From: Tritrichomonas musculus
Lineage: Eukaryota > Parabasalia > Tritrichomonadida > Tritrichomonadidae
Reading direction: 5' to 3'
Length of the DNA stretch: 64,000 nt
Assembly: GCA_039105265.1 (NCBI GenBank)
Contig: JAPFFF010000001.1
Location: 1,612,001 to 1,676,000 of the forward strand
Shown here: positions 1 through 64,000 of the stretch, one piece after another
Layout: each line of letters opens with the position of its first letter
Position numbering within the stretch: the stretch's first letter is position 1
Made by a program: the position numbers and the translations under genes
The notes under the pieces: model-generated
The model's input: the letters and a program-made list of their open reading frames with translations, nothing else
The model's database searches: none
Told to the model about the DNA's origin: nothing

Positions 1-1
1 T

Positions 2-679
2 TTAGATAATTATTGGATCAAAAATTATAACAAAATTGTTGAAGATATTGAATTACAAAATAATATGCATGCTGTTCGAATATTGAGACCAATTGATAAA
101 CATTTTAATTTTTCATTATTAGGTATTCATGTATTAAGTATGTCAAAAAGAATCATGAATGAAGTGATGTGTCTTGCATTTGATATTGGTTGCCATATTT
201 ATTATCAGGATACTGATTCAATGCATATTGAAATAAATGATTTACCAAAATTACAAAAAGCTTATAAAGAAAAATATAATCGAGAACTCATAGGTAAATA
301 TTTAGGTCAATTCCATTCAGATTTTCCAACTATAAATGGTCACAAAGAAATGCCAGAATCAATTGAATCATACTTTTTGATGAAAAAGATGTATATTGAT
401 AAGTTACAAGATTCTACAGGTGAAATTGATTATATGACTCGTGGGAAAGGATTAACTGAACAATCTATTAAATATGCTTATAAGAATGAATTTGATAATG
501 ATCCAATGAAATTATATAAATATTTATACGAAGGGAATCAACAAACATTTGATCTTACAAAAGGTCAACCATGTTTCCAAATGAATAAAAATATGACTGT
601 ATCAACCTTAAATGAATTCAAAAGAAGAATATCAACACCATATAAAGAAGGAAAGAGAGAAAAATATTTTGAATACTAG
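2..679 (+). CDS. polB: Family B (protein-primed type) DNA polymerase, C-terminal part
   Basis: The frame is open to the left edge, so this is only the C-terminal 225 residues or so. Polymerase motif C is visible as YYQDTDS (DTDS at nt 209-220), with the two aspartates that bind catalytic metal. Upstream is the palm/fingers segment LGIHVLSMSKRIMNEVM, and downstream a KKMYIDKL then RGKGLT segment typical of the thumb of Maverick and virus-like protein-primed polymerases. It would replicate the element from a terminal protein. Codon use and AT content match the following genes. The protein-primed subtype is inferred from the element type, because the TPR insertions lie outside the window. Confidence 0.9.
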   Translation, partial: LDNYWIKNYNKIVEDIELQNNMHAVRILRPIDKHFNFSLLGIHVLSMSKRIMNEVMCLAFDIGCHIYYQDTDSMHIEINDLPKLQKAYKEKYNRELIGKYLGQFHSDFPTINGHKEMPESIESYFLMKKMYIDKLQDSTGEIDYMTRGKGLTEQSIKYAYKNEFDNDPMKLYKYLYEGNQQTFDLTKGQPCFQMNKNMTVSTLNEFKRRISTPYKEGKREKYFEY

Positions 680-709
680 ATTGGCGGTTTTGACAGACCA
701 TTTTTATAA

Positions 710-892
710 ATGTCAAGAAGAGCAACCACTCAACCATTAATATCATTATCTGAGAGTGAAAGAATTGATAACGACTCTGGCGATTGCTGTTGTTCCAACC
801 CACCACCCAATTGCTGTTTGTGGACTCTTGTTATTCTCTTTGTGATGAACATCATTTTCACTTTTATTTATTTCTTACTTGCAATTGCATGA
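710..892 (+). CDS. Small tail-anchored membrane protein, unknown function
   Basis: A 60-residue protein follows the polymerase after 30 bp. Residues 1-25 are polar and Ser-rich; then comes a Cys/Pro cluster (DCCCSNPPPNCC), and the last 24 residues or so form one hydrophobic segment (LWTLVILFVMNIIFTFIYFLLAIA). This layout suggests a C-terminally anchored membrane protein with possibly acylated or disulphide-bonded cysteines next to the membrane. I do not recognise a family. Its place among element genes suggests a virion-membrane or host-membrane role, but that is inference. Confidence 0.6.
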   Translation: MSRRATTQPLISLSESERIDNDSGDCCCSNPPPNCCLWTLVILFVMNIIFTFIYFLLAIA

Positions 893-951
893 TTTAATTA
901 AACAATAAGCTTTTTTAATTTTTTTAATTTTTTATTTTGTCTCAAAAATAT

Positions 952-1278
952 ATGACAAAGACTAGGATCCGTTGGAATACTCAAAAAGTGAGAGAAGAAA
1001 TGGCTAAAGAAAATTGTATATTATTAGATGATTACAAAAGAGGAGATATTCGTATTCATTATTTATATGAAGGTAATGAATTTTCAGTAAGGTGGTCAGA
1101 TTGGATGAAAAAAGATAGGCCATCAAGACCACATTTGAAAGGAGGAAATAGAAAAATAACAAAATCAAAGAGTGTTGATAACTTAAATAAAACTTTTGAA
1201 GATCCTGAAAATGGAGAAGAGGAAAATGAAAATGAAGAAGATTTTAATGAGATAGAAAATGAATTACATCAAGAATGA
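952..1278 (+). CDS. Small charged protein, possible degenerate nucleic-acid-binding module
   Basis: Predicted 108 residues. I chose the ATG at 952; the frame is open a little further upstream but without another ATG. The first half (CILLDDYKRGDIRIHYLYEG, then SVRWSDWMKKDRPSRPHLKG) has the rhythm of the short beta-rich repeats often linked to endonucleases in large DNA viruses, but lacks their cysteines. The second half is a Glu-rich acidic tail after a basic KITKSKS stretch. It overlaps the next frame by 20 bp. Real function unknown; the domain comparison is a weak impression only. Confidence 0.55.
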   Translation: MTKTRIRWNTQKVREEMAKENCILLDDYKRGDIRIHYLYEGNEFSVRWSDWMKKDRPSRPHLKGGNRKITKSKSVDNLNKTFEDPENGEEENENEEDFNEIENELHQE

Positions 1279-1507
1279 ACTCAAAGAAATTAATGATACG
1301 TTATTCTTAATATTGGAATGGAGATTTGCAAATTCACAAGAAATGAAAAATTATTGGTTGAACGAAATATTCAATAAATCAATTGGACTATTTGATCAAA
1401 GAATTGTTTTAAATTTAAGAATTGCTAATCAAATTGATACTCATTTCATTAATATGTTAGAGCAATTTATATTAGAAAAGTTAGAGCTGGAAATAGGTTT
1501 GATATAA
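1259..1507 (+). CDS. Small helical hypothetical protein
   Basis: An 82-residue frame starts with ATG inside the end of the previous gene (20-bp overlap, a common arrangement in compact element genomes). The protein is predicted mostly helical, with regularly spaced hydrophobics (LFLILEWRF, FINMLEQFILEKLEL) that could form an amphipathic bundle. No family is recognised. The compact spacing to both neighbours and absence of in-frame stops in AT-rich DNA favour a real gene. Confidence 0.5.
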   Translation: MNYIKNELKEINDTLFLILEWRFANSQEMKNYWLNEIFNKSIGLFDQRIVLNLRIANQIDTHFINMLEQFILEKLELEIGLI

Positions 1508-1564
1508 AAAATATTTTTTATTTTTTTAAGAATTTAATGAAAAATCAAAAATAGAAGAGTAAAA

Positions 1565-2052
1565 ATGCCGTTGATGTTTGGAAGAGTAAACTCAAAATAT
1601 ATACGAAACCAAAAAATACGAAACCAAAAAATACGAAACCAAAAAATACGAAACCAAAAAATACGAAACCAACTGGAAGAGGTAGGAAACCAAAAAATAA
1701 TACAAATTCACAAGTTCAAGTTAATAAAGAACAAGCTCAAGTTAATAAAGAACAAGCTCAAGTTAATAAAGAAATAGCAAAGAATCTTGCTGCTCCAATT
1801 ATTGAGAAACCAAAAAGAAAAAGAGCACCAAATGGTTCAAGAAAACCAAACTATTCACGTGCTCCAAAATGGGCAAATGGTGTGACGAAAACTCTTGATA
1901 ATACTTATATTAATCCTGCTGATCTTGTGAAATTCTTTGCCGATCATCATATTCAACCTCCAAAGCAAAACACATATGCTGCATATATAGCGGCTTTGAA
2001 AAGATGGACAAAAAGTGGAAAAAGTGGACGAGCACCCAGAACCAAAAAATAA
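1565..2052 (+). pseudogene. Basic AT-hook-like protein, frameshifted within tandem repeats
   Basis: The ATG at 1565 opens one frame for only 70 residues, while a second frame is open from 1555 to the TAA at 2050-2052 without its own ATG. The second frame reads sensibly: Lys/Pro/Thr-rich repeats (KPKNT, 15-bp DNA unit), an AT-hook-like TGRGRKPKNN, three QAQVNKE-type heptads (21-bp unit), then a compact domain (TLDNTYINPADLVKFFADHH) and a basic tail ending RTKK. A one-base change between about 1590 and 1680 would join the two. I infer one basic DNA-binding or virion protein gene broken by, or misread through, a frameshift in the repeats. Confidence 0.6.
1602..1760 (+). repeat. Two short tandem repeats inside the basic-protein gene
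   Basis: A 15-bp unit (acgaaaccaaaaaat) is repeated about five times from 1603. It is followed by a 21-bp unit (caagttaataaagaacaagct type) repeated about three times from 1720. Both periods are multiples of three, so copy number can change without breaking the frame. The poly-A parts make indels likely and coincide with the inferred frameshift. Confidence 0.85.
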
Positions 2053-2078
2053 ATTTGATGTTATTTTTGCAAGTAAAA

Positions 2079-3557
2079 ATGCCAAAAAGAGTGAATACAA
2101 CACGATCAAATACAACACCAGAAGCGAAATCGTTCTTAAGAAAATTAGCAATTGATAATATGTTAAATAATAAAAATCAACCAGTATTAAATTCAAAAGG
2201 ATCAGCAAGAACTTTTTCATTTAAGGAACCAAGATATGACTCAAAAAGATTACCAAGTAATGACGTTCGAGTTATCCATAATGGTTATGCTTATACTTTT
2301 TCAAATGCAGAATGGACAGATCGAAAGAAAAGAAATATTGTTCCATTAAAAAGAGTTAAAATAACAGAAAAAGAAAAAGAAACGCACAAAGAATGGAAAC
2401 AAAGAAAAGCTGAAAGAAGTCAACAACCAAAAAAAGTCGTCATATCAGAAAATAAAAAACAATCATCAAAAAGTGAACGTGAAGGATATCTTAAAGATTT
2501 ATTAAATAAACCATCAACAAAGACAGAAAGAGAAATATCAGTACAAAATTTATTAAATAAACCAAAACAAAAATTCAAATCAATATCCCCTCTCTCAAAT
2601 AAAGAAGAAGAATTTATTTATTCAGTTTTGAATAGACCGAAACAAACAAAAAAGGCGAAAGATAGTGAGCAAACAAAAAAGACGAAAACAAGAGCAAATG
2701 TTCCTAGAGTAAAAGATTTTGTTGATGCAAATGAGAAGAAAAGATTAGATAAAATAAATAAAATGATAGCTAAATATGGTGAAATACCAAAAGCTAAAAG
2801 AATAGAAAAATTACAAAAATTAGGATATAATGTAGATAACAATACAGATGACGAAAAATTAAATTTCTGGTTACATGAAGCAGATTGTATTCAAAAAGGT
2901 CGATATCAATATTTATCTTATGGAACTTTATTAAATGCAATCAATTCAATAGACTTAGAAGATGTTGAGCTCAATCCAATTCCAGCAGATGCAACAAGAA
3001 TGGATTTAGCCCAAACAATGAAAGATATAGCAAAAGGTAAATTTGGGAAAAAATCAAAAAAGGCGAAAGATAGTGAGCCAAAACCGAAAAAGGCGAAAGA
3101 AAATGAGCCAAAACCGAGAAAACCACGATCTGAAGCAAAACAAAGAAATCAAGAATTGAGAGAAAAATATAAAGGAATTAAAATTGATAGTCTTCGAAGA
3201 TTACTCAGAAGAAATGGTATTGATTTTAATGAAACAATGAAAAGAAAAGAAATAATTGAATTAATTGAATCAAATAATCTTCAATATAAAAAGAGAGAAA
3301 GAAAGGAACAAAAACAGAAAAAGGTGAACGAAGGTGAACCAAAACCGATAACTGAAACAAATGAGGCAGTAGGAACACCCATTCCTCCTCCACCTCCACC
3401 GTCAGTGAGCGTTAGCGAACCCAATCCACCAATAACAGAAACAAATGATGCAGTCGGTACTCAAACTCAAAGACCTCCGTTATCTAATCGATCACAATAT
3501 GCTCAAACAATAGCGAAAAGATTAAATGAGGAAAAAAAAATTCCAGGAACAGAATAA
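2079..3557 (+). CDS. Large basic, repeat-rich protein with SAP/HeH-like module; may continue out of frame
   Basis: 492 residues from the ATG at 2079 (MPKRVNTTRS); an upstream in-frame ATG at 2004 lies inside the previous gene and is less likely. The protein is very rich in Lys/Arg. It has two near-repeats EREGYLKDLLNKPSTKTE and EREISVQNLLNKP, and repeats of the KKAKDSEPKPKKAKENEP type. A helix-extension-helix-like module near residues 370-410 (IKIDSLRRLLRRNGIDF then RKEIIELIESNN) resembles SAP or LEM-like DNA-binding folds. A Pro-rich linker with PIPPPPPPS precedes the end. A virion DNA-binding or terminal-protein-like role is possible but unproven. Coding signal continues after the stop in another frame. 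Confidence 0.65.
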   Translation: MPKRVNTTRSNTTPEAKSFLRKLAIDNMLNNKNQPVLNSKGSARTFSFKEPRYDSKRLPSNDVRVIHNGYAYTFSNAEWTDRKKRNIVPLKRVKITEKEKETHKEWKQRKAERSQQPKKVVISENKKQSSKSEREGYLKDLLNKPSTKTEREISVQNLLNKPKQKFKSISPLSNKEEEFIYSVLNRPKQTKKAKDSEQTKKTKTRANVPRVKDFVDANEKKRLDKINKMIAKYGEIPKAKRIEKLQKLGYNVDNNTDDEKLNFWLHEADCIQKGRYQYLSYGTLLNAINSIDLEDVELNPIPADATRMDLAQTMKDIAKGKFGKKSKKAKDSEPKPKKAKENEPKPRKPRSEAKQRNQELREKYKGIKIDSLRRLLRRNGIDFNETMKRKEIIELIESNNLQYKKRERKEQKQKKVNEGEPKPITETNEAVGTPIPPPPPPSVSVSEPNPPITETNDAVGTQTQRPPLSNRSQYAQTIAKRLNEEKKIPGTE

Positions 3558-4113
3558 TCACAAAGAAATATGAACCGAAAAAAATAAATTTACCTAACGT
3601 AGTTCATGTAAATCTTCCAATACAAAAACCAGAACCAAAACAAAAACAAAAACAAGTTATTACAACTCTTCCAAATAGTGAGAAATTCAAACAAAATATT
3701 ATTCAAGATTCAATAAAACCAACAAAAACGGTTCAAAAAGAGTCACCATTAAGAACTCTATATGATGATAATCCTGAATTTTATGATAATTATTTTGATA
3801 ATCCACCATCTGAATTTTATGATAATTATTTCGATAATCCACCATCTGAATTACCAAAACAAGAACCAATAGTCGAAATTGATTATAATTATGTTCCAAT
3901 TGAAGATGATCTGAGAATAACCAATTCAACTGATCAAAACAAAAACAAAAACAAAAACAAAAAGGAAAGTGGAGGTCCAAAGATGAGATATATAATGAGA
4001 TGGTCAAGAAATTAGAAAGGAAAGGAATTCCAATTCCTGAAGGTGCAACTATCAAACAATTAAAAGATTTAGATAAAACGGTTAAAGGGCAATCTGGTCG
4101 ACCAAAAAAATAA
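3551..4113 (+). pseudogene. Out-of-frame continuation of the basic protein gene (two shifts)
   Basis: Directly after the stop at 3555-3557 a different frame is open from 3551 to about 4014. It has protein-like content: KKYEPKKINLPNVVHVNLP, a duplicated FYDNYFDNPPSE and an NKNKNK run. A third frame then gives DEIYNEMVKKLERKGIPIP and ends GQSGRPKK at the TAA 4111-4113, exactly abutting the ATG of the next gene. None of these pieces has its own ATG. The shifts fall at or near A-rich runs. I read this as the C-terminal third of the gene starting at 2079, broken by small indels or by assembly errors. Confidence 0.6.
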
Positions 4114-4464
4114 ATGAAAGGTCAACGATATGTACACAAGTCAAAGTGGAAAATAATTTGGGTTATTGACGATGATGGTTCTAGAAAACCGTTTGTTCTT
4201 GATGAAAAAGGTTCATTGGCATTGATGTATTTTCCAAAGAATGAAAATAGAAATCTTCGAAAAGAAATACAAAAAATATATCCCAAAAAAACACTTCATC
4301 CAATTGGACCAATTCGATTTCATGATTTTAGAAATCAAGATAAAGGTTGAAATATTGGCTTATTAATAATATTTGGATCTTTTCTTGGATTTAATAAGAC
4401 TGCTGGTTTAGCACTAATTTTTTTATTAAAACTTCCAAATGCCATTCTTTTTATTTATTTTTAA
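4114..4464 (+). CDS. Small protein with hydrophobic C-terminal tail interrupted by in-frame TGA
   Basis: The ATG at 4114 immediately follows the previous stop. 78 sense codons lead to a TGA at 4348-4350. The same frame then stays open for 37 more codons, strongly hydrophobic (NIGLLIIFGSFLGF and LALIFLLKLPNAILFIYF), to a TAA at 4462-4464, five bases before the next ATG. The soluble part contains VHKSKWKIIWVIDDDG and YFPKNENRN. A membrane-anchored protein whose Trp TGG became TGA is the simplest reading; read-through or sequencing error are alternatives. Family not recognised. Confidence 0.55.
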
Positions 4465-4468
4465 AAAA

Positions 4469-4735
4469 ATGACTTTATCATTACCAAAAGCTTTAAAGGA
4501 CGATAGACAAGAATTAAGACATTTATTTAGTGAAATCAAAAGTGAATTATTTGATACATTTATGAATACAGATAGTTTTACTGAATCATGTGAATGCATG
4601 AATATTTCAAAAAATATAAGTGTAATAGAAAAAGAAATAGAAACAGATTTAAATGAACTTGAAGATATTATATTTAGGATGAAACAAACATTAGATCGCA
4701 CATTAGTCATCAAAAAGTATTTTCAAATTTCATAA
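4469..4735 (+). CDS. Small alpha-helical hypothetical protein
   Basis: 88 residues from the ATG at 4469, which follows an A-rich leader; a start at 4439 would lie inside the preceding hydrophobic frame. The protein is acidic and helical with heptad-like spacing (LRHLFSEIKSELFDTF, IEKEIETDLNELEDIIFRM), so a short coiled coil is likely. No family is recognised. It sits in the plus-strand cluster between the polymerase and the convergent fibre gene. Confidence 0.55.
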   Translation: MTLSLPKALKDDRQELRHLFSEIKSELFDTFMNTDSFTESCECMNISKNISVIEKEIETDLNELEDIIFRMKQTLDRTLVIKKYFQIS

Positions 4736-4755
4736 ATTTTTTCAGAAACTCAAAA

Positions 4756-5289
4756 ATGATTAAGAAAAGAGCAGCGAATGCAGGAGTAAATGCTAATATT
4801 TCGTTAGAGCCTTCAGCAGCTAGTCAAAGTACAAACAACTTAACAAATAATATAATAATTAATAAAAGAGATGATGGGAAAGAAGATATTGTTATAACTC
4901 GTGAAATTGAATTACCTGATATCAAAAATAATGAAATTGAAAAAGATGTTAAATATTTAATTTTAGAAACATATGCAAAAATATTATTAGATCAAGATAA
5001 AGCTTTAATTTCGAATTTAATATCTAAAAATTGTATTATTATACCAATTGCAAGTTTACAAGAAATAATCAAAACTATATTAGGTAAAAATTGTTCATCT
5101 GTAGAAATTTATATTGATGAAGATATTAAATGTTGTGCATCTAAAGCATCACCTATTCGAAAAATTGAAGCAATAAAAATAATTAATGAAGATGGTGAAA
5201 TGGTAACAGATTTCAAACAAGTTTATAACAAAGAATTTAATGATTTAGTTAATGTTTATCATCTTTGTTTGAAATATGTTGTTGTATAA
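4756..5289 (+). CDS. Hypothetical protein, 177 aa
   Basis: ATG at 4756, 20 bp after the previous stop, with an A-rich leader (ctcaaaaATG). About 35 polar N-terminal residues (Asn/Ser/Ala-rich, probably disordered) are followed by a folded-looking region with helices (DVKYLILETYAKILLDQDK, ASLQEIIKTILG) and strands (SSVEIYIDEDIKCC). It ends 10 bp from the end of the convergent fibre gene. It is the last gene of the left plus-strand block. I do not recognise the family. Confidence 0.65.
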   Translation: MIKKRAANAGVNANISLEPSAASQSTNNLTNNIIINKRDDGKEDIVITREIELPDIKNNEIEKDVKYLILETYAKILLDQDKALISNLISKNCIIIPIASLQEIIKTILGKNCSSVEIYIDEDIKCCASKASPIRKIEAIKIINEDGEMVTDFKQVYNKEFNDLVNVYHLCLKYVVV

Positions 5290-5299
5290 GATCGAACTT

Positions 5300-5666
5300 T
5301 TACTCTTTGAATACACAAACAATATTATCATTTATTTTTGCAGTTATGATTCCAATTGTTAAACGTCTTATTTTTGATGTTATTGGAGTATTTTCATCAA
5401 GAACTTTGAATTGATTATCTTCATCAATATAAATTTCATCACCAATTTCAAACCTTGATGAATCATCAACTTTGACCAAATAATCACCATGACTTGCAAA
5501 AAATTGAATTATTTTCTTCGTCAATTCGAACACAAATTCCAATAAATTCTTTCCAAGTACCTGTAGTTTTCACTGAACAAATACAATCTGTTGAATCTTT
5601 TTCGGTTGATTCAATCCATTGATTATCTCCTTTTATAAACTTTTCCTGTAATAAATACTGGTTTTC
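5300..5666 (-). pseudogene. Out-of-frame 3' end of the long fibre gene
   Basis: Past the fibre stop codon the minus strand keeps coding character in shifting frames: DFEIGKPVFITG, then GDNQWIESTEKDSTDC and TGTWKEFIGICV, then FEIGDEIYIDEDNQFKVLD and a final segment ending IVCVFKE at 5300. None of the pieces has its own ATG. The three breaks lie at short homopolymers (T run near 5687, A run near 5640, T run near 5505), each explained by one missing or extra base. The FEIG(K/D) motif occurs twice, suggesting paired small beta domains at the fibre tip. The end lies only 10 bp from the convergent neighbour, supporting that the gene once ended here. Confidence 0.7.
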
Positions 5667-8600
5667 CTATTTCAAAATCATCAATAAATCTTCAATTGGA
5701 GCATAATGTGTGATTGTATTTGAACCCCTACTGTTGACAGTTCCTTTGACATCTAAATTTCCAAAAATCTCGAATAGTCTTCCTGATGGAGAAACTTCAT
5801 AAGAAAATGCTATTGAATCATTCAAAATTACTTTCCAGCGGGCAGTATTGTATTGATTATAATATATTATTTTAGAACATTTTGTTGAATCCAAACCAAG
5901 AACTATATTTGATTCATATAAATTTGGATTTCCTTGATATACCTTTAAACAATCTGCATCTACACCATCTATTTCTAAATCACCATATGTTATAAAAACG
6001 TTATTATGAAAAATGGTATGATTTGCGTCCCAACCAATAATATTTGCACAACCTGTAACACCTAAAACACCTAAACCAGTCATAAAACCGAAAGTAGCAG
6101 CTTCATTTTCATTTGTACCTATGCCTGCTATTAACGAGATTTTTAAATCTGATTCTGTATTATTTGTATCTAATATTGTTATTTTCCGATTTATCGTTGA
6201 ATCACCCTCTTTGGAGACATAATTTGTCAAATCAACAGGTTCAGGAATTTCACTTTTCAATGCATAATTTGTGTCTGATTCACTTTTTGAATAAGAATAT
6301 GTTTTCAGAGCATATTGATCCAGATCGTCAATTGTCGCATAATCATCAGGGATTTCAGGAATTTCACTTTTCAAAGCATAATTGGTCAAATCAACAGGTT
6401 CAGGAATCTCACTTTTCAAAGCATATTTATCTTTTATGAAATTCATATTTGGAATACAATATTCGTCATAAACTTCAGGTTCGTATGAATAACTTACAGA
6501 CTCTAGGTCCACAACCCAATTTCCGTTATATCTGAATGTTCCACTGTAATAGAAAAAGTATATAGAAAAAGTATTTTCGCCTTTCTTGTAATGATAATAT
6601 TCAAGTTCTTCACTATCATACAAATATTCTCCTGAAATATCTTCATTATTACAAGAGCCTTTCACAAAAAGTGATGATTTCTTTAATATGTTGCATAAAT
6701 CTTCATCCAAATTTGTGATATAAGTTTCTTTATTTTCAGCATTTGTTCCGTTTACGAATTTTGTAGCGATTGATAATTCTTGAGTTATTTTCTCTGTTGC
6801 TAATATATCTGTTTTTAATGCATATTTTGCATCCGCTTCTTCTTTCGTATACAATTCTTCAATATTTGGTTTCTTAGCTAATTCTTGCTGAATAGTTTCT
6901 AAAGCAGTATTTACTTCGTCCGTTGTTGGATATTCAAGACTCAACATTGCAACATCATTTTGATGACTATTTACTGCTAATGCATTTATTTTTTCATCTA
7001 AAGCTTCAATATCAGATAGAAAAGCAATATCAGCTGGAGTTTTCTCAACTAAAAGTCTAATAAATGTATTCTTTTCAATAACACAACCAATTAATTTAGC
7101 ATCTGTATTTTCTCCAGTCAAGGTAATTGTTTTTCCTGATTTATCAATCCATGATAAATATTTTGTACGATATTCTTCAGATTTTGGAAGACCTTCCATT
7201 GTGATGCCATCTCTTGTTGTTGTTGTATCAACTCCTTTATAATCTGTTATGGTACCTTGTTCAATTTTGAAATAAACTCGTTTTTGACCTTCAGAGGTGA
7301 ATAATTTAAATACGCAAATACCATTATTTAATTCTTCTTCTGCAGTTAAAATTATTGGAACATCCATTTCATTAACTTTGATAACTATATCAATTGTATC
7401 CATTCTTGTTAATTCACTTCTGGAAATATAATCATTATCCATTTCCTCAATTTTATCTACAATTTTCAATAATGGTTTCTTCATTGAATCTCTAAATGAA
7501 TAACATAATTGTTTTCCACCACCTACTGTTAAAATTTGTTCTTCTTCTTTTTCATCAAATATTGGAATTGTTGTTGCACCAGATTCACACCAATATCTAA
7601 CACCAGATAATGAAACTCCATCACTTCTTGATAAATCTGCTAATTCCATTTCTGCATTTGATTCTACCCAAGCTTTCCACATATTACTAACAACACCAGA
7701 AATACTTTTTATACCAAATGATATACCTTTAGCACTAAAACCTATCAAACCAGCTACCATTTGAATATTTTGTCTTAATCTAATTTTATCAACATCAGCT
7801 TCTAATTTTTCAGTTATTTTTTCAGTTAGAGTCATTCTTGTTTTTAAATTTTCAACGGATTTATCTAAATTATCAACATCAACAGAAACAACATCAATCG
7901 TATTTGAAACTAAATTTAAATCTGATCTCATTGTTGTAATATTGTCAGCTGTAATAATTTTTGATGAAGTTATGTTGTAATCAGTATATAAAGTTGTTGC
8001 TGCATTTGGATTTGGACTCACTTCATAATATTGTTGATTAATTATATATTCAAATGGATTAGTATTTTTATCCCAATTAATTTCTTCAATTGGATCTACT
8101 AAATCTTTTCTTAAATATAATACTAAATCTTGATTCTCAATACCATGTCTTGATGAATAATCATAAGTTAATTTTTCAATTGTATCTAAATCACCTTTTA
8201 AACTCATATAATTTTTATCATAATCAGCAGTACCTGTATACAAATTTTCAGGAATAAAACTTAATCGATTATTATATTTTGGAGAATCAATTTTGAAATC
8301 TAAATATACTCTTTCCCAATTTGAAAAATTCAAACTATCTTTTTTCGTTGAATAACCATTTATATAAGCATGAACCGAAGCACAATTATAAATAACATCA
8401 CCTTCTAAATATTTTGGTAACCAAACTTCAACATCAAAATTTAAACCATATTTATCACCTTTTTCGATTGTACCATCTTTTAATAATACTTTCGATTCAA
8501 TATCCCAAATTCTTTTTAATTTTTCAAAGATGTTTGTTTCCCATTCGTTCTGATTAGTACCTACCAAAATATTTATTGGAGTTCTTTTAATCATAATTAA

Positions 8601-9461
8601 CGCTCCATCTCTTTCTTGATATTTTGTTTGACTTTTACCTGATTCTTGTTCATTTCTTTTATTTATAATTTTACCATTTATTCGACCTTTAATATTATTT
8701 CCAGTCCATCTTCCATTACTATAAATATAAGTCCAAATATTTCCAAAACAATGTTCTTTAAATTCAAATTTTAAACCGTCAGGAATACTATAATCAGTAG
8801 GAATTGTCCATTTCATTGTATATACATCAATATTATCAGTCAATGTTTCTTCGGTTATGACACTTGGTTTGTATAAATATAAGTTATCAGATTCATGTAA
8901 TTTCAAACTATTTCTCGAATCTATGATATCACATTTGATGGAAGGTAATGTTGATTTCAAATGTGTTAATGGTAATTGATAAATAATACTAATTTCACCA
9001 TTAATGTACAAAGATTTCAAATCAAGATTTAAATTCTTATCAACAGCTAAAAAAGGATATTGAGAATTATGTTCATTAATATTAACTTTATTATCTTCAA
9101 CTATAAAAATTCCTGGACATACAAAATGCTTATTAATAATGTAAATTGATAATTGATGAATATAATTTCCTTCAATATCGATAAAAACATTTTTTCTTAA
9201 ATTTATTTTAAACACTTCAGTCTTTTCATCGATTTGTAATAATTTTGTGATATCTTCTTGGTTCATGTCAATATTTAATCTTTTCATAACATTAGTATCA
9301 AAATTAAATTCATCTTCAGTTAATGCATCTCTAGTCACATGATAATCAGAAAAACCTTCAACAGTTTCAAACTCATTCGATTTTGATGTTAACAATTGAG
9401 AACCTAAATATGTTTTACCATCTACTTTAAATTGAATATCGCCTTTAAATTTGGTTAGCAT
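5667..9461 (-). CDS. Long fibre-like structural protein (1,264 aa)
   Basis: The N-terminal half (about residues 1-480) looks globular and beta-rich. Residues about 490-600 are a coiled coil (DNLDKSVENLKTRMTLTEKI) followed by a Gly/Ala-rich hydrophobic stretch (MVAGLIGFSAKGISFGIKS). The C-terminal third has tail-fibre-type repeats YALKSEIPEPVDLTNYALK and DDYATIDDLDQYALK, followed by a beta-rich tip. Such repeats are typical of trimeric phage and virus fibres. The ATG at 9461 is preceded by a T-run, GCAA and an A-rich leader. It lies downstream of the second fibre-like gene and the capsid genes, as expected for a host-attachment or surface protein of the virion. The original 3' end is probably at 5300. 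Confidence 0.75.
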   Translation of the reverse strand: MLTKFKGDIQFKVDGKTYLGSQLLTSKSNEFETVEGFSDYHVTRDALTEDEFNFDTNVMKRLNIDMNQEDITKLLQIDEKTEVFKINLRKNVFIDIEGNYIHQLSIYIINKHFVCPGIFIVEDNKVNINEHNSQYPFLAVDKNLNLDLKSLYINGEISIIYQLPLTHLKSTLPSIKCDIIDSRNSLKLHESDNLYLYKPSVITEETLTDNIDVYTMKWTIPTDYSIPDGLKFEFKEHCFGNIWTYIYSNGRWTGNNIKGRINGKIINKRNEQESGKSQTKYQERDGALIMIKRTPINILVGTNQNEWETNIFEKLKRIWDIESKVLLKDGTIEKGDKYGLNFDVEVWLPKYLEGDVIYNCASVHAYINGYSTKKDSLNFSNWERVYLDFKIDSPKYNNRLSFIPENLYTGTADYDKNYMSLKGDLDTIEKLTYDYSSRHGIENQDLVLYLRKDLVDPIEEINWDKNTNPFEYIINQQYYEVSPNPNAATTLYTDYNITSSKIITADNITTMRSDLNLVSNTIDVVSVDVDNLDKSVENLKTRMTLTEKITEKLEADVDKIRLRQNIQMVAGLIGFSAKGISFGIKSISGVVSNMWKAWVESNAEMELADLSRSDGVSLSGVRYWCESGATTIPIFDEKEEEQILTVGGGKQLCYSFRDSMKKPLLKIVDKIEEMDNDYISRSELTRMDTIDIVIKVNEMDVPIILTAEEELNNGICVFKLFTSEGQKRVYFKIEQGTITDYKGVDTTTTRDGITMEGLPKSEEYRTKYLSWIDKSGKTITLTGENTDAKLIGCVIEKNTFIRLLVEKTPADIAFLSDIEALDEKINALAVNSHQNDVAMLSLEYPTTDEVNTALETIQQELAKKPNIEELYTKEEADAKYALKTDILATEKITQELSIATKFVNGTNAENKETYITNLDEDLCNILKKSSLFVKGSCNNEDISGEYLYDSEELEYYHYKKGENTFSIYFFYYSGTFRYNGNWVVDLESVSYSYEPEVYDEYCIPNMNFIKDKYALKSEIPEPVDLTNYALKSEIPEIPDDYATIDDLDQYALKTYSYSKSESDTNYALKSEIPEPVDLTNYVSKEGDSTINRKITILDTNNTESDLKISLIAGIGTNENEAATFGFMTGLGVLGVTGCANIIGWDANHTIFHNNVFITYGDLEIDGVDADCLKVYQGNPNLYESNIVLGLDSTKCSKIIYYNQYNTARWKVILNDSIAFSYEVSPSGRLFEIFGNLDVKGTVNSRGSNTITHYAPIEDLLMILK
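6210..6440 (-). repeat. YALKSEIP repeat array in fibre gene
   Basis: Near-identical segments encode YALKSEIPEP(V/I) about four times between 6210 and 6440. The DNA is correspondingly repetitive (ttcaggaatttcacttttca and close variants). Fibre repeats of this kind vary in copy number among related elements and phages. Confidence 0.75.
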
Positions 9462-9490
9462 TTTTTTTACATTTGCAACAAAAATAAGAT

Positions 9491-12403
9491 TTACTCAATT
9501 GTGGAACATTTTTCTTCTAATAACTGAATTCTACTATCATAAAATTTATCACATTCAATATTTTTAGTTTTATCTTCTAAGATCTTAATTCGATTCTCAG
9601 TTGTCAAATTTTCAAACGTTAGATCAGTTTCAATATTTTTACATTTTCGTTCCAAAGCAGTTAATTTGTCATCTGATACTGTTCCACTACCTCCACATTG
9701 ACATTGATTCTCTTCTAATCGAGATAAATCTTCTGAAAGACCAGCACAAAATGACCAAATCTCTTTGATTCCTTGATTTAACCATTTTAATTGATCTAGT
9801 TCTTCGTCTTGCCATTTCTTTAATTTTTCTTCCAATGTTAATACAACTGGTTTTTCCTCATTTAATGCCAATGTTTGAGCTTTATTATTTATGACAAAAC
9901 CTTCTTTATTTCGATATTCTTGACTCTCAGTAGTATCAGCAGAAAATACATTTCCAATTTGATCAACATTTGATTCTAAGGTTGATACCCTTTCAGTATA
10001 ATTTTTCATTGTATTTTCTAAATTTGTTATTCTGGTTAATGTATCAAAATCTATAGAACCTCCTGATGATGATGAACCAAGAGTGGCCAAATAATTTTTG
10101 AAATTCTCATTTGCAGGTAATTGATAATATACAATAATTCGATTATCTAATTCAATATCAGGTTCTATATTTTCTTCTTGATCTTCCCAAAAATTCAAAT
10201 CATTTTCATCTTCTAACATTTTTAAATTAAATGTACCAATTATTTGAATCATTACTTTATCAACATTTGCATCTTTTGTTATTGAATATGTATATAATTT
10301 TGATGACAAATTTGATTCAATTTGATTAGAACTAATTTGAACATCAAATACTAAATCAATATTTGATAATGCATAACCTAATTTAGTTATATCTCTTTCT
10401 CTTTCGAAAACATGAATTATTAAATGATCAGCATGATAATGATCAATTCCTTTTAATTCAATATTTAAGATCGTATTTGAATTAGAATCAATTGAATAAG
10501 TACAAGTTTTAAATGCATGTCTACCATGATCGTCAAATATTTCAGAACCATGTTGTTCAAAATTAACAAAACCATAAGCAGCTAATTCTTGAGGTTTTAA
10601 AGGTTTTAACGGAATTGAGTTTTTCATTGATTCTGCAAATATTGAATTTCTAAATATTAATCCTAATTGTTTATTTGTCAGATGATTATTTTCTAAATCT
10701 TGATCAGTTTCATTTAAAGCATTATAAGTAAGATTAATATAATCAAAAATTCGATCAATAATTTGATGTTCAGCTTCTCGTTCTGCATTCATTTTGTCTA
10801 AATCTATTTCATCAAAAACTTCAGGATCTGTTTGGGGTTGAACTGATCGAAATGTTGTTCCTTTCTTTTTGTTTTTTCCAATTTGAGCTGTATCAACAAC
10901 TTTTTGAGTATAATAATTATCAACAATTTGTTGATTTGTCCATTGATGAATCGCCGTAAAAGCGGATGATGTCAATACGATATATTTATTATCGGCTCTT
11001 TTGTACCGAATTGCCCAACCTTTTGGAAAATAAACTAAATCATTACAGGTTAGAGTTGTTTGTTTTGTCGCCGCAACATCACCGTCCTCATCTTTTTCTT
11101 CCCAATCAAGAGTTTCAATAGTAAAATGTTTTAATTTTTCAAGGACGTCTTGATCAATTCCGTTAAATGACGATTTTAAATTGTTAAGAACCGTTTTCAT
11201 ATTATTTATATCTGACGGATTTAATTGATCAACAACCGTTTTCATATTATTTATATCGTCTGGATTTAATTGATCAACAACCGTTTTCATATTATTTATA
11301 TCGTCTGGATTTAATTGATCAACAACCGTTTTCAAATTTGAATATGACCGAGCAAGTGAATTCATGGTTAATCTAACATTGTGAGCATTGGCTGGATTAT
11401 TTGAACCATCTCCATACCAGATTCCGTTTGGAAAATAGGATTCAACTGGAAATTCTAATTTGGTTGATGCTGTTGTTTCGCTTCCTAATTTCAATTCTTT
11501 TTTCTCAACTTCTTTCAAATCAATATATTTCAAACAAATATCATTACTCCGAACTCCGTATAGTTGTGCTTTTCCGTCTGTAATATCTTTCGACGGTGTT
11601 CCTTTTGGATAATATTGTAATTGAAAATTTGCTGTTGAATTTCCATCGTCGTGGAAATGCTGAATCCTATTGATTATTTGATGTGAACTCATATAAGTCT
11701 TACTATTAGGTTTTTGGAAAAACCAAAGAGTATCAATATAAGTGATTAACTTCGGTAAATAGATTTTTTGAATGATCTCTTTTGTCTTATCGTCTTTGAC
11801 TTTTTCTTGCTCAACATAATTCAATCCATTTAAGAATTTCCACATTGTTTCAGTTATTGTTGGAATTTGACTTTCGGTAGTTGCAATTAGATTTTGAAGT
11901 TCTGTTTTCAATGTTTCTCTTGCTCTTGCTTCAGATATTAATGATGTATTCGTATTTGATTTAAATGTATTATAGTCAGTTAGATGATTATTCAAATTTG
12001 TTTCCACAGTTGTGGTTTTTGTTTTATTTTCGTTCAAATCTGTTGTTAGAGTATCAATTTGAGCTTTATTGGCATTAATAGATGTTGTTAAATTTGTTTT
12101 GATTGCATTATCTTTTGTATCCATTGTTCTTTCTAATTCATCTTTATCTGTTGCTTTTATTTTTCCAATATCTTCATAAATATTTTTTAACGATTTTGTT
12201 TGACCTTCAGCAATTGGCCATTTAAAATTTTCTGGTTGTTTTATTTCAGCTTTCTCATCTATTCTAAATGTTCCATTAACTGATAATCCAGTTGCAGTAC
12301 CAAAATTTTTCCTGAGAAATATACTAGTATCAATTGCAGGTCCTCCTCCACCTCCTACTTTTGCAAAATTTTCAAAATCTGTATCGGTCCAAACACCTGT
12401 CAT
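9491..12403 (-). CDS. Second fibre-like coiled-coil structural protein (about 970 aa)
   Basis: I place the start at the ATG at 12403 (MTGVWTDTDF); the frame is open to 12442 but with only a TTG, overlapping the previous stop. After a Gly-rich hinge (KVGGGGGP) come coiled-coil segments (DKDELERTMDTKDNAIKTNL, NKAQIDTLTTDLNENK). A 15-residue repeat KTVVDQLNPDDINNM occurs three times, then a beta-rich region and further coiled coils near the C-terminus with a Cys/Gly cluster (ENQCQCGGSG). The architecture suits a trimeric fibre or spike stalk. It is followed 29 bp later by the longer fibre gene, so both are probably expressed together. Confidence 0.7.
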   Translation of the reverse strand: MTGVWTDTDFENFAKVGGGGGPAIDTSIFLRKNFGTATGLSVNGTFRIDEKAEIKQPENFKWPIAEGQTKSLKNIYEDIGKIKATDKDELERTMDTKDNAIKTNLTTSINANKAQIDTLTTDLNENKTKTTTVETNLNNHLTDYNTFKSNTNTSLISEARARETLKTELQNLIATTESQIPTITETMWKFLNGLNYVEQEKVKDDKTKEIIQKIYLPKLITYIDTLWFFQKPNSKTYMSSHQIINRIQHFHDDGNSTANFQLQYYPKGTPSKDITDGKAQLYGVRSNDICLKYIDLKEVEKKELKLGSETTASTKLEFPVESYFPNGIWYGDGSNNPANAHNVRLTMNSLARSYSNLKTVVDQLNPDDINNMKTVVDQLNPDDINNMKTVVDQLNPSDINNMKTVLNNLKSSFNGIDQDVLEKLKHFTIETLDWEEKDEDGDVAATKQTTLTCNDLVYFPKGWAIRYKRADNKYIVLTSSAFTAIHQWTNQQIVDNYYTQKVVDTAQIGKNKKKGTTFRSVQPQTDPEVFDEIDLDKMNAEREAEHQIIDRIFDYINLTYNALNETDQDLENNHLTNKQLGLIFRNSIFAESMKNSIPLKPLKPQELAAYGFVNFEQHGSEIFDDHGRHAFKTCTYSIDSNSNTILNIELKGIDHYHADHLIIHVFERERDITKLGYALSNIDLVFDVQISSNQIESNLSSKLYTYSITKDANVDKVMIQIIGTFNLKMLEDENDLNFWEDQEENIEPDIELDNRIIVYYQLPANENFKNYLATLGSSSSGGSIDFDTLTRITNLENTMKNYTERVSTLESNVDQIGNVFSADTTESQEYRNKEGFVINNKAQTLALNEEKPVVLTLEEKLKKWQDEELDQLKWLNQGIKEIWSFCAGLSEDLSRLEENQCQCGGSGTVSDDKLTALERKCKNIETDLTFENLTTENRIKILEDKTKNIECDKFYDSRIQLLEEKCSTIE
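11191..11335 (-). repeat. 45-bp tandem repeat in fibre gene
   Basis: Units begin at 11191, 11236 and 11281 (ccgttttcatattatttata...). Each is 45 bp and encodes 15 residues of the stalk. Units 2 and 3 are almost identical, so duplication is recent. The frame-preserving period lets stalk length change. Confidence 0.9.
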
Positions 12404-12438
12404 TAAATTTTTATTTTCGCACCAAAAATAAAATTGAT

Positions 12439-12918
12439 TCAATATTCTAATTTTAAGAAAATAATGAAATAATCAGGAACTATTATTTTTCTTGTTCGAG
12501 TATCTTTAAACCAAACCATAAAGCCTTGTCTCATCTCTGAATCAATTAAATATTTTCTATTATCATCAGGAACTTGTAAATTTGCAACATAAACTAAACT
12601 ATCACAATAATTATTTCGAGGAACAAAACTCGCATGAACGGTATAATTTGATGCAGTATGTCCATCTTTTAATAAATAACAATATTGATAAATGATATAT
12701 CGTTCTTGACCTTGAGTAGGTGTATGAAATTCTGATGGAAATTTATAAACAAATCTATCTTTTTCTAAATAAAAGTTATCAACTGTTAGACATTCATCTA
12801 ATTTTTGTTTTTCAGGATTATCTATCTTCCAACCTTGAATTGGATAATAAGTTTTATGAATTTTTGTAGGTTGAATATTTAATCGAGGATCAATGTTATA
12901 TGAAATTAATGTTGACAT
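12439..12918 (-). CDS. Small structural protein, candidate minor capsid/penton
   Basis: 159 residues from the ATG at 12918; the longer frame would need a TTG. Content is mainly beta-type, with aromatic-rich strands (DRFVYKFPSEFHTPTQGQERYIIYQYCYLL, here shown as DRFVYKFPSEF and RYIIYQYCYLL) and SNYTVHASFVPRNNYC, compatible with a single jelly roll. It lies directly downstream of the major capsid gene, where Polintons often carry the penton (minor capsid) gene. Size is small for a penton and I see no decisive motif, so this is a positional inference. It overlaps the following frame by a few bases. Confidence 0.45.
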   Translation of the reverse strand: MSTLISYNIDPRLNIQPTKIHKTYYPIQGWKIDNPEKQKLDECLTVDNFYLEKDRFVYKFPSEFHTPTQGQERYIIYQYCYLLKDGHTASNYTVHASFVPRNNYCDSLVYVANLQVPDDNRKYLIDSEMRQGFMVWFKDTRTRKIIVPDYFIIFLKLEY

Positions 12919-12942
12919 ATTTTTTCTAATCAAATAAAAATT

Positions 12943-14769
12943 TTACTTATAGCCACTTGGTACTCCATCATCATGATATTGAACTCCATCTTGAATTGAC
13001 CAAGTCCAATAAGTATCAGAACAAATCCACATTTCTGGATGAGCTGTATTTAATATAGTATTATCATCTGTATTTGGAAAAGTGTATATATTGTAATGTT
13101 CTTCTGGCGCAATAGAATCTGCTTTGAATCGAATCAAAACTTCATGATTATCTGTATCAACTCCATCAAATACATATCCAGAATTACCTCTCTCTAATTG
13201 AAAATTAATTCCAAAATTTGTGTCGTCAAAATATGAATTGACATATTGTGAATAATTATTTTGTAAATCATTCAAAGGTTGAGATATTGATTCTAAATAT
13301 TCTGGTGTTGCTTCAATTCCATCTAATTCATTTGCCATTAATTGATATTGAACAAATCTTCCATCCCAAGTATTTTCAAATTCTTTTTGTGGATATAATT
13401 TCTTATCAATAATTAATTGAACATTTTTATGCATAATATTTCTATAAACAGTATAATCAAAAGGAGACGTTGGAAACATCATTGTTATATTTGTAGCATT
13501 AACTAATGGCATACTTTTTGAAACATATATTCCTTTTTCTGTTATTGGTTGATCAAAAATTACTCTTCTTAATTCTTGAGCTGGTACAATTAAAGGTTCT
13601 TGAAAAGTTGTCATTAATGATTCTAATACATTTGGTTTAATTCCAAATCCAAACAAATTTGATCTTCCTTCTCTTATTTTTACACTTCTTGGATTATATT
13701 GTAATTTATTATACATGACTCCAAGTGTCACAAAATTAACCCCAGGAGGATTTAATGCAATTCGTGAATCATATTGATCCAAATCGTATGGGATTGATGA
13801 TAAACATCTAAATGTGTTGAATGTATTATTTTGTGTGGCAATTGTTGTTTGGAGAGAATCGACAGACATTGACTGAACAATTAAACCGTATTGATTAATT
13901 TGAGAGAAACGATTTGTTATTGGAACATCAGGTGCATTATATTCTATTTGGTCATCAAGGTAGTGAGTCATGGATCTTTTTCCGACATTCTTTGGAGGAA
14001 CTTGACACCAAACTAAACCATCTAAACAAAATCTTACTTCTTCTTCTATTTCACCAAGAATTCGATTTGGATATAATCTCCAAGCTTGTAAAACCAATTG
14101 ATCTGTGAAAGGAATGTTTAAATCTAATTCAACATGCACCCAAGATTTTTCCCCATTGTCCCAAGCAAGATTCATTATTGGAATATACACTCCACATACG
14201 TTTGGAGACATTTTGATTACATTTTCATATAATGAATGAGAGTGAGGTGAATTTAATTTTGAATCACGAGAACGAATAGAATTATATGCAAAAGATTCTC
14301 GAATCATTTCTGTTTGATGATAATTTGAAATTAATTTACCGTCAACAAAGAATCTTGCTTCATCAATTATTTCAACAGCATCTTTGAAACCAACAAAGAT
14401 TTGATTGATCTGACCTTGATCACTTGGTCGCCAACCACTATGATTTCCGTGTTCATCATACAATTTAAAATACCAATTTTCTTCTTGATCAAATTGATTT
14501 TCAAATGCGACATCAAATTCAACAATCATTGAAATAAAACCTTTTTCTATTTGTGATATTGTATGATTTGAATGAGTTAACAATATTCTTGTTTTTTCTG
14601 ATAACTTTTCTATTGGTAAATCTTTATCATGAAATTCTTCTGAAAATGATGAAAAAGTATTATCTCCTCCATTTTTTGATACCAAATTTCTTAAATGATC
14701 ATTGAAAAAGTTTAATATGTCACCTTCATCATTTCCAAAGTTTCTAAATTGAGCGTTTTGATAAGTCAT
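12943..14769 (-). CDS. mcp: Major capsid protein, copy 1 (intact)
   Basis: 608 residues from the ATG at 14769 (MTYQNAQFRN), which matches the start of the upstream paralogue; an earlier ATG at 14847 lies within that paralogue and is unlikely. The protein is beta-rich without low complexity. Features shared with copy 2 are GNDEGDILNFFN near the start, IVGFKDAVEII, RLYPNRILGE, CLDGLVWCQVPPKNV, NATNITMMFP and EMWICSDTYWTWSIQDGVQY at the end. Length and position next to the packaging ATPase block fit a double jelly-roll capsid protein of Polintons. The leader has a run of eight T then GCAAG before ATG. Confidence 0.8.
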   Translation of the reverse strand: MTYQNAQFRNFGNDEGDILNFFNDHLRNLVSKNGGDNTFSSFSEEFHDKDLPIEKLSEKTRILLTHSNHTISQIEKGFISMIVEFDVAFENQFDQEENWYFKLYDEHGNHSGWRPSDQGQINQIFVGFKDAVEIIDEARFFVDGKLISNYHQTEMIRESFAYNSIRSRDSKLNSPHSHSLYENVIKMSPNVCGVYIPIMNLAWDNGEKSWVHVELDLNIPFTDQLVLQAWRLYPNRILGEIEEEVRFCLDGLVWCQVPPKNVGKRSMTHYLDDQIEYNAPDVPITNRFSQINQYGLIVQSMSVDSLQTTIATQNNTFNTFRCLSSIPYDLDQYDSRIALNPPGVNFVTLGVMYNKLQYNPRSVKIREGRSNLFGFGIKPNVLESLMTTFQEPLIVPAQELRRVIFDQPITEKGIYVSKSMPLVNATNITMMFPTSPFDYTVYRNIMHKNVQLIIDKKLYPQKEFENTWDGRFVQYQLMANELDGIEATPEYLESISQPLNDLQNNYSQYVNSYFDDTNFGINFQLERGNSGYVFDGVDTDNHEVLIRFKADSIAPEEHYNIYTFPNTDDNTILNTAHPEMWICSDTYWTWSIQDGVQYHDDGVPSGYK

Positions 14770-14800
14770 TTGTTCTTGCAAAAAAAATTTAGATCTTATC

Positions 14801-16596
14801 TTAGTCATAACCAGTTGGTCTTCCACGTGGGTAATATTGAACACCATCTTGAATTGACCAAGTCCAATAAGTATCAGAACAAATCCACATTTCTGGAATT
14901 GGTGAAACTTTTGATCCCGCGTCTGTATTTACTTGAATTGTTCCTGCATTATTTTTATAATATGGGTATAAATAACGACATTTCTCATCAACTTCAATAA
15001 GATTTCCACGGAATTCAATTGAAACAGCTTGATTACCAGTATCAACTCCATCAAATACATATCCAGAATTACCTCTCTCCAATTGAAAATTAATTCCAAA
15101 ACTTGTATTATCAAATGGACACATGAAATATCGATCATGCTGATTCATGGTTGGAATCGATTCATAAACATGATTTAACGGTCTAGAGATTGATTCTAAA
15201 TATTCAACTGTTGGTTCAATATACCCATCTAATTCATTTGCCATTAATTGATATTGAACAAATCTTCCATCCCAAGAATTATCAAACTCAGTTTCTGGAT
15301 ATTTCTTTTTATTAACTGATAATCTAAATTGAGTAAACATTGGATTTTGATAAACTGTTAAGTCATTTGGTTTACTTGGAAACATTAAAGTAATATTTGT
15401 TGCATTCTTTAATGGAATTGATTTTGAAATATCTATTCGTTTTTCTGTAATTCTTGATTCAAATTGATATCGTGTTAATTCTTGAGATGGAATAATAATT
15501 GGTTCTTGTAAAGTTGTCATTAAAGCTTCAATAACATCAGGTTTGACACCAAATCCAGCACAATTTGTACGACATTTTTCAATTTTACATTCATTTACAT
15601 TAACTTCTAATGTATTCAAATCTATTTCATATTTATTCCATTGTGCGACACCAGTCGCATCAGTACACTCGATGCACAATAATAGGCATTATTTGGAAGT
15701 GAGTTTTCTGTTGTATCGTTCTTTTTAAATTTTCCGAACGCACATTGATAAACTTTGGAAACAATGAGTGCCTCTTGATTAATTTGAACAAAATGATTTG
15801 TAATTGGAAGATCAGGTGCATTTAATTCACCATTATTTGCTGATGTCCAAAATTTAATAGCTTCGGCAACATTCTTTGGAGGAACTTGACACCAAACTAA
15901 ACCATCTAATGTGAATTTTATTTCTTCTTCAACTTCTCCTAAAATTCGATTTGGATATAATCTCCAAGCTTGTAATGCTAATTGATCTGTGAAAGGAATT
16001 ACAAGTTCCATTTTGACCTGTACTTTCTTATTATTACCTTCAAATGCACTCATTGGAATATAAACACCTGCAACATTTGGAGACATACAACAAACACTTT
16101 CCCATAAAGAATGAGAATGAGCAGAATTATACTTTGAATCTTTTGGTCGAATTGAATTATATGCGAAGGATTCTCTAACCATTTCACTTTGATGATAACC
16201 TGAGATTAATTTTCCATCAACCCAAAATTGTAATTCAGATATGATTTCAACAGCATCTTTGAAACCAACGAAAATCAAATTTAATTTTTCCCAATCTTTT
16301 CCAGTAAACACGTTGGCAGCAATTGTTTTGTTCATTGATAGATTTAAATCTACGATTAATCGAAGAAAACTTTTCTCTATTTGAGATATTGTATGACCAG
16401 AATGAGTTAATCTTATTTTTGTTTTTGTACCAATTGGAATTGTTTCATCTTTGTCATGACATAATTCTTCTACGACTGAAAAAGTATTATCTCCTCCATT
16501 CTTTTGTACTAATGTCCTCAAATGATTATTGAAAAAGTTTAATATGTCACCTTCATCATTTCCTGTATTCTTAAATTGTGCGTTTTGATAAGTCAT
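14801..16596 (-). pseudogene. mcp: Major capsid protein, copy 2, split by one frameshift
   Basis: From the ATG at 16596 (MTYQNAQFKN) the frame gives 324 residues homologous to the first half of copy 1. It then turns to nonsense and stops at 15622. A second frame starting near 15679, without an ATG, encodes the remaining 290 residues or so homologous to copy 1, ending TYWTWSIQDGVQY at 14801. One single-base change near 15665-15685 separates them, just before TDATGVAQWNKYEID. The paralogues are clearly diverged, so the duplication is not recent and both copies were probably functional. The lesion could be real or a sequence error. Confidence 0.8.
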
Positions 16597-16665
16597 CTGT
16601 TTTTATGAAGAATTTAAAAAATTCGAAAAGCCAATTTTTTTTAAAATGAAAAACAATTCTATACA
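16597..16665. promoter_or_regulatory. Divergent intergenic region between capsid and amphipathic-protein genes
   Basis: Only 69 bp separate the start of the capsid copy 2 gene (minus) from the start of the 93-aa gene (plus). It contains a run of eight T followed by A-rich sequence and must hold both promoters. No TCATT-type initiator like that of host genes is present close to either ATG. Confidence 0.5.
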
Positions 16666-16947
16666 ATGGCTTTTGGTTCTTGGATTAAAAAAATAGGAGA
16701 GAAAGTTAAAAATTTTGCACAAAAAGCAGTTCCAATAGTTCAAAAAGGTTTACAATTTGCAGCAGATAAAGTTGCACCTGTCTTAGAAAAAGTTGGAGAA
16801 ACAGTAGGTGGAACAATTGGTAATATTGCAAGTGGTATTGGAAGAGGTATTCGAACAGTTAATGATAAAGTTCAACCTTGGTTAGAAACTGGGAAAGAAA
16901 AATTCTTACAACCTGCTTATGATAATAATAATTATGGACCTAGTTAA
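16666..16947 (+). CDS. Amphipathic minor virion protein, pVI/pX-like in character
   Basis: A 93-residue basic protein starting MAFGSWIKKIGEKVKNFAQK. The first 45 residues or so form a strongly amphipathic helix with Lys on one face and Val/Phe/Leu on the other, followed by Gly-rich GETVGGTIGNIASGIGRGI. Small proteins with this composition occur beside capsid genes in adenoviruses, Polintons and related elements, where they line the capsid or disturb membranes. Function here is inferred from composition and position only. It is divergent from the capsid block. Confidence 0.6.
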   Translation: MAFGSWIKKIGEKVKNFAQKAVPIVQKGLQFAADKVAPVLEKVGETVGGTIGNIASGIGRGIRTVNDKVQPWLETGKEKFLQPAYDNNNYGPS

Positions 16948-16950
16948 AAT

Positions 16951-17082
16951 TTATGAGTACATTCTTCGTCTAATTTCATCATCTAATGGTGGCTCATTTG
17001 GAGGGAAAAGCTTTATAACTCTTAATAATGTGTTCATTAACTCAATCAAAACAAGCGTTCCTAAGAGAATTTCAATCAGCAT
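16951..17082 (-). CDS. Small membrane protein (43 aa)
   Basis: A 43-residue frame between two larger genes: an N-terminal hydrophobic helix (MLIEILLGTLVLIELMNTLL) and a short polar tail PPNEPPLDDEIRRRMYS. It fills almost the whole gap between its neighbours, with the stop 4 bp after the stop of the convergent 93-aa gene. The ordered hydrophobic-then-charged layout suggests a real single-pass membrane protein. No homologue is recognised. Confidence 0.5.
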   Translation of the reverse strand: MLIEILLGTLVLIELMNTLLRVIKLFPPNEPPLDDEIRRRMYS

Positions 17083-17133
17083 ATTGTTTTAAATATTTTC
17101 AAAAATGTTTAAACAAATTTTATTTTTTTTAAA

Positions 17134-17436
17134 ATGGAATTGAAAATTATTGAACCTATTCAAAATTATTTAAAAGAGTTTAACACAACTGATGAGTTTA
17201 ATTTATTCTATTCTAAGAACAAAGAACAACTAGATTCAGAAACAACACATAAACTAAACAAAAAGTATCATATTCAAGGTTATCGTATAACCAAAATCAA
17301 AGGTGAATTAATGTTAAAGAAGGTTAATGAAGACGAAGAAAAAGACGATTCAGAAATTTTGAAGATCAAAGATGATATTGCAAAAATTAAAATTACTTTG
17401 AATGATGTTATAAATTTTATTAACTCTAAGACCTAA
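17134..17436 (+). CDS. Conserved-looking element protein, 100 aa, unknown function
   Basis: ATG at 17134 after a T8AAA leader. The protein has a compact basic N-terminal part (TTHKLNKKYHIQGYRITKIKG) and a highly charged helical C-terminal half (DEEKDDSEILKIKDDIAKIKI) that could dimerise. Its end overlaps the convergent packaging ATPase gene by 11 bp. The part around HKLNKKYHIQGYRITKIKGEL looks like a small DNA- or protein-binding fold, but I cannot assign it. Confidence 0.6.
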   Translation: MELKIIEPIQNYLKEFNTTDEFNLFYSKNKEQLDSETTHKLNKKYHIQGYRITKIKGELMLKKVNEDEEKDDSEILKIKDDIAKIKITLNDVINFINSKT

Positions 17437-18289
17437 TATATGTATCACCACCTGAAGAACATTGAATAACAATCATTGGATGTTCATCTGGATGTTCATG
17501 TTTCATTTCATTTAATTGTTGAAATGCATCAAAAAAGTCTTCAAAATCTAAATTACTTGCTGCTTGAGAATAAATGTAACGTAATTGTTGTTTATTAAAA
17601 CCAGGCAATAAATATAAAGTACTTATTTCATTTTTAATATGTGGTTTTAACCCTTTCCAACCTTGAACTAATAAGAAATAAGACATATTTGTATGACGAC
17701 ATCTACGTAATAATTGACTAAAAAATGATTCTTCTGACGAGAATAATTTTGAATTTGAAATATCATCAAATAATACGATTGAATGTAAATATTCTCGATC
17801 AAAATCTTCAACAAATAAAACATTAAATAAGTCATCTAATTGATCTTGTGAAATTTTATTTTTGGTTCTTTCTCTTCGAATTTTGTAATATAAACTTTTT
17901 GCTGCTAATAATTCATCAATACATTTTTCAGCATCTTTTTCACTAACTACAACTGTTGGCATTTGTAATAATGGTTTTAATGATAACCAACTTTTATCGT
18001 TCTCTTCACCATCTTTTGTAACATAAATTAATAAATGATGAGTATTAAGTATTGAAATTTTAATGATTTCTTCTAATGCTGTAACTGTTTTTCCCATACT
18101 TTGTTTACCTACAATAACATTAACAGAATTATATTTAGCAACGATATCTTCATGAATTGGAGCAATTAAAGAATCATTCTTTGGACTCAAATTTGATTTT
18201 AATCTTGCTTTTATTTTTGATCGAATGTTTTCTTTCTCAAAGTTAACTTCTTCTTCTTCACTATCACTAAAATAATCATTGTCACTCAT
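17426..18289 (-). CDS. DNA-packaging ATPase (A32/FtsK-HerA superfamily)
   Basis: 287 residues. The Walker A motif is GKQSMGKT at residues 61-68, preceded by a VNVIV strand; Walker B is IVLFDDIS with acidic D175-D176. A later QGWKGLKPHIKNEIS segment is in the place of the sensor/arginine region of viral packaging ATPases. The N-terminus is a short acidic stretch (DSEEEEV). These ATPases pump genomic DNA into preformed capsids in Polintons, virophages and nucleocytoplasmic large DNA viruses. Size matches the family. Its presence beside capsid genes is the strongest evidence that this element can encode virions. Confidence 0.88.
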   Translation of the reverse strand: MSDNDYFSDSEEEEVNFEKENIRSKIKARLKSNLSPKNDSLIAPIHEDIVAKYNSVNVIVGKQSMGKTVTALEEIIKISILNTHHLLIYVTKDGEENDKSWLSLKPLLQMPTVVVSEKDAEKCIDELLAAKSLYYKIRRERTKNKISQDQLDDLFNVLFVEDFDREYLHSIVLFDDISNSKLFSSEESFFSQLLRRCRHTNMSYFLLVQGWKGLKPHIKNEISTLYLLPGFNKQQLRYIYSQAASNLDFEDFFDAFQQLNEMKHEHPDEHPMIVIQCSSGGDTYIRS

Positions 18290-18342
18290 TTATTTTTTAA
18301 ATTCCAACTAAATTATGCAAAAAAAAGTTAGCAAAATTTTTT

Positions 18343-18834
18343 TTACTCTTCAGTTGTTTCGTCATCTGCTTCATCTTCATCCTCATCAAATTCACTTGAT
18401 GCTTGTTGAATTGCAGCTACTAATAATTGTTCAATATCTTCTTCAAAATGTTGTCTATCGTCTTTTGGTCCAGTTTTCAATTTTTCAATTAAACCGTCAA
18501 CAATTTTATGATAATCTTCTTGAGTTGTTTTATTTCCACGATATCTTCTTTGTTCTTCTTCTGTTGTTAAACCATATTCTTGATAAAGTGGTTGTAAAAC
18601 TAATTGATCCCATACAATTGGATAAGCTTTACATAATAATCTCATTTTGTCAACTGGAATTAAATCAACATAATTTGTTTCTGCTAAAGCTTTTTCAGTA
18701 ACTCTTCCCATAACATATTTCTTAAATTTATTTAATGCTGATAATTTTCTTGGTTTCTTTTCAGGTTTTTTACCGCTTGAAGCTTTTAATTCTTGTAATA
18801 ATTTTCTTAACTCACCTATATCTGCGTTACTCAT
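18343..18834 (-). CDS. Helical protein with basic N-terminus and acidic tail
   Basis: 163 residues from the ATG at 18834 (MSNADIGELRKLLQEL); the longer frame to 18864 adds only a hydrophobic AT-rich leader. A Lys-rich stretch (GKKPEKKPRKLSALNKFKKY) is followed by a compact helical region (VDLIPVDKMRLLCKAYPIVW) and an extremely acidic tail (FDEDEDEADDETTEE). It lies 53 bp upstream of the packaging ATPase on the same strand. It could be a scaffold or chaperone-like virion factor; no family recognised. Confidence 0.6.
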   Translation of the reverse strand: MSNADIGELRKLLQELKASSGKKPEKKPRKLSALNKFKKYVMGRVTEKALAETNYVDLIPVDKMRLLCKAYPIVWDQLVLQPLYQEYGLTTEEEQRRYRGNKTTQEDYHKIVDGLIEKLKTGPKDDRQHFEEDIEQLLVAAIQQASSEFDEDEDEADDETTEE

Positions 18835-18868
18835 AATTTTTAAGATAAAAATAAAAATAAACATTTAT

Positions 18869-19807
18869 TTACTTAAAATATTTCATTAATTGAGGATTAT
18901 TTTGAATTACACTTGGAATTTCAGATGTTTTCGGAATTTGTTTGACTTCGGTTGCTGGTTTTTCTTCTGTTATTGTTTTTGGAATTGATTCAGGGATTGT
19001 TTTTGGAATTGATTCAGGGATTGGGGTTATTGTTGGTTTTGGTACAATAGCATCGACTTTTCTTTGTAATGGTTTCGTCTTTGTCTTTTTCTTTGAGATA
19101 TCTTCTTTATCAATTGTACTCTTTTCTGAAATAACTTCATCGTCATCATCTTTCTTCTTTTTAGCTTTTGAATTTTTCTTTAAGAGTTTCGTTCTTTCAG
19201 ATTTTTGTTTCTTAAATTGTTTACTTGATTTAGCTTTTGTATTAATTGTTGGTTTCTTTGGTTTGATTTCAACCTCTTCACTTTCTTCTTCAACTTTTTC
19301 AATTGCTTTTTGTTGTTGTTCCATTTCTTCTTTTGCTTTAAAGCGTAAAGGTAAATTCTTTCGACCTCTTCTTGGTAAAACTTGTATCATATTATTTTTG
19401 GTTTTGACCACTTCAGGTTGATCAACTTTCGTAGGTAATAAGTTAATTTTCTTTCCTGGTTCAATTTTTGTTAATGTCATTGGTTTTTCAGATATTGGGC
19501 TTACAATCGGTTTCTTTTCAATTGGTGTTTCTTTCTCTTCTGTCATTGTTGTTTTTGATGAAAATAAATTATTAGTATTTGAATTAGATGAATAAGGTAC
19601 AACAGGTTTAGGAGGAGCATTTTCATTAAATTGAGACATTATTGATGTTTTTCCATTTAATTTATTTTTCTTTTGTTGTTCCATTAATAATGATCTAATT
19701 GATATACCTTTTGCACTTTGTTGAATTAAACTAGTTATTCCACCTTCATAATTTTTAGACCATACACTTTCTTCTTTCTTTTCACTTCCATCATTAATTG
19801 TAGGCAT
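18869..19807 (-). CDS. Basic low-complexity protein (312 aa)
   Basis: The protein is mostly disordered, with alternating basic and acidic patches: RRGRKNLPLRFKAKEE, KKPTINTKAKSSKQFKKQKS, KKKKDDDDEVISEK, then Pro/Thr/Ile repeats (TPIPESIPKTIPESIPKTI). The N-terminal 60 residues (VWSKNYEGGITSLIQQS) may be ordered. Such proteins in virus-like elements often bind DNA or serve as linkers in the virion core. Its ATG lies 10 bp after the stop of the giant gene, so the two are probably transcribed together. Confidence 0.6.
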   Translation of the reverse strand: MPTINDGSEKKEESVWSKNYEGGITSLIQQSAKGISIRSLLMEQQKKNKLNGKTSIMSQFNENAPPKPVVPYSSNSNTNNLFSSKTTMTEEKETPIEKKPIVSPISEKPMTLTKIEPGKKINLLPTKVDQPEVVKTKNNMIQVLPRRGRKNLPLRFKAKEEMEQQQKAIEKVEEESEEVEIKPKKPTINTKAKSSKQFKKQKSERTKLLKKNSKAKKKKDDDDEVISEKSTIDKEDISKKKTKTKPLQRKVDAIVPKPTITPIPESIPKTIPESIPKTITEEKPATEVKQIPKTSEIPSVIQNNPQLMKYFK

Positions 19808-19817
19808 TGTATTCGTA

Positions 19818-22800
19818 TCAGTCGTTGTTGTTGTTGTCGTTGTTGCTGTGTGTTGTTGTTGTTGCTGCCGGTTTATTCATTGTTGTACCTATGAAATTAT
19901 TTCTTAATGCACCACCAATTCCAACAGATGTATTGTTATTTGAATTCTTTTCAGATTCTTTTTGTCTTGCTTCATTCATCATATTATTAATGTCAGATAA
20001 TGCAGTATCGGTTTCCATATTTTTATAACGTTCGAATCCAATTTCAGTTAATCCTACTTTTCGTCTCATCGAATTCAAATCACTTAGTTTTAATTCAACC
20101 TTCTTTTTATGTTCTTTCTCTTTATCGTCTTTCTTTTTCTCTTCATCCCATTCTTTTTGAGCTTCTTTTTCTAAATTCTGTAATATTATTATTGTTGGCT
20201 CTAAATTATTCACAGGTTTATCTTGATAATCCGAATATTTCAAAGGTGTGTGTTCTTTCTTGTAATGTTCTTTGAGTTGTTTATATATCTTATTTGTTTT
20301 AAAGATATATCTATTCAATTTTAGGTATCGTTCTAAATCATCTAAGTTTGGATATAATTGAACCAAATTTTGATATGTTTCTGAAGAATCATCTGTATGC
20401 TTATGATATTCTGATAACATAGTTTTGAAATACTCTTCTTTTTCTTTCGTGACTTCCTTTTTATATTCTTCATAAGCAGGTCTAATATGATCTATTTTAA
20501 CATCTGAATCTTTCAATGGATTTGTTGGATCTTTATTCAAAATATATTTTTTAACTACACTCTCTACAGAATCTCTTGACATTTTTCCATTTTTCTTTTC
20601 TATTGAATTATGATCGTCAATTAATGGCAAAAATGCTATCTTTTCTAAGACATGTATCCAATTTGGATTCTTAGGATCTTCATGAAAACTATTTAAATCA
20701 TTTGGATTCACTTTCTTATTAAAATGATTTTCATAATCAGGAATGAACTCAATAATTGTTTGTAACGCATCCAAATTATCAGAATTAACACTTAACTTCT
20801 CCAACATATCGGTTGAAATTTGATGATCTTTATCTTTGTTCTTATTGATTGAATCTATTGAATCTATTAATTTATTCTTCGAATCTGTTTTTGATTTCTT
20901 TGATAAATCTTTCACCTCTTTTATAAATTGTTTCATATCTTGAATCGTTAACGTTCCAATACCATTTTGAGTTTTATATGATTTTATTGCAGTATCGAAG
21001 TCAACTCTATTCTTTTTCGTGTGTCCTAAATAATTTTCATATTCTCTCCAAACAATATTTGCCTTGTTAGCGATTTTTGCAATATTGAAATCAAAATCTA
21101 AATTCTCATCTTGTACTCTCCAATTGACTCCGTAAGTTGTTTTTAAATATTTTGCATATTGCATCATTTGATTTATTGTTATATCCATACCGAATGCTGT
21201 TTCATATCTTTGTCTGAGAGGTTCTAAGGTAGCATATTTCATTTTATCATAAGGAGTAAAATACTCGGCTGGAATTGGCTTATCTTTATTTTTAGAATTA
21301 TATTTGTTTATCAATTCATGATATTCATTATTTTCTGAATATTTATTGACATACGCTAAGTAATTTTTAAGATATTTGATATCTCTTCCTTCTTTATTCC
21401 ATTGTTTAATTGTTGAATCAATGGGGAAATCAAGATTGAATATTTTCTTATATTTTTGCAATTCACCTTGCAATTCAATTTTATAATTACCTGTATCTTC
21501 ATCTTTATAATTTTGAATGATTTTCTCTCGTTCATCCAAAGATAATTTCATCCAACCATCTTTTCCTTTGAATTTGTCATAAACGCGTTCAATTTCTGAT
21601 ATTTCTTTTTCCAATTCTTCACAAAATTTCTTTGGACTTCCTGTATATGAATCATCTTTTGGAGCTTTGGGATTCAAATAATTGTATTTCGTTAATAATA
21701 ATGTTTGATAAGTCTTATAACAATGGTATTCATTTTCTGCAAATATATCATCAATACTTTTGACATTATCACCTGTTAAACCATGTGAATCATTATATAA
21801 ATCAACTAATTTATCAATTCCTCTGAAACTATCTAATTTTTCCTTTTCTTTCTGATATCTCTTTTCAATTTTTTCTAAATATTCGAATTGAGCACTTGGT
21901 GTTGAACCCCAACTTTTACGATCTTCATAATTAAAAACTTTCTTATATTTTGTTTCTAAGTCTTTGATTTTAATCATAATTTTCAAAAAATTGAGAACAT
22001 TATTTACTTTATATTTTTGTTCTTTCTCAATATCTTCTAATTTCTTTGCAGTATCTTTATATTTGTCTTCATATTCATTATAGAGACCGTTTATATTTGT
22101 TGAAGTCTTTAATTGATTTTGATTTGTTTCATATCTCTCTAATTCTCTTTGCATTTTACTAATATCTTCCGAATTTTCTCCATAATCTTTTTCATTAAAA
22201 TCTTTATCTAATTTTTGTAATTTGAGTTTCAATATTTTGTAATTCATCATATTCAAACAACCCGTAGAATCAGTCTTATATTTGGTAACGATATCTTGAA
22301 CTGATAATTTTTCTGTATTAAATCTTCTATTATATTCATCTAATGTGTTTTTGAAGTTAGGAAGTGTATAATAATATGTATTATAAATTCGAAAGAACTC
22401 ATCAAGTTTTTCTATTTGATCTTTTTTGGATAATTTTGAAGACCATGTATCATCTGGAAAATCTTCCTCGAATTTCTTTTTTCTATTTTCGAATACAATT
22501 TCTTCATAGACTTTATCAATATTTCCGTCATATTTTTTATGAACTTCTTCCCATTTATGCAATTGATCTTTCGGTTCTTGATAACGATTCCAATGTTCTA
22601 CTTCTGGCATTAATTTTTCCCATTTTGGTTTAATATCTCTTGTTTCTTTCATCTTCAAATCGAAAAATTTATATCTTTCTTTTTCATTTTTGAATGTGTT
22701 CATCTTTGTATCTGGTTTCAATCCTACTTCTTCACAAAACGCTTTGTATTCTGATTCCCAAATTTCATTTTGCAAATATCGTCTAGCGTCTAACACATCA

Positions 22801-25800
22801 TCATCTGGATTATCAGAATCAATATATCTATTAAATAAATCATCTATAGAAACTTCTTGTTTTTGATTGACTAATAGTCTCTGAATGTCACCATCAATCC
22901 GAAATTTCTCATATCGTTTTATGTAATTATTGATTTTATTAGCTAATTTTGCATTTGTTACTTGATAATTAGTTTCGAAATTTGGATATTCTTTCCCTGT
23001 AAATTTTCCCCAAATTTTCGTTAAAATTTTATAATAAACAATATCTTTATTGTACTTATCATCGATCATCATTTGTTCTATTGTTGGAAGAGTCGAATCA
23101 ACGTTCTCTTTTGCATAATCATACCATTTTCGAACTTCACTATCCCAAAGTATTGAATTTTTCTTTATATCAATTTCACTCTTTTTATTCTCTAAAGCTT
23201 TCAAATATGTTTCCCATTTTCCATCAAAATTTTTAGGGAAATTATCTTTTGACAACTGATAAGTAGTTTCAAGTTCATGTTCTAACAATACACATTTCAT
23301 TGCATTTGTACAATTTATATAACTTCCATAAAGTCGTTTAATATCAGTAACATCATGATGTGAATGTTTAATATCATTATATTGATTTAATAATTGTTGA
23401 AAACTTACTGATTGAAATGCCGTATCATCTTTTGAGACATTATTAAAAATCTCTTTCAATTTTGTTATACCGGCTAAAGATATTGGTACATCTTTTATAT
23501 CATTATTATCTGACGTAATTGCATTTATTTTTCCAACATATGTCCAATATTCTAAATAAATTTTTGCTGATTGAACATTATCTTTAAACTTTTTCACTAA
23601 CCATAAATGATTTAGAGTGTCTTGACCCGACTCTGCATTATAACAATTTAATTTTATTTGTAATTCATTATCTACTTTATAATCTTTATAATTTTTCAAT
23701 AACTTTTCAATTTCATGAATATGTGCTAATTTTTGATCGTTATTTGGATCTGTTTCTTTTATTGAATAATCTTCTTGAAATTCTTCACGATATTTCTCTA
23801 ATAAATAGTGATATTTTAAATCTATTTTTGCTGATTCATAATCTAATCCATATTTGATTTTACATTGATTAATTGTTTGAGTTGATCTATCGTCGGAATG
23901 ATTTGATCGATAATCAGAATGAATTTTCAAAAAGGCTGGTGAATTCCAAGAAGCTGTGTTCTCATCTTCAATTTTTGAAACAAAATTTAATAACCAATTT
24001 AATCTTGATGTTAAATCTTTTTCGTCAATATCGTGATATGGAGCAAAATTTACATCTCCTCTCGGTAATTCTTCGTCTTCATTTCTTCCGAGAGCCACCA
24101 ATAATGTTTTCTTATTTTTCTCAATTTCTAAATATTTCATTGCATCAGCTGGTTTTTCAAATTCATCTTTCAAATCTTCATAACTCTTTTTTGAATTTAT
24201 TCGACCTTCATTTTGATATCTTTCTAATGTTGATTTCACATTTGAATTTTCCCAATCATCATTCTTTTTACGATAATCTTCCGCGGCTAAAATAATATTA
24301 TTGTATTCTGTTGAAACATTTGAATTATTAGTATTTGAATCAGGTATATATCTTTTTCCAACGAATTGTTGGTAATATTTCTTAGCTAATGGAATTAAAT
24401 AATTTTTATACATTTTGTCTTCATCCCATGAAAAATCATATTTCAACCCTGTTTTATTTTCCTCTTTCAATGCTTCTAGATAAAAAACATGATTTCGAAA
24501 ATCAGTGTTTGATTCCCAATTTGATTTTGAATTTGAAAAATTGGTAACACTTGATTGAATATTATTTAAAAATGTAGATTGATTGACTGCATCACCTTGA
24601 TTCACAACTGTTTGCAAAAATGAATTAATATCTGAATATTTTTGACTTCCATTCATATTTTCGATTTCTTGATTTCCTTCATAAGCTGCGAAGAATTGTA
24701 AACATCTATTCAAATCTCCATAAAATTTTCCAAATAAATAATACAACGCTGATTGTTCAGAACCTCCAAATTTATTTTTGTATTTTGTTAAATAAGGTAA
24801 TAAAGTTGGATTCCCTACCCATTGTCGACTATAAATCGGATAATATTGACTATAAAAATTGTTTAACGCTTGATAAGCCGATTCAATTGTTCCACCATTT
24901 CTAACAATATAATTCTTTAAATTTACCTCTTCATGAGGATTAACATTTGCCCAAAATTGATAACCCGGAGTTAATTTTAAAATCGCATTTCTTGCCTTAT
25001 AATTATCACCAAATTCAGTTCTCCAATCTTCAGCACTTTTGAAATCATTTGGAAAATGTGGTTTCCATACTTCACGAATAGCTCTTTCTAAACTATCATT
25101 GAATTCCACAGAATTAATTTTTGATTGAATTTGATTACGTAAAGACTGTGTTAATTTAAGAATATCATCTGTTGGACGAGCAGTTGCAAAAATTCTTTCA
25201 GCAGTTAATTTTTCGTGATCTGGAGCAATCTCATTATATTCATTCAAAGCTAGATTGAAATTCCGATCTGTTTTAATTGATCGATAAAGTGGCTCTTTTC
25301 TTAGAAATTCTTTTTGTAATTTATCCAATGCTTTGAATATATTTGAATGATATTGAGCATGATCCCAAGTGGCAGGCATTGTGTTTGGAGGATACATTAA
25401 TCTTATTTGTTGATACATCATTTCACCTTGCAAATATGCATAAAATTTAGCTCCGTCTTCCTCAAATTTGTCTTCTTGAATATATGACCATTCACTTTGA
25501 GGGAAAATGTCTGGATATGTATTTGATAAATAAACTTTCAACTCATCAATTTTTATATTATCTTCTGGTGACATTTGACCAAAATTTGATCTCATTAACA
25601 AATTCAAATTTGAACTCTCTCGATTGCTCTTATAAAAATTATCAAAATCGACTCTTGTTTGAAACTGACTCCAATTTTTTCCAAAACCAATATATCTCGT
25701 CTTTGCATCAATAAATTTATCAACATCTTCAACTCTATCACAATGACCAACAATTTCTTTTATTAATGTTTCTTTTTCAACTGAGTTTCTTCCTTGACAA

Positions 25801-28800
25801 TATTGATCAATTTTCAATCGAAAATTACTATCACTCAATATCGCATTTCTTTTTTGTTTCAATAATTCTAATTCTTCTCTCATTTTTTGATTTTGTTGGT
25901 TTTCAGGCTCATTTGTAATTTTCAGAAGATTCAAAGGATTATATTCAATTATTTCTAAACGAACTTCATATTCCTCAGCTAATTCAAATAAACGTGGAAC
26001 TTCATGACCCGCATCTTGAAATGTTTTCATTCCTAAATAGATATTACTTATATTTTGAGAATTCCATTTTCTAAATAATTCTCCCATTTTCTTAAATTGA
26101 GGTAATAACGATTGTAATTTTGCTTCTAATTGTGAATAATTTCGGTTAACTTCAGGATAAGATCGGAATAACAATTCAATTACTTTTTCATTAATATACG
26201 AATTATCGAAATCTGGAAATGCTGATTGAAAACACTCAGTCAATTTATTATTAACATTTTGTATAAGATTTCCTGTTTCTCTATTTTTTTGTTGAATATG
26301 AGCTTTTATTACATTAATTTGTTGATCAATTGGGAGATTTGAATGTTCTCGAATCATATCATACCATTTTGCCTGTGTAAATTCTTGACCATATGCTTCT
26401 CGAAATGTATCCTCTAATTTATTTAATTCTAAACGTTCTTTCAGGGTTTTAACAATTTCTGTATTTCTTTCAATTTTTTCATTGATATTTGATAAAACTG
26501 TATCTTGATTGTAAGTTGTTGCCACTTTGTTCAATATATGTTGAAGAATTGATGCTGAATCAATTTCTTTATTTGTTATTTGATATTTTTGTACATAAGT
26601 TCTTTCCAAATTCTGAATTTTTGTTTGAATTAATTGTTCTTTTGTTTCCCAATTTCTTACCCAATCATTGAATTTTCTATCTCTCTCCTGAATATTTTCA
26701 ATATCTAAAATCGGTTTCACCTCTGTATCACGAATTCCCTCAACAGTAAATGGTCGACCAGAATTTGATATTAAACGATGAATTTGATTTCCATAATGAT
26801 TTATTTGTTGATCTTTTGCATTTGCTTCTCGTCTTTCCATATCATTTTTCAGTTCATTAAATAGATTTTCACCATTTTGAGGAGTTGATTGAACTTGATT
26901 AATAAAACTTTGTTTGACAGCGGTTAGATTCACTTTTTCAACACTTGATACAATTCCATGAATAAAATTAATATTTTCAATCTTTGTTCCAATTTCATTA
27001 TTGAATCTCTGAATCCAATTTGTAACTGCTGAATTTCGCCTTTGCAGTAATTCTCTACCTAACTCAGATAAATAACTGTCTTTATTTTGACTTGATAGAT
27101 ATTCTGCATATTTTGTTCTTATTTCTTCGTCTGTTGATACAATACCATTATTATCATACAATTGTCGAATTCTTTGAGTTATTGCTTGTTCGTTATGATG
27201 ATCTAAATAATCTTGTGAATCCTCTTTAATATTTTGTAACTCTTCACCTTTCTGTTCATTTCTCAAATTATCACCATTTACATAATTTTCAATTAATCTT
27301 GTTCTTTCTGAATTCATATCATTTTGAGTTATCCTTTCAGCTCTTACTAGATTTTCAATTGTTATAGTTATTGTTTCCATTCGATTATTTTTAATTGTAC
27401 TCCACCTTCTGAACTCATTTTGAATTTGCGATTTCACACCACCTTCTTTATTGAATTTATTTTCCATTTTATCTCTTCTGCTACGAGTATTTCGATCATT
27501 AAATTCATCATCATTTGTCCAATATTGATGAGCTAATTCTTGAATATATTTCTCTGAAAAATTGAATGCTCCCAAAACTCTTCGAATTTCTGCATAAGTT
27601 TTATTTCCATATTCTTGAAAATCATGATAGAATTCATTTTGAAATGTCTTTGTATCAATAAATTCTCTTAATGCATTTTTTGTTGGATATTCTTGATAAA
27701 CCATTTGATTTATCCAACTATCTTTATCTGGTCCTAAGTTTTCATGTTGAGATCCTATCTCCCAAAGTTTTCCAAGTTTCCCTTTCAAATCATTCAATTG
27801 TCCATTCCATTCATTTCTCATCTGATTTACTGATCTTTCTGATTGCTCTGTAAAACCTCTTCCATTCAATTCATCTACTGATTCCTGATCTGTTATTTGA
27901 TCATTTGTTCCTAATGACCATTTTAAATAAGCTCTCATATATTCAATCATTATTATCCAATACATTTCTGGATAAGCTTTTGTTAATTGTGCGGTTATTT
28001 CACTTGGTTGTTTTATTGAATTCATATTTATATTATGAAATTCTCTATCAATTATACTCATAAATTGATTTATTTCAATATTGTCTTTATTAAAAAATGG
28101 ATTTTCATCTTGAAGAACCTGTAAATAACGTTGCCAAGTGTCTCTTTGTTCGATTCTTGTTTGAGCTAAAAATCTTTCCCATTGATTATCGTTATTTCCT
28201 CTTTCTTGATCCGTTGACCCTTGATTCAATTCTTGTTCAGGTAATTGTATTGGTTGAACCCCTTCTTCTAAAATTTCTTGATTTTCTGCTTCATTTTGAA
28301 TTTCTTGTTCTTCAGCTTTTGCCTCATCTAACCAAATTTTTTCTCTTTTTTTTATTTTTTCAGCAATCCATTGTTTGTGCATCATGTTTATGATATCTGG
28401 GTTATTTGCATACAATTCCTCCATTGATACTTGAGTTTCCCATAACTTGTCATTTGCAATCATAAATAACGTTTGATCCTGGTCAAGATTGGGTTCAGAT
28501 GATAAAAATGTTTGTAACTCTTGTTTTATGTCTTTATCTAAATTTGAAAACATTTGTGGTAATAAATCTATCACTTTATCCAAACCTATTTCACCAGTAT
28601 ATGCTTTCATTAAACACAAATTATATGCAGTTTCACCAATTATTCGACGATAAGCTTGATTTTTATCATTTTTGTTGTAACTATTCATTATATTTTCTAT
28701 TGCTTTTGACGAGTATGGATATTGTCTAAATTGCTCAACACAATTTTTTATTCGGGTATCTTCTGGAGTTGTCGTATTATGAATGTAATCTTGGATAACA

Positions 28801-30248
28801 TACCAAATATTCAAATGTAATAAGGCAACATTTCTTTCGTCTGTACTTCCTTTCATTAAAGCTGCACCTCTTTCTGGATTGATTTCCGCAATTTCTTGAA
28901 TTAACATGGTACAAATTGTTGTGTATCTATCATCGATATCAACCCCTTTCTTGTCGACTATTTCTTCCAACATTTTCATTTGATCTTGTACGTTATCAGG
29001 TGATATCGGGGTGCATTCTAATGTTAACTTTTCCATTAATAATTTCTCACAAAGATCTTTGATATCTTTTTGTCGTGCTATTGAATGAATCACTTTTTGT
29101 CTGAGTTGTGCCTTAAATGTCCATTGATCTTGTTCGTTATTCCAAAGTAATACTTTTTGCAAAATAAAGTTTCTCGTTTCATCCCATTTATCACCATAAA
29201 CCAGGTCATTATAATTGGTTACATTAAACTTTTCACAATCAGTTAATAAAATATTCAAATATTTTGAAAAGACTGAAGGATCAAACCAGTTTTTATTTTC
29301 AAAATGAATATATTTTATTAATGCAACTGTGAATAAAGTTTGAACATTTTCATGATTTTTTTCCAAATTTTGTAAAACTGTTAGAATTCCTTTTAGATTA
29401 TTCAATACATACATTGCACCGTCTTGTTCAGCTCCTGCTAAAGATATATAATCATCTGCTCGAATGTCCATTCTTTCTTTCGGAAGGAATCGGAATTGAC
29501 GTTGTTCATTTGTTCCTTTATTTTCATATATTATTGTTCTTGATATTTTTGAATTTAACGCATCACAAACCTCAAAAATTGCGTCTGAATTCAATAAACT
29601 TATTAAAACCTGTTTATTCAATTCGCCCCAAGATTGTTGAATAAATGCTTTGTAAAATCTCATATAAAGAGGATTGTAAGGTTTCCCACTAAATGAATAA
29701 ATATAGAGATCCCCTAATTGAAAAGTTGCATCGAAAGCTTGATCTAACTTTCTTCCTGGGTCCATATGAAAAGCGTGTTGAACCAATTCATACAATTCTC
29801 TTGTTTCTTTATAATTCAAACATATATCATAATCTGTTGGATCAACTGGCAAATAATGACTTCTATCAAATTTAATAAATAATTCCTCAAATTTATCCGA
29901 TTTTTTCTTTTTGATATCTTTTATCGAATTCATCAAATCTCCTCTTTTTTGTTGATATTCGGCATTTACATTATCTAATGTTAATCCAAGAGTATCACCA
30001 AGATGAAGTTCTTTTAAAGCTAACGTTTCTATCATTAAATGAGTATATAAAATTAATTCATTTGTTTCCTCTATTGTATTTGGATTTTCTGTAAAATATT
30101 GATGAATTGTTTGTATATTTGGTTCATCAATTTCAACTTCCTGACAAATTCTAATTAAAAATTCAAATTCTTTCTTTGCATCTTGATCTTTAAAAGTAAC
30201 CGAAATTCCTTGATATTCATAAGATATACTTAGAGTTTGATTTGTCAT
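19818..30248 (-). CDS. Giant alpha-helical protein (3,476 aa), unknown function
   Basis: One uninterrupted frame of 10.4 kb takes about a third of the visible element. The N-terminal 480 residues look globular (VDPTDYDICLNYKETRELY, WNEQDQWTF). The rest is almost all helical and rich in Lys, Glu, Asn and Tyr. From about residue 1700 to 3250 I see degenerate modules of roughly 100-130 residues, each with a Y-x3-Y/F element, a DI/SI-x3-F helix, a YK/MKY-x-L helix and a conserved Trp (compare LLNQYNDIKHSHHDVTDIKR, LYNDSHGLTGDNVKSIDDIF, ELINKYNSKNKDKPIPAEYF). The C-terminus is Asn/Thr-rich. No enzyme motif, signal peptide or membrane span is visible. A virion core, tape-measure-like or host-interaction role is possible but unsupported. 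Confidence 0.8.
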   Translation of the reverse strand: MTNQTLSISYEYQGISVTFKDQDAKKEFEFLIRICQEVEIDEPNIQTIHQYFTENPNTIEETNELILYTHLMIETLALKELHLGDTLGLTLDNVNAEYQQKRGDLMNSIKDIKKKKSDKFEELFIKFDRSHYLPVDPTDYDICLNYKETRELYELVQHAFHMDPGRKLDQAFDATFQLGDLYIYSFSGKPYNPLYMRFYKAFIQQSWGELNKQVLISLLNSDAIFEVCDALNSKISRTIIYENKGTNEQRQFRFLPKERMDIRADDYISLAGAEQDGAMYVLNNLKGILTVLQNLEKNHENVQTLFTVALIKYIHFENKNWFDPSVFSKYLNILLTDCEKFNVTNYNDLVYGDKWDETRNFILQKVLLWNNEQDQWTFKAQLRQKVIHSIARQKDIKDLCEKLLMEKLTLECTPISPDNVQDQMKMLEEIVDKKGVDIDDRYTTICTMLIQEIAEINPERGAALMKGSTDERNVALLHLNIWYVIQDYIHNTTTPEDTRIKNCVEQFRQYPYSSKAIENIMNSYNKNDKNQAYRRIIGETAYNLCLMKAYTGEIGLDKVIDLLPQMFSNLDKDIKQELQTFLSSEPNLDQDQTLFMIANDKLWETQVSMEELYANNPDIINMMHKQWIAEKIKKREKIWLDEAKAEEQEIQNEAENQEILEEGVQPIQLPEQELNQGSTDQERGNNDNQWERFLAQTRIEQRDTWQRYLQVLQDENPFFNKDNIEINQFMSIIDREFHNINMNSIKQPSEITAQLTKAYPEMYWIIMIEYMRAYLKWSLGTNDQITDQESVDELNGRGFTEQSERSVNQMRNEWNGQLNDLKGKLGKLWEIGSQHENLGPDKDSWINQMVYQEYPTKNALREFIDTKTFQNEFYHDFQEYGNKTYAEIRRVLGAFNFSEKYIQELAHQYWTNDDEFNDRNTRSRRDKMENKFNKEGGVKSQIQNEFRRWSTIKNNRMETITITIENLVRAERITQNDMNSERTRLIENYVNGDNLRNEQKGEELQNIKEDSQDYLDHHNEQAITQRIRQLYDNNGIVSTDEEIRTKYAEYLSSQNKDSYLSELGRELLQRRNSAVTNWIQRFNNEIGTKIENINFIHGIVSSVEKVNLTAVKQSFINQVQSTPQNGENLFNELKNDMERREANAKDQQINHYGNQIHRLISNSGRPFTVEGIRDTEVKPILDIENIQERDRKFNDWVRNWETKEQLIQTKIQNLERTYVQKYQITNKEIDSASILQHILNKVATTYNQDTVLSNINEKIERNTEIVKTLKERLELNKLEDTFREAYGQEFTQAKWYDMIREHSNLPIDQQINVIKAHIQQKNRETGNLIQNVNNKLTECFQSAFPDFDNSYINEKVIELLFRSYPEVNRNYSQLEAKLQSLLPQFKKMGELFRKWNSQNISNIYLGMKTFQDAGHEVPRLFELAEEYEVRLEIIEYNPLNLLKITNEPENQQNQKMREELELLKQKRNAILSDSNFRLKIDQYCQGRNSVEKETLIKEIVGHCDRVEDVDKFIDAKTRYIGFGKNWSQFQTRVDFDNFYKSNRESSNLNLLMRSNFGQMSPEDNIKIDELKVYLSNTYPDIFPQSEWSYIQEDKFEEDGAKFYAYLQGEMMYQQIRLMYPPNTMPATWDHAQYHSNIFKALDKLQKEFLRKEPLYRSIKTDRNFNLALNEYNEIAPDHEKLTAERIFATARPTDDILKLTQSLRNQIQSKINSVEFNDSLERAIREVWKPHFPNDFKSAEDWRTEFGDNYKARNAILKLTPGYQFWANVNPHEEVNLKNYIVRNGGTIESAYQALNNFYSQYYPIYSRQWVGNPTLLPYLTKYKNKFGGSEQSALYYLFGKFYGDLNRCLQFFAAYEGNQEIENMNGSQKYSDINSFLQTVVNQGDAVNQSTFLNNIQSSVTNFSNSKSNWESNTDFRNHVFYLEALKEENKTGLKYDFSWDEDKMYKNYLIPLAKKYYQQFVGKRYIPDSNTNNSNVSTEYNNIILAAEDYRKKNDDWENSNVKSTLERYQNEGRINSKKSYEDLKDEFEKPADAMKYLEIEKNKKTLLVALGRNEDEELPRGDVNFAPYHDIDEKDLTSRLNWLLNFVSKIEDENTASWNSPAFLKIHSDYRSNHSDDRSTQTINQCKIKYGLDYESAKIDLKYHYLLEKYREEFQEDYSIKETDPNNDQKLAHIHEIEKLLKNYKDYKVDNELQIKLNCYNAESGQDTLNHLWLVKKFKDNVQSAKIYLEYWTYVGKINAITSDNNDIKDVPISLAGITKLKEIFNNVSKDDTAFQSVSFQQLLNQYNDIKHSHHDVTDIKRLYGSYINCTNAMKCVLLEHELETTYQLSKDNFPKNFDGKWETYLKALENKKSEIDIKKNSILWDSEVRKWYDYAKENVDSTLPTIEQMMIDDKYNKDIVYYKILTKIWGKFTGKEYPNFETNYQVTNAKLANKINNYIKRYEKFRIDGDIQRLLVNQKQEVSIDDLFNRYIDSDNPDDDVLDARRYLQNEIWESEYKAFCEEVGLKPDTKMNTFKNEKERYKFFDLKMKETRDIKPKWEKLMPEVEHWNRYQEPKDQLHKWEEVHKKYDGNIDKVYEEIVFENRKKKFEEDFPDDTWSSKLSKKDQIEKLDEFFRIYNTYYYTLPNFKNTLDEYNRRFNTEKLSVQDIVTKYKTDSTGCLNMMNYKILKLKLQKLDKDFNEKDYGENSEDISKMQRELERYETNQNQLKTSTNINGLYNEYEDKYKDTAKKLEDIEKEQKYKVNNVLNFLKIMIKIKDLETKYKKVFNYEDRKSWGSTPSAQFEYLEKIEKRYQKEKEKLDSFRGIDKLVDLYNDSHGLTGDNVKSIDDIFAENEYHCYKTYQTLLLTKYNYLNPKAPKDDSYTGSPKKFCEELEKEISEIERVYDKFKGKDGWMKLSLDEREKIIQNYKDEDTGNYKIELQGELQKYKKIFNLDFPIDSTIKQWNKEGRDIKYLKNYLAYVNKYSENNEYHELINKYNSKNKDKPIPAEYFTPYDKMKYATLEPLRQRYETAFGMDITINQMMQYAKYLKTTYGVNWRVQDENLDFDFNIAKIANKANIVWREYENYLGHTKKNRVDFDTAIKSYKTQNGIGTLTIQDMKQFIKEVKDLSKKSKTDSKNKLIDSIDSINKNKDKDHQISTDMLEKLSVNSDNLDALQTIIEFIPDYENHFNKKVNPNDLNSFHEDPKNPNWIHVLEKIAFLPLIDDHNSIEKKNGKMSRDSVESVVKKYILNKDPTNPLKDSDVKIDHIRPAYEEYKKEVTKEKEEYFKTMLSEYHKHTDDSSETYQNLVQLYPNLDDLERYLKLNRYIFKTNKIYKQLKEHYKKEHTPLKYSDYQDKPVNNLEPTIIILQNLEKEAQKEWDEEKKKDDKEKEHKKKVELKLSDLNSMRRKVGLTEIGFERYKNMETDTALSDINNMMNEARQKESEKNSNNNTSVGIGGALRNNFIGTTMNKPAATTTTHSNNDNNNND

Positions 30249-30294
30249 TTTTTAAACAAATAAATAATTCAAAAAAGTTTAGCTAGTAAATGGT

Positions 30295-30705
30295 TTATTC
30301 ATTTGAATCTTCTGGTTCCTTCAAATTTAGTGGGTCAACGAAGCAATCTCGTAACCCATCGACAAATTGATTCAATACTTGTGCTTTTGATTCCAATTGG
30401 ACTTTCTTTTTTTCTTCTTCTTTTTTCAAATCGTCCAATTTATCTCGATTTTCATCAATTTTTAGCTCATTTTCAACCATCATTTCCCATATCGGATCGG
30501 ACTTTGGATTTTTATCAATTTCATCATTTATATAGCCGTTTTCTTCGGTGAGCCTTCGATTTTCTGATTCCAGTCTTTCTATTGTTTTCATGTCGTCGTT
30601 TAATGAATCAGCTAATTCCAATAACCTTGTTGTATCATAAATAAAGCTGCGTACTGTCTTTCTGAAAACCTTAAGACTTTGCTTATCTTGCTTCCTGCTG
30701 TACAT
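30295..30705 (-). CDS. Coiled-coil protein (136 aa)
   Basis: ATG at 30705. A basic N-terminus (MYSRKQDKQSLKVFRKTVRS) is followed by a long charged coiled coil (RLESENRRLTEENGYINDEI, NRDKLDDLKKEEEKKKVQLE) and an acidic end. It lies 46 bp upstream of the giant gene on the same strand, so both may share a promoter. No family is recognised; oligomerisation is likely from the heptads. Confidence 0.65.
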   Translation of the reverse strand: MYSRKQDKQSLKVFRKTVRSFIYDTTRLLELADSLNDDMKTIERLESENRRLTEENGYINDEIDKNPKSDPIWEMMVENELKIDENRDKLDDLKKEEEKKKVQLESKAQVLNQFVDGLRDCFVDPLNLKEPEDSNE

Positions 30706-30852
30706 GAAAAAAAGTGATGTGATGACCTAACGAGAAAAAATTAGATTTTTGGTAAACGGTCTCCACCCCTAAACACCTAGGGGCACCTCTACAACAACTC
30801 GGGCACCCCTGCAACACCTAGGGGCACCCCATAAGGGACCCAAATAAAAAAT
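30706..30852. promoter_or_regulatory. Divergent control region with phased GC-rich GGGCACC repeats
   Basis: Between the divergent coiled-coil and signal-peptide genes lies a GC-rich stretch. GGGCACC occurs at about 30781, 30800 and 30821, i.e. every 20-21 bp, twice within aacacctaggggcacc. CACCTAGGGG has partial dyad symmetry. The spacing is near two DNA turns. A regulatory binding array is plausible; a part of the terminal region is an alternative. Confidence 0.45.
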
Positions 30853-31395
30853 ATGATTTTTCGTGCTCACCTCATCACATCATTTTTACTTATGTTCGCC
30901 ATCTCCGAGTCCAACGTAGAGCCTACAGAGAACTACCCAATAGAGAACCTATCAGATCTTATCGATAAACACCCAGATGATTTAGATTTAAATGAAGATG
31001 ACTATATGTACCAGAGTTTATGCAAAATTGTAACAGCAAAAGATACACCATTCAATATTGGCCCAAAGCAAGAATTTATCAGAAATTATTATCGTGAACT
31101 TCACAAATGCATAGAAATTCGACAAAAAATGTTTGAAACAACCCTTGATATAGTCAAATGTAAATTCAATTTCGATGAAAATCTTTTTACGAGCATTTCT
31201 ACCAGATTCTTTCAATTTTTCCCAAATACCACAATTGATTGGACCCTATTGGACCCTCAAAGAGGAATGTACCAATTTCTAGATTCATATGCAGAGCATT
31301 TATTTAATAGAATAGGATTTTACACAAGATGGATATACTATCCAATTGAATGCCATGCAAACGATTGCCTTTACTTAAGTAAACCACACAATTAA
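30853..31395 (+). CDS. Putative secreted or membrane-targeted protein (180 aa)
   Basis: ATG at 30853. The N-terminus MIFRAHLITSFLLMFAISES is a convincing signal peptide with a likely cleavage after AISES. The mature part is acidic near the start (DKHPDDLDLNEDDY), has several Cys (YQSLCKI, LHKCIEI, IVKCKF, IECHANDCLY) that could form disulphides, and has no second membrane span. It is the outermost gene of the element and is oriented toward the presumed right end. Base composition is somewhat richer in GC than the neighbouring structural genes. No family is recognised. Confidence 0.65.
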   Translation: MIFRAHLITSFLLMFAISESNVEPTENYPIENLSDLIDKHPDDLDLNEDDYMYQSLCKIVTAKDTPFNIGPKQEFIRNYYRELHKCIEIRQKMFETTLDIVKCKFNFDENLFTSISTRFFQFFPNTTIDWTLLDPQRGMYQFLDSYAEHLFNRIGFYTRWIYYPIECHANDCLYLSKPHN

Positions 31396-31424
31396 CAACT
31401 TTTTCTATATCTTTTTTGATGTTA

Positions 31425-31560
31425 ACGATACGGGGCCTCCTTCCTAGCAGAGCGTTGAGAGGAATCCTGAGAGCAGCCCAGTGGAAGATCATTAATGGGA
31501 GTGGGGGATCATACCTGGCATAGTGGGGCTGGGGTCACGGATGGGAAATATTTGACGCGG
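31425..31560. other. GC-rich island at the presumed right end of the element
   Basis: This block is far richer in G and C than its surroundings (for example gtgggggatcatacctggca and ggggctggggtcacgg). After it the sequence becomes ordinary AT-rich intergenic DNA. It probably belongs to the terminal inverted repeat of the element, whose partner is outside the window. I considered a structured RNA but could not fold a known type. Confidence 0.45.
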
Positions 31561-31562
31561 TT

Positions 31563-33445
31563 TTTGAACGAAGTGCAAAAATCGTGGCAAATATATAACT
31601 ACTTAAAGATGATTTGATAATATTATATACTTTATTAATGTATTTTATATACATCATTATTTAATTAAATGAGCTATTATATTTGCGATTTATATGAAAT
31701 TTTGCCATTAATGTAAAAAAAAGTCAAAATGCTTATTTTATTCTCAATAATTGAAACTTGGGATTTAATAATAATATCATTAATTCAAAATCAGTAATGA
31801 TATAATTTTGTCAGATAATTGATATCTAAAAACTTTCATATAAGAAAATTTTGATGCACAAAATAAAGTTAAAAATCATATCACTTTTTTGTTTTTTTTC
31901 CAATAAAAAATAAAAACTTTTAAATTTTTATTTAAATATTTGATATAATGCATATAGTATAATGATATTGAACGAATAAAATTGGCGGTTCTACTCAAGA
32001 TCTATTACCTTAATGAAAAAGAGTAACTTCTGAAATAACTTAAAAAGACTTTCAATTTTAGACATTGAGAAATTATTTTCATTATTTAAATAGTTCTTCT
32101 ATACTTACCTAATATTTATTGATTAATTGCTATTTTTAATGCTATTATAATAGAAAAAATAAAAAAGTTAAATTTGTATATTTCTTAGAAAAACCTGAAA
32201 TCTTGATGGGCAACAATGATTTTTAGAGGATTAATAATATATTTCATTGTATGTGTTATCAAATAATGTAATTCTGAAATCATATCAATTATGCATGAGT
32301 GATTTATGAATGATTTTGAATGAAAAAAAGAAAAATGAAATTTTTCCAAGATTGATTCTTTTTCAACCATATTATTATATTTAATATATTATATGCATCA
32401 TATAGATGATTAATACTGCATCTAATTTGAAATAAAAAAAACTCATTTTTCAAAATTAGTAATTTTGTATGAATGATTTTTGTCATATTTTGAAAACACT
32501 TTTTCTTTTTATATAATTATTATTTCAATAAATTTTTTTCTAAAATATAATATATACATTATATTCTAAAATAATAACTATGTTAGAGCAAATTAAAACA
32601 ACCTTTTTTTTATGGTAAAAGCATGAAATGTGATATGAAATAGTTTTTTGAGTAGTGAAATGAAAATGAAACCATTTTTTCTAATTATCTATTTTATTTC
32701 AATAAATAATAATGATACATTTTAATTATAGATGAAAAGTAAATTATAATTTTTTTCAAATAATAAAAAAATATTCAGAAATTAAAAATTCGATATCATA
32801 TTTATGATCAAATTTAGTTTGATAAAAGTGAATGAAAATCGGGGAATAGAATGTATCCAATATGATATTAATTGTTCTACAATTGTTTTTTTAAAAGTCC
32901 AATTTGAATATATAGAAATGATGTGAAAACATAATTATGTCTCCAAAACAGAATTATGTCCACCAACTATATTTTATATTAAACATAATTTATATCAAAT
33001 ATATATAGTAAATATATGAATTACTAAACTCAATAAAAAGATATTTGCAAAATTATCACTTCATTTTTTTAGTTTCACCACACATCACACCACATAATTT
33101 TCTCTTAAATTTTCTATCAAAAAACCAAGTGAAATGTAAATAAAAAAATTAGATATTTGGAAATATTTTCAAATACAAAATAGACATATAAATGATGATT
33201 TTTAAAATTGCTGATATTTTATTGATGCATAAGTTCTCTTTATTTGATTTTTATATTTTGTTTTAATAAATGTTAGCTAATTAACTAAAGATATAATTTC
33301 ATGTAAAAATCATAGAAAAGGAATAATAGCCTTTATCATTAGTCATTTATTTTCCTTATTGTTTTGTTGATATATATCAAGTTTGTTTTTTAATTGAAAA
33401 GGAATGAGTAAAGTTTTTTTGGGATTTTATTTTCCATAAAACCAC
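31563..33445. other. Gene-free AT-rich intergenic DNA
   Basis: No reading frame with protein-like composition, no tRNA-like GC patch and no clear tandem array were found. The stretch consists of AT-rich sequence with many short A and T runs. Confidence 0.6.
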
Positions 33446-33512
33446 CTTAATAATGTCACTTTTTCTACCGTAAAAAATATGTCACTTTTTTACCGTGAAA
33501 ATACGATTTTTC

Positions 33513-34603
33513 AAATTCAATTGAATTGTAAAAAAAAAAAAAAATAAATAAATATAGTGTATAGACAAAAAAAAATTAATGGACAAAAACGACTTTCACT
33601 TCACCTCCACATAAAAAGTTGATTTATTTTCTTGAATATTGAAGTGTTTTAAATTATAATTTAATAATATTATTTTATATGTATTATATATTTTATTTTA
33701 ATGATTATTACTTTAATTACTTGATTAGATCTGTTGTTAATTTCATAATAAGAAAAACCTATTTTTTACTATTATCTCCATAAGTAATTGATTAAAATGG
33801 AATTAAAAGTTGAATTATTAATTGACACATGATTCTCATAATTATTGTCAGATAAAATAATTAAAAATCAAAATATAAATTGAAAAAAGGTGTCTAATTA
33901 TTTTCGGTTAAATCAATTTTTTTAATGGATAAAAAATTTTATTATCTTCATAGATATTTGTTGATTTACAAATAATTCATTACATTATTGATATTAATCT
34001 TAAAAACATAGAAATTATGAAACTAACTTTAAACGGGATCGATTTTTTTAAAAGTCATTATTATTTGCGATTATCAAAAAAACTCTGATTCTTATCTTTT
34101 TTTGGGATAAAAATATGCAAAACATATTTATTATTTAATAAATTGTTTTTTAAATGGATTTTAAGAGTTCAAAGTTGGGGTATTGTTAAAATAATATCGA
34201 AAAATTAAAAAACAGAAATTTCATTTTATTTTGGGAAATATTTAGGCAATCTTAAATATTTTGCTATAGGTAAAACACTTAATTCATACTTTTAAAAAAT
34301 ATTAGATTGAATCATTGATAACATTTCTTTAAATTGAATTATTCATCTTTTTTTAATAAAATGAAAATTGCCATCAAAGTCATTATTTGCATAAAAGTAT
34401 GATATGATTTTTAAAAAATAGTTTATATTCATCTAATATAAAATCAAATAAAAATAATAGATTTCCAATTTCTTTAACCAATTTATGTAAAAGAACCATT
34501 TTACAAAAATTCTTAAAAATGTTGAATTTAATTAGATTTTTTCCTCTTTCAAAAAGCTATTTGTGATATCCTTATCATTTAAAATGTTTTATATACTGAG
34601 AAC
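33513..34603. other. Gene-free AT-rich DNA
   Basis: No credible coding frame or RNA gene was seen. Includes a 15-bp A run near 33531-33544. Confidence 0.55.
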
Positions 34604-34988
34604 AACTTTTACATAAACTGGAATCCAAATCTTCGCATTCCAAAAAAAAATTAAATTAATTTTATTATAAATTTAAAAATAAAATTTTATAAAAAATTTA
34701 TACAAAACATTCTACCAAAATTGCTTCATTTCTCGTCATTAAAGTACAAAATTCAATAAGTATTTTATTCAAATAAGTCATACTCACCAAAATATGCGAT
34801 GAAGAACCAGGGAATAAGTTTTTTGAATTATTTAGCCCATTAGAAATCGAAACTTTTTGAATAAAAGTTATTATTATTTTCACTTTTTGATGTATACTTT
34901 TCAGAGTTTACTTAATTTTTATTTAAATAAAAAATAATTTACTTCAAAATCGATATCGAGATTTGGATTCCAGTTTATGTAAAAGTTT
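34604..34988. mobile_element. MITE of about 385 bp with 29-31 bp terminal inverted repeats
   Basis: The left terminus (aacttttacataaactggaa at 34604, extending to 34635) is matched in inverse at 34957-34988, with near-perfect complementarity over about 30 bases. The interior is AT-rich and non-coding. No clear target duplication was found. The size and structure fit a non-autonomous DNA transposon. Confidence 0.65.
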
Positions 34989-35016
34989 TTATAAGAAAAT
35001 TATTCTTATAATTTTG

Positions 35017-35021
<5 letters not shown>

Positions 35022-35070
<49 letters not shown>
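35022..35070. repeat. Poly-T tract of about 49 bp
   Basis: A long pure T run lies about 45 bp upstream of the BspA pseudogene. Such tracts recur in this window (36536, 36900, 46424, 58113). Confidence 0.9.
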
Positions 35071-35075
<5 letters not shown>

Positions 35076-35118
35076 AATTATTTATTAATAATATAAATAA
35101 CATTTTTCTTGCTTTTGA

Positions 35119-35830
35119 TCCTCTGTAACATCAATTAGAAGGAAAGCTTTCGAAGGATGTTCATCACTGACAAGTATCACAATTCCATCCTCTGTAACAT
35201 CCATTGGAGATTATGCTTTCTATGAATGTTCATCACTGACAAGTATCACAATTCCATCCTCTGTAACATCCATTGGAGATTATGCTTTCTATGAATGTTC
35301 ATCGCTGACAAGTATCACAATTCCATCCTCTGTAACATCCATTGGAAATCAATCTTTTGATGGATGTTCATCGCTGACAAGTATCACAATTCCATCCTCT
35401 GTAACATCCATTGGAAATGGTGCTTTCTCTAGATGTTCATCACTGACAAGTATCACAATTCCATCCTCTGTAACATCCATTGGAAATGATGCTTTCTCTA
35501 GATGTTCATCACTGACAAGTATCACAATTCCATCCTCTGTAACATCCATTGGAAATTATGCTTTCTATGGATGTTCATCACTGACAAGTATCACAATTCC
35601 ATCCTCTGTAACATCCATTGGAAATCAATCTTTTGATGGATGTTCATCGCTGACAAGTATCACAATTCCATCCTCTGTAACATCCATTGGAAATCAATCT
35701 TTTGATGGATGTTCATCACTGACAAGTATCACAATTCCATCCTCTGTAACATCCATGACTAAAGATGCTTATTTATTATGCTGTATTTATTTCAATTATG
35801 TTTTATTTCTGGATTTCATCTGGACGTTTT
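35119..35830 (+). pseudogene. 5'-truncated BspA-like leucine-rich repeat gene
   Basis: About nine 69-bp units encode 23-residue BspA-type repeats ([21 protein letters not shown]). They follow a TGA at 35116-35118 with no ATG and run out into unrelated residues to a TAA at 35828-35830. The repeats are almost identical in DNA to the 3' half of the intact gene at 39706-41361, so recent exchange or duplication is likely. The 5' part is missing and replaced by AT-rich DNA with a poly-T tract. A silent donor cassette for gene conversion is one possible role; plain decay is simpler. Confidence 0.8.
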
Positions 35831-36533
35831 AAAGATTTTCTTTTTATTAATATGGATTTTTCAATATATATTTGGTCTATTATTAAAAAAATAAATTCAA
35901 ATAGCTTAATATTTCTCTTCGAGGAACTTATGAAATCAAGAAACTCAAAGAAAAATCCAACATCCCAACGCCAATCATTGAACGAGCAGCTTCTGAACCA
36001 ACTGAGAATCCAACATCAACTAACGACGATAAACTCAATGAATGATAACCAAAAATAAGTAAGGAATCGAAGAAAACATATTAAAATATGTTTCATGTAA
36101 TTTCCAATTTGAAATATATTAACATAGATATTCTAACTTACTATATATATCACTGCAGTCAGAGTAAGGCATTGATAGATAATCTAATTACTTAATTTCA
36201 TCCTTGAAATCTTTTCAAATTCTTACAAAATTTTTAAAAAACATTATATTATTACATTAATATATTAATTATCAAAAATAATACACATTTTTTATAAATA
36301 AAAGTTCTTTTTATCATGTTTTTCAATTTTTAGTTATATCTTTTTTGAAAACTCTTTCAAAATTGAATGGAATTTAGGGAAAAAGTGCAATTAAATATTT
36401 CTACCTTTTTTTGAAGGTGTGAATGGCCAGCCAAAAACAAAGTGATATTTAATGAGCTGACAATTCAATCAGTTTTTTTGTGAACTTCACCTTACAATTT
36501 TGTAAGTTTTATTTGCATCAGGAGAGACTTGCT

Positions 36534-36571
<38 letters not shown>

Positions 36572-36898
36572 ATATTATTGAATCATTTAAAATTTTGAAT
36601 TAAAAAAAGAAATCATCAATGATTCTTGAAAGTGGTGTTGAAAAAAATTACAAATTTTTTTTTGCAACAGACATCTCTCTCTATTTTCTGGATACAATAA
36701 TTATGCACGAGCATTTGAATGGTTTGAGAAGGAATTGGGAAAGCGAAATTTATTTTGAAAGGTAACCCAGTGAGCATTTATAAAATATATATTGAAGTCT
36801 CTTGTATACTACAAGCATGCATCGTCAATAAGTCAAAAAAAAATGAATATACTATAGATCATCCCTCTGCATAAACTATAGATCATTAATGAGAATTA

Positions 36899-36934
<36 letters not shown>

Positions 36935-37779
36935 CTATTATGTTTTTATAATTTTTATTTGATATTCAATGTCCATTTCACTTTATTTCATATGTTGTCG
37001 TTTTATTCTTTTTTATTCATAATAAAAAATCATCAAATCATTCCTTGAATTATTTTTTTAATCACATAATCTTTAAATTGAAGTAAATTTCACTTGCATT
37101 TGTTCAAAAATACTTTAAAAATTCAAGCTTAAAACATTCCATATATTTATAATAAGTAAATATCATGAATCATTTTTAAAAACTTTACAAATACTTTTTT
37201 TAACATATATGTCACTAAAATATATCACAAAATATCAAAATCACAACATATTCATATATTCAATATATCGCTGATTTTGAATTTCAAATTAAAATCTAAG
37301 TTTTTCATTGTTGTAATAAAAATGCTTATACATATTTTATTTTGTTTTTGTTTTTTAACACTTAAACTTTGCACTTTTCCTTAAATTTTCATTCAATTGT
37401 GAAAGAGCTTTCAAAAAAACAAAAAATATGAATGTTAAAAAAAAAATGACTAAAAAAAAAAAAAAACATTTATCTACCTCTCCTCTAGTTAATAATGAAA
37501 CAATTTTATTTATTTTTTTATTTTATCTTTTTATATGCTTTTTATTAAATTAATATTATTTATAAATTATGATTATTCAAAAATTTTGAATCTAAAATTA
37601 TATTAATTAACACCTGAAACAATAAAAAAGTTGAAAATATCTTCAAAATGAAATAACAACATAAATGATGAAAAATGGAGTAAAATGTTTCGTAGCATTT
37701 TTTGAAAGTTACAAATCATTATGAGATATGAATTTTTCATAATTTATATTTTACCCAAGAAAATATTATTATTAATTTT
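35831..37779. other. Gene-free AT-rich DNA with two poly-A tracts
   Basis: No credible gene. A 97-codon frame near 35765-36058 is AT-driven and unsupported. Poly-A tracts lie at about 36534-36570 and 36900-36932. Confidence 0.5.
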
Positions 37780-37870
37780 AGAGTAGATGCAACTCACGGA
37801 GATGTTATTTTCAAAAAGTTTGTTTTTCTGAGGTTTATGCAATTTTTTTGAGAGAGTTGCACCTACTCTT
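37780..37870. repeat. Short hairpin element of about 90 bp
   Basis: agagtagatgcaactc at 37780 is complementary to gagttgcacctactct at 37855-37869, with one mismatch in 16 bp. The arms enclose about 58 bp of AT-rich DNA. It may be a tiny MITE or a folded transcript end. Confidence 0.55.
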
Positions 37871-38538
37871 TAATTTTTAACATTGCTACAATCAAATCAA
37901 ATATTCTTTAATAATGTGAATATATCTAGATAATAATATTACTCTGATCATAGTATTTCGTTTATCTTCAAAATACATGGAATTTTATAGAAGTCAATTA
38001 ATTTTAAACCAGCCCTTTTTGCTTCATTAGTACCAAGAGTGGTTTATAAGTAAACTATTTATTAATGATGATTAATCAAATATTAAAATAATTTTCATAT
38101 AATAAAAAAAATTTCTAGAAAATAGCAATTAAAAGAAGTTTGAAATAACCAAATATGTCAAAATCAATTTCATTACTGTTTCATTACCAAAAAAATGATA
38201 TGAAGTAAAAATAGATTTTCGGTTTATTTATTTTTGATAAGAAATCAAAGGTAGTGAAGTGGTCAACTTCTGAATTTGTGATAAGTAAAATAAAATTAAA
38301 TGGTAAAGTCCATTTTAACATCACCAAATTTTAATTAAAATTGAATTGAAAAGTCAATTGAATATGATAGTATCGGCTTATGCTCTAAAAAAGTGTAAAA
38401 ATCATGCTATCATGACTCTTAACTATATCTATAAATTGATTTGTGTGGAAAAAACAATTAAAGACGTTAATTCACTTAACATGAATAACTTTGTATAAAA
38501 TAATAGACTAATAGACTACCTAGTTAACTAAGTAGGTG

Positions 38539-39198
38539 ACCGTTAATTAGCTCCTCTCAAACTTTCTTGTTTTATCTCAAACTTTGTTATCTACTTCCAA
38601 ACTTTCTTAGGAAAGTGAACTTTCTTATTCCCTCTCAAACTTTCTTATGATGACTTAATTAAGCCATCAGAAAACCTTTCAAATAATTTCAAAATTTGAA
38701 TCTATGTTATAGAGATGAAATAAATATTTAATAAAAGAAATTGCTCTACTGAAATAATAATGTTTATATTTTTATAATAATGGTAAGTGTTGATAGGTTT
38801 TTTGTTAAATAGCTTTTTTTGAAATTGACTTGATTAGGGAAATTAGTTATTTATTTCTTTTGATTTACAATATTTATAATCTAATAAATCTTAAATTTCA
38901 TCATTAGTTAATGAAATATTGAAGTTTATGGAAATAAAATTATTTTATTTAGTAATAAAAATTGAATTGATTAATAAAGATAACTTTTCAAAATTTTCAA
39001 TTTGAATAAAAAATAATCGGTTTATTGAAAATATGATTTCTCAAAAAGTTTGTATTAAATATGTTTGAGAGAAACTAAGAAAGTTTCAGACAAGCTAAGA
39101 AAGTTTGACAACAAAAAAAAAAGTTTGAAAAAAAAAAAAAAAAAAAAACGAAGTTTGGGAGAAACCAAGGAACTTTCAGACGAGTTAATTAACGGTTT
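38539..39198. mobile_element. MITE-like element of about 660 bp with repeated CTCAAACTTTCTT motifs
   Basis: The left end (accgttaattagctcctctc, 38540) and right end (reverse of gagttaattaacggt, 39184-39198) are imperfect inverted repeats of about 34 bp. Subterminal (T/C)CAAACTTTCTT motifs recur several times on the left and as complementary AAGAAAGTTT on the right. The interior is non-coding and includes an A20 tract near 39130. Its right end abuts the triplicated region upstream of the BspA-like gene. Confidence 0.55.
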
Positions 39199-39200
39199 CT

Positions 39201-39731
39201 CTAATGAATTTGCGTATCAAAATTTTTAGAAAATAGATATAAAAGTGCCATTTGTCCGATCTATCAAAATTTCATTGTGTGTAAAAACTTTTTCAAGGAA
39301 TAAATATGATTTCATTAAAATATTTGCACATTTATACATTTTTTCCAAAGTATGAATTGGGAGAAGACAGAAGAACTCTAATGAATTCGCGTATCAAAAT
39401 TTTTAGAAAATAGATATAAAAGTGCCATTTGTCCGATCTATCAAAATTTCATTGTGTGTAAAAACTTTTTCAAGGAATAAATATGATTTCATTAAAATAT
39501 TTGCACATTTATACATTTTTTCCAAAGTATGAATTGGGAGAAGACAGAAGAACTCTAATGAATTCGCGTATCAAAATTTTTAGAAAATAGATATAAAAGT
39601 GCCATTTGTCCGATCTATCAAAATTTCATTGTGTGTAAAAACTTTTTCAAGGAATAAATATGATTTCATTTAAATATTTGCACATTTATACATTTTTTCC
39701 AAAGTATGAATTGGGAGAAGACAGAAGAACT
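39201..39731 (+). repeat. 177-bp tandem triplication covering leader and first codons of the BspA-like gene
   Basis: Units start at 39201, 39378 and 39555 (ctaatgaatt(c/t)gcgtatc...). Copies 2 and 3 are nearly identical. Each carries a TCATT(A/T) initiator-like motif and an ATG followed by nine codons MNWEKTEEL. In copies 1 and 2 the ninth codon is followed by TAA (ATGs at 39352 and 39529); only the third ATG (39706) continues into the gene. The gene thus has three tandem start regions, two of which yield nine-residue peptides. Confidence 0.92.
39666..39671 (+). promoter_or_regulatory. Initiator-like TCATTT upstream of BspA-like gene
   Basis: Trichomonas genes use an initiator TCA(C/T)T(A/T) near the start codon. 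TCATTT lies about 35 nt before the ATG at 39706; the two upstream repeat copies have TCATTA at the same place. Confidence 0.45.
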
Positions 39732-41361
39732 ATTTAAAAAAGGTTTGCTCATTGATGAATTAAAGAAAATTGAAGGTTCTAATATTGAAATTCAATATCC
39801 TTCTAAGAATTTTGGAAAAATATATCAGCAAGTCGTAAATTATAAAAAAACAAACACAGCAAAATTGGCAATTTCGGTTTTTATAACAAAATTGGATACA
39901 AACGAAAATGCTTTCAGTGCAAAAGAGATTAACGTCATCAGATTTGATTCATCTGTTACTTCAATTGGAAACGATGCTTTCAGAGGATTTTCATCAATAA
40001 CAGAAATAAAAATTCCTAATTCTTTGGTTTCAATTGGATCTTGGTCTTTTGAAAAGTGTTCATCATTGTCTCAAATAACAATCCCTTCATTGGTAACTTC
40101 AATCGGAACCGGTGCTTTCAGCGGATGTTCATTATTAGTGAAAATAACAGTTCAATCATCCTTAACTGCAATTGAGAGTAATACTTTCAATGGATGCTCA
40201 TCGTTAAAAGAAATATCACTTCCTTCTTCCGTGACTTCAATTGGATCGCAGGCTTTCGAAGGATGCACATCGTTAGAACATATTCAAATTCAGTCTGTAA
40301 CAACGATATACAATTGTGCTTTTAGAGGCTGCATAGCACTCAAAGAAATAACAGTTCCTTCCGTAACTATGATTGGAAATTATGCATTCGAAGGATGCTC
40401 ATCGCTGGCAGATATCACAATGCCTTCGGGTGCTTTGGTTGGAAATGGCGCTTTTAATGAATGCCCGTTAAATCCGGAAACTTTGTGCAATAAAATAAGG
40501 GATCAAATTATGAAGGACAAACTAGAATCAATAGCACTCCCAGGCTACCTCCAAAGAATTTCTAGCTCAGCATTTCGAGATTGCAGCTCGTTAAAAGAAG
40601 TTAAGATTCCATCCTCTGTAACATCCATTGGAGTTTATGCTTTCTATGGATGTTCATCGCTGACAAGTATCACAATTCCATCCTCTGTAACATCCATTGG
40701 AAATGGTGCTTTCTATGAATGTTCATCACTGACAAGTATCACAATTCCATCCTCTGTAACATCCATTGGAGAGCATGCTTTCTATGGATGTTTATCGCTG
40801 ACAAGTATCACAATTCCATCCTCTGTAACATCCATTGGAGATTATGCTTTCTATGAATGTTCATCACTGACAAGTATCACAATTCCATCCTCTGTAACAT
40901 CCATTGGAGATTATGCTTTCTATGAATGTTCATCGCTGACAAGTATCACAATTCCATCCTCTGTAACATCCATTGGAAATCAATCTTTTGATGGATGTTC
41001 ATCGCTGACAAGTATCACAATTCCATCCTCTGTAACATCCATTGGAGATTATGCTTTCTATGAATGTTCATCACTGACAAGTATCACAATTCCATCCTCT
41101 GTAACATCCATTGGAAATGATGCTTTCTATGAATGTTCATCGCTGACAAGTATCACAATTCCATCCTCTGTAACATCCATTGGAAATCAATCTTTTGATG
41201 GATGTTCATCGCTGACAAGTATCACAATTCCATCCTCTGTAACATCCATTGGAAATGGTGCTTTCTCTAGATGTTCATCACTGACAAGTATCACAATTCC
41301 ATCGCGATTCGATGCAAGAAATCTTGGAATTGGTTCCAGTGTCCGAGTAAATAGAATTTAA
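39706..41361 (+). CDS. BspA-like leucine-rich repeat protein (551 aa)
   Basis: A unique N-terminal segment of about 85 residues ([20 protein letters not shown]) with no signal peptide is followed by about 19 TpLRR/BspA-type repeats of 23 residues with the IG..AF..CSSL..I.IP.SVTS pattern. Repeats 1-9 are diverged, and a non-repeat break ([19 protein letters not shown]) follows. The last ten or so are almost identical in DNA and protein, showing recent homogenisation. No transmembrane segment is present; the C-terminus is [19 protein letters not shown]. BspA-like proteins are the largest trichomonad surface or adhesion-related family, though many members lack signal peptides. The gene abuts an inverted repeat at its 3' side. 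Confidence 0.9.
40606..41305 (+). repeat. Homogenised 69-bp LRR repeat array
   Basis: About ten 69-bp units (tccatcctctgtaacatcca plus variable part) run in tandem. Variation is confined to the segment after TSIG (DYAFYEC, NQSFDGC, NGAFSRC, NDAFYEC, EHAFYGC), and the same variants reappear in the pseudogene array at 35119-35755. Confidence 0.9.
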
Positions 41362-41574
41362 AAAATAAATTTAATGAATAATCGTATTTTCACGGTAAAA
41401 AAGTGACATTTTTTTTACGGTAGAAAAAGTGACATTATTAAGATTAAAAAATTAAGACATTAAAAGTTTTTTTGAACAAAATTGCTTCTAAAAAGGTGCA
41501 TTTTTAAAAAAGTACATTGTTTTCTTTGTTACTTCCATCGTTTTAATGCATTTATATACACGCATATATATATA

Positions 41575-42090
41575 GACTTTTTTCCGGAAATAATTTCCGG
41601 CAGAATCAATTTTTTTCTCAATATTGCACGCAATACTACAGTAATTCTTTAACAATTGCTTGTTTCTCTCAAAAAGTTCAACGATTATTAGATAAAAAAA
41701 ACAAGACACGAAAAAAACAAGACAAACAACAACGGCGTTTAATTTTAATTCGACTAAAATGATAAACATCAGAATATCTGTCGTTTGTTTGCAAATTTTT
41801 TCAGGCAATGTCTTTTTTTTTTTTTTTTTTTTTTTTGACTTTTTTCCGGTGATAATTTCCGGCAGAATCAATTTTTTTCTCAATATTGCACGCAATACTA
41901 CAGTAATTCTTTAACAATTGCTTGTTTCTCTCAAAAAGTTCAACGATTATTAGATAAAAAAAACAAGACACGAAAAAAACAAGACAAACAACAACGGCGT
42001 TTAATTTTAATTCGACAAAAATGATAAACATCAGAATATCTGTCGTTTGTTTGCAAATTTTTTCAGGCAATGTCTTTTTTTTTTTTTTTT
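41575..42090. repeat. Tandem duplication, 262-bp unit
   Basis: The segment beginning gacttttttccgg at 41575 is repeated at 41837 with only a few differences. Each copy ends in ggcaatgtc plus a T tract of 18-28 bp. The minus strand of each copy is open for 70-80 codons (CKQTTDILMFIIFVELKLNA), and differences are few, but there is no other sign of a gene. The homopolymer tails suggest a dispersed repeat. Confidence 0.8.
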
Positions 42091-42125
42091 TTATAATACC
42101 ATTATTTTACTTGTTATTTATTTAT

Positions 42126-43333
42126 GGTTGCATTTGGCACGGTTTGGGCAAAAAAGCTGCCCACCCAAGCTATTTTGATAACCCAACGGGGATAAGCAAA
42201 TTATTTGTTGATTTTATATTATTTTTAACTTTTCTTAAAAATATGTATATTTTAAATATGTGGTTTTGCATAAAAATATTAAAATAAAATTAAAATTAAA
42301 ATAGATATTTTGGAGTTTTTATTTTTTTATTTATTTGTTTATCTATTCAATTTTTTCAAAGATAAATTCTGTTGTTATTTATAAATTCTATTGGGCTGGA
42401 TACTTTTCTATGTTTTCATTCAATTTTTCAGTTAAAAAATAAAAATTTGCCCTGGGCAAAGTGGCTGGGCAGCGACGATAGCCCATTTTTTCAATCCTTT
42501 TTAATCGGGGCTGGGCTAGCCCAAGGGAAGTTATATGATAAATTCAAAAGCTATTTTTGATATTTTTCTTTTTAAATCATTATCTTTTCTTTAATATATG
42601 ATATTAATTGATTATTGTGTTTGAGAAAATAAAATAATTCAAACATCTTTTTGTATATAAATAAAATATAGTTTGGAATGGATTTTATGCATGATATTTC
42701 ATTAATATAATCATAAATTTAGGATAATAAATTGTTATAAATTACAATATATTTAAAATTCATATAAAATGTAAATAAAATATTAAACAAATTAAAATAA
42801 TTTTATTTTTGTTATTGAATACTTTAATAAATTAAAAAAATAAATATTTATGAATATTCTCATTTAAAGTATATCTAATCATTATATTATTACATATAAA
42901 AAATAGATGCTCATTAAAAAATATTATATATAAATATATTGCTTAAAATAATTAAGAAAAGATATAATATTTAAAAAGGACATTTTAATTAACAGAATTC
43001 ACAAAATAAATAAAAAGAATTCCATGAACAAAGGGCACATTACCGATTTTTTTTAGTTCAAATAATAATAAAAATGATGAATTAATAGATTCAAATGCAA
43101 CTACATTCCACAACTCGCAATCAAATTCAGAACAAATATCATCATTTTCATATTTTGGAAGTATTGACATATATTCTATGCTTTTTTTCAATACCGAAAA
43201 GTTCACTCTCTAAGGACGTCCTTAAAAAGTGGCCTTTACATTGCAAAATTGATCACATCACTTCATCATAATTTTTGAAGCTCAATTGCCCAGTGGGCTG
43301 CCCATTTCTTCAATTTTTTGACCCTATGCAACC
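42126..43333. mobile_element. Possible 1.2-kb non-autonomous DNA element with GGGC-rich ends
   Basis: GGTTGCAT at 42126 and its complement ATGCAACC at 43326-43333 bracket the segment, with GGGC/GCCC-rich subterminal DNA on both sides (tttgggcaaaaaagctgccc; gcccagtgggctgccc). A further GGGC cluster lies at 42449-42525. The flanks are both TTATTTA-like but low-complexity, so a target duplication cannot be established. No transposase frame is present. Confidence 0.4.
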
Positions 43334-44066
43334 CTATTATTTATTTATTTATTTATTTTTGTACAGAAGTAAAATTCTATAAACTCTCACTTCTTTTTCA
43401 ATGTTGTTTTCAATTCAATTGAATCGGCATCCAAGTTGAATCGCAATTATGCTGAACTCTATTCATTTAATATCATACGTAAACATCTCAATTGCTAATT
43501 AGGGTTCCGTATTTTTTGAAATAAATTTATTGAAATTTTAACCACTTTTCATTGAACTTGAAAATCTAGATATTGATAGAAAAATTATGGGTTTATTTGA
43601 AATTTTTATGTATAGCAACGATGTAATGAACCTAATAAATATAAATGAAATAATTATTACTATTATTTCAATATAAAAAATCCATTATCCAATGAAGTCA
43701 CAGAAAAATGATTGATTAATAAAATTTTAATTATGAATTATCGCAAAATCTTGTTTTTAATTTTATTTCCTAGTGATTCTTGTCAATAATGAATCATCTG
43801 TAAGGGTTCTGTCAAGCAAATTGAAGATTTTACAATTCTCAAAATTTATCATTGAACTAATTTTCAGAAGTAATTTAAAAAGTGATAAAATTATTTTGGA
43901 TTTTTTCTGTAATAAAAAGTTAATAACCAAATAATTTTTAAATAATAAAAGAATAAATAAAACTTAATAATCAATTATCAAGAAAATAAATAAATAAATT
44001 AAATTTTTATCAAGATAAAAAAATAAAAATGATCAAAATGTTTTAATTCTAAGTTCACATTACACA
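43334..44066. other. Gene-free AT-rich DNA upstream of Myb gene
   Basis: No coding frame or repeat of note was seen, apart from TTTA microsatellite-like sequence at 43337-43358. Confidence 0.5.
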
Positions 44067-44660
44067 ATGAAGAAAATGAAGCGTATCATATTTAATGAAG
44101 ATGAGAATCTTTTTATTTATAAATTGGTTAAATTAATAGGCCCAAATTGGGTCGAAATTTCAAAGAGCCTACCAGGAAGGACTCCTAAACAAATTAGAGA
44201 TAGATATATGAATTATTTACGTGATGGGCTAAATAAGAGTCCATGGACACTTCAGGAAGACATTCTTTTAATTCAAATGCATAAATATGTTGGTCCCAAG
44301 TGGTCTAAAATGGCCATTAAATTACCGGGCAGAAGTGCAAATGATATAAAGAATAGATGGTACAAGCATTTATGTAAGAAGAATATTCAGCAAGTAGAAA
44401 TATATGATAATTGTGTTGATCCTCAAAATATTCCTATATTATTTGAAGATACAAATGATTCATCTAACATTTCTCAAAGTAATAAGACAAATGAAACATT
44501 TCCCAATTTTTTTGGTTTAATTGAAACTTATCTACCATCTAATGGAAAGAAAACTAGCCCAAATTTCATAAATTCTAATAATCAAGATGATTTTGAATTT
44601 ACTGAAAATGAAGGACAATATAAAAATATATATCAGAAATGTTCACTAAATATCTTATAG
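44067..44660 (+). CDS. R2R3 Myb-like DNA-binding protein
   Basis: 197 residues. Two Myb repeats occupy residues about 5-54 and 57-105. The first has W28 but lacks the usual first Trp (FNEDENLF). The second has W60, W79 and W98 with PWTLQEDILLIQMHKYVGPK, LPGRSANDIKNRWYKHL. Recognition helices are PGRTPKQIRDRY and PGRSANDIKNRW. The C-terminal 90 residues are Asn/Ser-rich and probably disordered. Small R2R3 Mybs of this form are numerous in trichomonads, where some bind promoter elements. The gene stands alone in AT-rich DNA. Confidence 0.9.
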   Translation: MKKMKRIIFNEDENLFIYKLVKLIGPNWVEISKSLPGRTPKQIRDRYMNYLRDGLNKSPWTLQEDILLIQMHKYVGPKWSKMAIKLPGRSANDIKNRWYKHLCKKNIQQVEIYDNCVDPQNIPILFEDTNDSSNISQSNKTNETFPNFFGLIETYLPSNGKKTSPNFINSNNQDDFEFTENEGQYKNIYQKCSLNIL

Positions 44661-45454
44661 AGAAAATCTTTTTAAACAATCAAAGATAATTCAAAAAATT
44701 CAAACTTGACATTTTTCACCAAATTTTCAATTAATTATAATTTATATACAAACATAGATAATTGGATAAATAAAATTCAAATACTTTAAATTAATGGATA
44801 TTTTAGTATTTTATTGATTTTTCTTTATATAAATATATTATTTTTTAATTTTTATTTGAAATATAATAAGATACAAAAATTTGTTGAATTGAGAGTCTAG
44901 GTGGTGAAAAATGTCAAAATTTCTGAAGTAATTTGAATGAAAAAAAAAAAATTTCATAACTTTTTTTGATTTTGTTTTGAAAAAAATATGTGTGGGTACT
45001 AGATTCTGTTCCATAAAAATCTAAAATATTATGATATATTTTTTATTACTATATGCTAAGAAATAAATATAAATATTATGAGGAAATAATGAACATTAGG
45101 GTAGATAGTAGCATTTTATGATTTTGAATTTAAAATAATCGTCAAATATTTTAATTGTTGATGTAAATAATTAATTCTAGAAATAATTATTGAAAATATA
45201 AGCAAATATCTATGTAAAGAATGTAATTTTAAAATAAACTCATCAAATAAGTCTACATGAATGATTTTACAAGATAAAGTATCATTTTCTAGAAGTGCGA
45301 GAACTTAAATAAGTCCTCTGGATAATTTGTCTGAAATGTTTTTGGTATAATTATAAAAGCAAATTAAATAATTTAAATTATTACTTTTTAATTTTAATTG
45401 GTGTTTGATTTATAACTTGCAATAACTATATTTCGATTATTTGACAAAATAAAG
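44661..45454. other. Gene-free AT-rich DNA
   Basis: No credible gene or structured repeat was found between the Myb gene and the first copy of the three-copy repeat. Confidence 0.5.
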
Positions 45455-46410
45455 GCAATTTTGAGTACAAAATGATAAAACATATTATTAAAAAAAATTA
45501 TAAAATTATTAAAGTCGTTGATATGTCTAGATATAAATCTTGTCCACAGTCGTTAATTATTTACATGATTTTGATTTATAATCAAATAATGAATGAAATA
45601 ATTTGATATTAACATGCCATGAATTTTGTGGAAAGAAATTTGAATGAAATTTTTTGAAAGAACGTTGCTTTCAATTTAAAATAATCACCTTTCAAAAAAT
45701 TTTCCAAATTGTGAAAAAATAAAATTCTATATGAGAAATTTTGATGAATCAAATTGTTTCATGACATAGTAGTTTTTTGTTTTTGTTTTTTATTTAGGAA
45801 TCTTGTATATGATATTATATTCTTTTTTTAGAGAAATGTCATATTATTTTTGAAAAAGTTTAATCAGTTCGAATTGTTTCACTTCATTTAATAATAAAGA
45901 TTCATAATAAAGAAATAACAATAATAAAAATGGGAAGGAAAGGGAAACAATGGAGAGCAATTAAGTCAATTAAAATTCTCTTGGGTGAGAGAATTATTGA
46001 AATTGAATTAAATGAAGGAGAACGAATTAAAAATGAAAAAGATCTTTTACAAATCTCGAATCAATCAAATAAACTGCACATGAAACCAAAAATCAAAAGA
46101 AACAAGAAATCGATAAACATAGAAAAGATTCAAGAAATCTCAGAAATCCAAGAAATCCAAGAAAATCAAGAAAATACAGATAATTCAATCCAGCAAGACA
46201 ACGACAATGAAAATATTATCTTTGATAATGAATTTTCGTTTATCGATGATACCAATTTTGATATTGAAAAAGAAGGAAGCACATCCTTTGATTTCAACAA
46301 TGATTTGTATTTTGATACAAGCAATATTTCGAATGAATATGATTGTGATTGTGATTGTGATTTTGAATTTGAATTCAGTTTTTAAACTTTATAAAAATTG
46401 TTTTTTCACG
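45455..46410 (+). repeat. Three-copy dispersed repeat, copy A
   Basis: From gcaattttgagtacaaaatg the sequence is almost identical to 48852-49800 and, inverted, to about 55740-56690. It includes 470 bp of leader DNA and the 151-codon gene. Copy A lacks the Cys-rich flanking segment present in copies B and C and ends in a T tract of about 45 bp followed by gatcagctgataattatt, a motif seen again after the T run at 50357. Confidence 0.85.
45930..46385 (+). CDS. Small protein of three-copy family, copy A (151 aa)
   Basis: The N-terminus MGRKGKQWRAIKSIKILLGE is basic. A charged region (ELNEGERIKNEKDLLQIS, KPKIKRNKKSINIEKIQ) with Ile-Gln-Glu repeats (EISEIQEIQEN) follows, and the C-terminal half is Asp/Phe-rich and acidic, ending YDCDCDCDFEFEFSF. 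No known domain. The three copies differ by substitutions and in-frame indels only, which suggests selection on the protein. TCATTT at 45884-45889 lies about 40 nt upstream. An acidic-tailed nuclear protein would fit the composition, but this is speculation. Confidence 0.65.
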   Translation: MGRKGKQWRAIKSIKILLGERIIEIELNEGERIKNEKDLLQISNQSNKLHMKPKIKRNKKSINIEKIQEISEIQEIQENQENTDNSIQQDNDNENIIFDNEFSFIDDTNFDIEKEGSTSFDFNNDLYFDTSNISNEYDCDCDCDFEFEFSF

Positions 46411-46419
46411 ATTCGATTT

Positions 46420-46423
<4 letters not shown>

Positions 46424-46466
<43 letters not shown>
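46424..46466. repeat. Poly-T tract of about 43 bp
   Basis: A pure T run directly downstream of copy A of the repeat, followed by gatcagctgataattatt. Confidence 0.9.
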
Positions 46467-46467
<1 letters not shown>

Positions 46468-46722
46468 ATCAGCTGATAATTATTTCTGATTCGTTTATTA
46501 AAATCCCAAATATAACGATTTATTAGTGACATATTAACTAGTATGATCATGCCTTTACTAAATTTTAAAATTGCTTCTTTACAGAAGATCCAACTACCTA
46601 TACGAAAATAATTGAGAAATCGTAATAGTCCGTAATAGTAATTACCCGTGGCAGTTAAGGTCAATATTGACCTTTAAGTAAAAATAAAGAATAAATGCTC
46701 TATAGAGCAGGGATGGCCAACG
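46467..46722. other. Gene-free DNA with an orphan hAT-like end
   Basis: CAGGGATGGCCAACG at 46708-46722 resembles a hAT terminal repeat and begins just where homology with the inverted arm starts (46723). I found no matching right end with a duplication of the preceding ctatagag. Confidence 0.35.
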
Positions 46723-46823
46723 TTGACGTTATGATGGATCAATAAGAGTTTGATTATTTTTTTTTAAAACTCTTGTTGTTTTTATTTGATTAAGTAAATT
46801 ATTTTGATTTTTTTTAACAAAAT

Positions 46824-48405
46824 CAGGGATGTGAAAAGGACCGCCCGGGCAAGCTCGGGCAGAATGTCACTTTTTTGCCCGGGCAAAATTTACGGGCAGA
46901 AGATTTGCCCGAACTTTCTTTTTTTTTTTTAAGTCACATTTCATTTGCCCTGGCAGAAAAGTGACATTTCCCGTCTTTGCCCGTCTTTGCTCATAGAAAA
47001 TATAAGAATATTAAACTATTATTATTAAAATAAATAATTATAATTGCTTTAAACAGGGTTGTCGATCGATGATGATAAATATCGATTATCGGCTCATTAT
47101 CGATAGTCCGATAATATCGATAAAAATTTGTTCGATAACCAATAATTATCGATAAATACGTTAAGCAAAACCGCCGATATTTGGTCACTATCGGACGGTT
47201 ACGGTTCGATATTCTCCGATATTTTATAATAAAATTTCCATACTTTTTTTTTACATTTTTGATTAAAATTTGGAATTTTATATTTTTAATTGTACTTCAA
47301 TAGTGCATGCTGAAATAAGCGAAATAAGGTCAGGGTGCATTATATGTCCAATATAATAATGAGAAGCTAAAAAATCAGGTTTTTGATTAATACATAAAAA
47401 GATTATTTTCAAAATTTTTAAAAAAGAACCAATTGGCCAACAAAAAAAGATTATTATTAAGAACAAAGTTATAAGACGATAATTTCCTCATATCTTCTCA
47501 GTATTAAATTATTTCCATATTTGCAAATTAACGAATCTTAATATGTAATGAAATATTAATGCAATGCTACTAAAATAATTTGCGTTTTTTTTATTAAAAG
47601 AATATCAAGTCTAAAAATATTTAGAGAAATGGAGAGAATTTTATTAATTTACAAAAAGTTATCGTGTTCACTTTTTGATAAATTTAATTATTTTGCCAAA
47701 ATAAAATTATCTTTATTGATTTTAAATTTCATACTTAAATATTATTAGAATTATAATATATTACTTATCTTTTATTATAATAAAAGTTAATTTCCTATGA
47801 AATATAAAAAATCTTTTTTAATAATTTGATCATTTGTACATACAAGCTTTTTTATATGTCATTACTTGAAAAAATAACTTTTATATAATTATATAACAAT
47901 TAAATAGCCATAATTTCTAGTAAATATCTTTTCTTTACCTTAAAAAAGTTAAAAATATCGATCATTATTGGCCATGATAAAAACCGTTTTTATCGATAAT
48001 GATAATTATTATCGGATAGTATCGGTTATTCTACTCTACTCCCGATAATATCGATAATATTGGCAACGTATTTAACCGTTATCGGACACTATCGATAAAC
48101 ATCCCTGGCTTTAAATTAAAAAAAAATATGAATATTAAAAATTTAGATGAAAATGTAATTTTTAATAAAATATCAATCAAAAAAACAATAGAATTATCTT
48201 ATTTTCAAATAACATTTCATTGTCACTTTTAATCTCGGGCAATTGCCCGAGCAAAATTCACGGGCAAAGACGGGTAATGTCACTTTTTTTAAGAACGGGC
48301 AAGACGGGCACGGGCAAGTACGGGCAAACACGGGCACGGGCACTGCCCGTGGCCCGTCATTTTTACGGGCAATTTGCCCGTGCCCGTGCCCGTCCATCAT
48401 CCCTG
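46824..48405. mobile_element. CAGGGATG-ended DNA transposon (MITE, 520 bp before nested insertion) with 9-bp target duplication
   Basis: The element begins CAGGGATG at 46824 and ends CATCCCTG at 48405. It is flanked by direct repeats taacaaaat (46815-46823 and 48406-48414). The homologous inverted arm keeps a single taacaaaat (complement at 57114-57122), the empty site. The ends are packed with CGGGCA/TGCCCG motifs and TGTCACTTTTT motifs. No transposase is encoded. CAGGG termini suggest hAT, while a 9-bp duplication is more usual for Mutator-like elements. A second element is nested at 47054-48107. Confidence 0.85.
47054..48107. mobile_element. Nested hAT-like element (1,054 bp) with 8-bp target duplication
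   Basis: Termini are CAGGGTTG (47054) and CATCCCTG (48107), flanked by exact 8-bp direct repeats gctttaaa (47046-47053 and 48108-48115). CAGGG ends with 8-bp duplication are the hAT signature. Both ends carry many subterminal (T)ATCGATA and CCGATA motifs, typical binding sites for hAT transposase. The interior is AT-rich without a credible frame, so the element is non-autonomous. Confidence 0.85.
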
Positions 48406-48677
48406 TAACAAAATCAAAAAAATTTGAAATGGCTATATTATTCATTTGAAAAAGAATTCTTCTGTATATTTTTTTAAATCCATAATGAAGCTTATTTATA
48501 TAATAAAGATATTATAATTCCGATTAACAAACATAAAAATAAATATAAAATGGTTTGATATTAATCACCTTAATTATCATTCGCTTTAGCGTAATTTATG
48601 AACATCATAATTCATTTTGATTTAAAAAATCATTCTATGAAAAGCATTTTGCACTTATATGAGCATTTATCCATACT

Positions 48678-48881
48678 TTAATTATTAATTAAATATTTCC
48701 ATTCAACACAATCTGTACATTTTGTTGGGATGCTTGTGCATTCCTTACAATGAATTTCACTTTCATCACATTTCTCTCCTTTTTGAAATGTACCAAGAGG
48801 GCAAATATCGTAACATTCTATTCCAAATTGGTAAGTACCAGCTTGGATTTTGCAAATTTTGAGTACAAAATGATAAAACAT
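48678..48881 (-). pseudogene. Cys-rich (furin-like repeat) protein fragment, copy B
   Basis: The minus strand reads 67 codons with GTYQFGIECYDICPLGTF, KGEKCDESEIHCKECTS and TKCTDCVEWKY. The CxxC-type spacing is that of extracellular Cys-rich furin/EGF-like repeats found in protist surface proteins. The ATG lies in the shared repeat and there is no signal peptide, so this is most likely the 3' end of a longer gene captured in the repeat. It is duplicated at 56647-56850. Confidence 0.6.
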
Positions 48882-49327
48882 ATTATTAAAAAAAATTATA
48901 AAATTATTATAGTTGTTGATATGTCTAGATATAAATCTTGTCCACAGTCGTTAATTATTTACATGATTTTGATTTATAATCAAATAATGAATGAAATAAT
49001 TTGATATTAACATGCCATGAATTTTGTGGAAAGAAATTTGAATGAAATTTTTTGAAAGAACGTTGCTTTCAATTTAAAATAATCACCTTTCAAAAAATTT
49101 TCCAAATTGTGAAAAAATAAAATTCTATATGGGAAATTTTGATGAATCAAATTGTTTCATGACATAGTAGTTTTTTGTTTTTGTTTTTTATTTAGGAATC
49201 TTGTATATGATATTATATTCTTTTTTTAGAGAAATGTCATATTATTTTTGAAAAAGTTTAATCAGTTCGAATTGTTTCACTTCATTTAATAATAAAGATT
49301 CATAATAAAGAAATAACAATAATAAAA

Positions 49328-49783
49328 ATGGGAAGGAAAGGGAAACAATGGAGAGCAATTAAGTCAATAAAAATTCTCTTGGGTGAGAGAATTATTGAAA
49401 TTGAATTAAATGAAGGAGAACGAATTAAAAATGAAAAAGATCTTTTACAAATCTCGAATCAATCAAATAAACTGCACATGAAACCAAAAATCAAAAGAAA
49501 CAAGAAATCGATAAACATAGAAAAGATTCAAGAAATCTCAGAAATCCAAGAAATCCAAAAAATCCAAGAAAATACAGATAATTCAATCCAGCAAGACAAC
49601 GACAATGAAAATATTATCTTTGATAATGAATTTTCGTTTATCGATGATACCAATTTTGATATTGAAAAAGAAGGAAGCACATCCTTTGATTTCAACAATG
49701 ATTTGTATTTTGATACAAGCAATATTTCGAATGAATATGATTTTGATTGTGATTGTGATTTTGAATTTGAATTCAGTTTTTAA
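49328..49783 (+). CDS. Small protein of three-copy family, copy B (151 aa)
   Basis: Nearly identical to the copy at 45930. I see differences only around the IQE repeats (EIQKIQEN) and in the acidic tail (one Cys replaced by Phe in the YD(C/F)DCDC segment). The leader with its TCATTT motif is also conserved. Function unknown; see copy A for the protein description. Confidence 0.65.
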   Translation: MGRKGKQWRAIKSIKILLGERIIEIELNEGERIKNEKDLLQISNQSNKLHMKPKIKRNKKSINIEKIQEISEIQEIQKIQENTDNSIQQDNDNENIIFDNEFSFIDDTNFDIEKEGSTSFDFNNDLYFDTSNISNEYDFDCDCDFEFEFSF

Positions 49784-49848
49784 ACTTTATAAAAATTGTT
49801 TTTTTACAATATTTAACTTTTTTTTTTGATCAAATTACTCATTTGAAA

Positions 49849-50062
49849 TTTTGAATTTCATAATAACCAAAATAGAATCAAAATATAACATCAGTTATTA
49901 TTATTGGAGAGACTCCTCTTTTCTGAGACAAAATTATGCTTTTTCAATGAATAATCATAAAATAAAAACTTAAATTTTAATTCACCAAGTTTCCCATTTT
50001 GAATTACAATAATAATAATAATAAAAGAAATAAAAATAAACTTTTTATTTATTTAATTAATT
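49849..50062. other. AT-rich spacer
   Basis: Short AT-rich DNA with an aat-rich microsatellite near 50008-50023; nothing coding. Confidence 0.45.
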
Positions 50063-50350
50063 TCAAAAGTCTAGTGGAATTTCAGATTTCAAATCTTTGT
50101 TTATTTGGACAGCAATTTTAATTTCTCTAAGATTTTCGGTTTCTTTCATTGTGTAATTAGTCCCTTCCTTTGCTGTATTTCTAAGGTCAACAACTTTTGT
50201 CATATTTTTAATTGTAATGTTGTCAATGAAAGGCTGCATGATCTCCATTATAGGCTGTTGATCTTTTTTGAGCTGATTTTCGACGATATCGAAATTGAAC
50301 TCAAAAGTACTTTCAACCAACTCATCGTCAAACAAGTTCACTATTTGATT
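50063..50350 (-). pseudogene. 5'-truncated coding fragment ending at a homopolymer
   Basis: About 92 codons with protein-like composition (LFDDELVESTFEFNFDIVEN, MQPFIDNITIKNMTKVVDLR) end with a stop at 50063. There is no ATG upstream; the frame runs into an A tract (complement of the T run at 50357-50370) that is followed by gatcagatgataattatt, as in copy A of the repeat. I infer a 3' gene fragment whose 5' end was lost at that junction. Family not recognised. Confidence 0.45.
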
Positions 50351-50595
50351 TAAACTTTTTTTTTTTTTTTGATCAGATGATAATTATTGATTACATTTTA
50401 AAATGACAAGATTAAATAAATAAATAAAAAAGAACAGATTAAGACATATTATAATAGATGAATCAAAGTCAATCATTGACTGAACTATTGTTCATATAAA
50501 AAAAAAAATTCAAAAATTTGGGCGGTTATAGGTCAATTATCAAACAATAAAAAAGAATGGAATAAAATATTTATTTATTTAAGTAATTTTCTAGA

Positions 50596-51564
50596 TTACT
50601 TCATTGCCTTTAAAATCAAAATTTCAACCACGATTATTGCGATTATGATGAGCAACAGCTTTGGGTTTATGTTTCCTTGTACATCTTGGCTTTGTGCTGT
50701 GGATTTTGAGATCTGTACGGACTCGGTACTCTTCTCTTGAACTGGTTTGTGCTCCTCTTCAATAGTTGGCTGCTTGATCTGCTCCTCGTTTGGCTCTATA
50801 CTTCTTTCCTGGGGCATTTCTCTCTCCTCTGTCTCTCTAATTCCCATCACAGGCAAAGCAGGCCTGTCTTCTTGTATTTCTCTAATGGGAACTTCACTTT
50901 TCTCTTGTTTTACTTCCTCTTGATTTGAGGGAACTTCACTTTCGACACTCTGGACATCTCTTTCTTCTAGACGTCCGAAGTCATTATCTGGGACTTTTTC
51001 CTCCTCATAGGTTGTCTTGATACCTCTTTCTTGGAATTCTGTTTGATTGGATTCTGAAGATTGGGTAGTTTGGTCAGTTCTTTCTGGGAATGATCTAATT
51101 CCAAGTGGTTCTACGTCTAATTCAACTTCTGGTATTGGAGCTTCCCTCTTGGGTAATTCTTTAGTTAATTGGATAAATGGAGGATCACCTTCTTTGGCTA
51201 AATGAAAGAATAAATGAACTTTTCCTGGTTTTTCAACTTTTGGGGCTGCAAAAAATTCGTACCAGTCTTCATATATTTTTCCGAGCTCCCAATTTTTAAT
51301 ATCAAAGTCTCTGGTCGAAATTAAATCGTCTGCAGATACTTTATCCCAGTCATAAAGTTCAATATGAAGAACAGCTCCTTCAACATCTTCAATTGGTATA
51401 TGAAATTCTTCATTCCAGGTAGGATCAAAGGTTTGCTTGATGTCTTTGGTCCTCCATTGTTCAGCAATGCCTTTTATTTGAAACAGAAGATATGGATCAG
51501 CTTTTCCAACAACATCCATCTTCGGAAGATCTTTAGCTTCGACAGCTCTAATATGGAGAATCAT
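50596..51564 (-). CDS. C2-domain protein with C-terminal membrane anchor (322 aa)
   Basis: ATG at 51564 (MILHIRAVEAKDLPKMDVVG), with an initiator-like TCATTA ending 3 nt before it. Residues 1-120 are a C2 domain with the expected Ca2+-binding acidic residues: D17, D23 (GKADPY), D72, D74 and D80 (LYDWDKVSADD). Residues about 130-290 are disordered and Glu/Pro/Gln-rich (PIPEVELDVEP, QERSIEPNEEQ). The C-terminal NPKLLLIIIAIIVVEILILK is a tail anchor. The design suggests calcium-dependent lipid binding tethered to the ER or other endomembrane. C2 proteins with C-terminal anchors are common in trichomonads. Confidence 0.9.
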   Translation of the reverse strand: MILHIRAVEAKDLPKMDVVGKADPYLLFQIKGIAEQWRTKDIKQTFDPTWNEEFHIPIEDVEGAVLHIELYDWDKVSADDLISTRDFDIKNWELGKIYEDWYEFFAAPKVEKPGKVHLFFHLAKEGDPPFIQLTKELPKREAPIPEVELDVEPLGIRSFPERTDQTTQSSESNQTEFQERGIKTTYEEEKVPDNDFGRLEERDVQSVESEVPSNQEEVKQEKSEVPIREIQEDRPALPVMGIRETEEREMPQERSIEPNEEQIKQPTIEEEHKPVQEKSTESVQISKSTAQSQDVQGNINPKLLLIIIAIIVVEILILKAMK

Positions 51565-51567
51565 TTT

Positions 51568-51573
51568 TAATGA
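51568..51573 (-). promoter_or_regulatory. Initiator-like TCATTA of the C2-protein gene
   Basis: TCATTA on the minus strand lies immediately before the ATG (5' leader of about 6-7 nt if the A is +1), matching the known Trichomonas initiator TCA(C/T)T(A/T) and its very short leaders. It also argues for the ATG at 51564 as start. Confidence 0.65.
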
Positions 51574-51599
51574 CAAATACTGTAAATCATTGAAAATTT

Positions 51600-53521
51600 T
51601 TTTTTATACCTTCAATTAATTGTGAGTAATAAAATAAATTTCTCAAATATTTTTAAATTCTGAATGAACTTTTTCCATTTAGAAGTGGGTGAGCAAAATA
51701 CTGCGTTTTCAAGTTCAGTTTGAAATATAGAAAATTGTGGGACTTTCGTTATTTGTCACTCAAAAAATTGAATATATTTATAAACTTTTTATGAATTTTT
51801 TCTCAATTTTAGTCGATAAATCCTCCTTAAGAATTTTTTAGAAATAATTTCGATTTTGTATCTTTTAATATAAAATATATTTCATATATTTTTAATTTTA
51901 TTATATATTATATATTTATTATATGATATAAATAATACTTATATATTTGATAATCATAGAATTTAATATGATAAGTATAAATCTTTTTTAAAAAAATGAT
52001 CGGAATGGTGAAATTTTAAAGTTTTAAACTTTTTCTGAAATAATAACCATTGAATTTTATTTTCTATGAGTTGTTTTAATATTGAAATGTTTACAAAAAA
52101 AAGATTTATAATATGATATTGTTATTTGATCCTGGTTCAGATGCTGTTAAATACTGAAACAAAAATATGAAAACGTCTTAAAAAAAAAATTCTTTTAATA
52201 TTTCAATTGATATTATTATCAATCTCATAAAAAATTTTTTATAATAGAGGCATGTCAACCAAAATTCTACTCGATAAATTTTTTTGAAAATGATAATATA
52301 AGATTTAAATGATGTATATTAAAACTTTTCCTCTTGAGCAAACGAAAACTTCTATACAGTTTTTAGTTTTCATTCAAATCATCATTTTTAACTCAATATC
52401 TTCAATTCAAAAAGTAGATATATTCAAATTTGATATATTGAAAAATGAATTCTCTTTCATTTTTGATAAGATCATGATTGAATACCATTTCAATTTGAGA
52501 GAATTTTTATTGAATAGCTTTTCAATTTGAGAGATGGTTAATTGAATATTCTTTCAATTTGAGAAGAATAAATAAGTTTTATTTATAACTTGGAAATTGA
52601 ATTATCAAAAATTTATTTTATGATATAAATATTCTTAGATATTAATTATAAATTTATAAAAGTAATTATATTTGCATATCACAAAAAATTTAAAACAAAT
52701 ATTTTAAAATATTTTATTTTGATTTTATAAAGTAGGTAAAATCATTATTTGATTTTTAATAAAGAAGTATATAATTTTTATTAATCAACAAAATAAATTT
52801 CTGCTCTAATATTCTCAAATATTTATATAAAATATAATTATTTGAAAAAGTTCGATCGGTAAAAATAAAAAATGATTTATTTCAAAATTTTTTTATATAA
52901 TTTTAAAGTAAAATGAAATAAATTTATAATAAGTTCTATAAATCCTCTAAAAATCATATTTTTAGCACTAATTATATTTTATTTTTTCAATGAACTATCA
53001 ATTGAATTGAAAGTATAATATTAGTGTATATTGAAACGTATAAAAGAAAATCCCAATATAATTATTAAAATGGCTGTTTTATTTTGATTAAAAAATGAAA
53101 TATTATTAGTATCACAGAAATTTGAAAATAAGACGTTTTATGTTTAGATATTTAAAGAACGTATAGAGTAATCATAAAAACCATTAGTAATTTGTTAATA
53201 TTATTAAGTTATAAATGTAAAGAATCTTGGATCTTATATTTCTATAGAGTGGATAAAATGAAAAATCAAAATTGATGTTTTTTACCTAAAAACTATAAAT
53301 TTTTATTGTACAAACTAAATAATTGGATTTCAAAGATCATAAATACATTCTTCTTTTTTATACTAATCTTTTATAATTGGACTTATCTTATTTTCTACTT
53401 TCACTTTTTGAGAGCTTTTTTTTGGTTGATATGCCTCTTTTATAATGAAAGTACATGCAAATCACTCAAAATTAATAAAAGAAAAGAAATGTTTTTGAAT
53501 AATTTTTTTTTATTACTACTA
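51600..53521. other. Gene-free AT-rich DNA
   Basis: No credible gene was found. A short triplicated TTTCAATTTGAGA-type motif lies at about 52487-52565. Confidence 0.5.
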
Positions 53522-54541
53522 TTATAAACACAAAAAATCAAATTCCTTTGTTTCTATATAATCTTCATAATCATCATCACTGCATGTTTCGTTTTCTGAT
53601 GATGTTGATGATGAAAAAACAGAAGATTCGTTCTTTTTATCAACTTCCAAGAATTCTTTAGTTTTTCTGATATATCTTTTGACTATTTCAACGTTGGCTC
53701 CTTCGAATATAAAATCATCATTTTGTTCCAATTCTTTAACAATTTCATCAAAAGAAGGTCTTTCATTTGGATCATTTGCCCAGCATTTTTGAATAAGATT
53801 GACGTAAAATTTTGGAACATCATTTGGAATTACATATCTTTTTCCTGATGTGACTTTGTTAATGAGTTGGCTGATTGTTCTTGGCTGCACTCCTACAAAT
53901 TTATAGTTGGTTGTGAACAATGAGAGAAGTGTAACTGCAAATGCATAAACATCAATCTTATTAGTAATATTTGAATCTTCATCTTCTTCGGCAAATAATT
54001 CTGGGGCCATGAAATATGGAGTACCTAAGCGACCTGTCATGTTACCTCCATCAAATCTTGAAAGGCCAAAATCAGATAATACTGGGTAAAAATTTTCATC
54101 TAAGAAGATATTTTCTGGCTTGAGATCACGGTGAACAATATTTTTACTATGTAAATATGCCATTGCTGATGCAATTCCATAAACAATGATTGAAAGTTGT
54201 GTATTATTTAATTCTTCTTCTTCTTCTAAAACATCAGCTAAAGTTTTATTTGGTAAATATTTTGAATATATTTGAAATGTTTGATCTTTGCTGGATGGAA
54301 ATGAAAAACCAATTAATTGAATAATATTTGGATGTTTTAATGAGGCCATAATTGAAACTTCCCGAATGAAATTTTTTTGAATATCTTTATCTTCTAAATC
54401 AACTGGTATTTTTTTAAGTGCAACTTTCAAATCAATATTATCTTTTGGATGAACGAGAGAAACTTGACCAAAGTTACCTTCACCTATAAAATCATTTTCA
54501 ACTTCATAATCGGATGGATTAGTTAAGTATTTTATTAGCAT
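53522..54541 (-). CDS. Protein kinase, TKL-like (339 aa)
   Basis: The kinase domain spans residues about 12-275. The Gly-rich loop is GEGNFGQV (20-27), catalytic Lys K43 (VALKK), alpha-C Glu E61, catalytic loop HRDLKPEN (137-144), DFG 157-159 and activation segment end GTPYFMAPE. NERPSFDEIVKEL at the end of the domain resembles TKL/receptor-like kinases. A short Ser/Asp/Glu-rich tail follows (SSTSSENETCSDDDYED). No membrane span or signal peptide. TCATTT ends about 12 nt before the ATG. All catalytic residues are present, so an active Ser/Thr kinase is expected. Confidence 0.93.
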   Translation of the reverse strand: MLIKYLTNPSDYEVENDFIGEGNFGQVSLVHPKDNIDLKVALKKIPVDLEDKDIQKNFIREVSIMASLKHPNIIQLIGFSFPSSKDQTFQIYSKYLPNKTLADVLEEEEELNNTQLSIIVYGIASAMAYLHSKNIVHRDLKPENIFLDENFYPVLSDFGLSRFDGGNMTGRLGTPYFMAPELFAEEDEDSNITNKIDVYAFAVTLLSLFTTNYKFVGVQPRTISQLINKVTSGKRYVIPNDVPKFYVNLIQKCWANDPNERPSFDEIVKELEQNDDFIFEGANVEIVKRYIRKTKEFLEVDKKNESSVFSSSTSSENETCSDDDYEDYIETKEFDFLCL

Positions 54542-54552
54542 AATTAATATTA

Positions 54553-54558
54553 AAATGA
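54553..54558 (-). promoter_or_regulatory. Initiator-like TCATTT of the kinase gene
   Basis: TCATTT on the minus strand lies about 14 nt upstream of the ATG at 54541, in agreement with the trichomonad initiator and short leaders. Confidence 0.6.
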
Positions 54559-55700
54559 AATCATCTTACTTTTATGAATTGGGCGAATTTTTTCTGAACT
54601 TTTTGAATGTTTCAATTCAAAAAAAATTTTTTAAAAATTTTAAAAAAATTTTATTCAAATGGGCACCGTTCATCAAGAGTTTGATACAATTTTGAAAATC
54701 AATAATTCAGAGGAACTAAATCTCTATCTCTTTGAGAAACATTAATCAGAAATTCTGTATCAATGAACATTCTAAATGAAATTATTACCTAAATCGTTGT
54801 AGAAAACAACTCGAACCAATTTATCTATTTTTATTCAAAAGTGTATTTTCCACCTCGAAAATGAATCAACCTTTTTTTTTTAATTTACTGAATGAAAATT
54901 TTAGAATCTATCAAATTCATTCTTTGTTTTCTATAAAGTCGAATTCAAAAAGTCGAATTCAAAAAGTTTGTGAATTGTTCTCAAAAAAATTCTGAAAAAA
55001 GTGAAAAACAAAATCTTCTTTTCAATTAATTTTGATTTATTGAAATATTGTTTAATAATGAAAAAATGTTTTGATGTGAGCAAATACATATATTACAGAT
55101 CTTTCAGTTTGCAGTTCGAAATTAAAAATCAATGATCATCAACTAATTTGTAAATTATGATCCAAAAAATAGTATTTGAACGAGTATTAAAAAAATAAAC
55201 TCTATTTTACTATAATTGCAGGCTCTACAATGTGATTTCTGGTGAATTAGTGCACAGATCTATGATAATTATCACTAAAGATTAGGAAAATGGTATTTTT
55301 TTGAGGATTTTTTCTTTACAAAATAATAGTTAATGATAAAGCATTATCCATATCATTAACTTTTTTAAAATTAAAAAAAACGTTATAAAACGCAAAAGTT
55401 TCAAAAAAACGTATTTTCCAAATTTCATTTATTTTTAACAATTTTGTTTTTTATATGAATGCATAATAAGATATTATTTAATTAAAATATTAATAATAAT
55501 ATATTTAAGGTATTAACATAATTTTATGAATTATTTTGCAAGATAATTGTATTGTTTAAAAGATCGTTATGCTCTCAATTTTATTTTCATTATTCGTCTT
55601 CGAGACTTATTTATTTTATGCTTAAATTTGTTCTTAGGAGATAAAACAAATATGTTAAAATTTGACCAATTGGCACATAGGATCTTGTATTATTTTTCTC
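54559..55700. other. Gene-free AT-rich DNA
   Basis: No credible gene, RNA or array was detected upstream of the kinase gene. Confidence 0.5.
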
Positions 55701-55771
55701 TTTCAAATGAGTAATTTGATCAAAAAAAAAAAAAAAGTTAAATATTGTAAAAAAAACAATTTTAATAGAGT

Positions 55772-56200
55772 TTAAAAACTGAATTCAAATTCAAAATCAC
55801 AATCACAATCACAATCATATTCATTCGAAATATTGCTTGTATCAAAATACAAATCGTTGTTGAAATCAAAGAATGTGCTTCCTTCTTTTTCAATATCAAA
55901 ATTTGTATCTTCAATAAAAGAAAATTCATTATCAAAGATAATATTTTCATTGTCGTTGTCTTGCTGGATTGAATTATCTGAATTTTCTTGGATTTCTTGA
56001 ATCTTTTCTATGTTTATCGATTTCTTGTTTCTTTTGATTTTTGGTTTCATGTGCAGTTTATTTGATTGACTCGAGATTTGTAAAAGATCTTTTTCATTTT
56101 TAATTCGTTCTCCTTCATTTAATTCAATTTCAATAATTCTCTCACCCAAGAGAATTTTTATTGACTTAATTGCTCTCCATTGTTTCCCTTTCCTTCCCAT
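55772..56200 (-). CDS. Small protein of three-copy family, copy C (142 aa)
   Basis: Homologous to the genes at 45930 and 49328, with a 27-bp in-frame deletion in the IQE repeat region and substitutions such as FIDD to FIED and STSF to STFF. The acidic Cys/Asp tail is intact. The deletion in a multiple of three and conserved frame support a translated gene. Leader and TCATTT motif are also conserved. Confidence 0.65.
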   Translation of the reverse strand: MGRKGKQWRAIKSIKILLGERIIEIELNEGERIKNEKDLLQISSQSNKLHMKPKIKRNKKSINIEKIQEIQENSDNSIQQDNDNENIIFDNEFSFIEDTNFDIEKEGSTFFDFNNDLYFDTSNISNEYDCDCDCDFEFEFSF

Positions 56201-56646
56201 TTTTATTATTGTTATTTCTTTATTATGAATCTTTATTATTAAATGAAGTGAAACAATTCGAACTGATTAAACTTTTTCAAAAATAATATGACATTTCTCT
56301 AAAAAAAGAATATAATATCATATACAAGATTCCTAAATAAAAAACAAAAACAAAAAACTACTATGTCATGAAACAATTTGATTCATCAAAATTTCCCATA
56401 TAGAATTTTATTTTTTCACAATTTGGAAAATTTTTTGAAAGGTGATTATTTTAAATTGAAAGCAACGTTCTTTCAAAAAATTTCATTCAAATTTCTTTCC
56501 ACAAAATTCATGGCATGTTAATATCAAATTTTTCCATTCATTATTTGATTATAAATCAAAATTATGTAAATAATTAACGACTGTGGACAAGATTTATATC
56601 TAGACATATCAACGACTATAATAATTTTATAATTTTTTTTAATAAT

Positions 56647-56850
56647 ATGTTTTATCATTTTGTACTCAAAATTTGCAAAATCCAAGCTGGTACTTACCAA
56701 TTTGGAATAGAATGTTACGATATTTGCCCTCATGGTACATTTCAAAAAGGAGAGAAATGTGATGAAAGTGAAATTCATTGTGAGGAATGCACAAGCATCC
56801 CAACAAAATGTACAGATTGTGTTGAATGGAAATATTTAATTAATAATTAA
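56647..56850 (+). pseudogene. Cys-rich (furin-like repeat) protein fragment, copy C
   Basis: 67 codons, differing from copy B at only a few positions (DICPHGTF versus DICPLGTF, HCEECTS versus HCKECTS). Cys pairs C-x3-C and C-x2-C are kept. No signal peptide; probably the 3' end of a larger surface-protein gene carried along in the repeat. Confidence 0.6.
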
Positions 56851-57229
56851 AGTATGGATAAATGCTCATATAAGTGCAAAATGCTTTTCATAGAATGATT
56901 TTTTATATCAAAATGAATTATGATGTTCATAAATTACGCTAAAGCGAATGATAATTAAGGTGATTAATATCAAACCATTTTATATTTATTTTTATGCTTG
57001 CTAATCGGAATTATAATATCTTTATTATATAAATAAGCTTCATTATGGATTTAAAAAATTATACAGAAGAACTGCTTTTCAAATGAATAATATAGTCATT
57101 TCAAATTTTTTTGATTTTGTTAAAAATAATCTAAATAATTTACTTAATCAAATAAAAACAACAAGAGTTTTAAAAAAAAATAATCAAACTCTTATTGATC
57201 CATCATAACGTCAAATTTTTTCTCCTTAA

Positions 57230-57950
57230 AGTATATGGACTAATAGCTTCCCTAAATCAACGAAGAGACTCAGCATTATCACAATTATCCCACTCCTTTA
57301 AATACTTTTTTCATCACTAAAATTCTCACGATCGATGAAATGGAGGAGAGTGAAATAATCTATTGGTTTATTTCCCAATTTGTCAGACAACAAAGCACAA
57401 TGTTAGAACTTCAATTTCAACAAAGAATCTTAACAATTCCTTCCAATTTTTTTCACTGAATGAAAATCGGCCACAAATACGTAATGCCACTCAATTGACT
57501 CACAGAAACCAGCATTATCTAAGGAAGTTGGAAAATCAGTAATCATCACATCAAAATGCACACGACTCAAATCCTCAATTTCACTCAATTCCACTTTTTC
57601 AGACGAAATTTTTCGTCTGAAAAAATTGAATAAATTTGAAAGCTTTCCCGATCAACTTTTGTTTTGTTATGATCAGGGGAAAGCCGAATTTATGAATTGT
57701 TCATCGTTATGGCGTAATTCGTGGTTTTGATTGCTGTTTTGGTCAGGAATGGCGTCTGGGAACGCCCAACTACATTGATCGTAATTTTCTGAACACCACT
57801 TCACATAGTATTGAATTTTTGTATCGTTTTGATTGTTGATTTGTGGATTGTATAAAAAGGCCGAATATTTGTGTAATCTTCAGCAGTTTCTAATTCAAAG
57901 ATATCTGCATCCATTTGCACAAATAATCAATGTTATGATAAAATTTTTAA
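57230..57950 (-). pseudogene. Degraded gene remnant
   Basis: This stretch is less AT-rich than its surroundings. The minus strand retains protein-like pieces in changing frames, e.g. SRVHFDVMITDFPTSLDN followed by ESIEWHYVFVADFHSVKKIG (about 57445-57600), then WKELLRFFVEIEVLTLCFVV in another frame. Stops and shifts are frequent. It borders an inverted repeat ttcagacgaaatttttcgtc at 57598. I cannot name the family; the W/Y/F-rich piece may come from a Myb- or BTB-type host gene, but that is a guess. Confidence 0.4.
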
Positions 57951-58107
57951 TTTTAACATGAAAATGATTAATTTCCCTGATTAGAATTTGAATCAAAATT
58001 ATAAAAGTTAAATGATCACTTCACATTTTTATCAAAATTTGTTGAAAATTTTTAATCTAAATTTTGATTTTCAAAATCTGAAAAGATTTATTAAAATTTT
58101 GATCTCA

Positions 58108-58142
<35 letters not shown>

Positions 58143-58267
58143 AGAGAGAATTGAATTATTTCAATGATCACTTCACATTTTTATCAAAATCTATCAATCA
58201 AAGTTTTGTTTTTTTCTACACGCAAATAATGTAAATACTCATAAAACAAGTATTTAAAGTAAATGCA
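57951..58267. other. AT-rich spacer with poly-A tract
   Basis: Contains a poly-A run of about 29 bp (58113-58141) between two near-identical aatgatcacttcacattttt copies (58011 and 58161, about 150 bp apart). Nothing coding. Confidence 0.55.
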
Positions 58268-60346
58268 TTAATGTAAATATTCACTTGACTTTATATATGC
58301 TTTAATACCATCACCTGGTGATATCATTGGCAATCTGTGAGATGATCCAGGAGTATACAATGCAGCAACAAATTTTGAATCTTCACAGCATTTTCTTACA
58401 ACAGCAAATAAAATGTTTCGTTGTTCATTGCATGAAAGAGAATGTTGATTATACTTAAAGGAACCACCATTATGAGGCTCTATATCTCTATTGCATACTT
58501 GAATCATTTTCCAGTTTTCTTTTTGAAGATTTTTACCTGTTGAATAAAATAAATACACAGTGTTATCAGATTTATTTGTGGCAAGAAAATAGAAAGCATT
58601 ACAATAATAAAGAGTATGATGAACCTCTATATCAAATCCTTCAAAGCGTATTTCAGTAGAAGACCATAAAGGACTTTTATCGAAATAAACAACACGCGTT
58701 TCTTTATCAGATCCTTTACAATGTTGTCCAATTAAAACCCATTGGCCATTTCCATAAACAAATTGCAAGGGCAAAAAATGATTTTCGTCTCTGTTCATCC
58801 ACTTGAATAGAACTTTTTTATTTCTACAATCAGGAGATAATGAATATAAATCATCAGACACATATATGAGCGTTTCTTCAATTTTATTTGAGATATTGTT
58901 ACATGTCATACAAATTGCCCATTGCCCATCTCCATAAGCAATTTGAGGTAAATGATATTTTTCTGATTTACAACAAAACTTTTTATTTATTTTAAGTGAT
59001 GAAAAGCTTGGTCCATACAGAAAAACAAAACCATTTTCTACATCGCCACATTTTAAAATATAGAGCGAAATAACATACATGTTGTTCAAAAAACAGCAAT
59101 TGAAAAGCCGACACTCAAATTTAGGAAGGTCTTTAATTTGAATTAAATGAGGCATCCATTGTTCATCTGGCTTTTTAGCATGAAGAATGTAGATAGAATT
59201 TGAATTATTATTTTCTATTTGAGCTGTGATGACAAACTCGCCATTAAAATAATGCAAACATATAGGCATATATTCTCCAATCTCATATCCGTCAGGCAAA
59301 TAAATTTCATCTGATTTCCAATTTTCATTATCGATATTTTTCGTTGAATAGATGACTATTGCTTTAAAATCTTTACCGATCTCAATAAAAACAAAATATT
59401 CACCATCAGTTGCACAACAAAAGCGAGATTCATATTTTTCTTCTTTATTAAGAATAGAATGATGATGCCATTTTCCTTCATCTGGTGTCGAATTTATCAG
59501 TTTGTACAATTGTGCATGTTCATCCTCATTCAAGCATTTTCCGTCGCATTCGAGCCAACTTTTATCATCGCTCAAATCTCTCATTGAGTGGAGGATATCA
59601 CCGACGTGATATTTTCTATAGTCAGCCATTTGAGAAGATTTTTCATGCAAATAGTAAATAACTGATTGATTAAGAAACTTTATATCAAAGATGCCTTCAC
59701 GACCTTTGCACATTAATTGGTCTAAGTAACTTTTTGTTTCTTCATTAAATTGAACAAACTCAAAAAAAGGAGATGCTTCAATTTTGAATGTATTAAGACA
59801 TTTGAATAAAAAGTCAAGAATTTTGCTGTTCACAAATTGACCATGTTGGATTGTATATTGGCGAAAAATGCGATATAATATATTAATCTTAATATCTAAT
59901 AATCGTTCACTTTTGATACAATCAAAGAAGTTTTCTTCGATAATATCTTCGTATGCTTTGGACTTGAAGTGATGATCGCCTTGGTGTTTTGAAATAAAAA
60001 TTAGTAAAAATTCAGTTCCATATTTTGAAATATATTCATTTGTTTTATTGATTAGGGGAAAAAATGAATACTTTTTGGCTAAATAATTAAGCTGAACAAG
60101 GTTATCATTTGTTATCATAATATTTTCATGTTGCACACAATTAATAAATGAGTTAATAGACTCTTCTGTTAGATCAATATCATTATAAGAATTGGTATCA
60201 ATTAGTGGAATTGTATCATCATTTCCTTTTTTTGGATAATTGGATAAGTATATGCGGAAAAACTCATATTTAATGGGATATTTTTTGTTTTTGTATTCAA
60301 AAAAACTAATAATCGAGTTACATTCATTTGGTATTTGAAATTCCAT
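58268..60346 (-). CDS. BTB/BACK protein with tail-collar-like motif and propeller-like C-terminal region (692 aa)
   Basis: Residues about 1-110 resemble a BTB domain (FFEYKNKKYPIKYEFFRIYL, DDLTEESINSFINCVQ) and 110-235 a BACK-like helical region. Residues about 247-290 (GDILHSMRDLSDDKSWLECD, then LYKLINSTP) match the pattern of phage tail-collar/tail-fibre N-terminal modules, in which GDI...(S/W)LxCDG...LYxLI is characteristic. The rest has repeated blade-like units with YGDGQWAICM, YGNGQWVLIG and WSSTEIRF, suggesting a beta-propeller. BTB/BACK plus propeller is the layout of Cul3 adaptors, so a ubiquitin-ligase substrate adaptor is a reasonable guess. TCATTT lies 8 nt before the ATG. Confidence 0.75.
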   Translation of the reverse strand: MEFQIPNECNSIISFFEYKNKKYPIKYEFFRIYLSNYPKKGNDDTIPLIDTNSYNDIDLTEESINSFINCVQHENIMITNDNLVQLNYLAKKYSFFPLINKTNEYISKYGTEFLLIFISKHQGDHHFKSKAYEDIIEENFFDCIKSERLLDIKINILYRIFRQYTIQHGQFVNSKILDFLFKCLNTFKIEASPFFEFVQFNEETKSYLDQLMCKGREGIFDIKFLNQSVIYYLHEKSSQMADYRKYHVGDILHSMRDLSDDKSWLECDGKCLNEDEHAQLYKLINSTPDEGKWHHHSILNKEEKYESRFCCATDGEYFVFIEIGKDFKAIVIYSTKNIDNENWKSDEIYLPDGYEIGEYMPICLHYFNGEFVITAQIENNNSNSIYILHAKKPDEQWMPHLIQIKDLPKFECRLFNCCFLNNMYVISLYILKCGDVENGFVFLYGPSFSSLKINKKFCCKSEKYHLPQIAYGDGQWAICMTCNNISNKIEETLIYVSDDLYSLSPDCRNKKVLFKWMNRDENHFLPLQFVYGNGQWVLIGQHCKGSDKETRVVYFDKSPLWSSTEIRFEGFDIEVHHTLYYCNAFYFLATNKSDNTVYLFYSTGKNLQKENWKMIQVCNRDIEPHNGGSFKYNQHSLSCNEQRNILFAVVRKCCEDSKFVAALYTPGSSHRLPMISPGDGIKAYIKSSEYLH

Positions 60347-60351
60347 GTTTA

Positions 60352-60357
60352 AAATGA
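60352..60357 (-). promoter_or_regulatory. Initiator-like TCATTT of the BTB gene
   Basis: TCATTT on the minus strand ends about 5 nt before the ATG at 60346, giving a very short leader as in other trichomonad genes. Confidence 0.6.
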
Positions 60358-60538
60358 AGTCTTTTAGGAAAAATCATTCGTTTCAGAAAAATAACTTTTA
60401 TATGGCAAATAAAATGATTAAAATTTATGTTTTGTGAAATTCATTGTTAATAAAAATATCTAATAAAATCAATAATTGAAATATAGACTAAAAACTAAGT
60501 TTAATGTTGGGCACGTTTTCCATTGTTTGAATTTTTTC

Positions 60539-60632
60539 CATTTATCAATTTTTTTTCCACCTATCAATTTTTTTACCACCTATCAATTTTTTTACCACCT
60601 ATCAATTTTTTTACCACCTATCAATTTTTTCT
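60539..60632. repeat. 19-bp tandem repeat, about five copies
   Basis: Units of the form accacctatcaattttttt are repeated head to tail about 190 bp upstream of the BTB gene. Copies 2-4 are identical. It may be a simple minisatellite or part of the promoter region. Confidence 0.85.
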
Positions 60633-60859
60633 CCACTTTCTTGAGTTAACTGTCATTTTTAATTAATCCAACATAAAATTGGATTTTTTAGAAGATATGC
60701 TATTTATTACCTAAAGATGTTTATAGGATATATTTATTATCAATTCATAAATATAAAATGGACCAATTTTCATTCATGAAAACAGCACATTTTTAATGTC
60801 TTTTAAGTTTTTGATCATTATTCTAATCGAATTATTAAAATTATTTTTATTTGAAGAAT

Positions 60860-61033
60860 ATGGATCACGTACCAACTCAAATTTTCCACATTGTTGGATT
60901 CAAATCGTCTAACCAATTGTTCGATAGACTCAAGATCCTCCACAAAAATGTTGACGTAGGGTACGAACAAAATGACTGTGTCCGTGAAGGATTCTTGTAT
61001 TCATATGTGAAACCAGAGATTGAAAATAATTGA
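60860..61033 (+). CDS. Small hypothetical protein (57 aa)
   Basis: From the ATG at 60860: MDHVPTQIFHIVGFKSSNQL then a polar region ending VKPEIENN. Composition is more protein-like than the AT-rich background (His, Cys, Gly, Pro present) and a TCATTA lies about 40 nt upstream. It may be a real small gene or the start of a lost gene. No family recognised. Confidence 0.35.
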   Translation: MDHVPTQIFHIVGFKSSNQLFDRLKILHKNVDVGYEQNDCVREGFLYSYVKPEIENN

Positions 61034-61505
61034 AATTATTCAAACAATTAACTGTCAAATTAGAGTGCAGTAAATAGCCCGAATAATGTATACAAGCTAT
61101 TTTTTATAGATTGAGTATTTATTTTATCTAAAAAGGGAAGGTATGATATTATTTCAAGCCTCTACCCAACGAAAGACAATGGGCAATATTTATATCGCGA
61201 AATGACAATAGTTAAAAACATTTCGTTCGGTATTTGAGTCTAAATTGTTTAAAATTCCGATTGAAGAATCTGAGAAAGGCATGGAGATACTATTATCAAA
61301 AGAAAAAAAGAATGAAATACAATATGTATTTATGGTAAACAGACCTCTCAATTTATTTCAAAAAGTTTGTAAATTGAGAAGAAATTTTCCCATAAATTCA
61401 TGCTGTAGAATGAAATTAATATAATTTTCATTAGAAAATTCTTTTATTTTATTCCTTTTAAATGTGTGTGGATACTTAAAAATTTGGATTTTATTTTCGG
61501 CTGAT
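61034..61505. other. Intergenic DNA without recognisable features
   Basis: Nothing coding or repetitive was detected. Confidence 0.45.
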
Positions 61506-62334
61506 TTAAGGGGGACCTTTCAAAATGTCCGCAAAGTTCTCTATTGCTGTAACTGGCTGCACAGCCTCTATTGCCGCCTCGAAACTACCTCCTAATGTAA
61601 TGGTAGAGACAAAATTTGAAAGTATCTCAGGAGCATCCTCGAGTTTGACACCTGCCTGGGCTGGTCAATCATTTCTTCGGACTCATCATCGTCTGACAAT
61701 TCGATGTCTGTTTCTTTCAGGGCTTCCCTTTTGAACCTCTTCATTTCGCATTGCCCGTCACTTTTTGTTTCTTCTTCAAGTCGCATTGCAAGTCTCCTCC
61801 ATGTCGGCACTCTCATCGTGTTGATGTCAAAAATGGCTGTGAACTCTTTTATCACTTCACTGGTCACATTCCCAAAATTAATCGTTTCATATAATATTGA
61901 ATACTTTACATCGTGCTCATACAAATTGTTCACAAATCTAAGAAGCTGATCCTCGCTCTCTAGCTCAAGATGATCCGACATCAAGATCATCAACAGCGTA
62001 TCAATTGAAAGTTCTTCGAGGTCTCTTTCGTGATCTTTGCAAAGTTCGCTGAAATGTGATGCAATGAATTCAATTTCGGTACAAAAACGGTTATTGTAAA
62101 TTTCTGAATGTTGTTCATGTAACTTCAAAAGAGTGAAGACGTTATCAATTGTAATTTCGGCGGTTTCGTATAAATTTTGGTATTCAATTGATTCTATGCC
62201 AAGAATTTCAATCAATTCTAGGAAAAATGGAAGCTCTTCTGCTGGCAAATTATTTTCTTCGAAATTAAGATGTTTCAAAAGATGTGAAAAATTGCCTCGT
62301 TGTTGCGTGTTGATTATAAATGTATCTAATTTTT
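61506..62334 (-). pseudogene. BTB/BACK-family gene, 5'-truncated and frameshifted
   Basis: The minus strand is open from a TAA near 62333 but has no ATG. It encodes FIINTQQRGNFSHLLKHLNF, then a helical BACK-like region (ENNLPAEELPFFLELIEILG, EDQLLRFVNNLYEHDVKYSI, MRVPTWRRLAMRLEE) typical of trichomonad BTB/BACK proteins, and a Ser/Asp/Glu linker. Near 61660 the frame shifts; the second frame continues sensibly (VKLEDAPEILSNFVSTITLG, QPVTAIENFADIL) to the stop at 61506. The N-terminal BTB half is absent. Two independent lesions indicate a true pseudogene. Confidence 0.65.
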
Positions 62335-62339
62335 TTTAC

Positions 62340-63172
62340 GCATGACGTTTTGAGTTGAATTTTGCTTGTTTGGATCATTAAAATTTAAGAAATGAAATGA
62401 GTTTTCATTTTTTTAAAAAAGTTTCTTCTTAATGACGAGGTTTAAATTGAAAAATTGTATAGAAAATCGCAGTCATAAGAAGACAAAAAATTGAATGGCC
62501 CTGCAGAAGTAATTCCGAGCTGTAAAAGATTCAAATATATTAAATATATAGAGATAATTATAATGATTTTTTTTTTGAAAAATTAAGAATTTTACAATTT
62601 TTCTATTCATAGTTGATCGTTTACATAACTTTTTGAATGAACAACCAGCTAATCGATCAATCACTGCAAAGCAAATACAGCCAAACAATCAATCAAAGCA
62701 CCCCAATGAATCAATTGATCCAAGTACCCAGAAGCAAATATTGGGAACCTTGATCTTCTTTTATGGAGAATCTATATCTTCTGTAGAGATTCTTCTTCGG
62801 TTGACTATGATCATCAGTCAACCATGAGATAAAATAAATTAATCATCGAAAATTAGTTAAAAAATTAAGCTGGAATCAAAAAAAATTACTCTTTTTTGAA
62901 TTTTTTTTTAATGTGTATATAAATAATTTGATGTCTTTTATATTTGGTGACTTTTATTGTTTAATTCACATTCTTATTCTGAATTATTTATTTGTATATT
63001 TTATTCAACTTTTCCATTCTTATATATATTCGAAAAATTAAAAATCAAATTGAATACTATTTAAAGTGATTGAACATTTTCAAAAAGTTAAAAAAAAACG
63101 TTCATGAACTTTTACAATATTCAAAAAATTGAATAGTTTTCACAAAATAGAATTTGTTAACGAATACTATTT
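62340..63172. other. Intergenic DNA
   Basis: Short frames of 60-70 codons on both strands lack ATG starts or are AT-driven. No repeats of note. Confidence 0.45.
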
Positions 63173-63178
63173 TCATTT
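63173..63178 (+). promoter_or_regulatory. Initiator-like TCATTT of the ankyrin/DUF3447 gene
   Basis: TCATTT lies 9 nt before the ATG at 63188, matching the trichomonad initiator and short leader length. Confidence 0.6.
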
Positions 63179-63187
63179 TTAATCAAA

Positions 63188-64000
63188 ATGGACTTTCAAG
63201 AATATGTAAACGAAAGGAAGCAAATTCAAAGTTCCCTACTTGCATTTATTGATCAAGCTAGTGCAAAAGAAGAAGAAAATTTTCAAAATTTAACAAATTT
63301 AATTCAAGAGCAACAAATCGCAAAAGATAAAGATGAATTGACAGCCTTCTTCCATTTAATAAGCCAAATTTCAGCCCATCATCATCGTACACCCAATTTT
63401 CATACCAAATTAGATCGAGTCATATCCATATTTGCTGATGATATCAGAGAAAATTTTTTAAACTTAGAACTTTTCCATATATTTAAGAAAAATAAAAGAA
63501 TCCTTCTTTATCTTATTCAAAATGATCTCATTTTCCTTGATGAAAATATTGCAAAAGTATTATCAAAGCCAAAATATCGTAAATTGCGCTTTATACATTA
63601 TTTCTACCCCGAACTTAAGAAATACCTCACAGATGAGAAGCTCAAGAACGAGATTGAAAAGGACATTAGCAAATACAACGATGATACGTTTAAACAACTT
63701 CGTCAGCATGGAGAAAACGAGACCAAAATATGCGAATTAATTCGAAATGATGCAATTAATGAATTCACGTCACAACTCAGTTCAGATAAGAGATCTCAAG
63801 ATATACCTATTTCAATTTTTGAGACCAACACATTTCTAATCAAAAACGGTTGCAGCATGATTGAATATTCCGCCTTTTTCGGTTCCATTCAAATTTTCAA
63901 TTATCTCCTCCAAAACGGCAGCCAAACAAGCTCTCAAATTTGGCTCTATGCGGTTCACGGCCGAAATTTGGAGATAATCAACTCCCTCATCTCCAGCAGA
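63188..64000 (+). CDS. DUF3447/ankyrin-type protein, N-terminal part (cut by window end)
   Basis: The frame is open from the ATG at 63188 to the window end (271 codons). The N-terminal 200 residues are helical (MDFQEYVNERKQIQSSLLAF, LELFHIFKKNKRILLYLIQN). Then come the features of the trichomonad DUF3447/ankyrin family: ETNTFLIKNGCSMIEYSAFF, GSIQIFNYLLQNGS and LYAVHGRNLEIINSLI, the first ankyrin-like repeats. Members usually continue with many ankyrin repeats, so the gene should extend beyond the window. It has a TCATTT motif just upstream. Protein-protein interaction is the expected role. Confidence 0.9.
   Translation, partial: MDFQEYVNERKQIQSSLLAFIDQASAKEEENFQNLTNLIQEQQIAKDKDELTAFFHLISQISAHHHRTPNFHTKLDRVISIFADDIRENFLNLELFHIFKKNKRILLYLIQNDLIFLDENIAKVLSKPKYRKLRFIHYFYPELKKYLTDEKLKNEIEKDISKYNDDTFKQLRQHGENETKICELIRNDAINEFTSQLSSDKRSQDIPISIFETNTFLIKNGCSMIEYSAFFGSIQIFNYLLQNGSQTSSQIWLYAVHGRNLEIINSLISSR

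Follow-up and report, generated by a model that had tools for sequence, protein, structure and literature searches.

A 47.6-kb Maverick of the parabasalid Tritrichomonas musculus carries a giant gene that exists in the same genome as several alleles. Four alleles of one lineage, reported here as new, have bodies 25–40% identical and are flanked by much more similar genes, a pattern suggestive of a scaffold in the virus particle on which strong pressure to change is acting. Because the gene stands in a same-strand, late-type cluster and encodes a long helical and exchangeable body with a conserved basic C-terminal end, we read its product as a putative virion core or scaffold protein, in which a conserved C-terminal anchor is joined to a fast-diverging body. 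We give this reading a probability of roughly 45%, slightly short of even odds. Mavericks are today regarded as endogenous viruses, and their particles are little known.

A giant gene in a 47.6-kb Maverick

The window (the whole 64,000-nt stretch analysed, from an assembly published in PMC11978803) holds part of an element that spans 47,556 bp between 230-bp inverted repeats, which are 97.8% identical. Similarity to another element (L033) drops from 99% within the repeat to 74% and 63% outside it. A family B DNA polymerase gene (L009:7326-9998, running into the window to position 679; DNA_pol_B_2, E 6e-42), an A32-type ATPase gene, the inverted repeats and a target-site duplication mark the element as a Maverick. 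It also carries a DUF5906 helicase-like gene, a KilA-N gene and a weak integrase match (PF00665, E 1.8e-4, with 22.1 bits falling short of the 32.6-bit cut-off); no adenain-like cysteine protease was matched in Pfam by the larger element ORFs, which the scan covered. The giant, its neighbors and the right end of the element lie as follows.

12943..14847, minus strand: 634-aa capsid candidate, matching no family; two frames share a related copy at 14801-16596
17426..18289, minus strand: packaging ATPase, A32-type (Pox_A32, E 6.5e-5, 23.0 bits against a cut-off of 22.8)
18343..18864, minus strand: 173-aa gene directly downstream of the giant; in lineage C its domain belongs to a larger protein
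18869..19807, minus strand: 312-aa ORF, the C-terminal end of the giant in relatives, split off by a frame change (one frame in P0002 and P0003)
19818..30248, minus strand: giant ORF, main part of the giant protein, 3,476 aa, ATG to stop in a single open frame
19899..19919, minus strand: conserved IGGALRN linker (residues 3444-3450), preceding the basic tail
20442..30236, minus strand: hypervariable, exchangeable body of the giant; the edge near residue 3270 is approximate
21372..24014, minus strand: ten tandem helical modules of about 88 aa (residues 2079-2960)
30295..30705, minus strand: 136-aa gene directly upstream of the giant, its alleles re-assorted against giant alleles
31375..31603, no strand assigned: right terminal inverted repeat; left partner at L010:4048-4277, with TAAAG outside both

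Given an element of 47,556 bp, the giant takes up 22% of its length, or 24% if the split-off end is included, rather than the third that an earlier, sequence-only reading had estimated. Outward-reading ORFs near both element ends (window 30853-31395, plus strand; L010:4327-4824, minus strand) share the start MIFRAHLITSF and their upstream sequence and differ thereafter. Elsewhere in the window, three near-identical repeat copies (45457-46406, 48406-49827 and 55728-57122; 92–99%, two in one orientation and one inverted) each hold a 142–151-aa ORF starting MGRKGKQWRAIK. Arrays of a 69-bp repeat occur at 34980-35900 and at 39706-41393, the second within a 551-aa leucine-rich-repeat ORF that we presume to be BspA-like.

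How complete is the giant frame? It comprises 3,476 codons and one terminal stop; when the window was mononucleotide-shuffled 20 times, the longest stop-free frame per shuffle reached 92–131 codons. The frame had been described as intact over 10.4 kb; it is real, but its C-terminal end is split off when set against two relatives. These are P0002 (an ENA record of 3,793 aa, listed as 100% identical to the window giant, with ten substitutions as far as residue 3,465) and P0003 (3,729 aa, from T. musculus, partial at the N-terminus and 33% identical), and both read through the region equal to the window ORF at 18869-19807. In the window, that ORF lies in another frame, and the break falls in a low-complexity, Thr-rich stretch just past residue 3,465; it may be an assembly error. 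At 15 of the 21 genomic loci with the P0002-type allele, the frame stays open for at least 3,770 aa, counted stop to stop. Judged by its relatives, which are about 3,790–3,860 aa long, the window giant is a cut copy.

On the same strand the order is 136-aa gene, giant, 173-aa gene, ATPase, capsid candidates and spike-like genes. The 634-aa gene, which we take to be the capsid candidate, had in its window copy no Pfam match at E up to 10, including to DUF4106 (a family reported for T. vaginalis), and no PDB match. This gene is tandemly duplicated (12943-16604, minus strand), and in L032 the second copy is one frame of about 598 codons. The spike-like 983-aa gene (9491-12442, minus strand) contains a 45-bp tandem repeat; when the window is compared with L032, its ends are conserved and its middle cannot be aligned, making it a second mosaic gene. 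Two small opposite-strand ORFs of about 100 and 107 codons, one of them Gly-rich with an amphipathic-looking start, lie between the ATPase and the capsid candidates (16645-17436, plus strand); their L032 equivalents, of 93 and 106 codons, are in the same place.

How widespread is the giant among Mavericks of this genome? We sampled the 10-kb stretches upstream of 20 ATPase copies, out of 136 scored in the genome, and sorted them by ATPase identity into lineages A (97–100%), B (66–69%) and C (59–62%). At this sampled place the giant was found in 7/7 loci of lineage A, 6/7 of lineage B and 0/6 of lineage C, so the suggestion that it marks a subclass of Mavericks holds for two lineages. It adjoins the ATPase in 13 of the 14 sampled A and B loci; in the remaining one, L023 of lineage B, only its last 20–27 residues are left. 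Of the 13 giant-bearing loci, 9 keep the frame unbroken throughout the sampled part. Probing further A loci with 1 kb each recovered the giant beside the ATPase in 20/20 (10 P0002-type, 8 L015-type and 2 L016-type). A wider census of lineage A, queried with a 701-aa middle piece, gave 64 rows representing 63 loci (one locus fell in two rows), which by identity class were 21 P0002-type, 7 P0003-type, 27 L016-type, 6 L015-type and 2 decayed. Frames of at least 3,700 aa, counted stop to stop, were present at 43 of these 63 loci. Such counts are lower bounds, as four L015-type loci detected by the probes are absent from the lineage A list. The lineage B census returned 43 rows, the last 4 of them A-type; among the other 39, 13 had frames above 2,900 aa, and most were at 94–100%, 64% (one), 37–38% or 35–36% identity, the rest being fragments. 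Homologs thus occupy the same place in other Mavericks of the genome, but protein searches and scans of viral contigs found none beyond T. musculus and the ENA record P0002.

Helical modules on a fixed plan

Matches to known families were sought for the whole giant, and none was found in Pfam (E up to 1), PHROGs or NCBIfam (E up to 0.01) or PDB sequences (E up to 1); no catalytic domain, signal or membrane motif was recognized. This agrees with the sequence-only description of an unrecognized protein lacking a visible enzyme motif. Fold lists were weak, with phage polyvalent proteins best (E 1.7e-4, TM 0.08). Among titles in a largely nonsubscription literature (including PMC10120064, PMC4642659 and PMC10090177), none concerned such a giant gene.

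Internal repeats are well above chance. With a profile of six giants over residues 901-3460, 42 of 946 window pairs scored above 25 (best 67.3), against 0/946 for reversed and 0/946 for column-shuffled windows. The best lags are multiples of 87–88 (near 87, 174, 348 and 436), although 279, 643 and 1,270 also occur. Degenerate modules had been proposed from the sequence; they stand, but with a length of 87–88 residues instead of 100–130. A module profile finds a run of ten in each of the six giants (E 3.5e-5 or better), and beyond these ten L022 has an eleventh after the array, and L015 a strong one set apart. Because this profile was built from the same places, the cross-lineage test counts for more: modules from lineage A find nine and eight in two lineage B giants, and B modules find only four to five in A giants, with one match in a reversed control.

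AlphaFold2 models built from six sequences each, which cover about two thirds of the giant (residues 1180-3465), are almost wholly helical, as the sequence-only reading had held, with a mean pLDDT of 79.2 and pTM of 0.38 for residues 1180-2330 and 78.1 and 0.36 for residues 2320-3465. Long predicted helices recur every 85–94 residues in the modeled part of the array. The low pTM values mean that the models do not fix the overall shape. Helical repeats and great length are also all that would favor a host gene, cytoskeletal or spectrin-like, that the element had captured and carried along as cargo. We consider this origin very improbable: the giant has no Pfam family at E up to 1 and no PDB sequence match, no Pfam family was matched by more than 2 of 30 modules, and the 701-aa middle piece matched only giant-family rows in the genome, as judged by identity class. 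Homology to an ordinary host cytoskeletal protein, which would have undercut the earlier reading, was likewise not found in the Pfam and module searches.

The plan of the protein is constant from the array onward. In all six giants (P0003 being partial at its N-terminus) the array measures 872–901 residues and the post-array part 813–854, the IG(G/S)(A/G) linker and a terminal NPxL motif are present, and net charge runs from −58 to −84 in the first 90% to +13 to +24 in the last 300 residues. Full lengths from ATG are 3,793, 3,811 and 3,854 aa in lineage A and 3,027 and 3,141 aa in lineage B, where giants are about 3.0–3.2 kaa; A and B bodies are 16–18% identical. A constant number of modules would give a constant span whatever the sequence, which is what a length or size ruler, akin to a tape measure and setting the dimension of an enlarged capsid, would require. 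Array and post-array lengths within 4–5% across lineages so dissimilar in sequence fit such a ruler, as do the A full lengths of 3,793–3,854 aa and an element of 47.6 kb, beyond both the 15–25 kb typical of Mavericks and their 40-kb maximum as given in PMC6431247. We nevertheless regard the ruler as unlikely, because A and B differ by about 700 residues, a difference that falls before the array, because tape-measure names appear in the fold lists only at E above 0.02 and TM near 0.07, and because it leaves the exchange of alleles unexplained.

Exchangeable alleles and their divergence

Where do the alleles begin and end? Between lineage A alleles, the C-terminal parts are 69–98% identical, as against 25–40% for the bodies. 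Between the window and the element of L016, identity is 92.2% across 1,456 nt of upstream flank, in which the 136-aa gene lies; this match stops 12 nt inside the giant gene, and similarity returns in the last ~500 codons, the body being 26% and the C-terminal part 71% identical. Downstream, the 173-aa gene and spacer are 94.6% identical in nucleotides (L012 vs. L016), and the ATPase 96.3% in nucleotides and 98% in amino acids (window vs. L016's element). Within the giant gene, L015 and L016 pass from about 33% to 97% amino acid identity.

Neighbors are re-assorted against these alleles. In a combined census of 65 loci (the 2 decayed and all B loci left out), the 136-aa gene belongs to a 94–100% identity class beside 20/21 P0002-type, 6/10 L015-type and 8/27 L016-type giants, and to an 85–90% class beside 7/7 P0003-type, 4/10 L015-type and 14/27 L016-type giants; its match is missing at 6/65 loci. 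Nineteen P0002-type elements, matched by position, have capsid candidates at 99–100% (11), 78–79% (7) or 82% (1). Since alleles of the giant and of its neighbors are re-assorted, the gene behaves as a recombining cassette, and the simplest explanation for the mixed combinations would be recombination at the gene edges or close to them. Giant type largely tracks ATPase subtype, with exceptions: one P0002-type giant has a 624-bit ATPase, and one 622.5-bit subtype is common to L015- and L016-types. Few discrete alleles in one genome that largely follow the ATPase are what an intracellular compatibility or exclusion factor, acting between co-resident elements and forming no part of the virion, might leave. 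Such a factor is quite improbable in our view, given the late-cluster position, the great size and the lack of any partner or immunity gene seen.

Divergence of the body appears to be old. Fourfold-site identity in the body is 0.23–0.67, from 7–16 sites per 200 codons (five windows each for L012-L016 and L012-L015); these small samples fit a saturated divergence. Selection is purifying: dN/dS is 0.13–0.54 in seven same-allele pairs, not all independent, and in three pairs body and last 500 codons give 0.47/0.17, 0.31/0.15 and 0.55/0.35. Between the window and L016's element, dS is 0.06 for the 136-aa gene, 0.13 for the 173-aa gene, 0.17 for the ATPase, 0.35 for a 164-aa gene, 0.42 for the first half of a 1,264-aa gene and 0.60 for the capsid candidate. 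Other late genes thus diverge too, the giant most among those measured; with the capsid candidate and the spike-like genes also differing from one of these elements to the other, the giant is not alone in its divergence.

A host-facing protein that selection diversifies, and that the particle carries inside it or on its surface to act during entry or to be injected into the host, would account for the greatest divergence falling in the giant, and the unalignable middle of the 983-aa spike-like gene and the faint fold similarity to phage polyvalent proteins point the same way. Body dN/dS is, however, below 1 in all three close-copy pairs, the fold matches are marginal, and catalytic, signal and membrane features went unrecognized, so that we judge this role, too, unlikely.

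Lineage C may preserve an earlier state. Its gene directly upstream of the ATPase (396–708 aa) includes the domain seen in the 173-aa gene (in L026 with the best E, 4e-12), and the L026 gene also holds one module core (17.1 bits, E 4e-6; the best of 273 reversed or shuffled controls reached 6.5 bits). The same place in three relatives scored 3.9–6.6 bits, not clearly above controls. These matches suggest that the giant may have grown from a single-module ancestor. The lineage C proteins upstream of the ATPase (L026:8728-9918, L027, L030 and L031) also carry an Asp-rich DxNxDxxPD stretch, and L026 has a sub-threshold FG-GAP match (E 0.01).

More speculatively, the giant could represent giant viral proteins of a new class, with a body of ~3,300 residues, built in part from modules, that would work as an exchangeable identity cassette. 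Co-resident proviruses would swap the body by recombining within conserved arms (the upstream neighbor and the gene's own C-terminal end), altering the particle core or compatibility group while the ATPase stays nearly constant, and the body would have grown by amplifying a module still single at the same place in giant-less Mavericks. We think this full scheme somewhat unlikely.

A putative particle scaffold and its counterparts

What, then, favors a virion core or scaffold protein? An unrecognized, helical, repetitive giant beside packaging genes had been described from the sequence, and the description is borne out by the A32-type ATPase nearby and by homologs in the same place in other Mavericks. 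As possible functions, the same reading had put forward a core organizer, a length-determining factor or a host-entry factor. We count for the scaffold reading the same-strand order of neighbors, the adjacency to the ATPase (13/14 sampled A and B loci and 20/20 further A loci), the 43/63 A loci with frames of at least 3,700 aa together with dN/dS of 0.13–0.54, the constant array and post-array lengths and charge pattern in 6/6 giants, and the contrast between A alleles of bodies at 25–40% and C-terminal parts at 69–98% identity. Against it we count that no known virion family was matched and no protease recognized, as well as the low pTM, the divergence of other late genes and a capsid gene that is only a candidate.

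Under the scaffold reading, the giant would be made late and enter the particle, where its conserved end with the basic tail may dock to a partner that is conserved as well, be it the capsid, the DNA or the packaging machinery, and its long helical body may organize the particle interior. The body would meet something variable—a host factor, a rival element, or the variable spike or capsid candidates—and this contact would drive its divergence. A 47.6-kb subclass whose 3.0–3.9-kaa gene is open and under purifying selection in many copies hints at unusual parabasalid particles, and the re-assorted alleles indicate that elements within a single genome recombine. Because the divergence of the giant is far above that of the ATPase and also exceeds that of the capsid candidate, its interactions may be those that matter most.

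Several known systems invite comparison. Giant polyvalent phage proteins, the best fold match (E 1.7e-4), are likewise very long, mostly helical viral proteins; set against this, no enzyme domain was found in the giant, the TM is 0.08 and the hosts are unrelated. The pp220-type core-shell polyproteins are very long, function in core assembly and are cut by a viral protease at Gly-Gly sites. The giant shares the great length and has a Gly-rich conserved linker, IG(G/S)(A/G); it differs in its mosaic allelic variation and in that no protease was recognized in this element. Nucleocytoplasmic viruses have tape-measure or minor capsid ruler proteins that are long, helical and encoded near capsid and ATPase genes. 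By analogy, the giant, also long, helical and near an ATPase and a capsid candidate, may be comparable; unlike them, it is hypervariable, lacks a sequence match to PDB chains and is three to four times longer. The parabasalid Mavericks/Polintons share with this element DNA polymerase B, an A32-type ATPase, inverted repeats and a target-site duplication, the integrase match here being weak. The usual size of Mavericks is 15–25 kb, with a maximum of 40 kb (PMC6431247), whereas this one reaches 47.6 kb and carries a 3.0–3.9-kaa gene with several exchangeable alleles.
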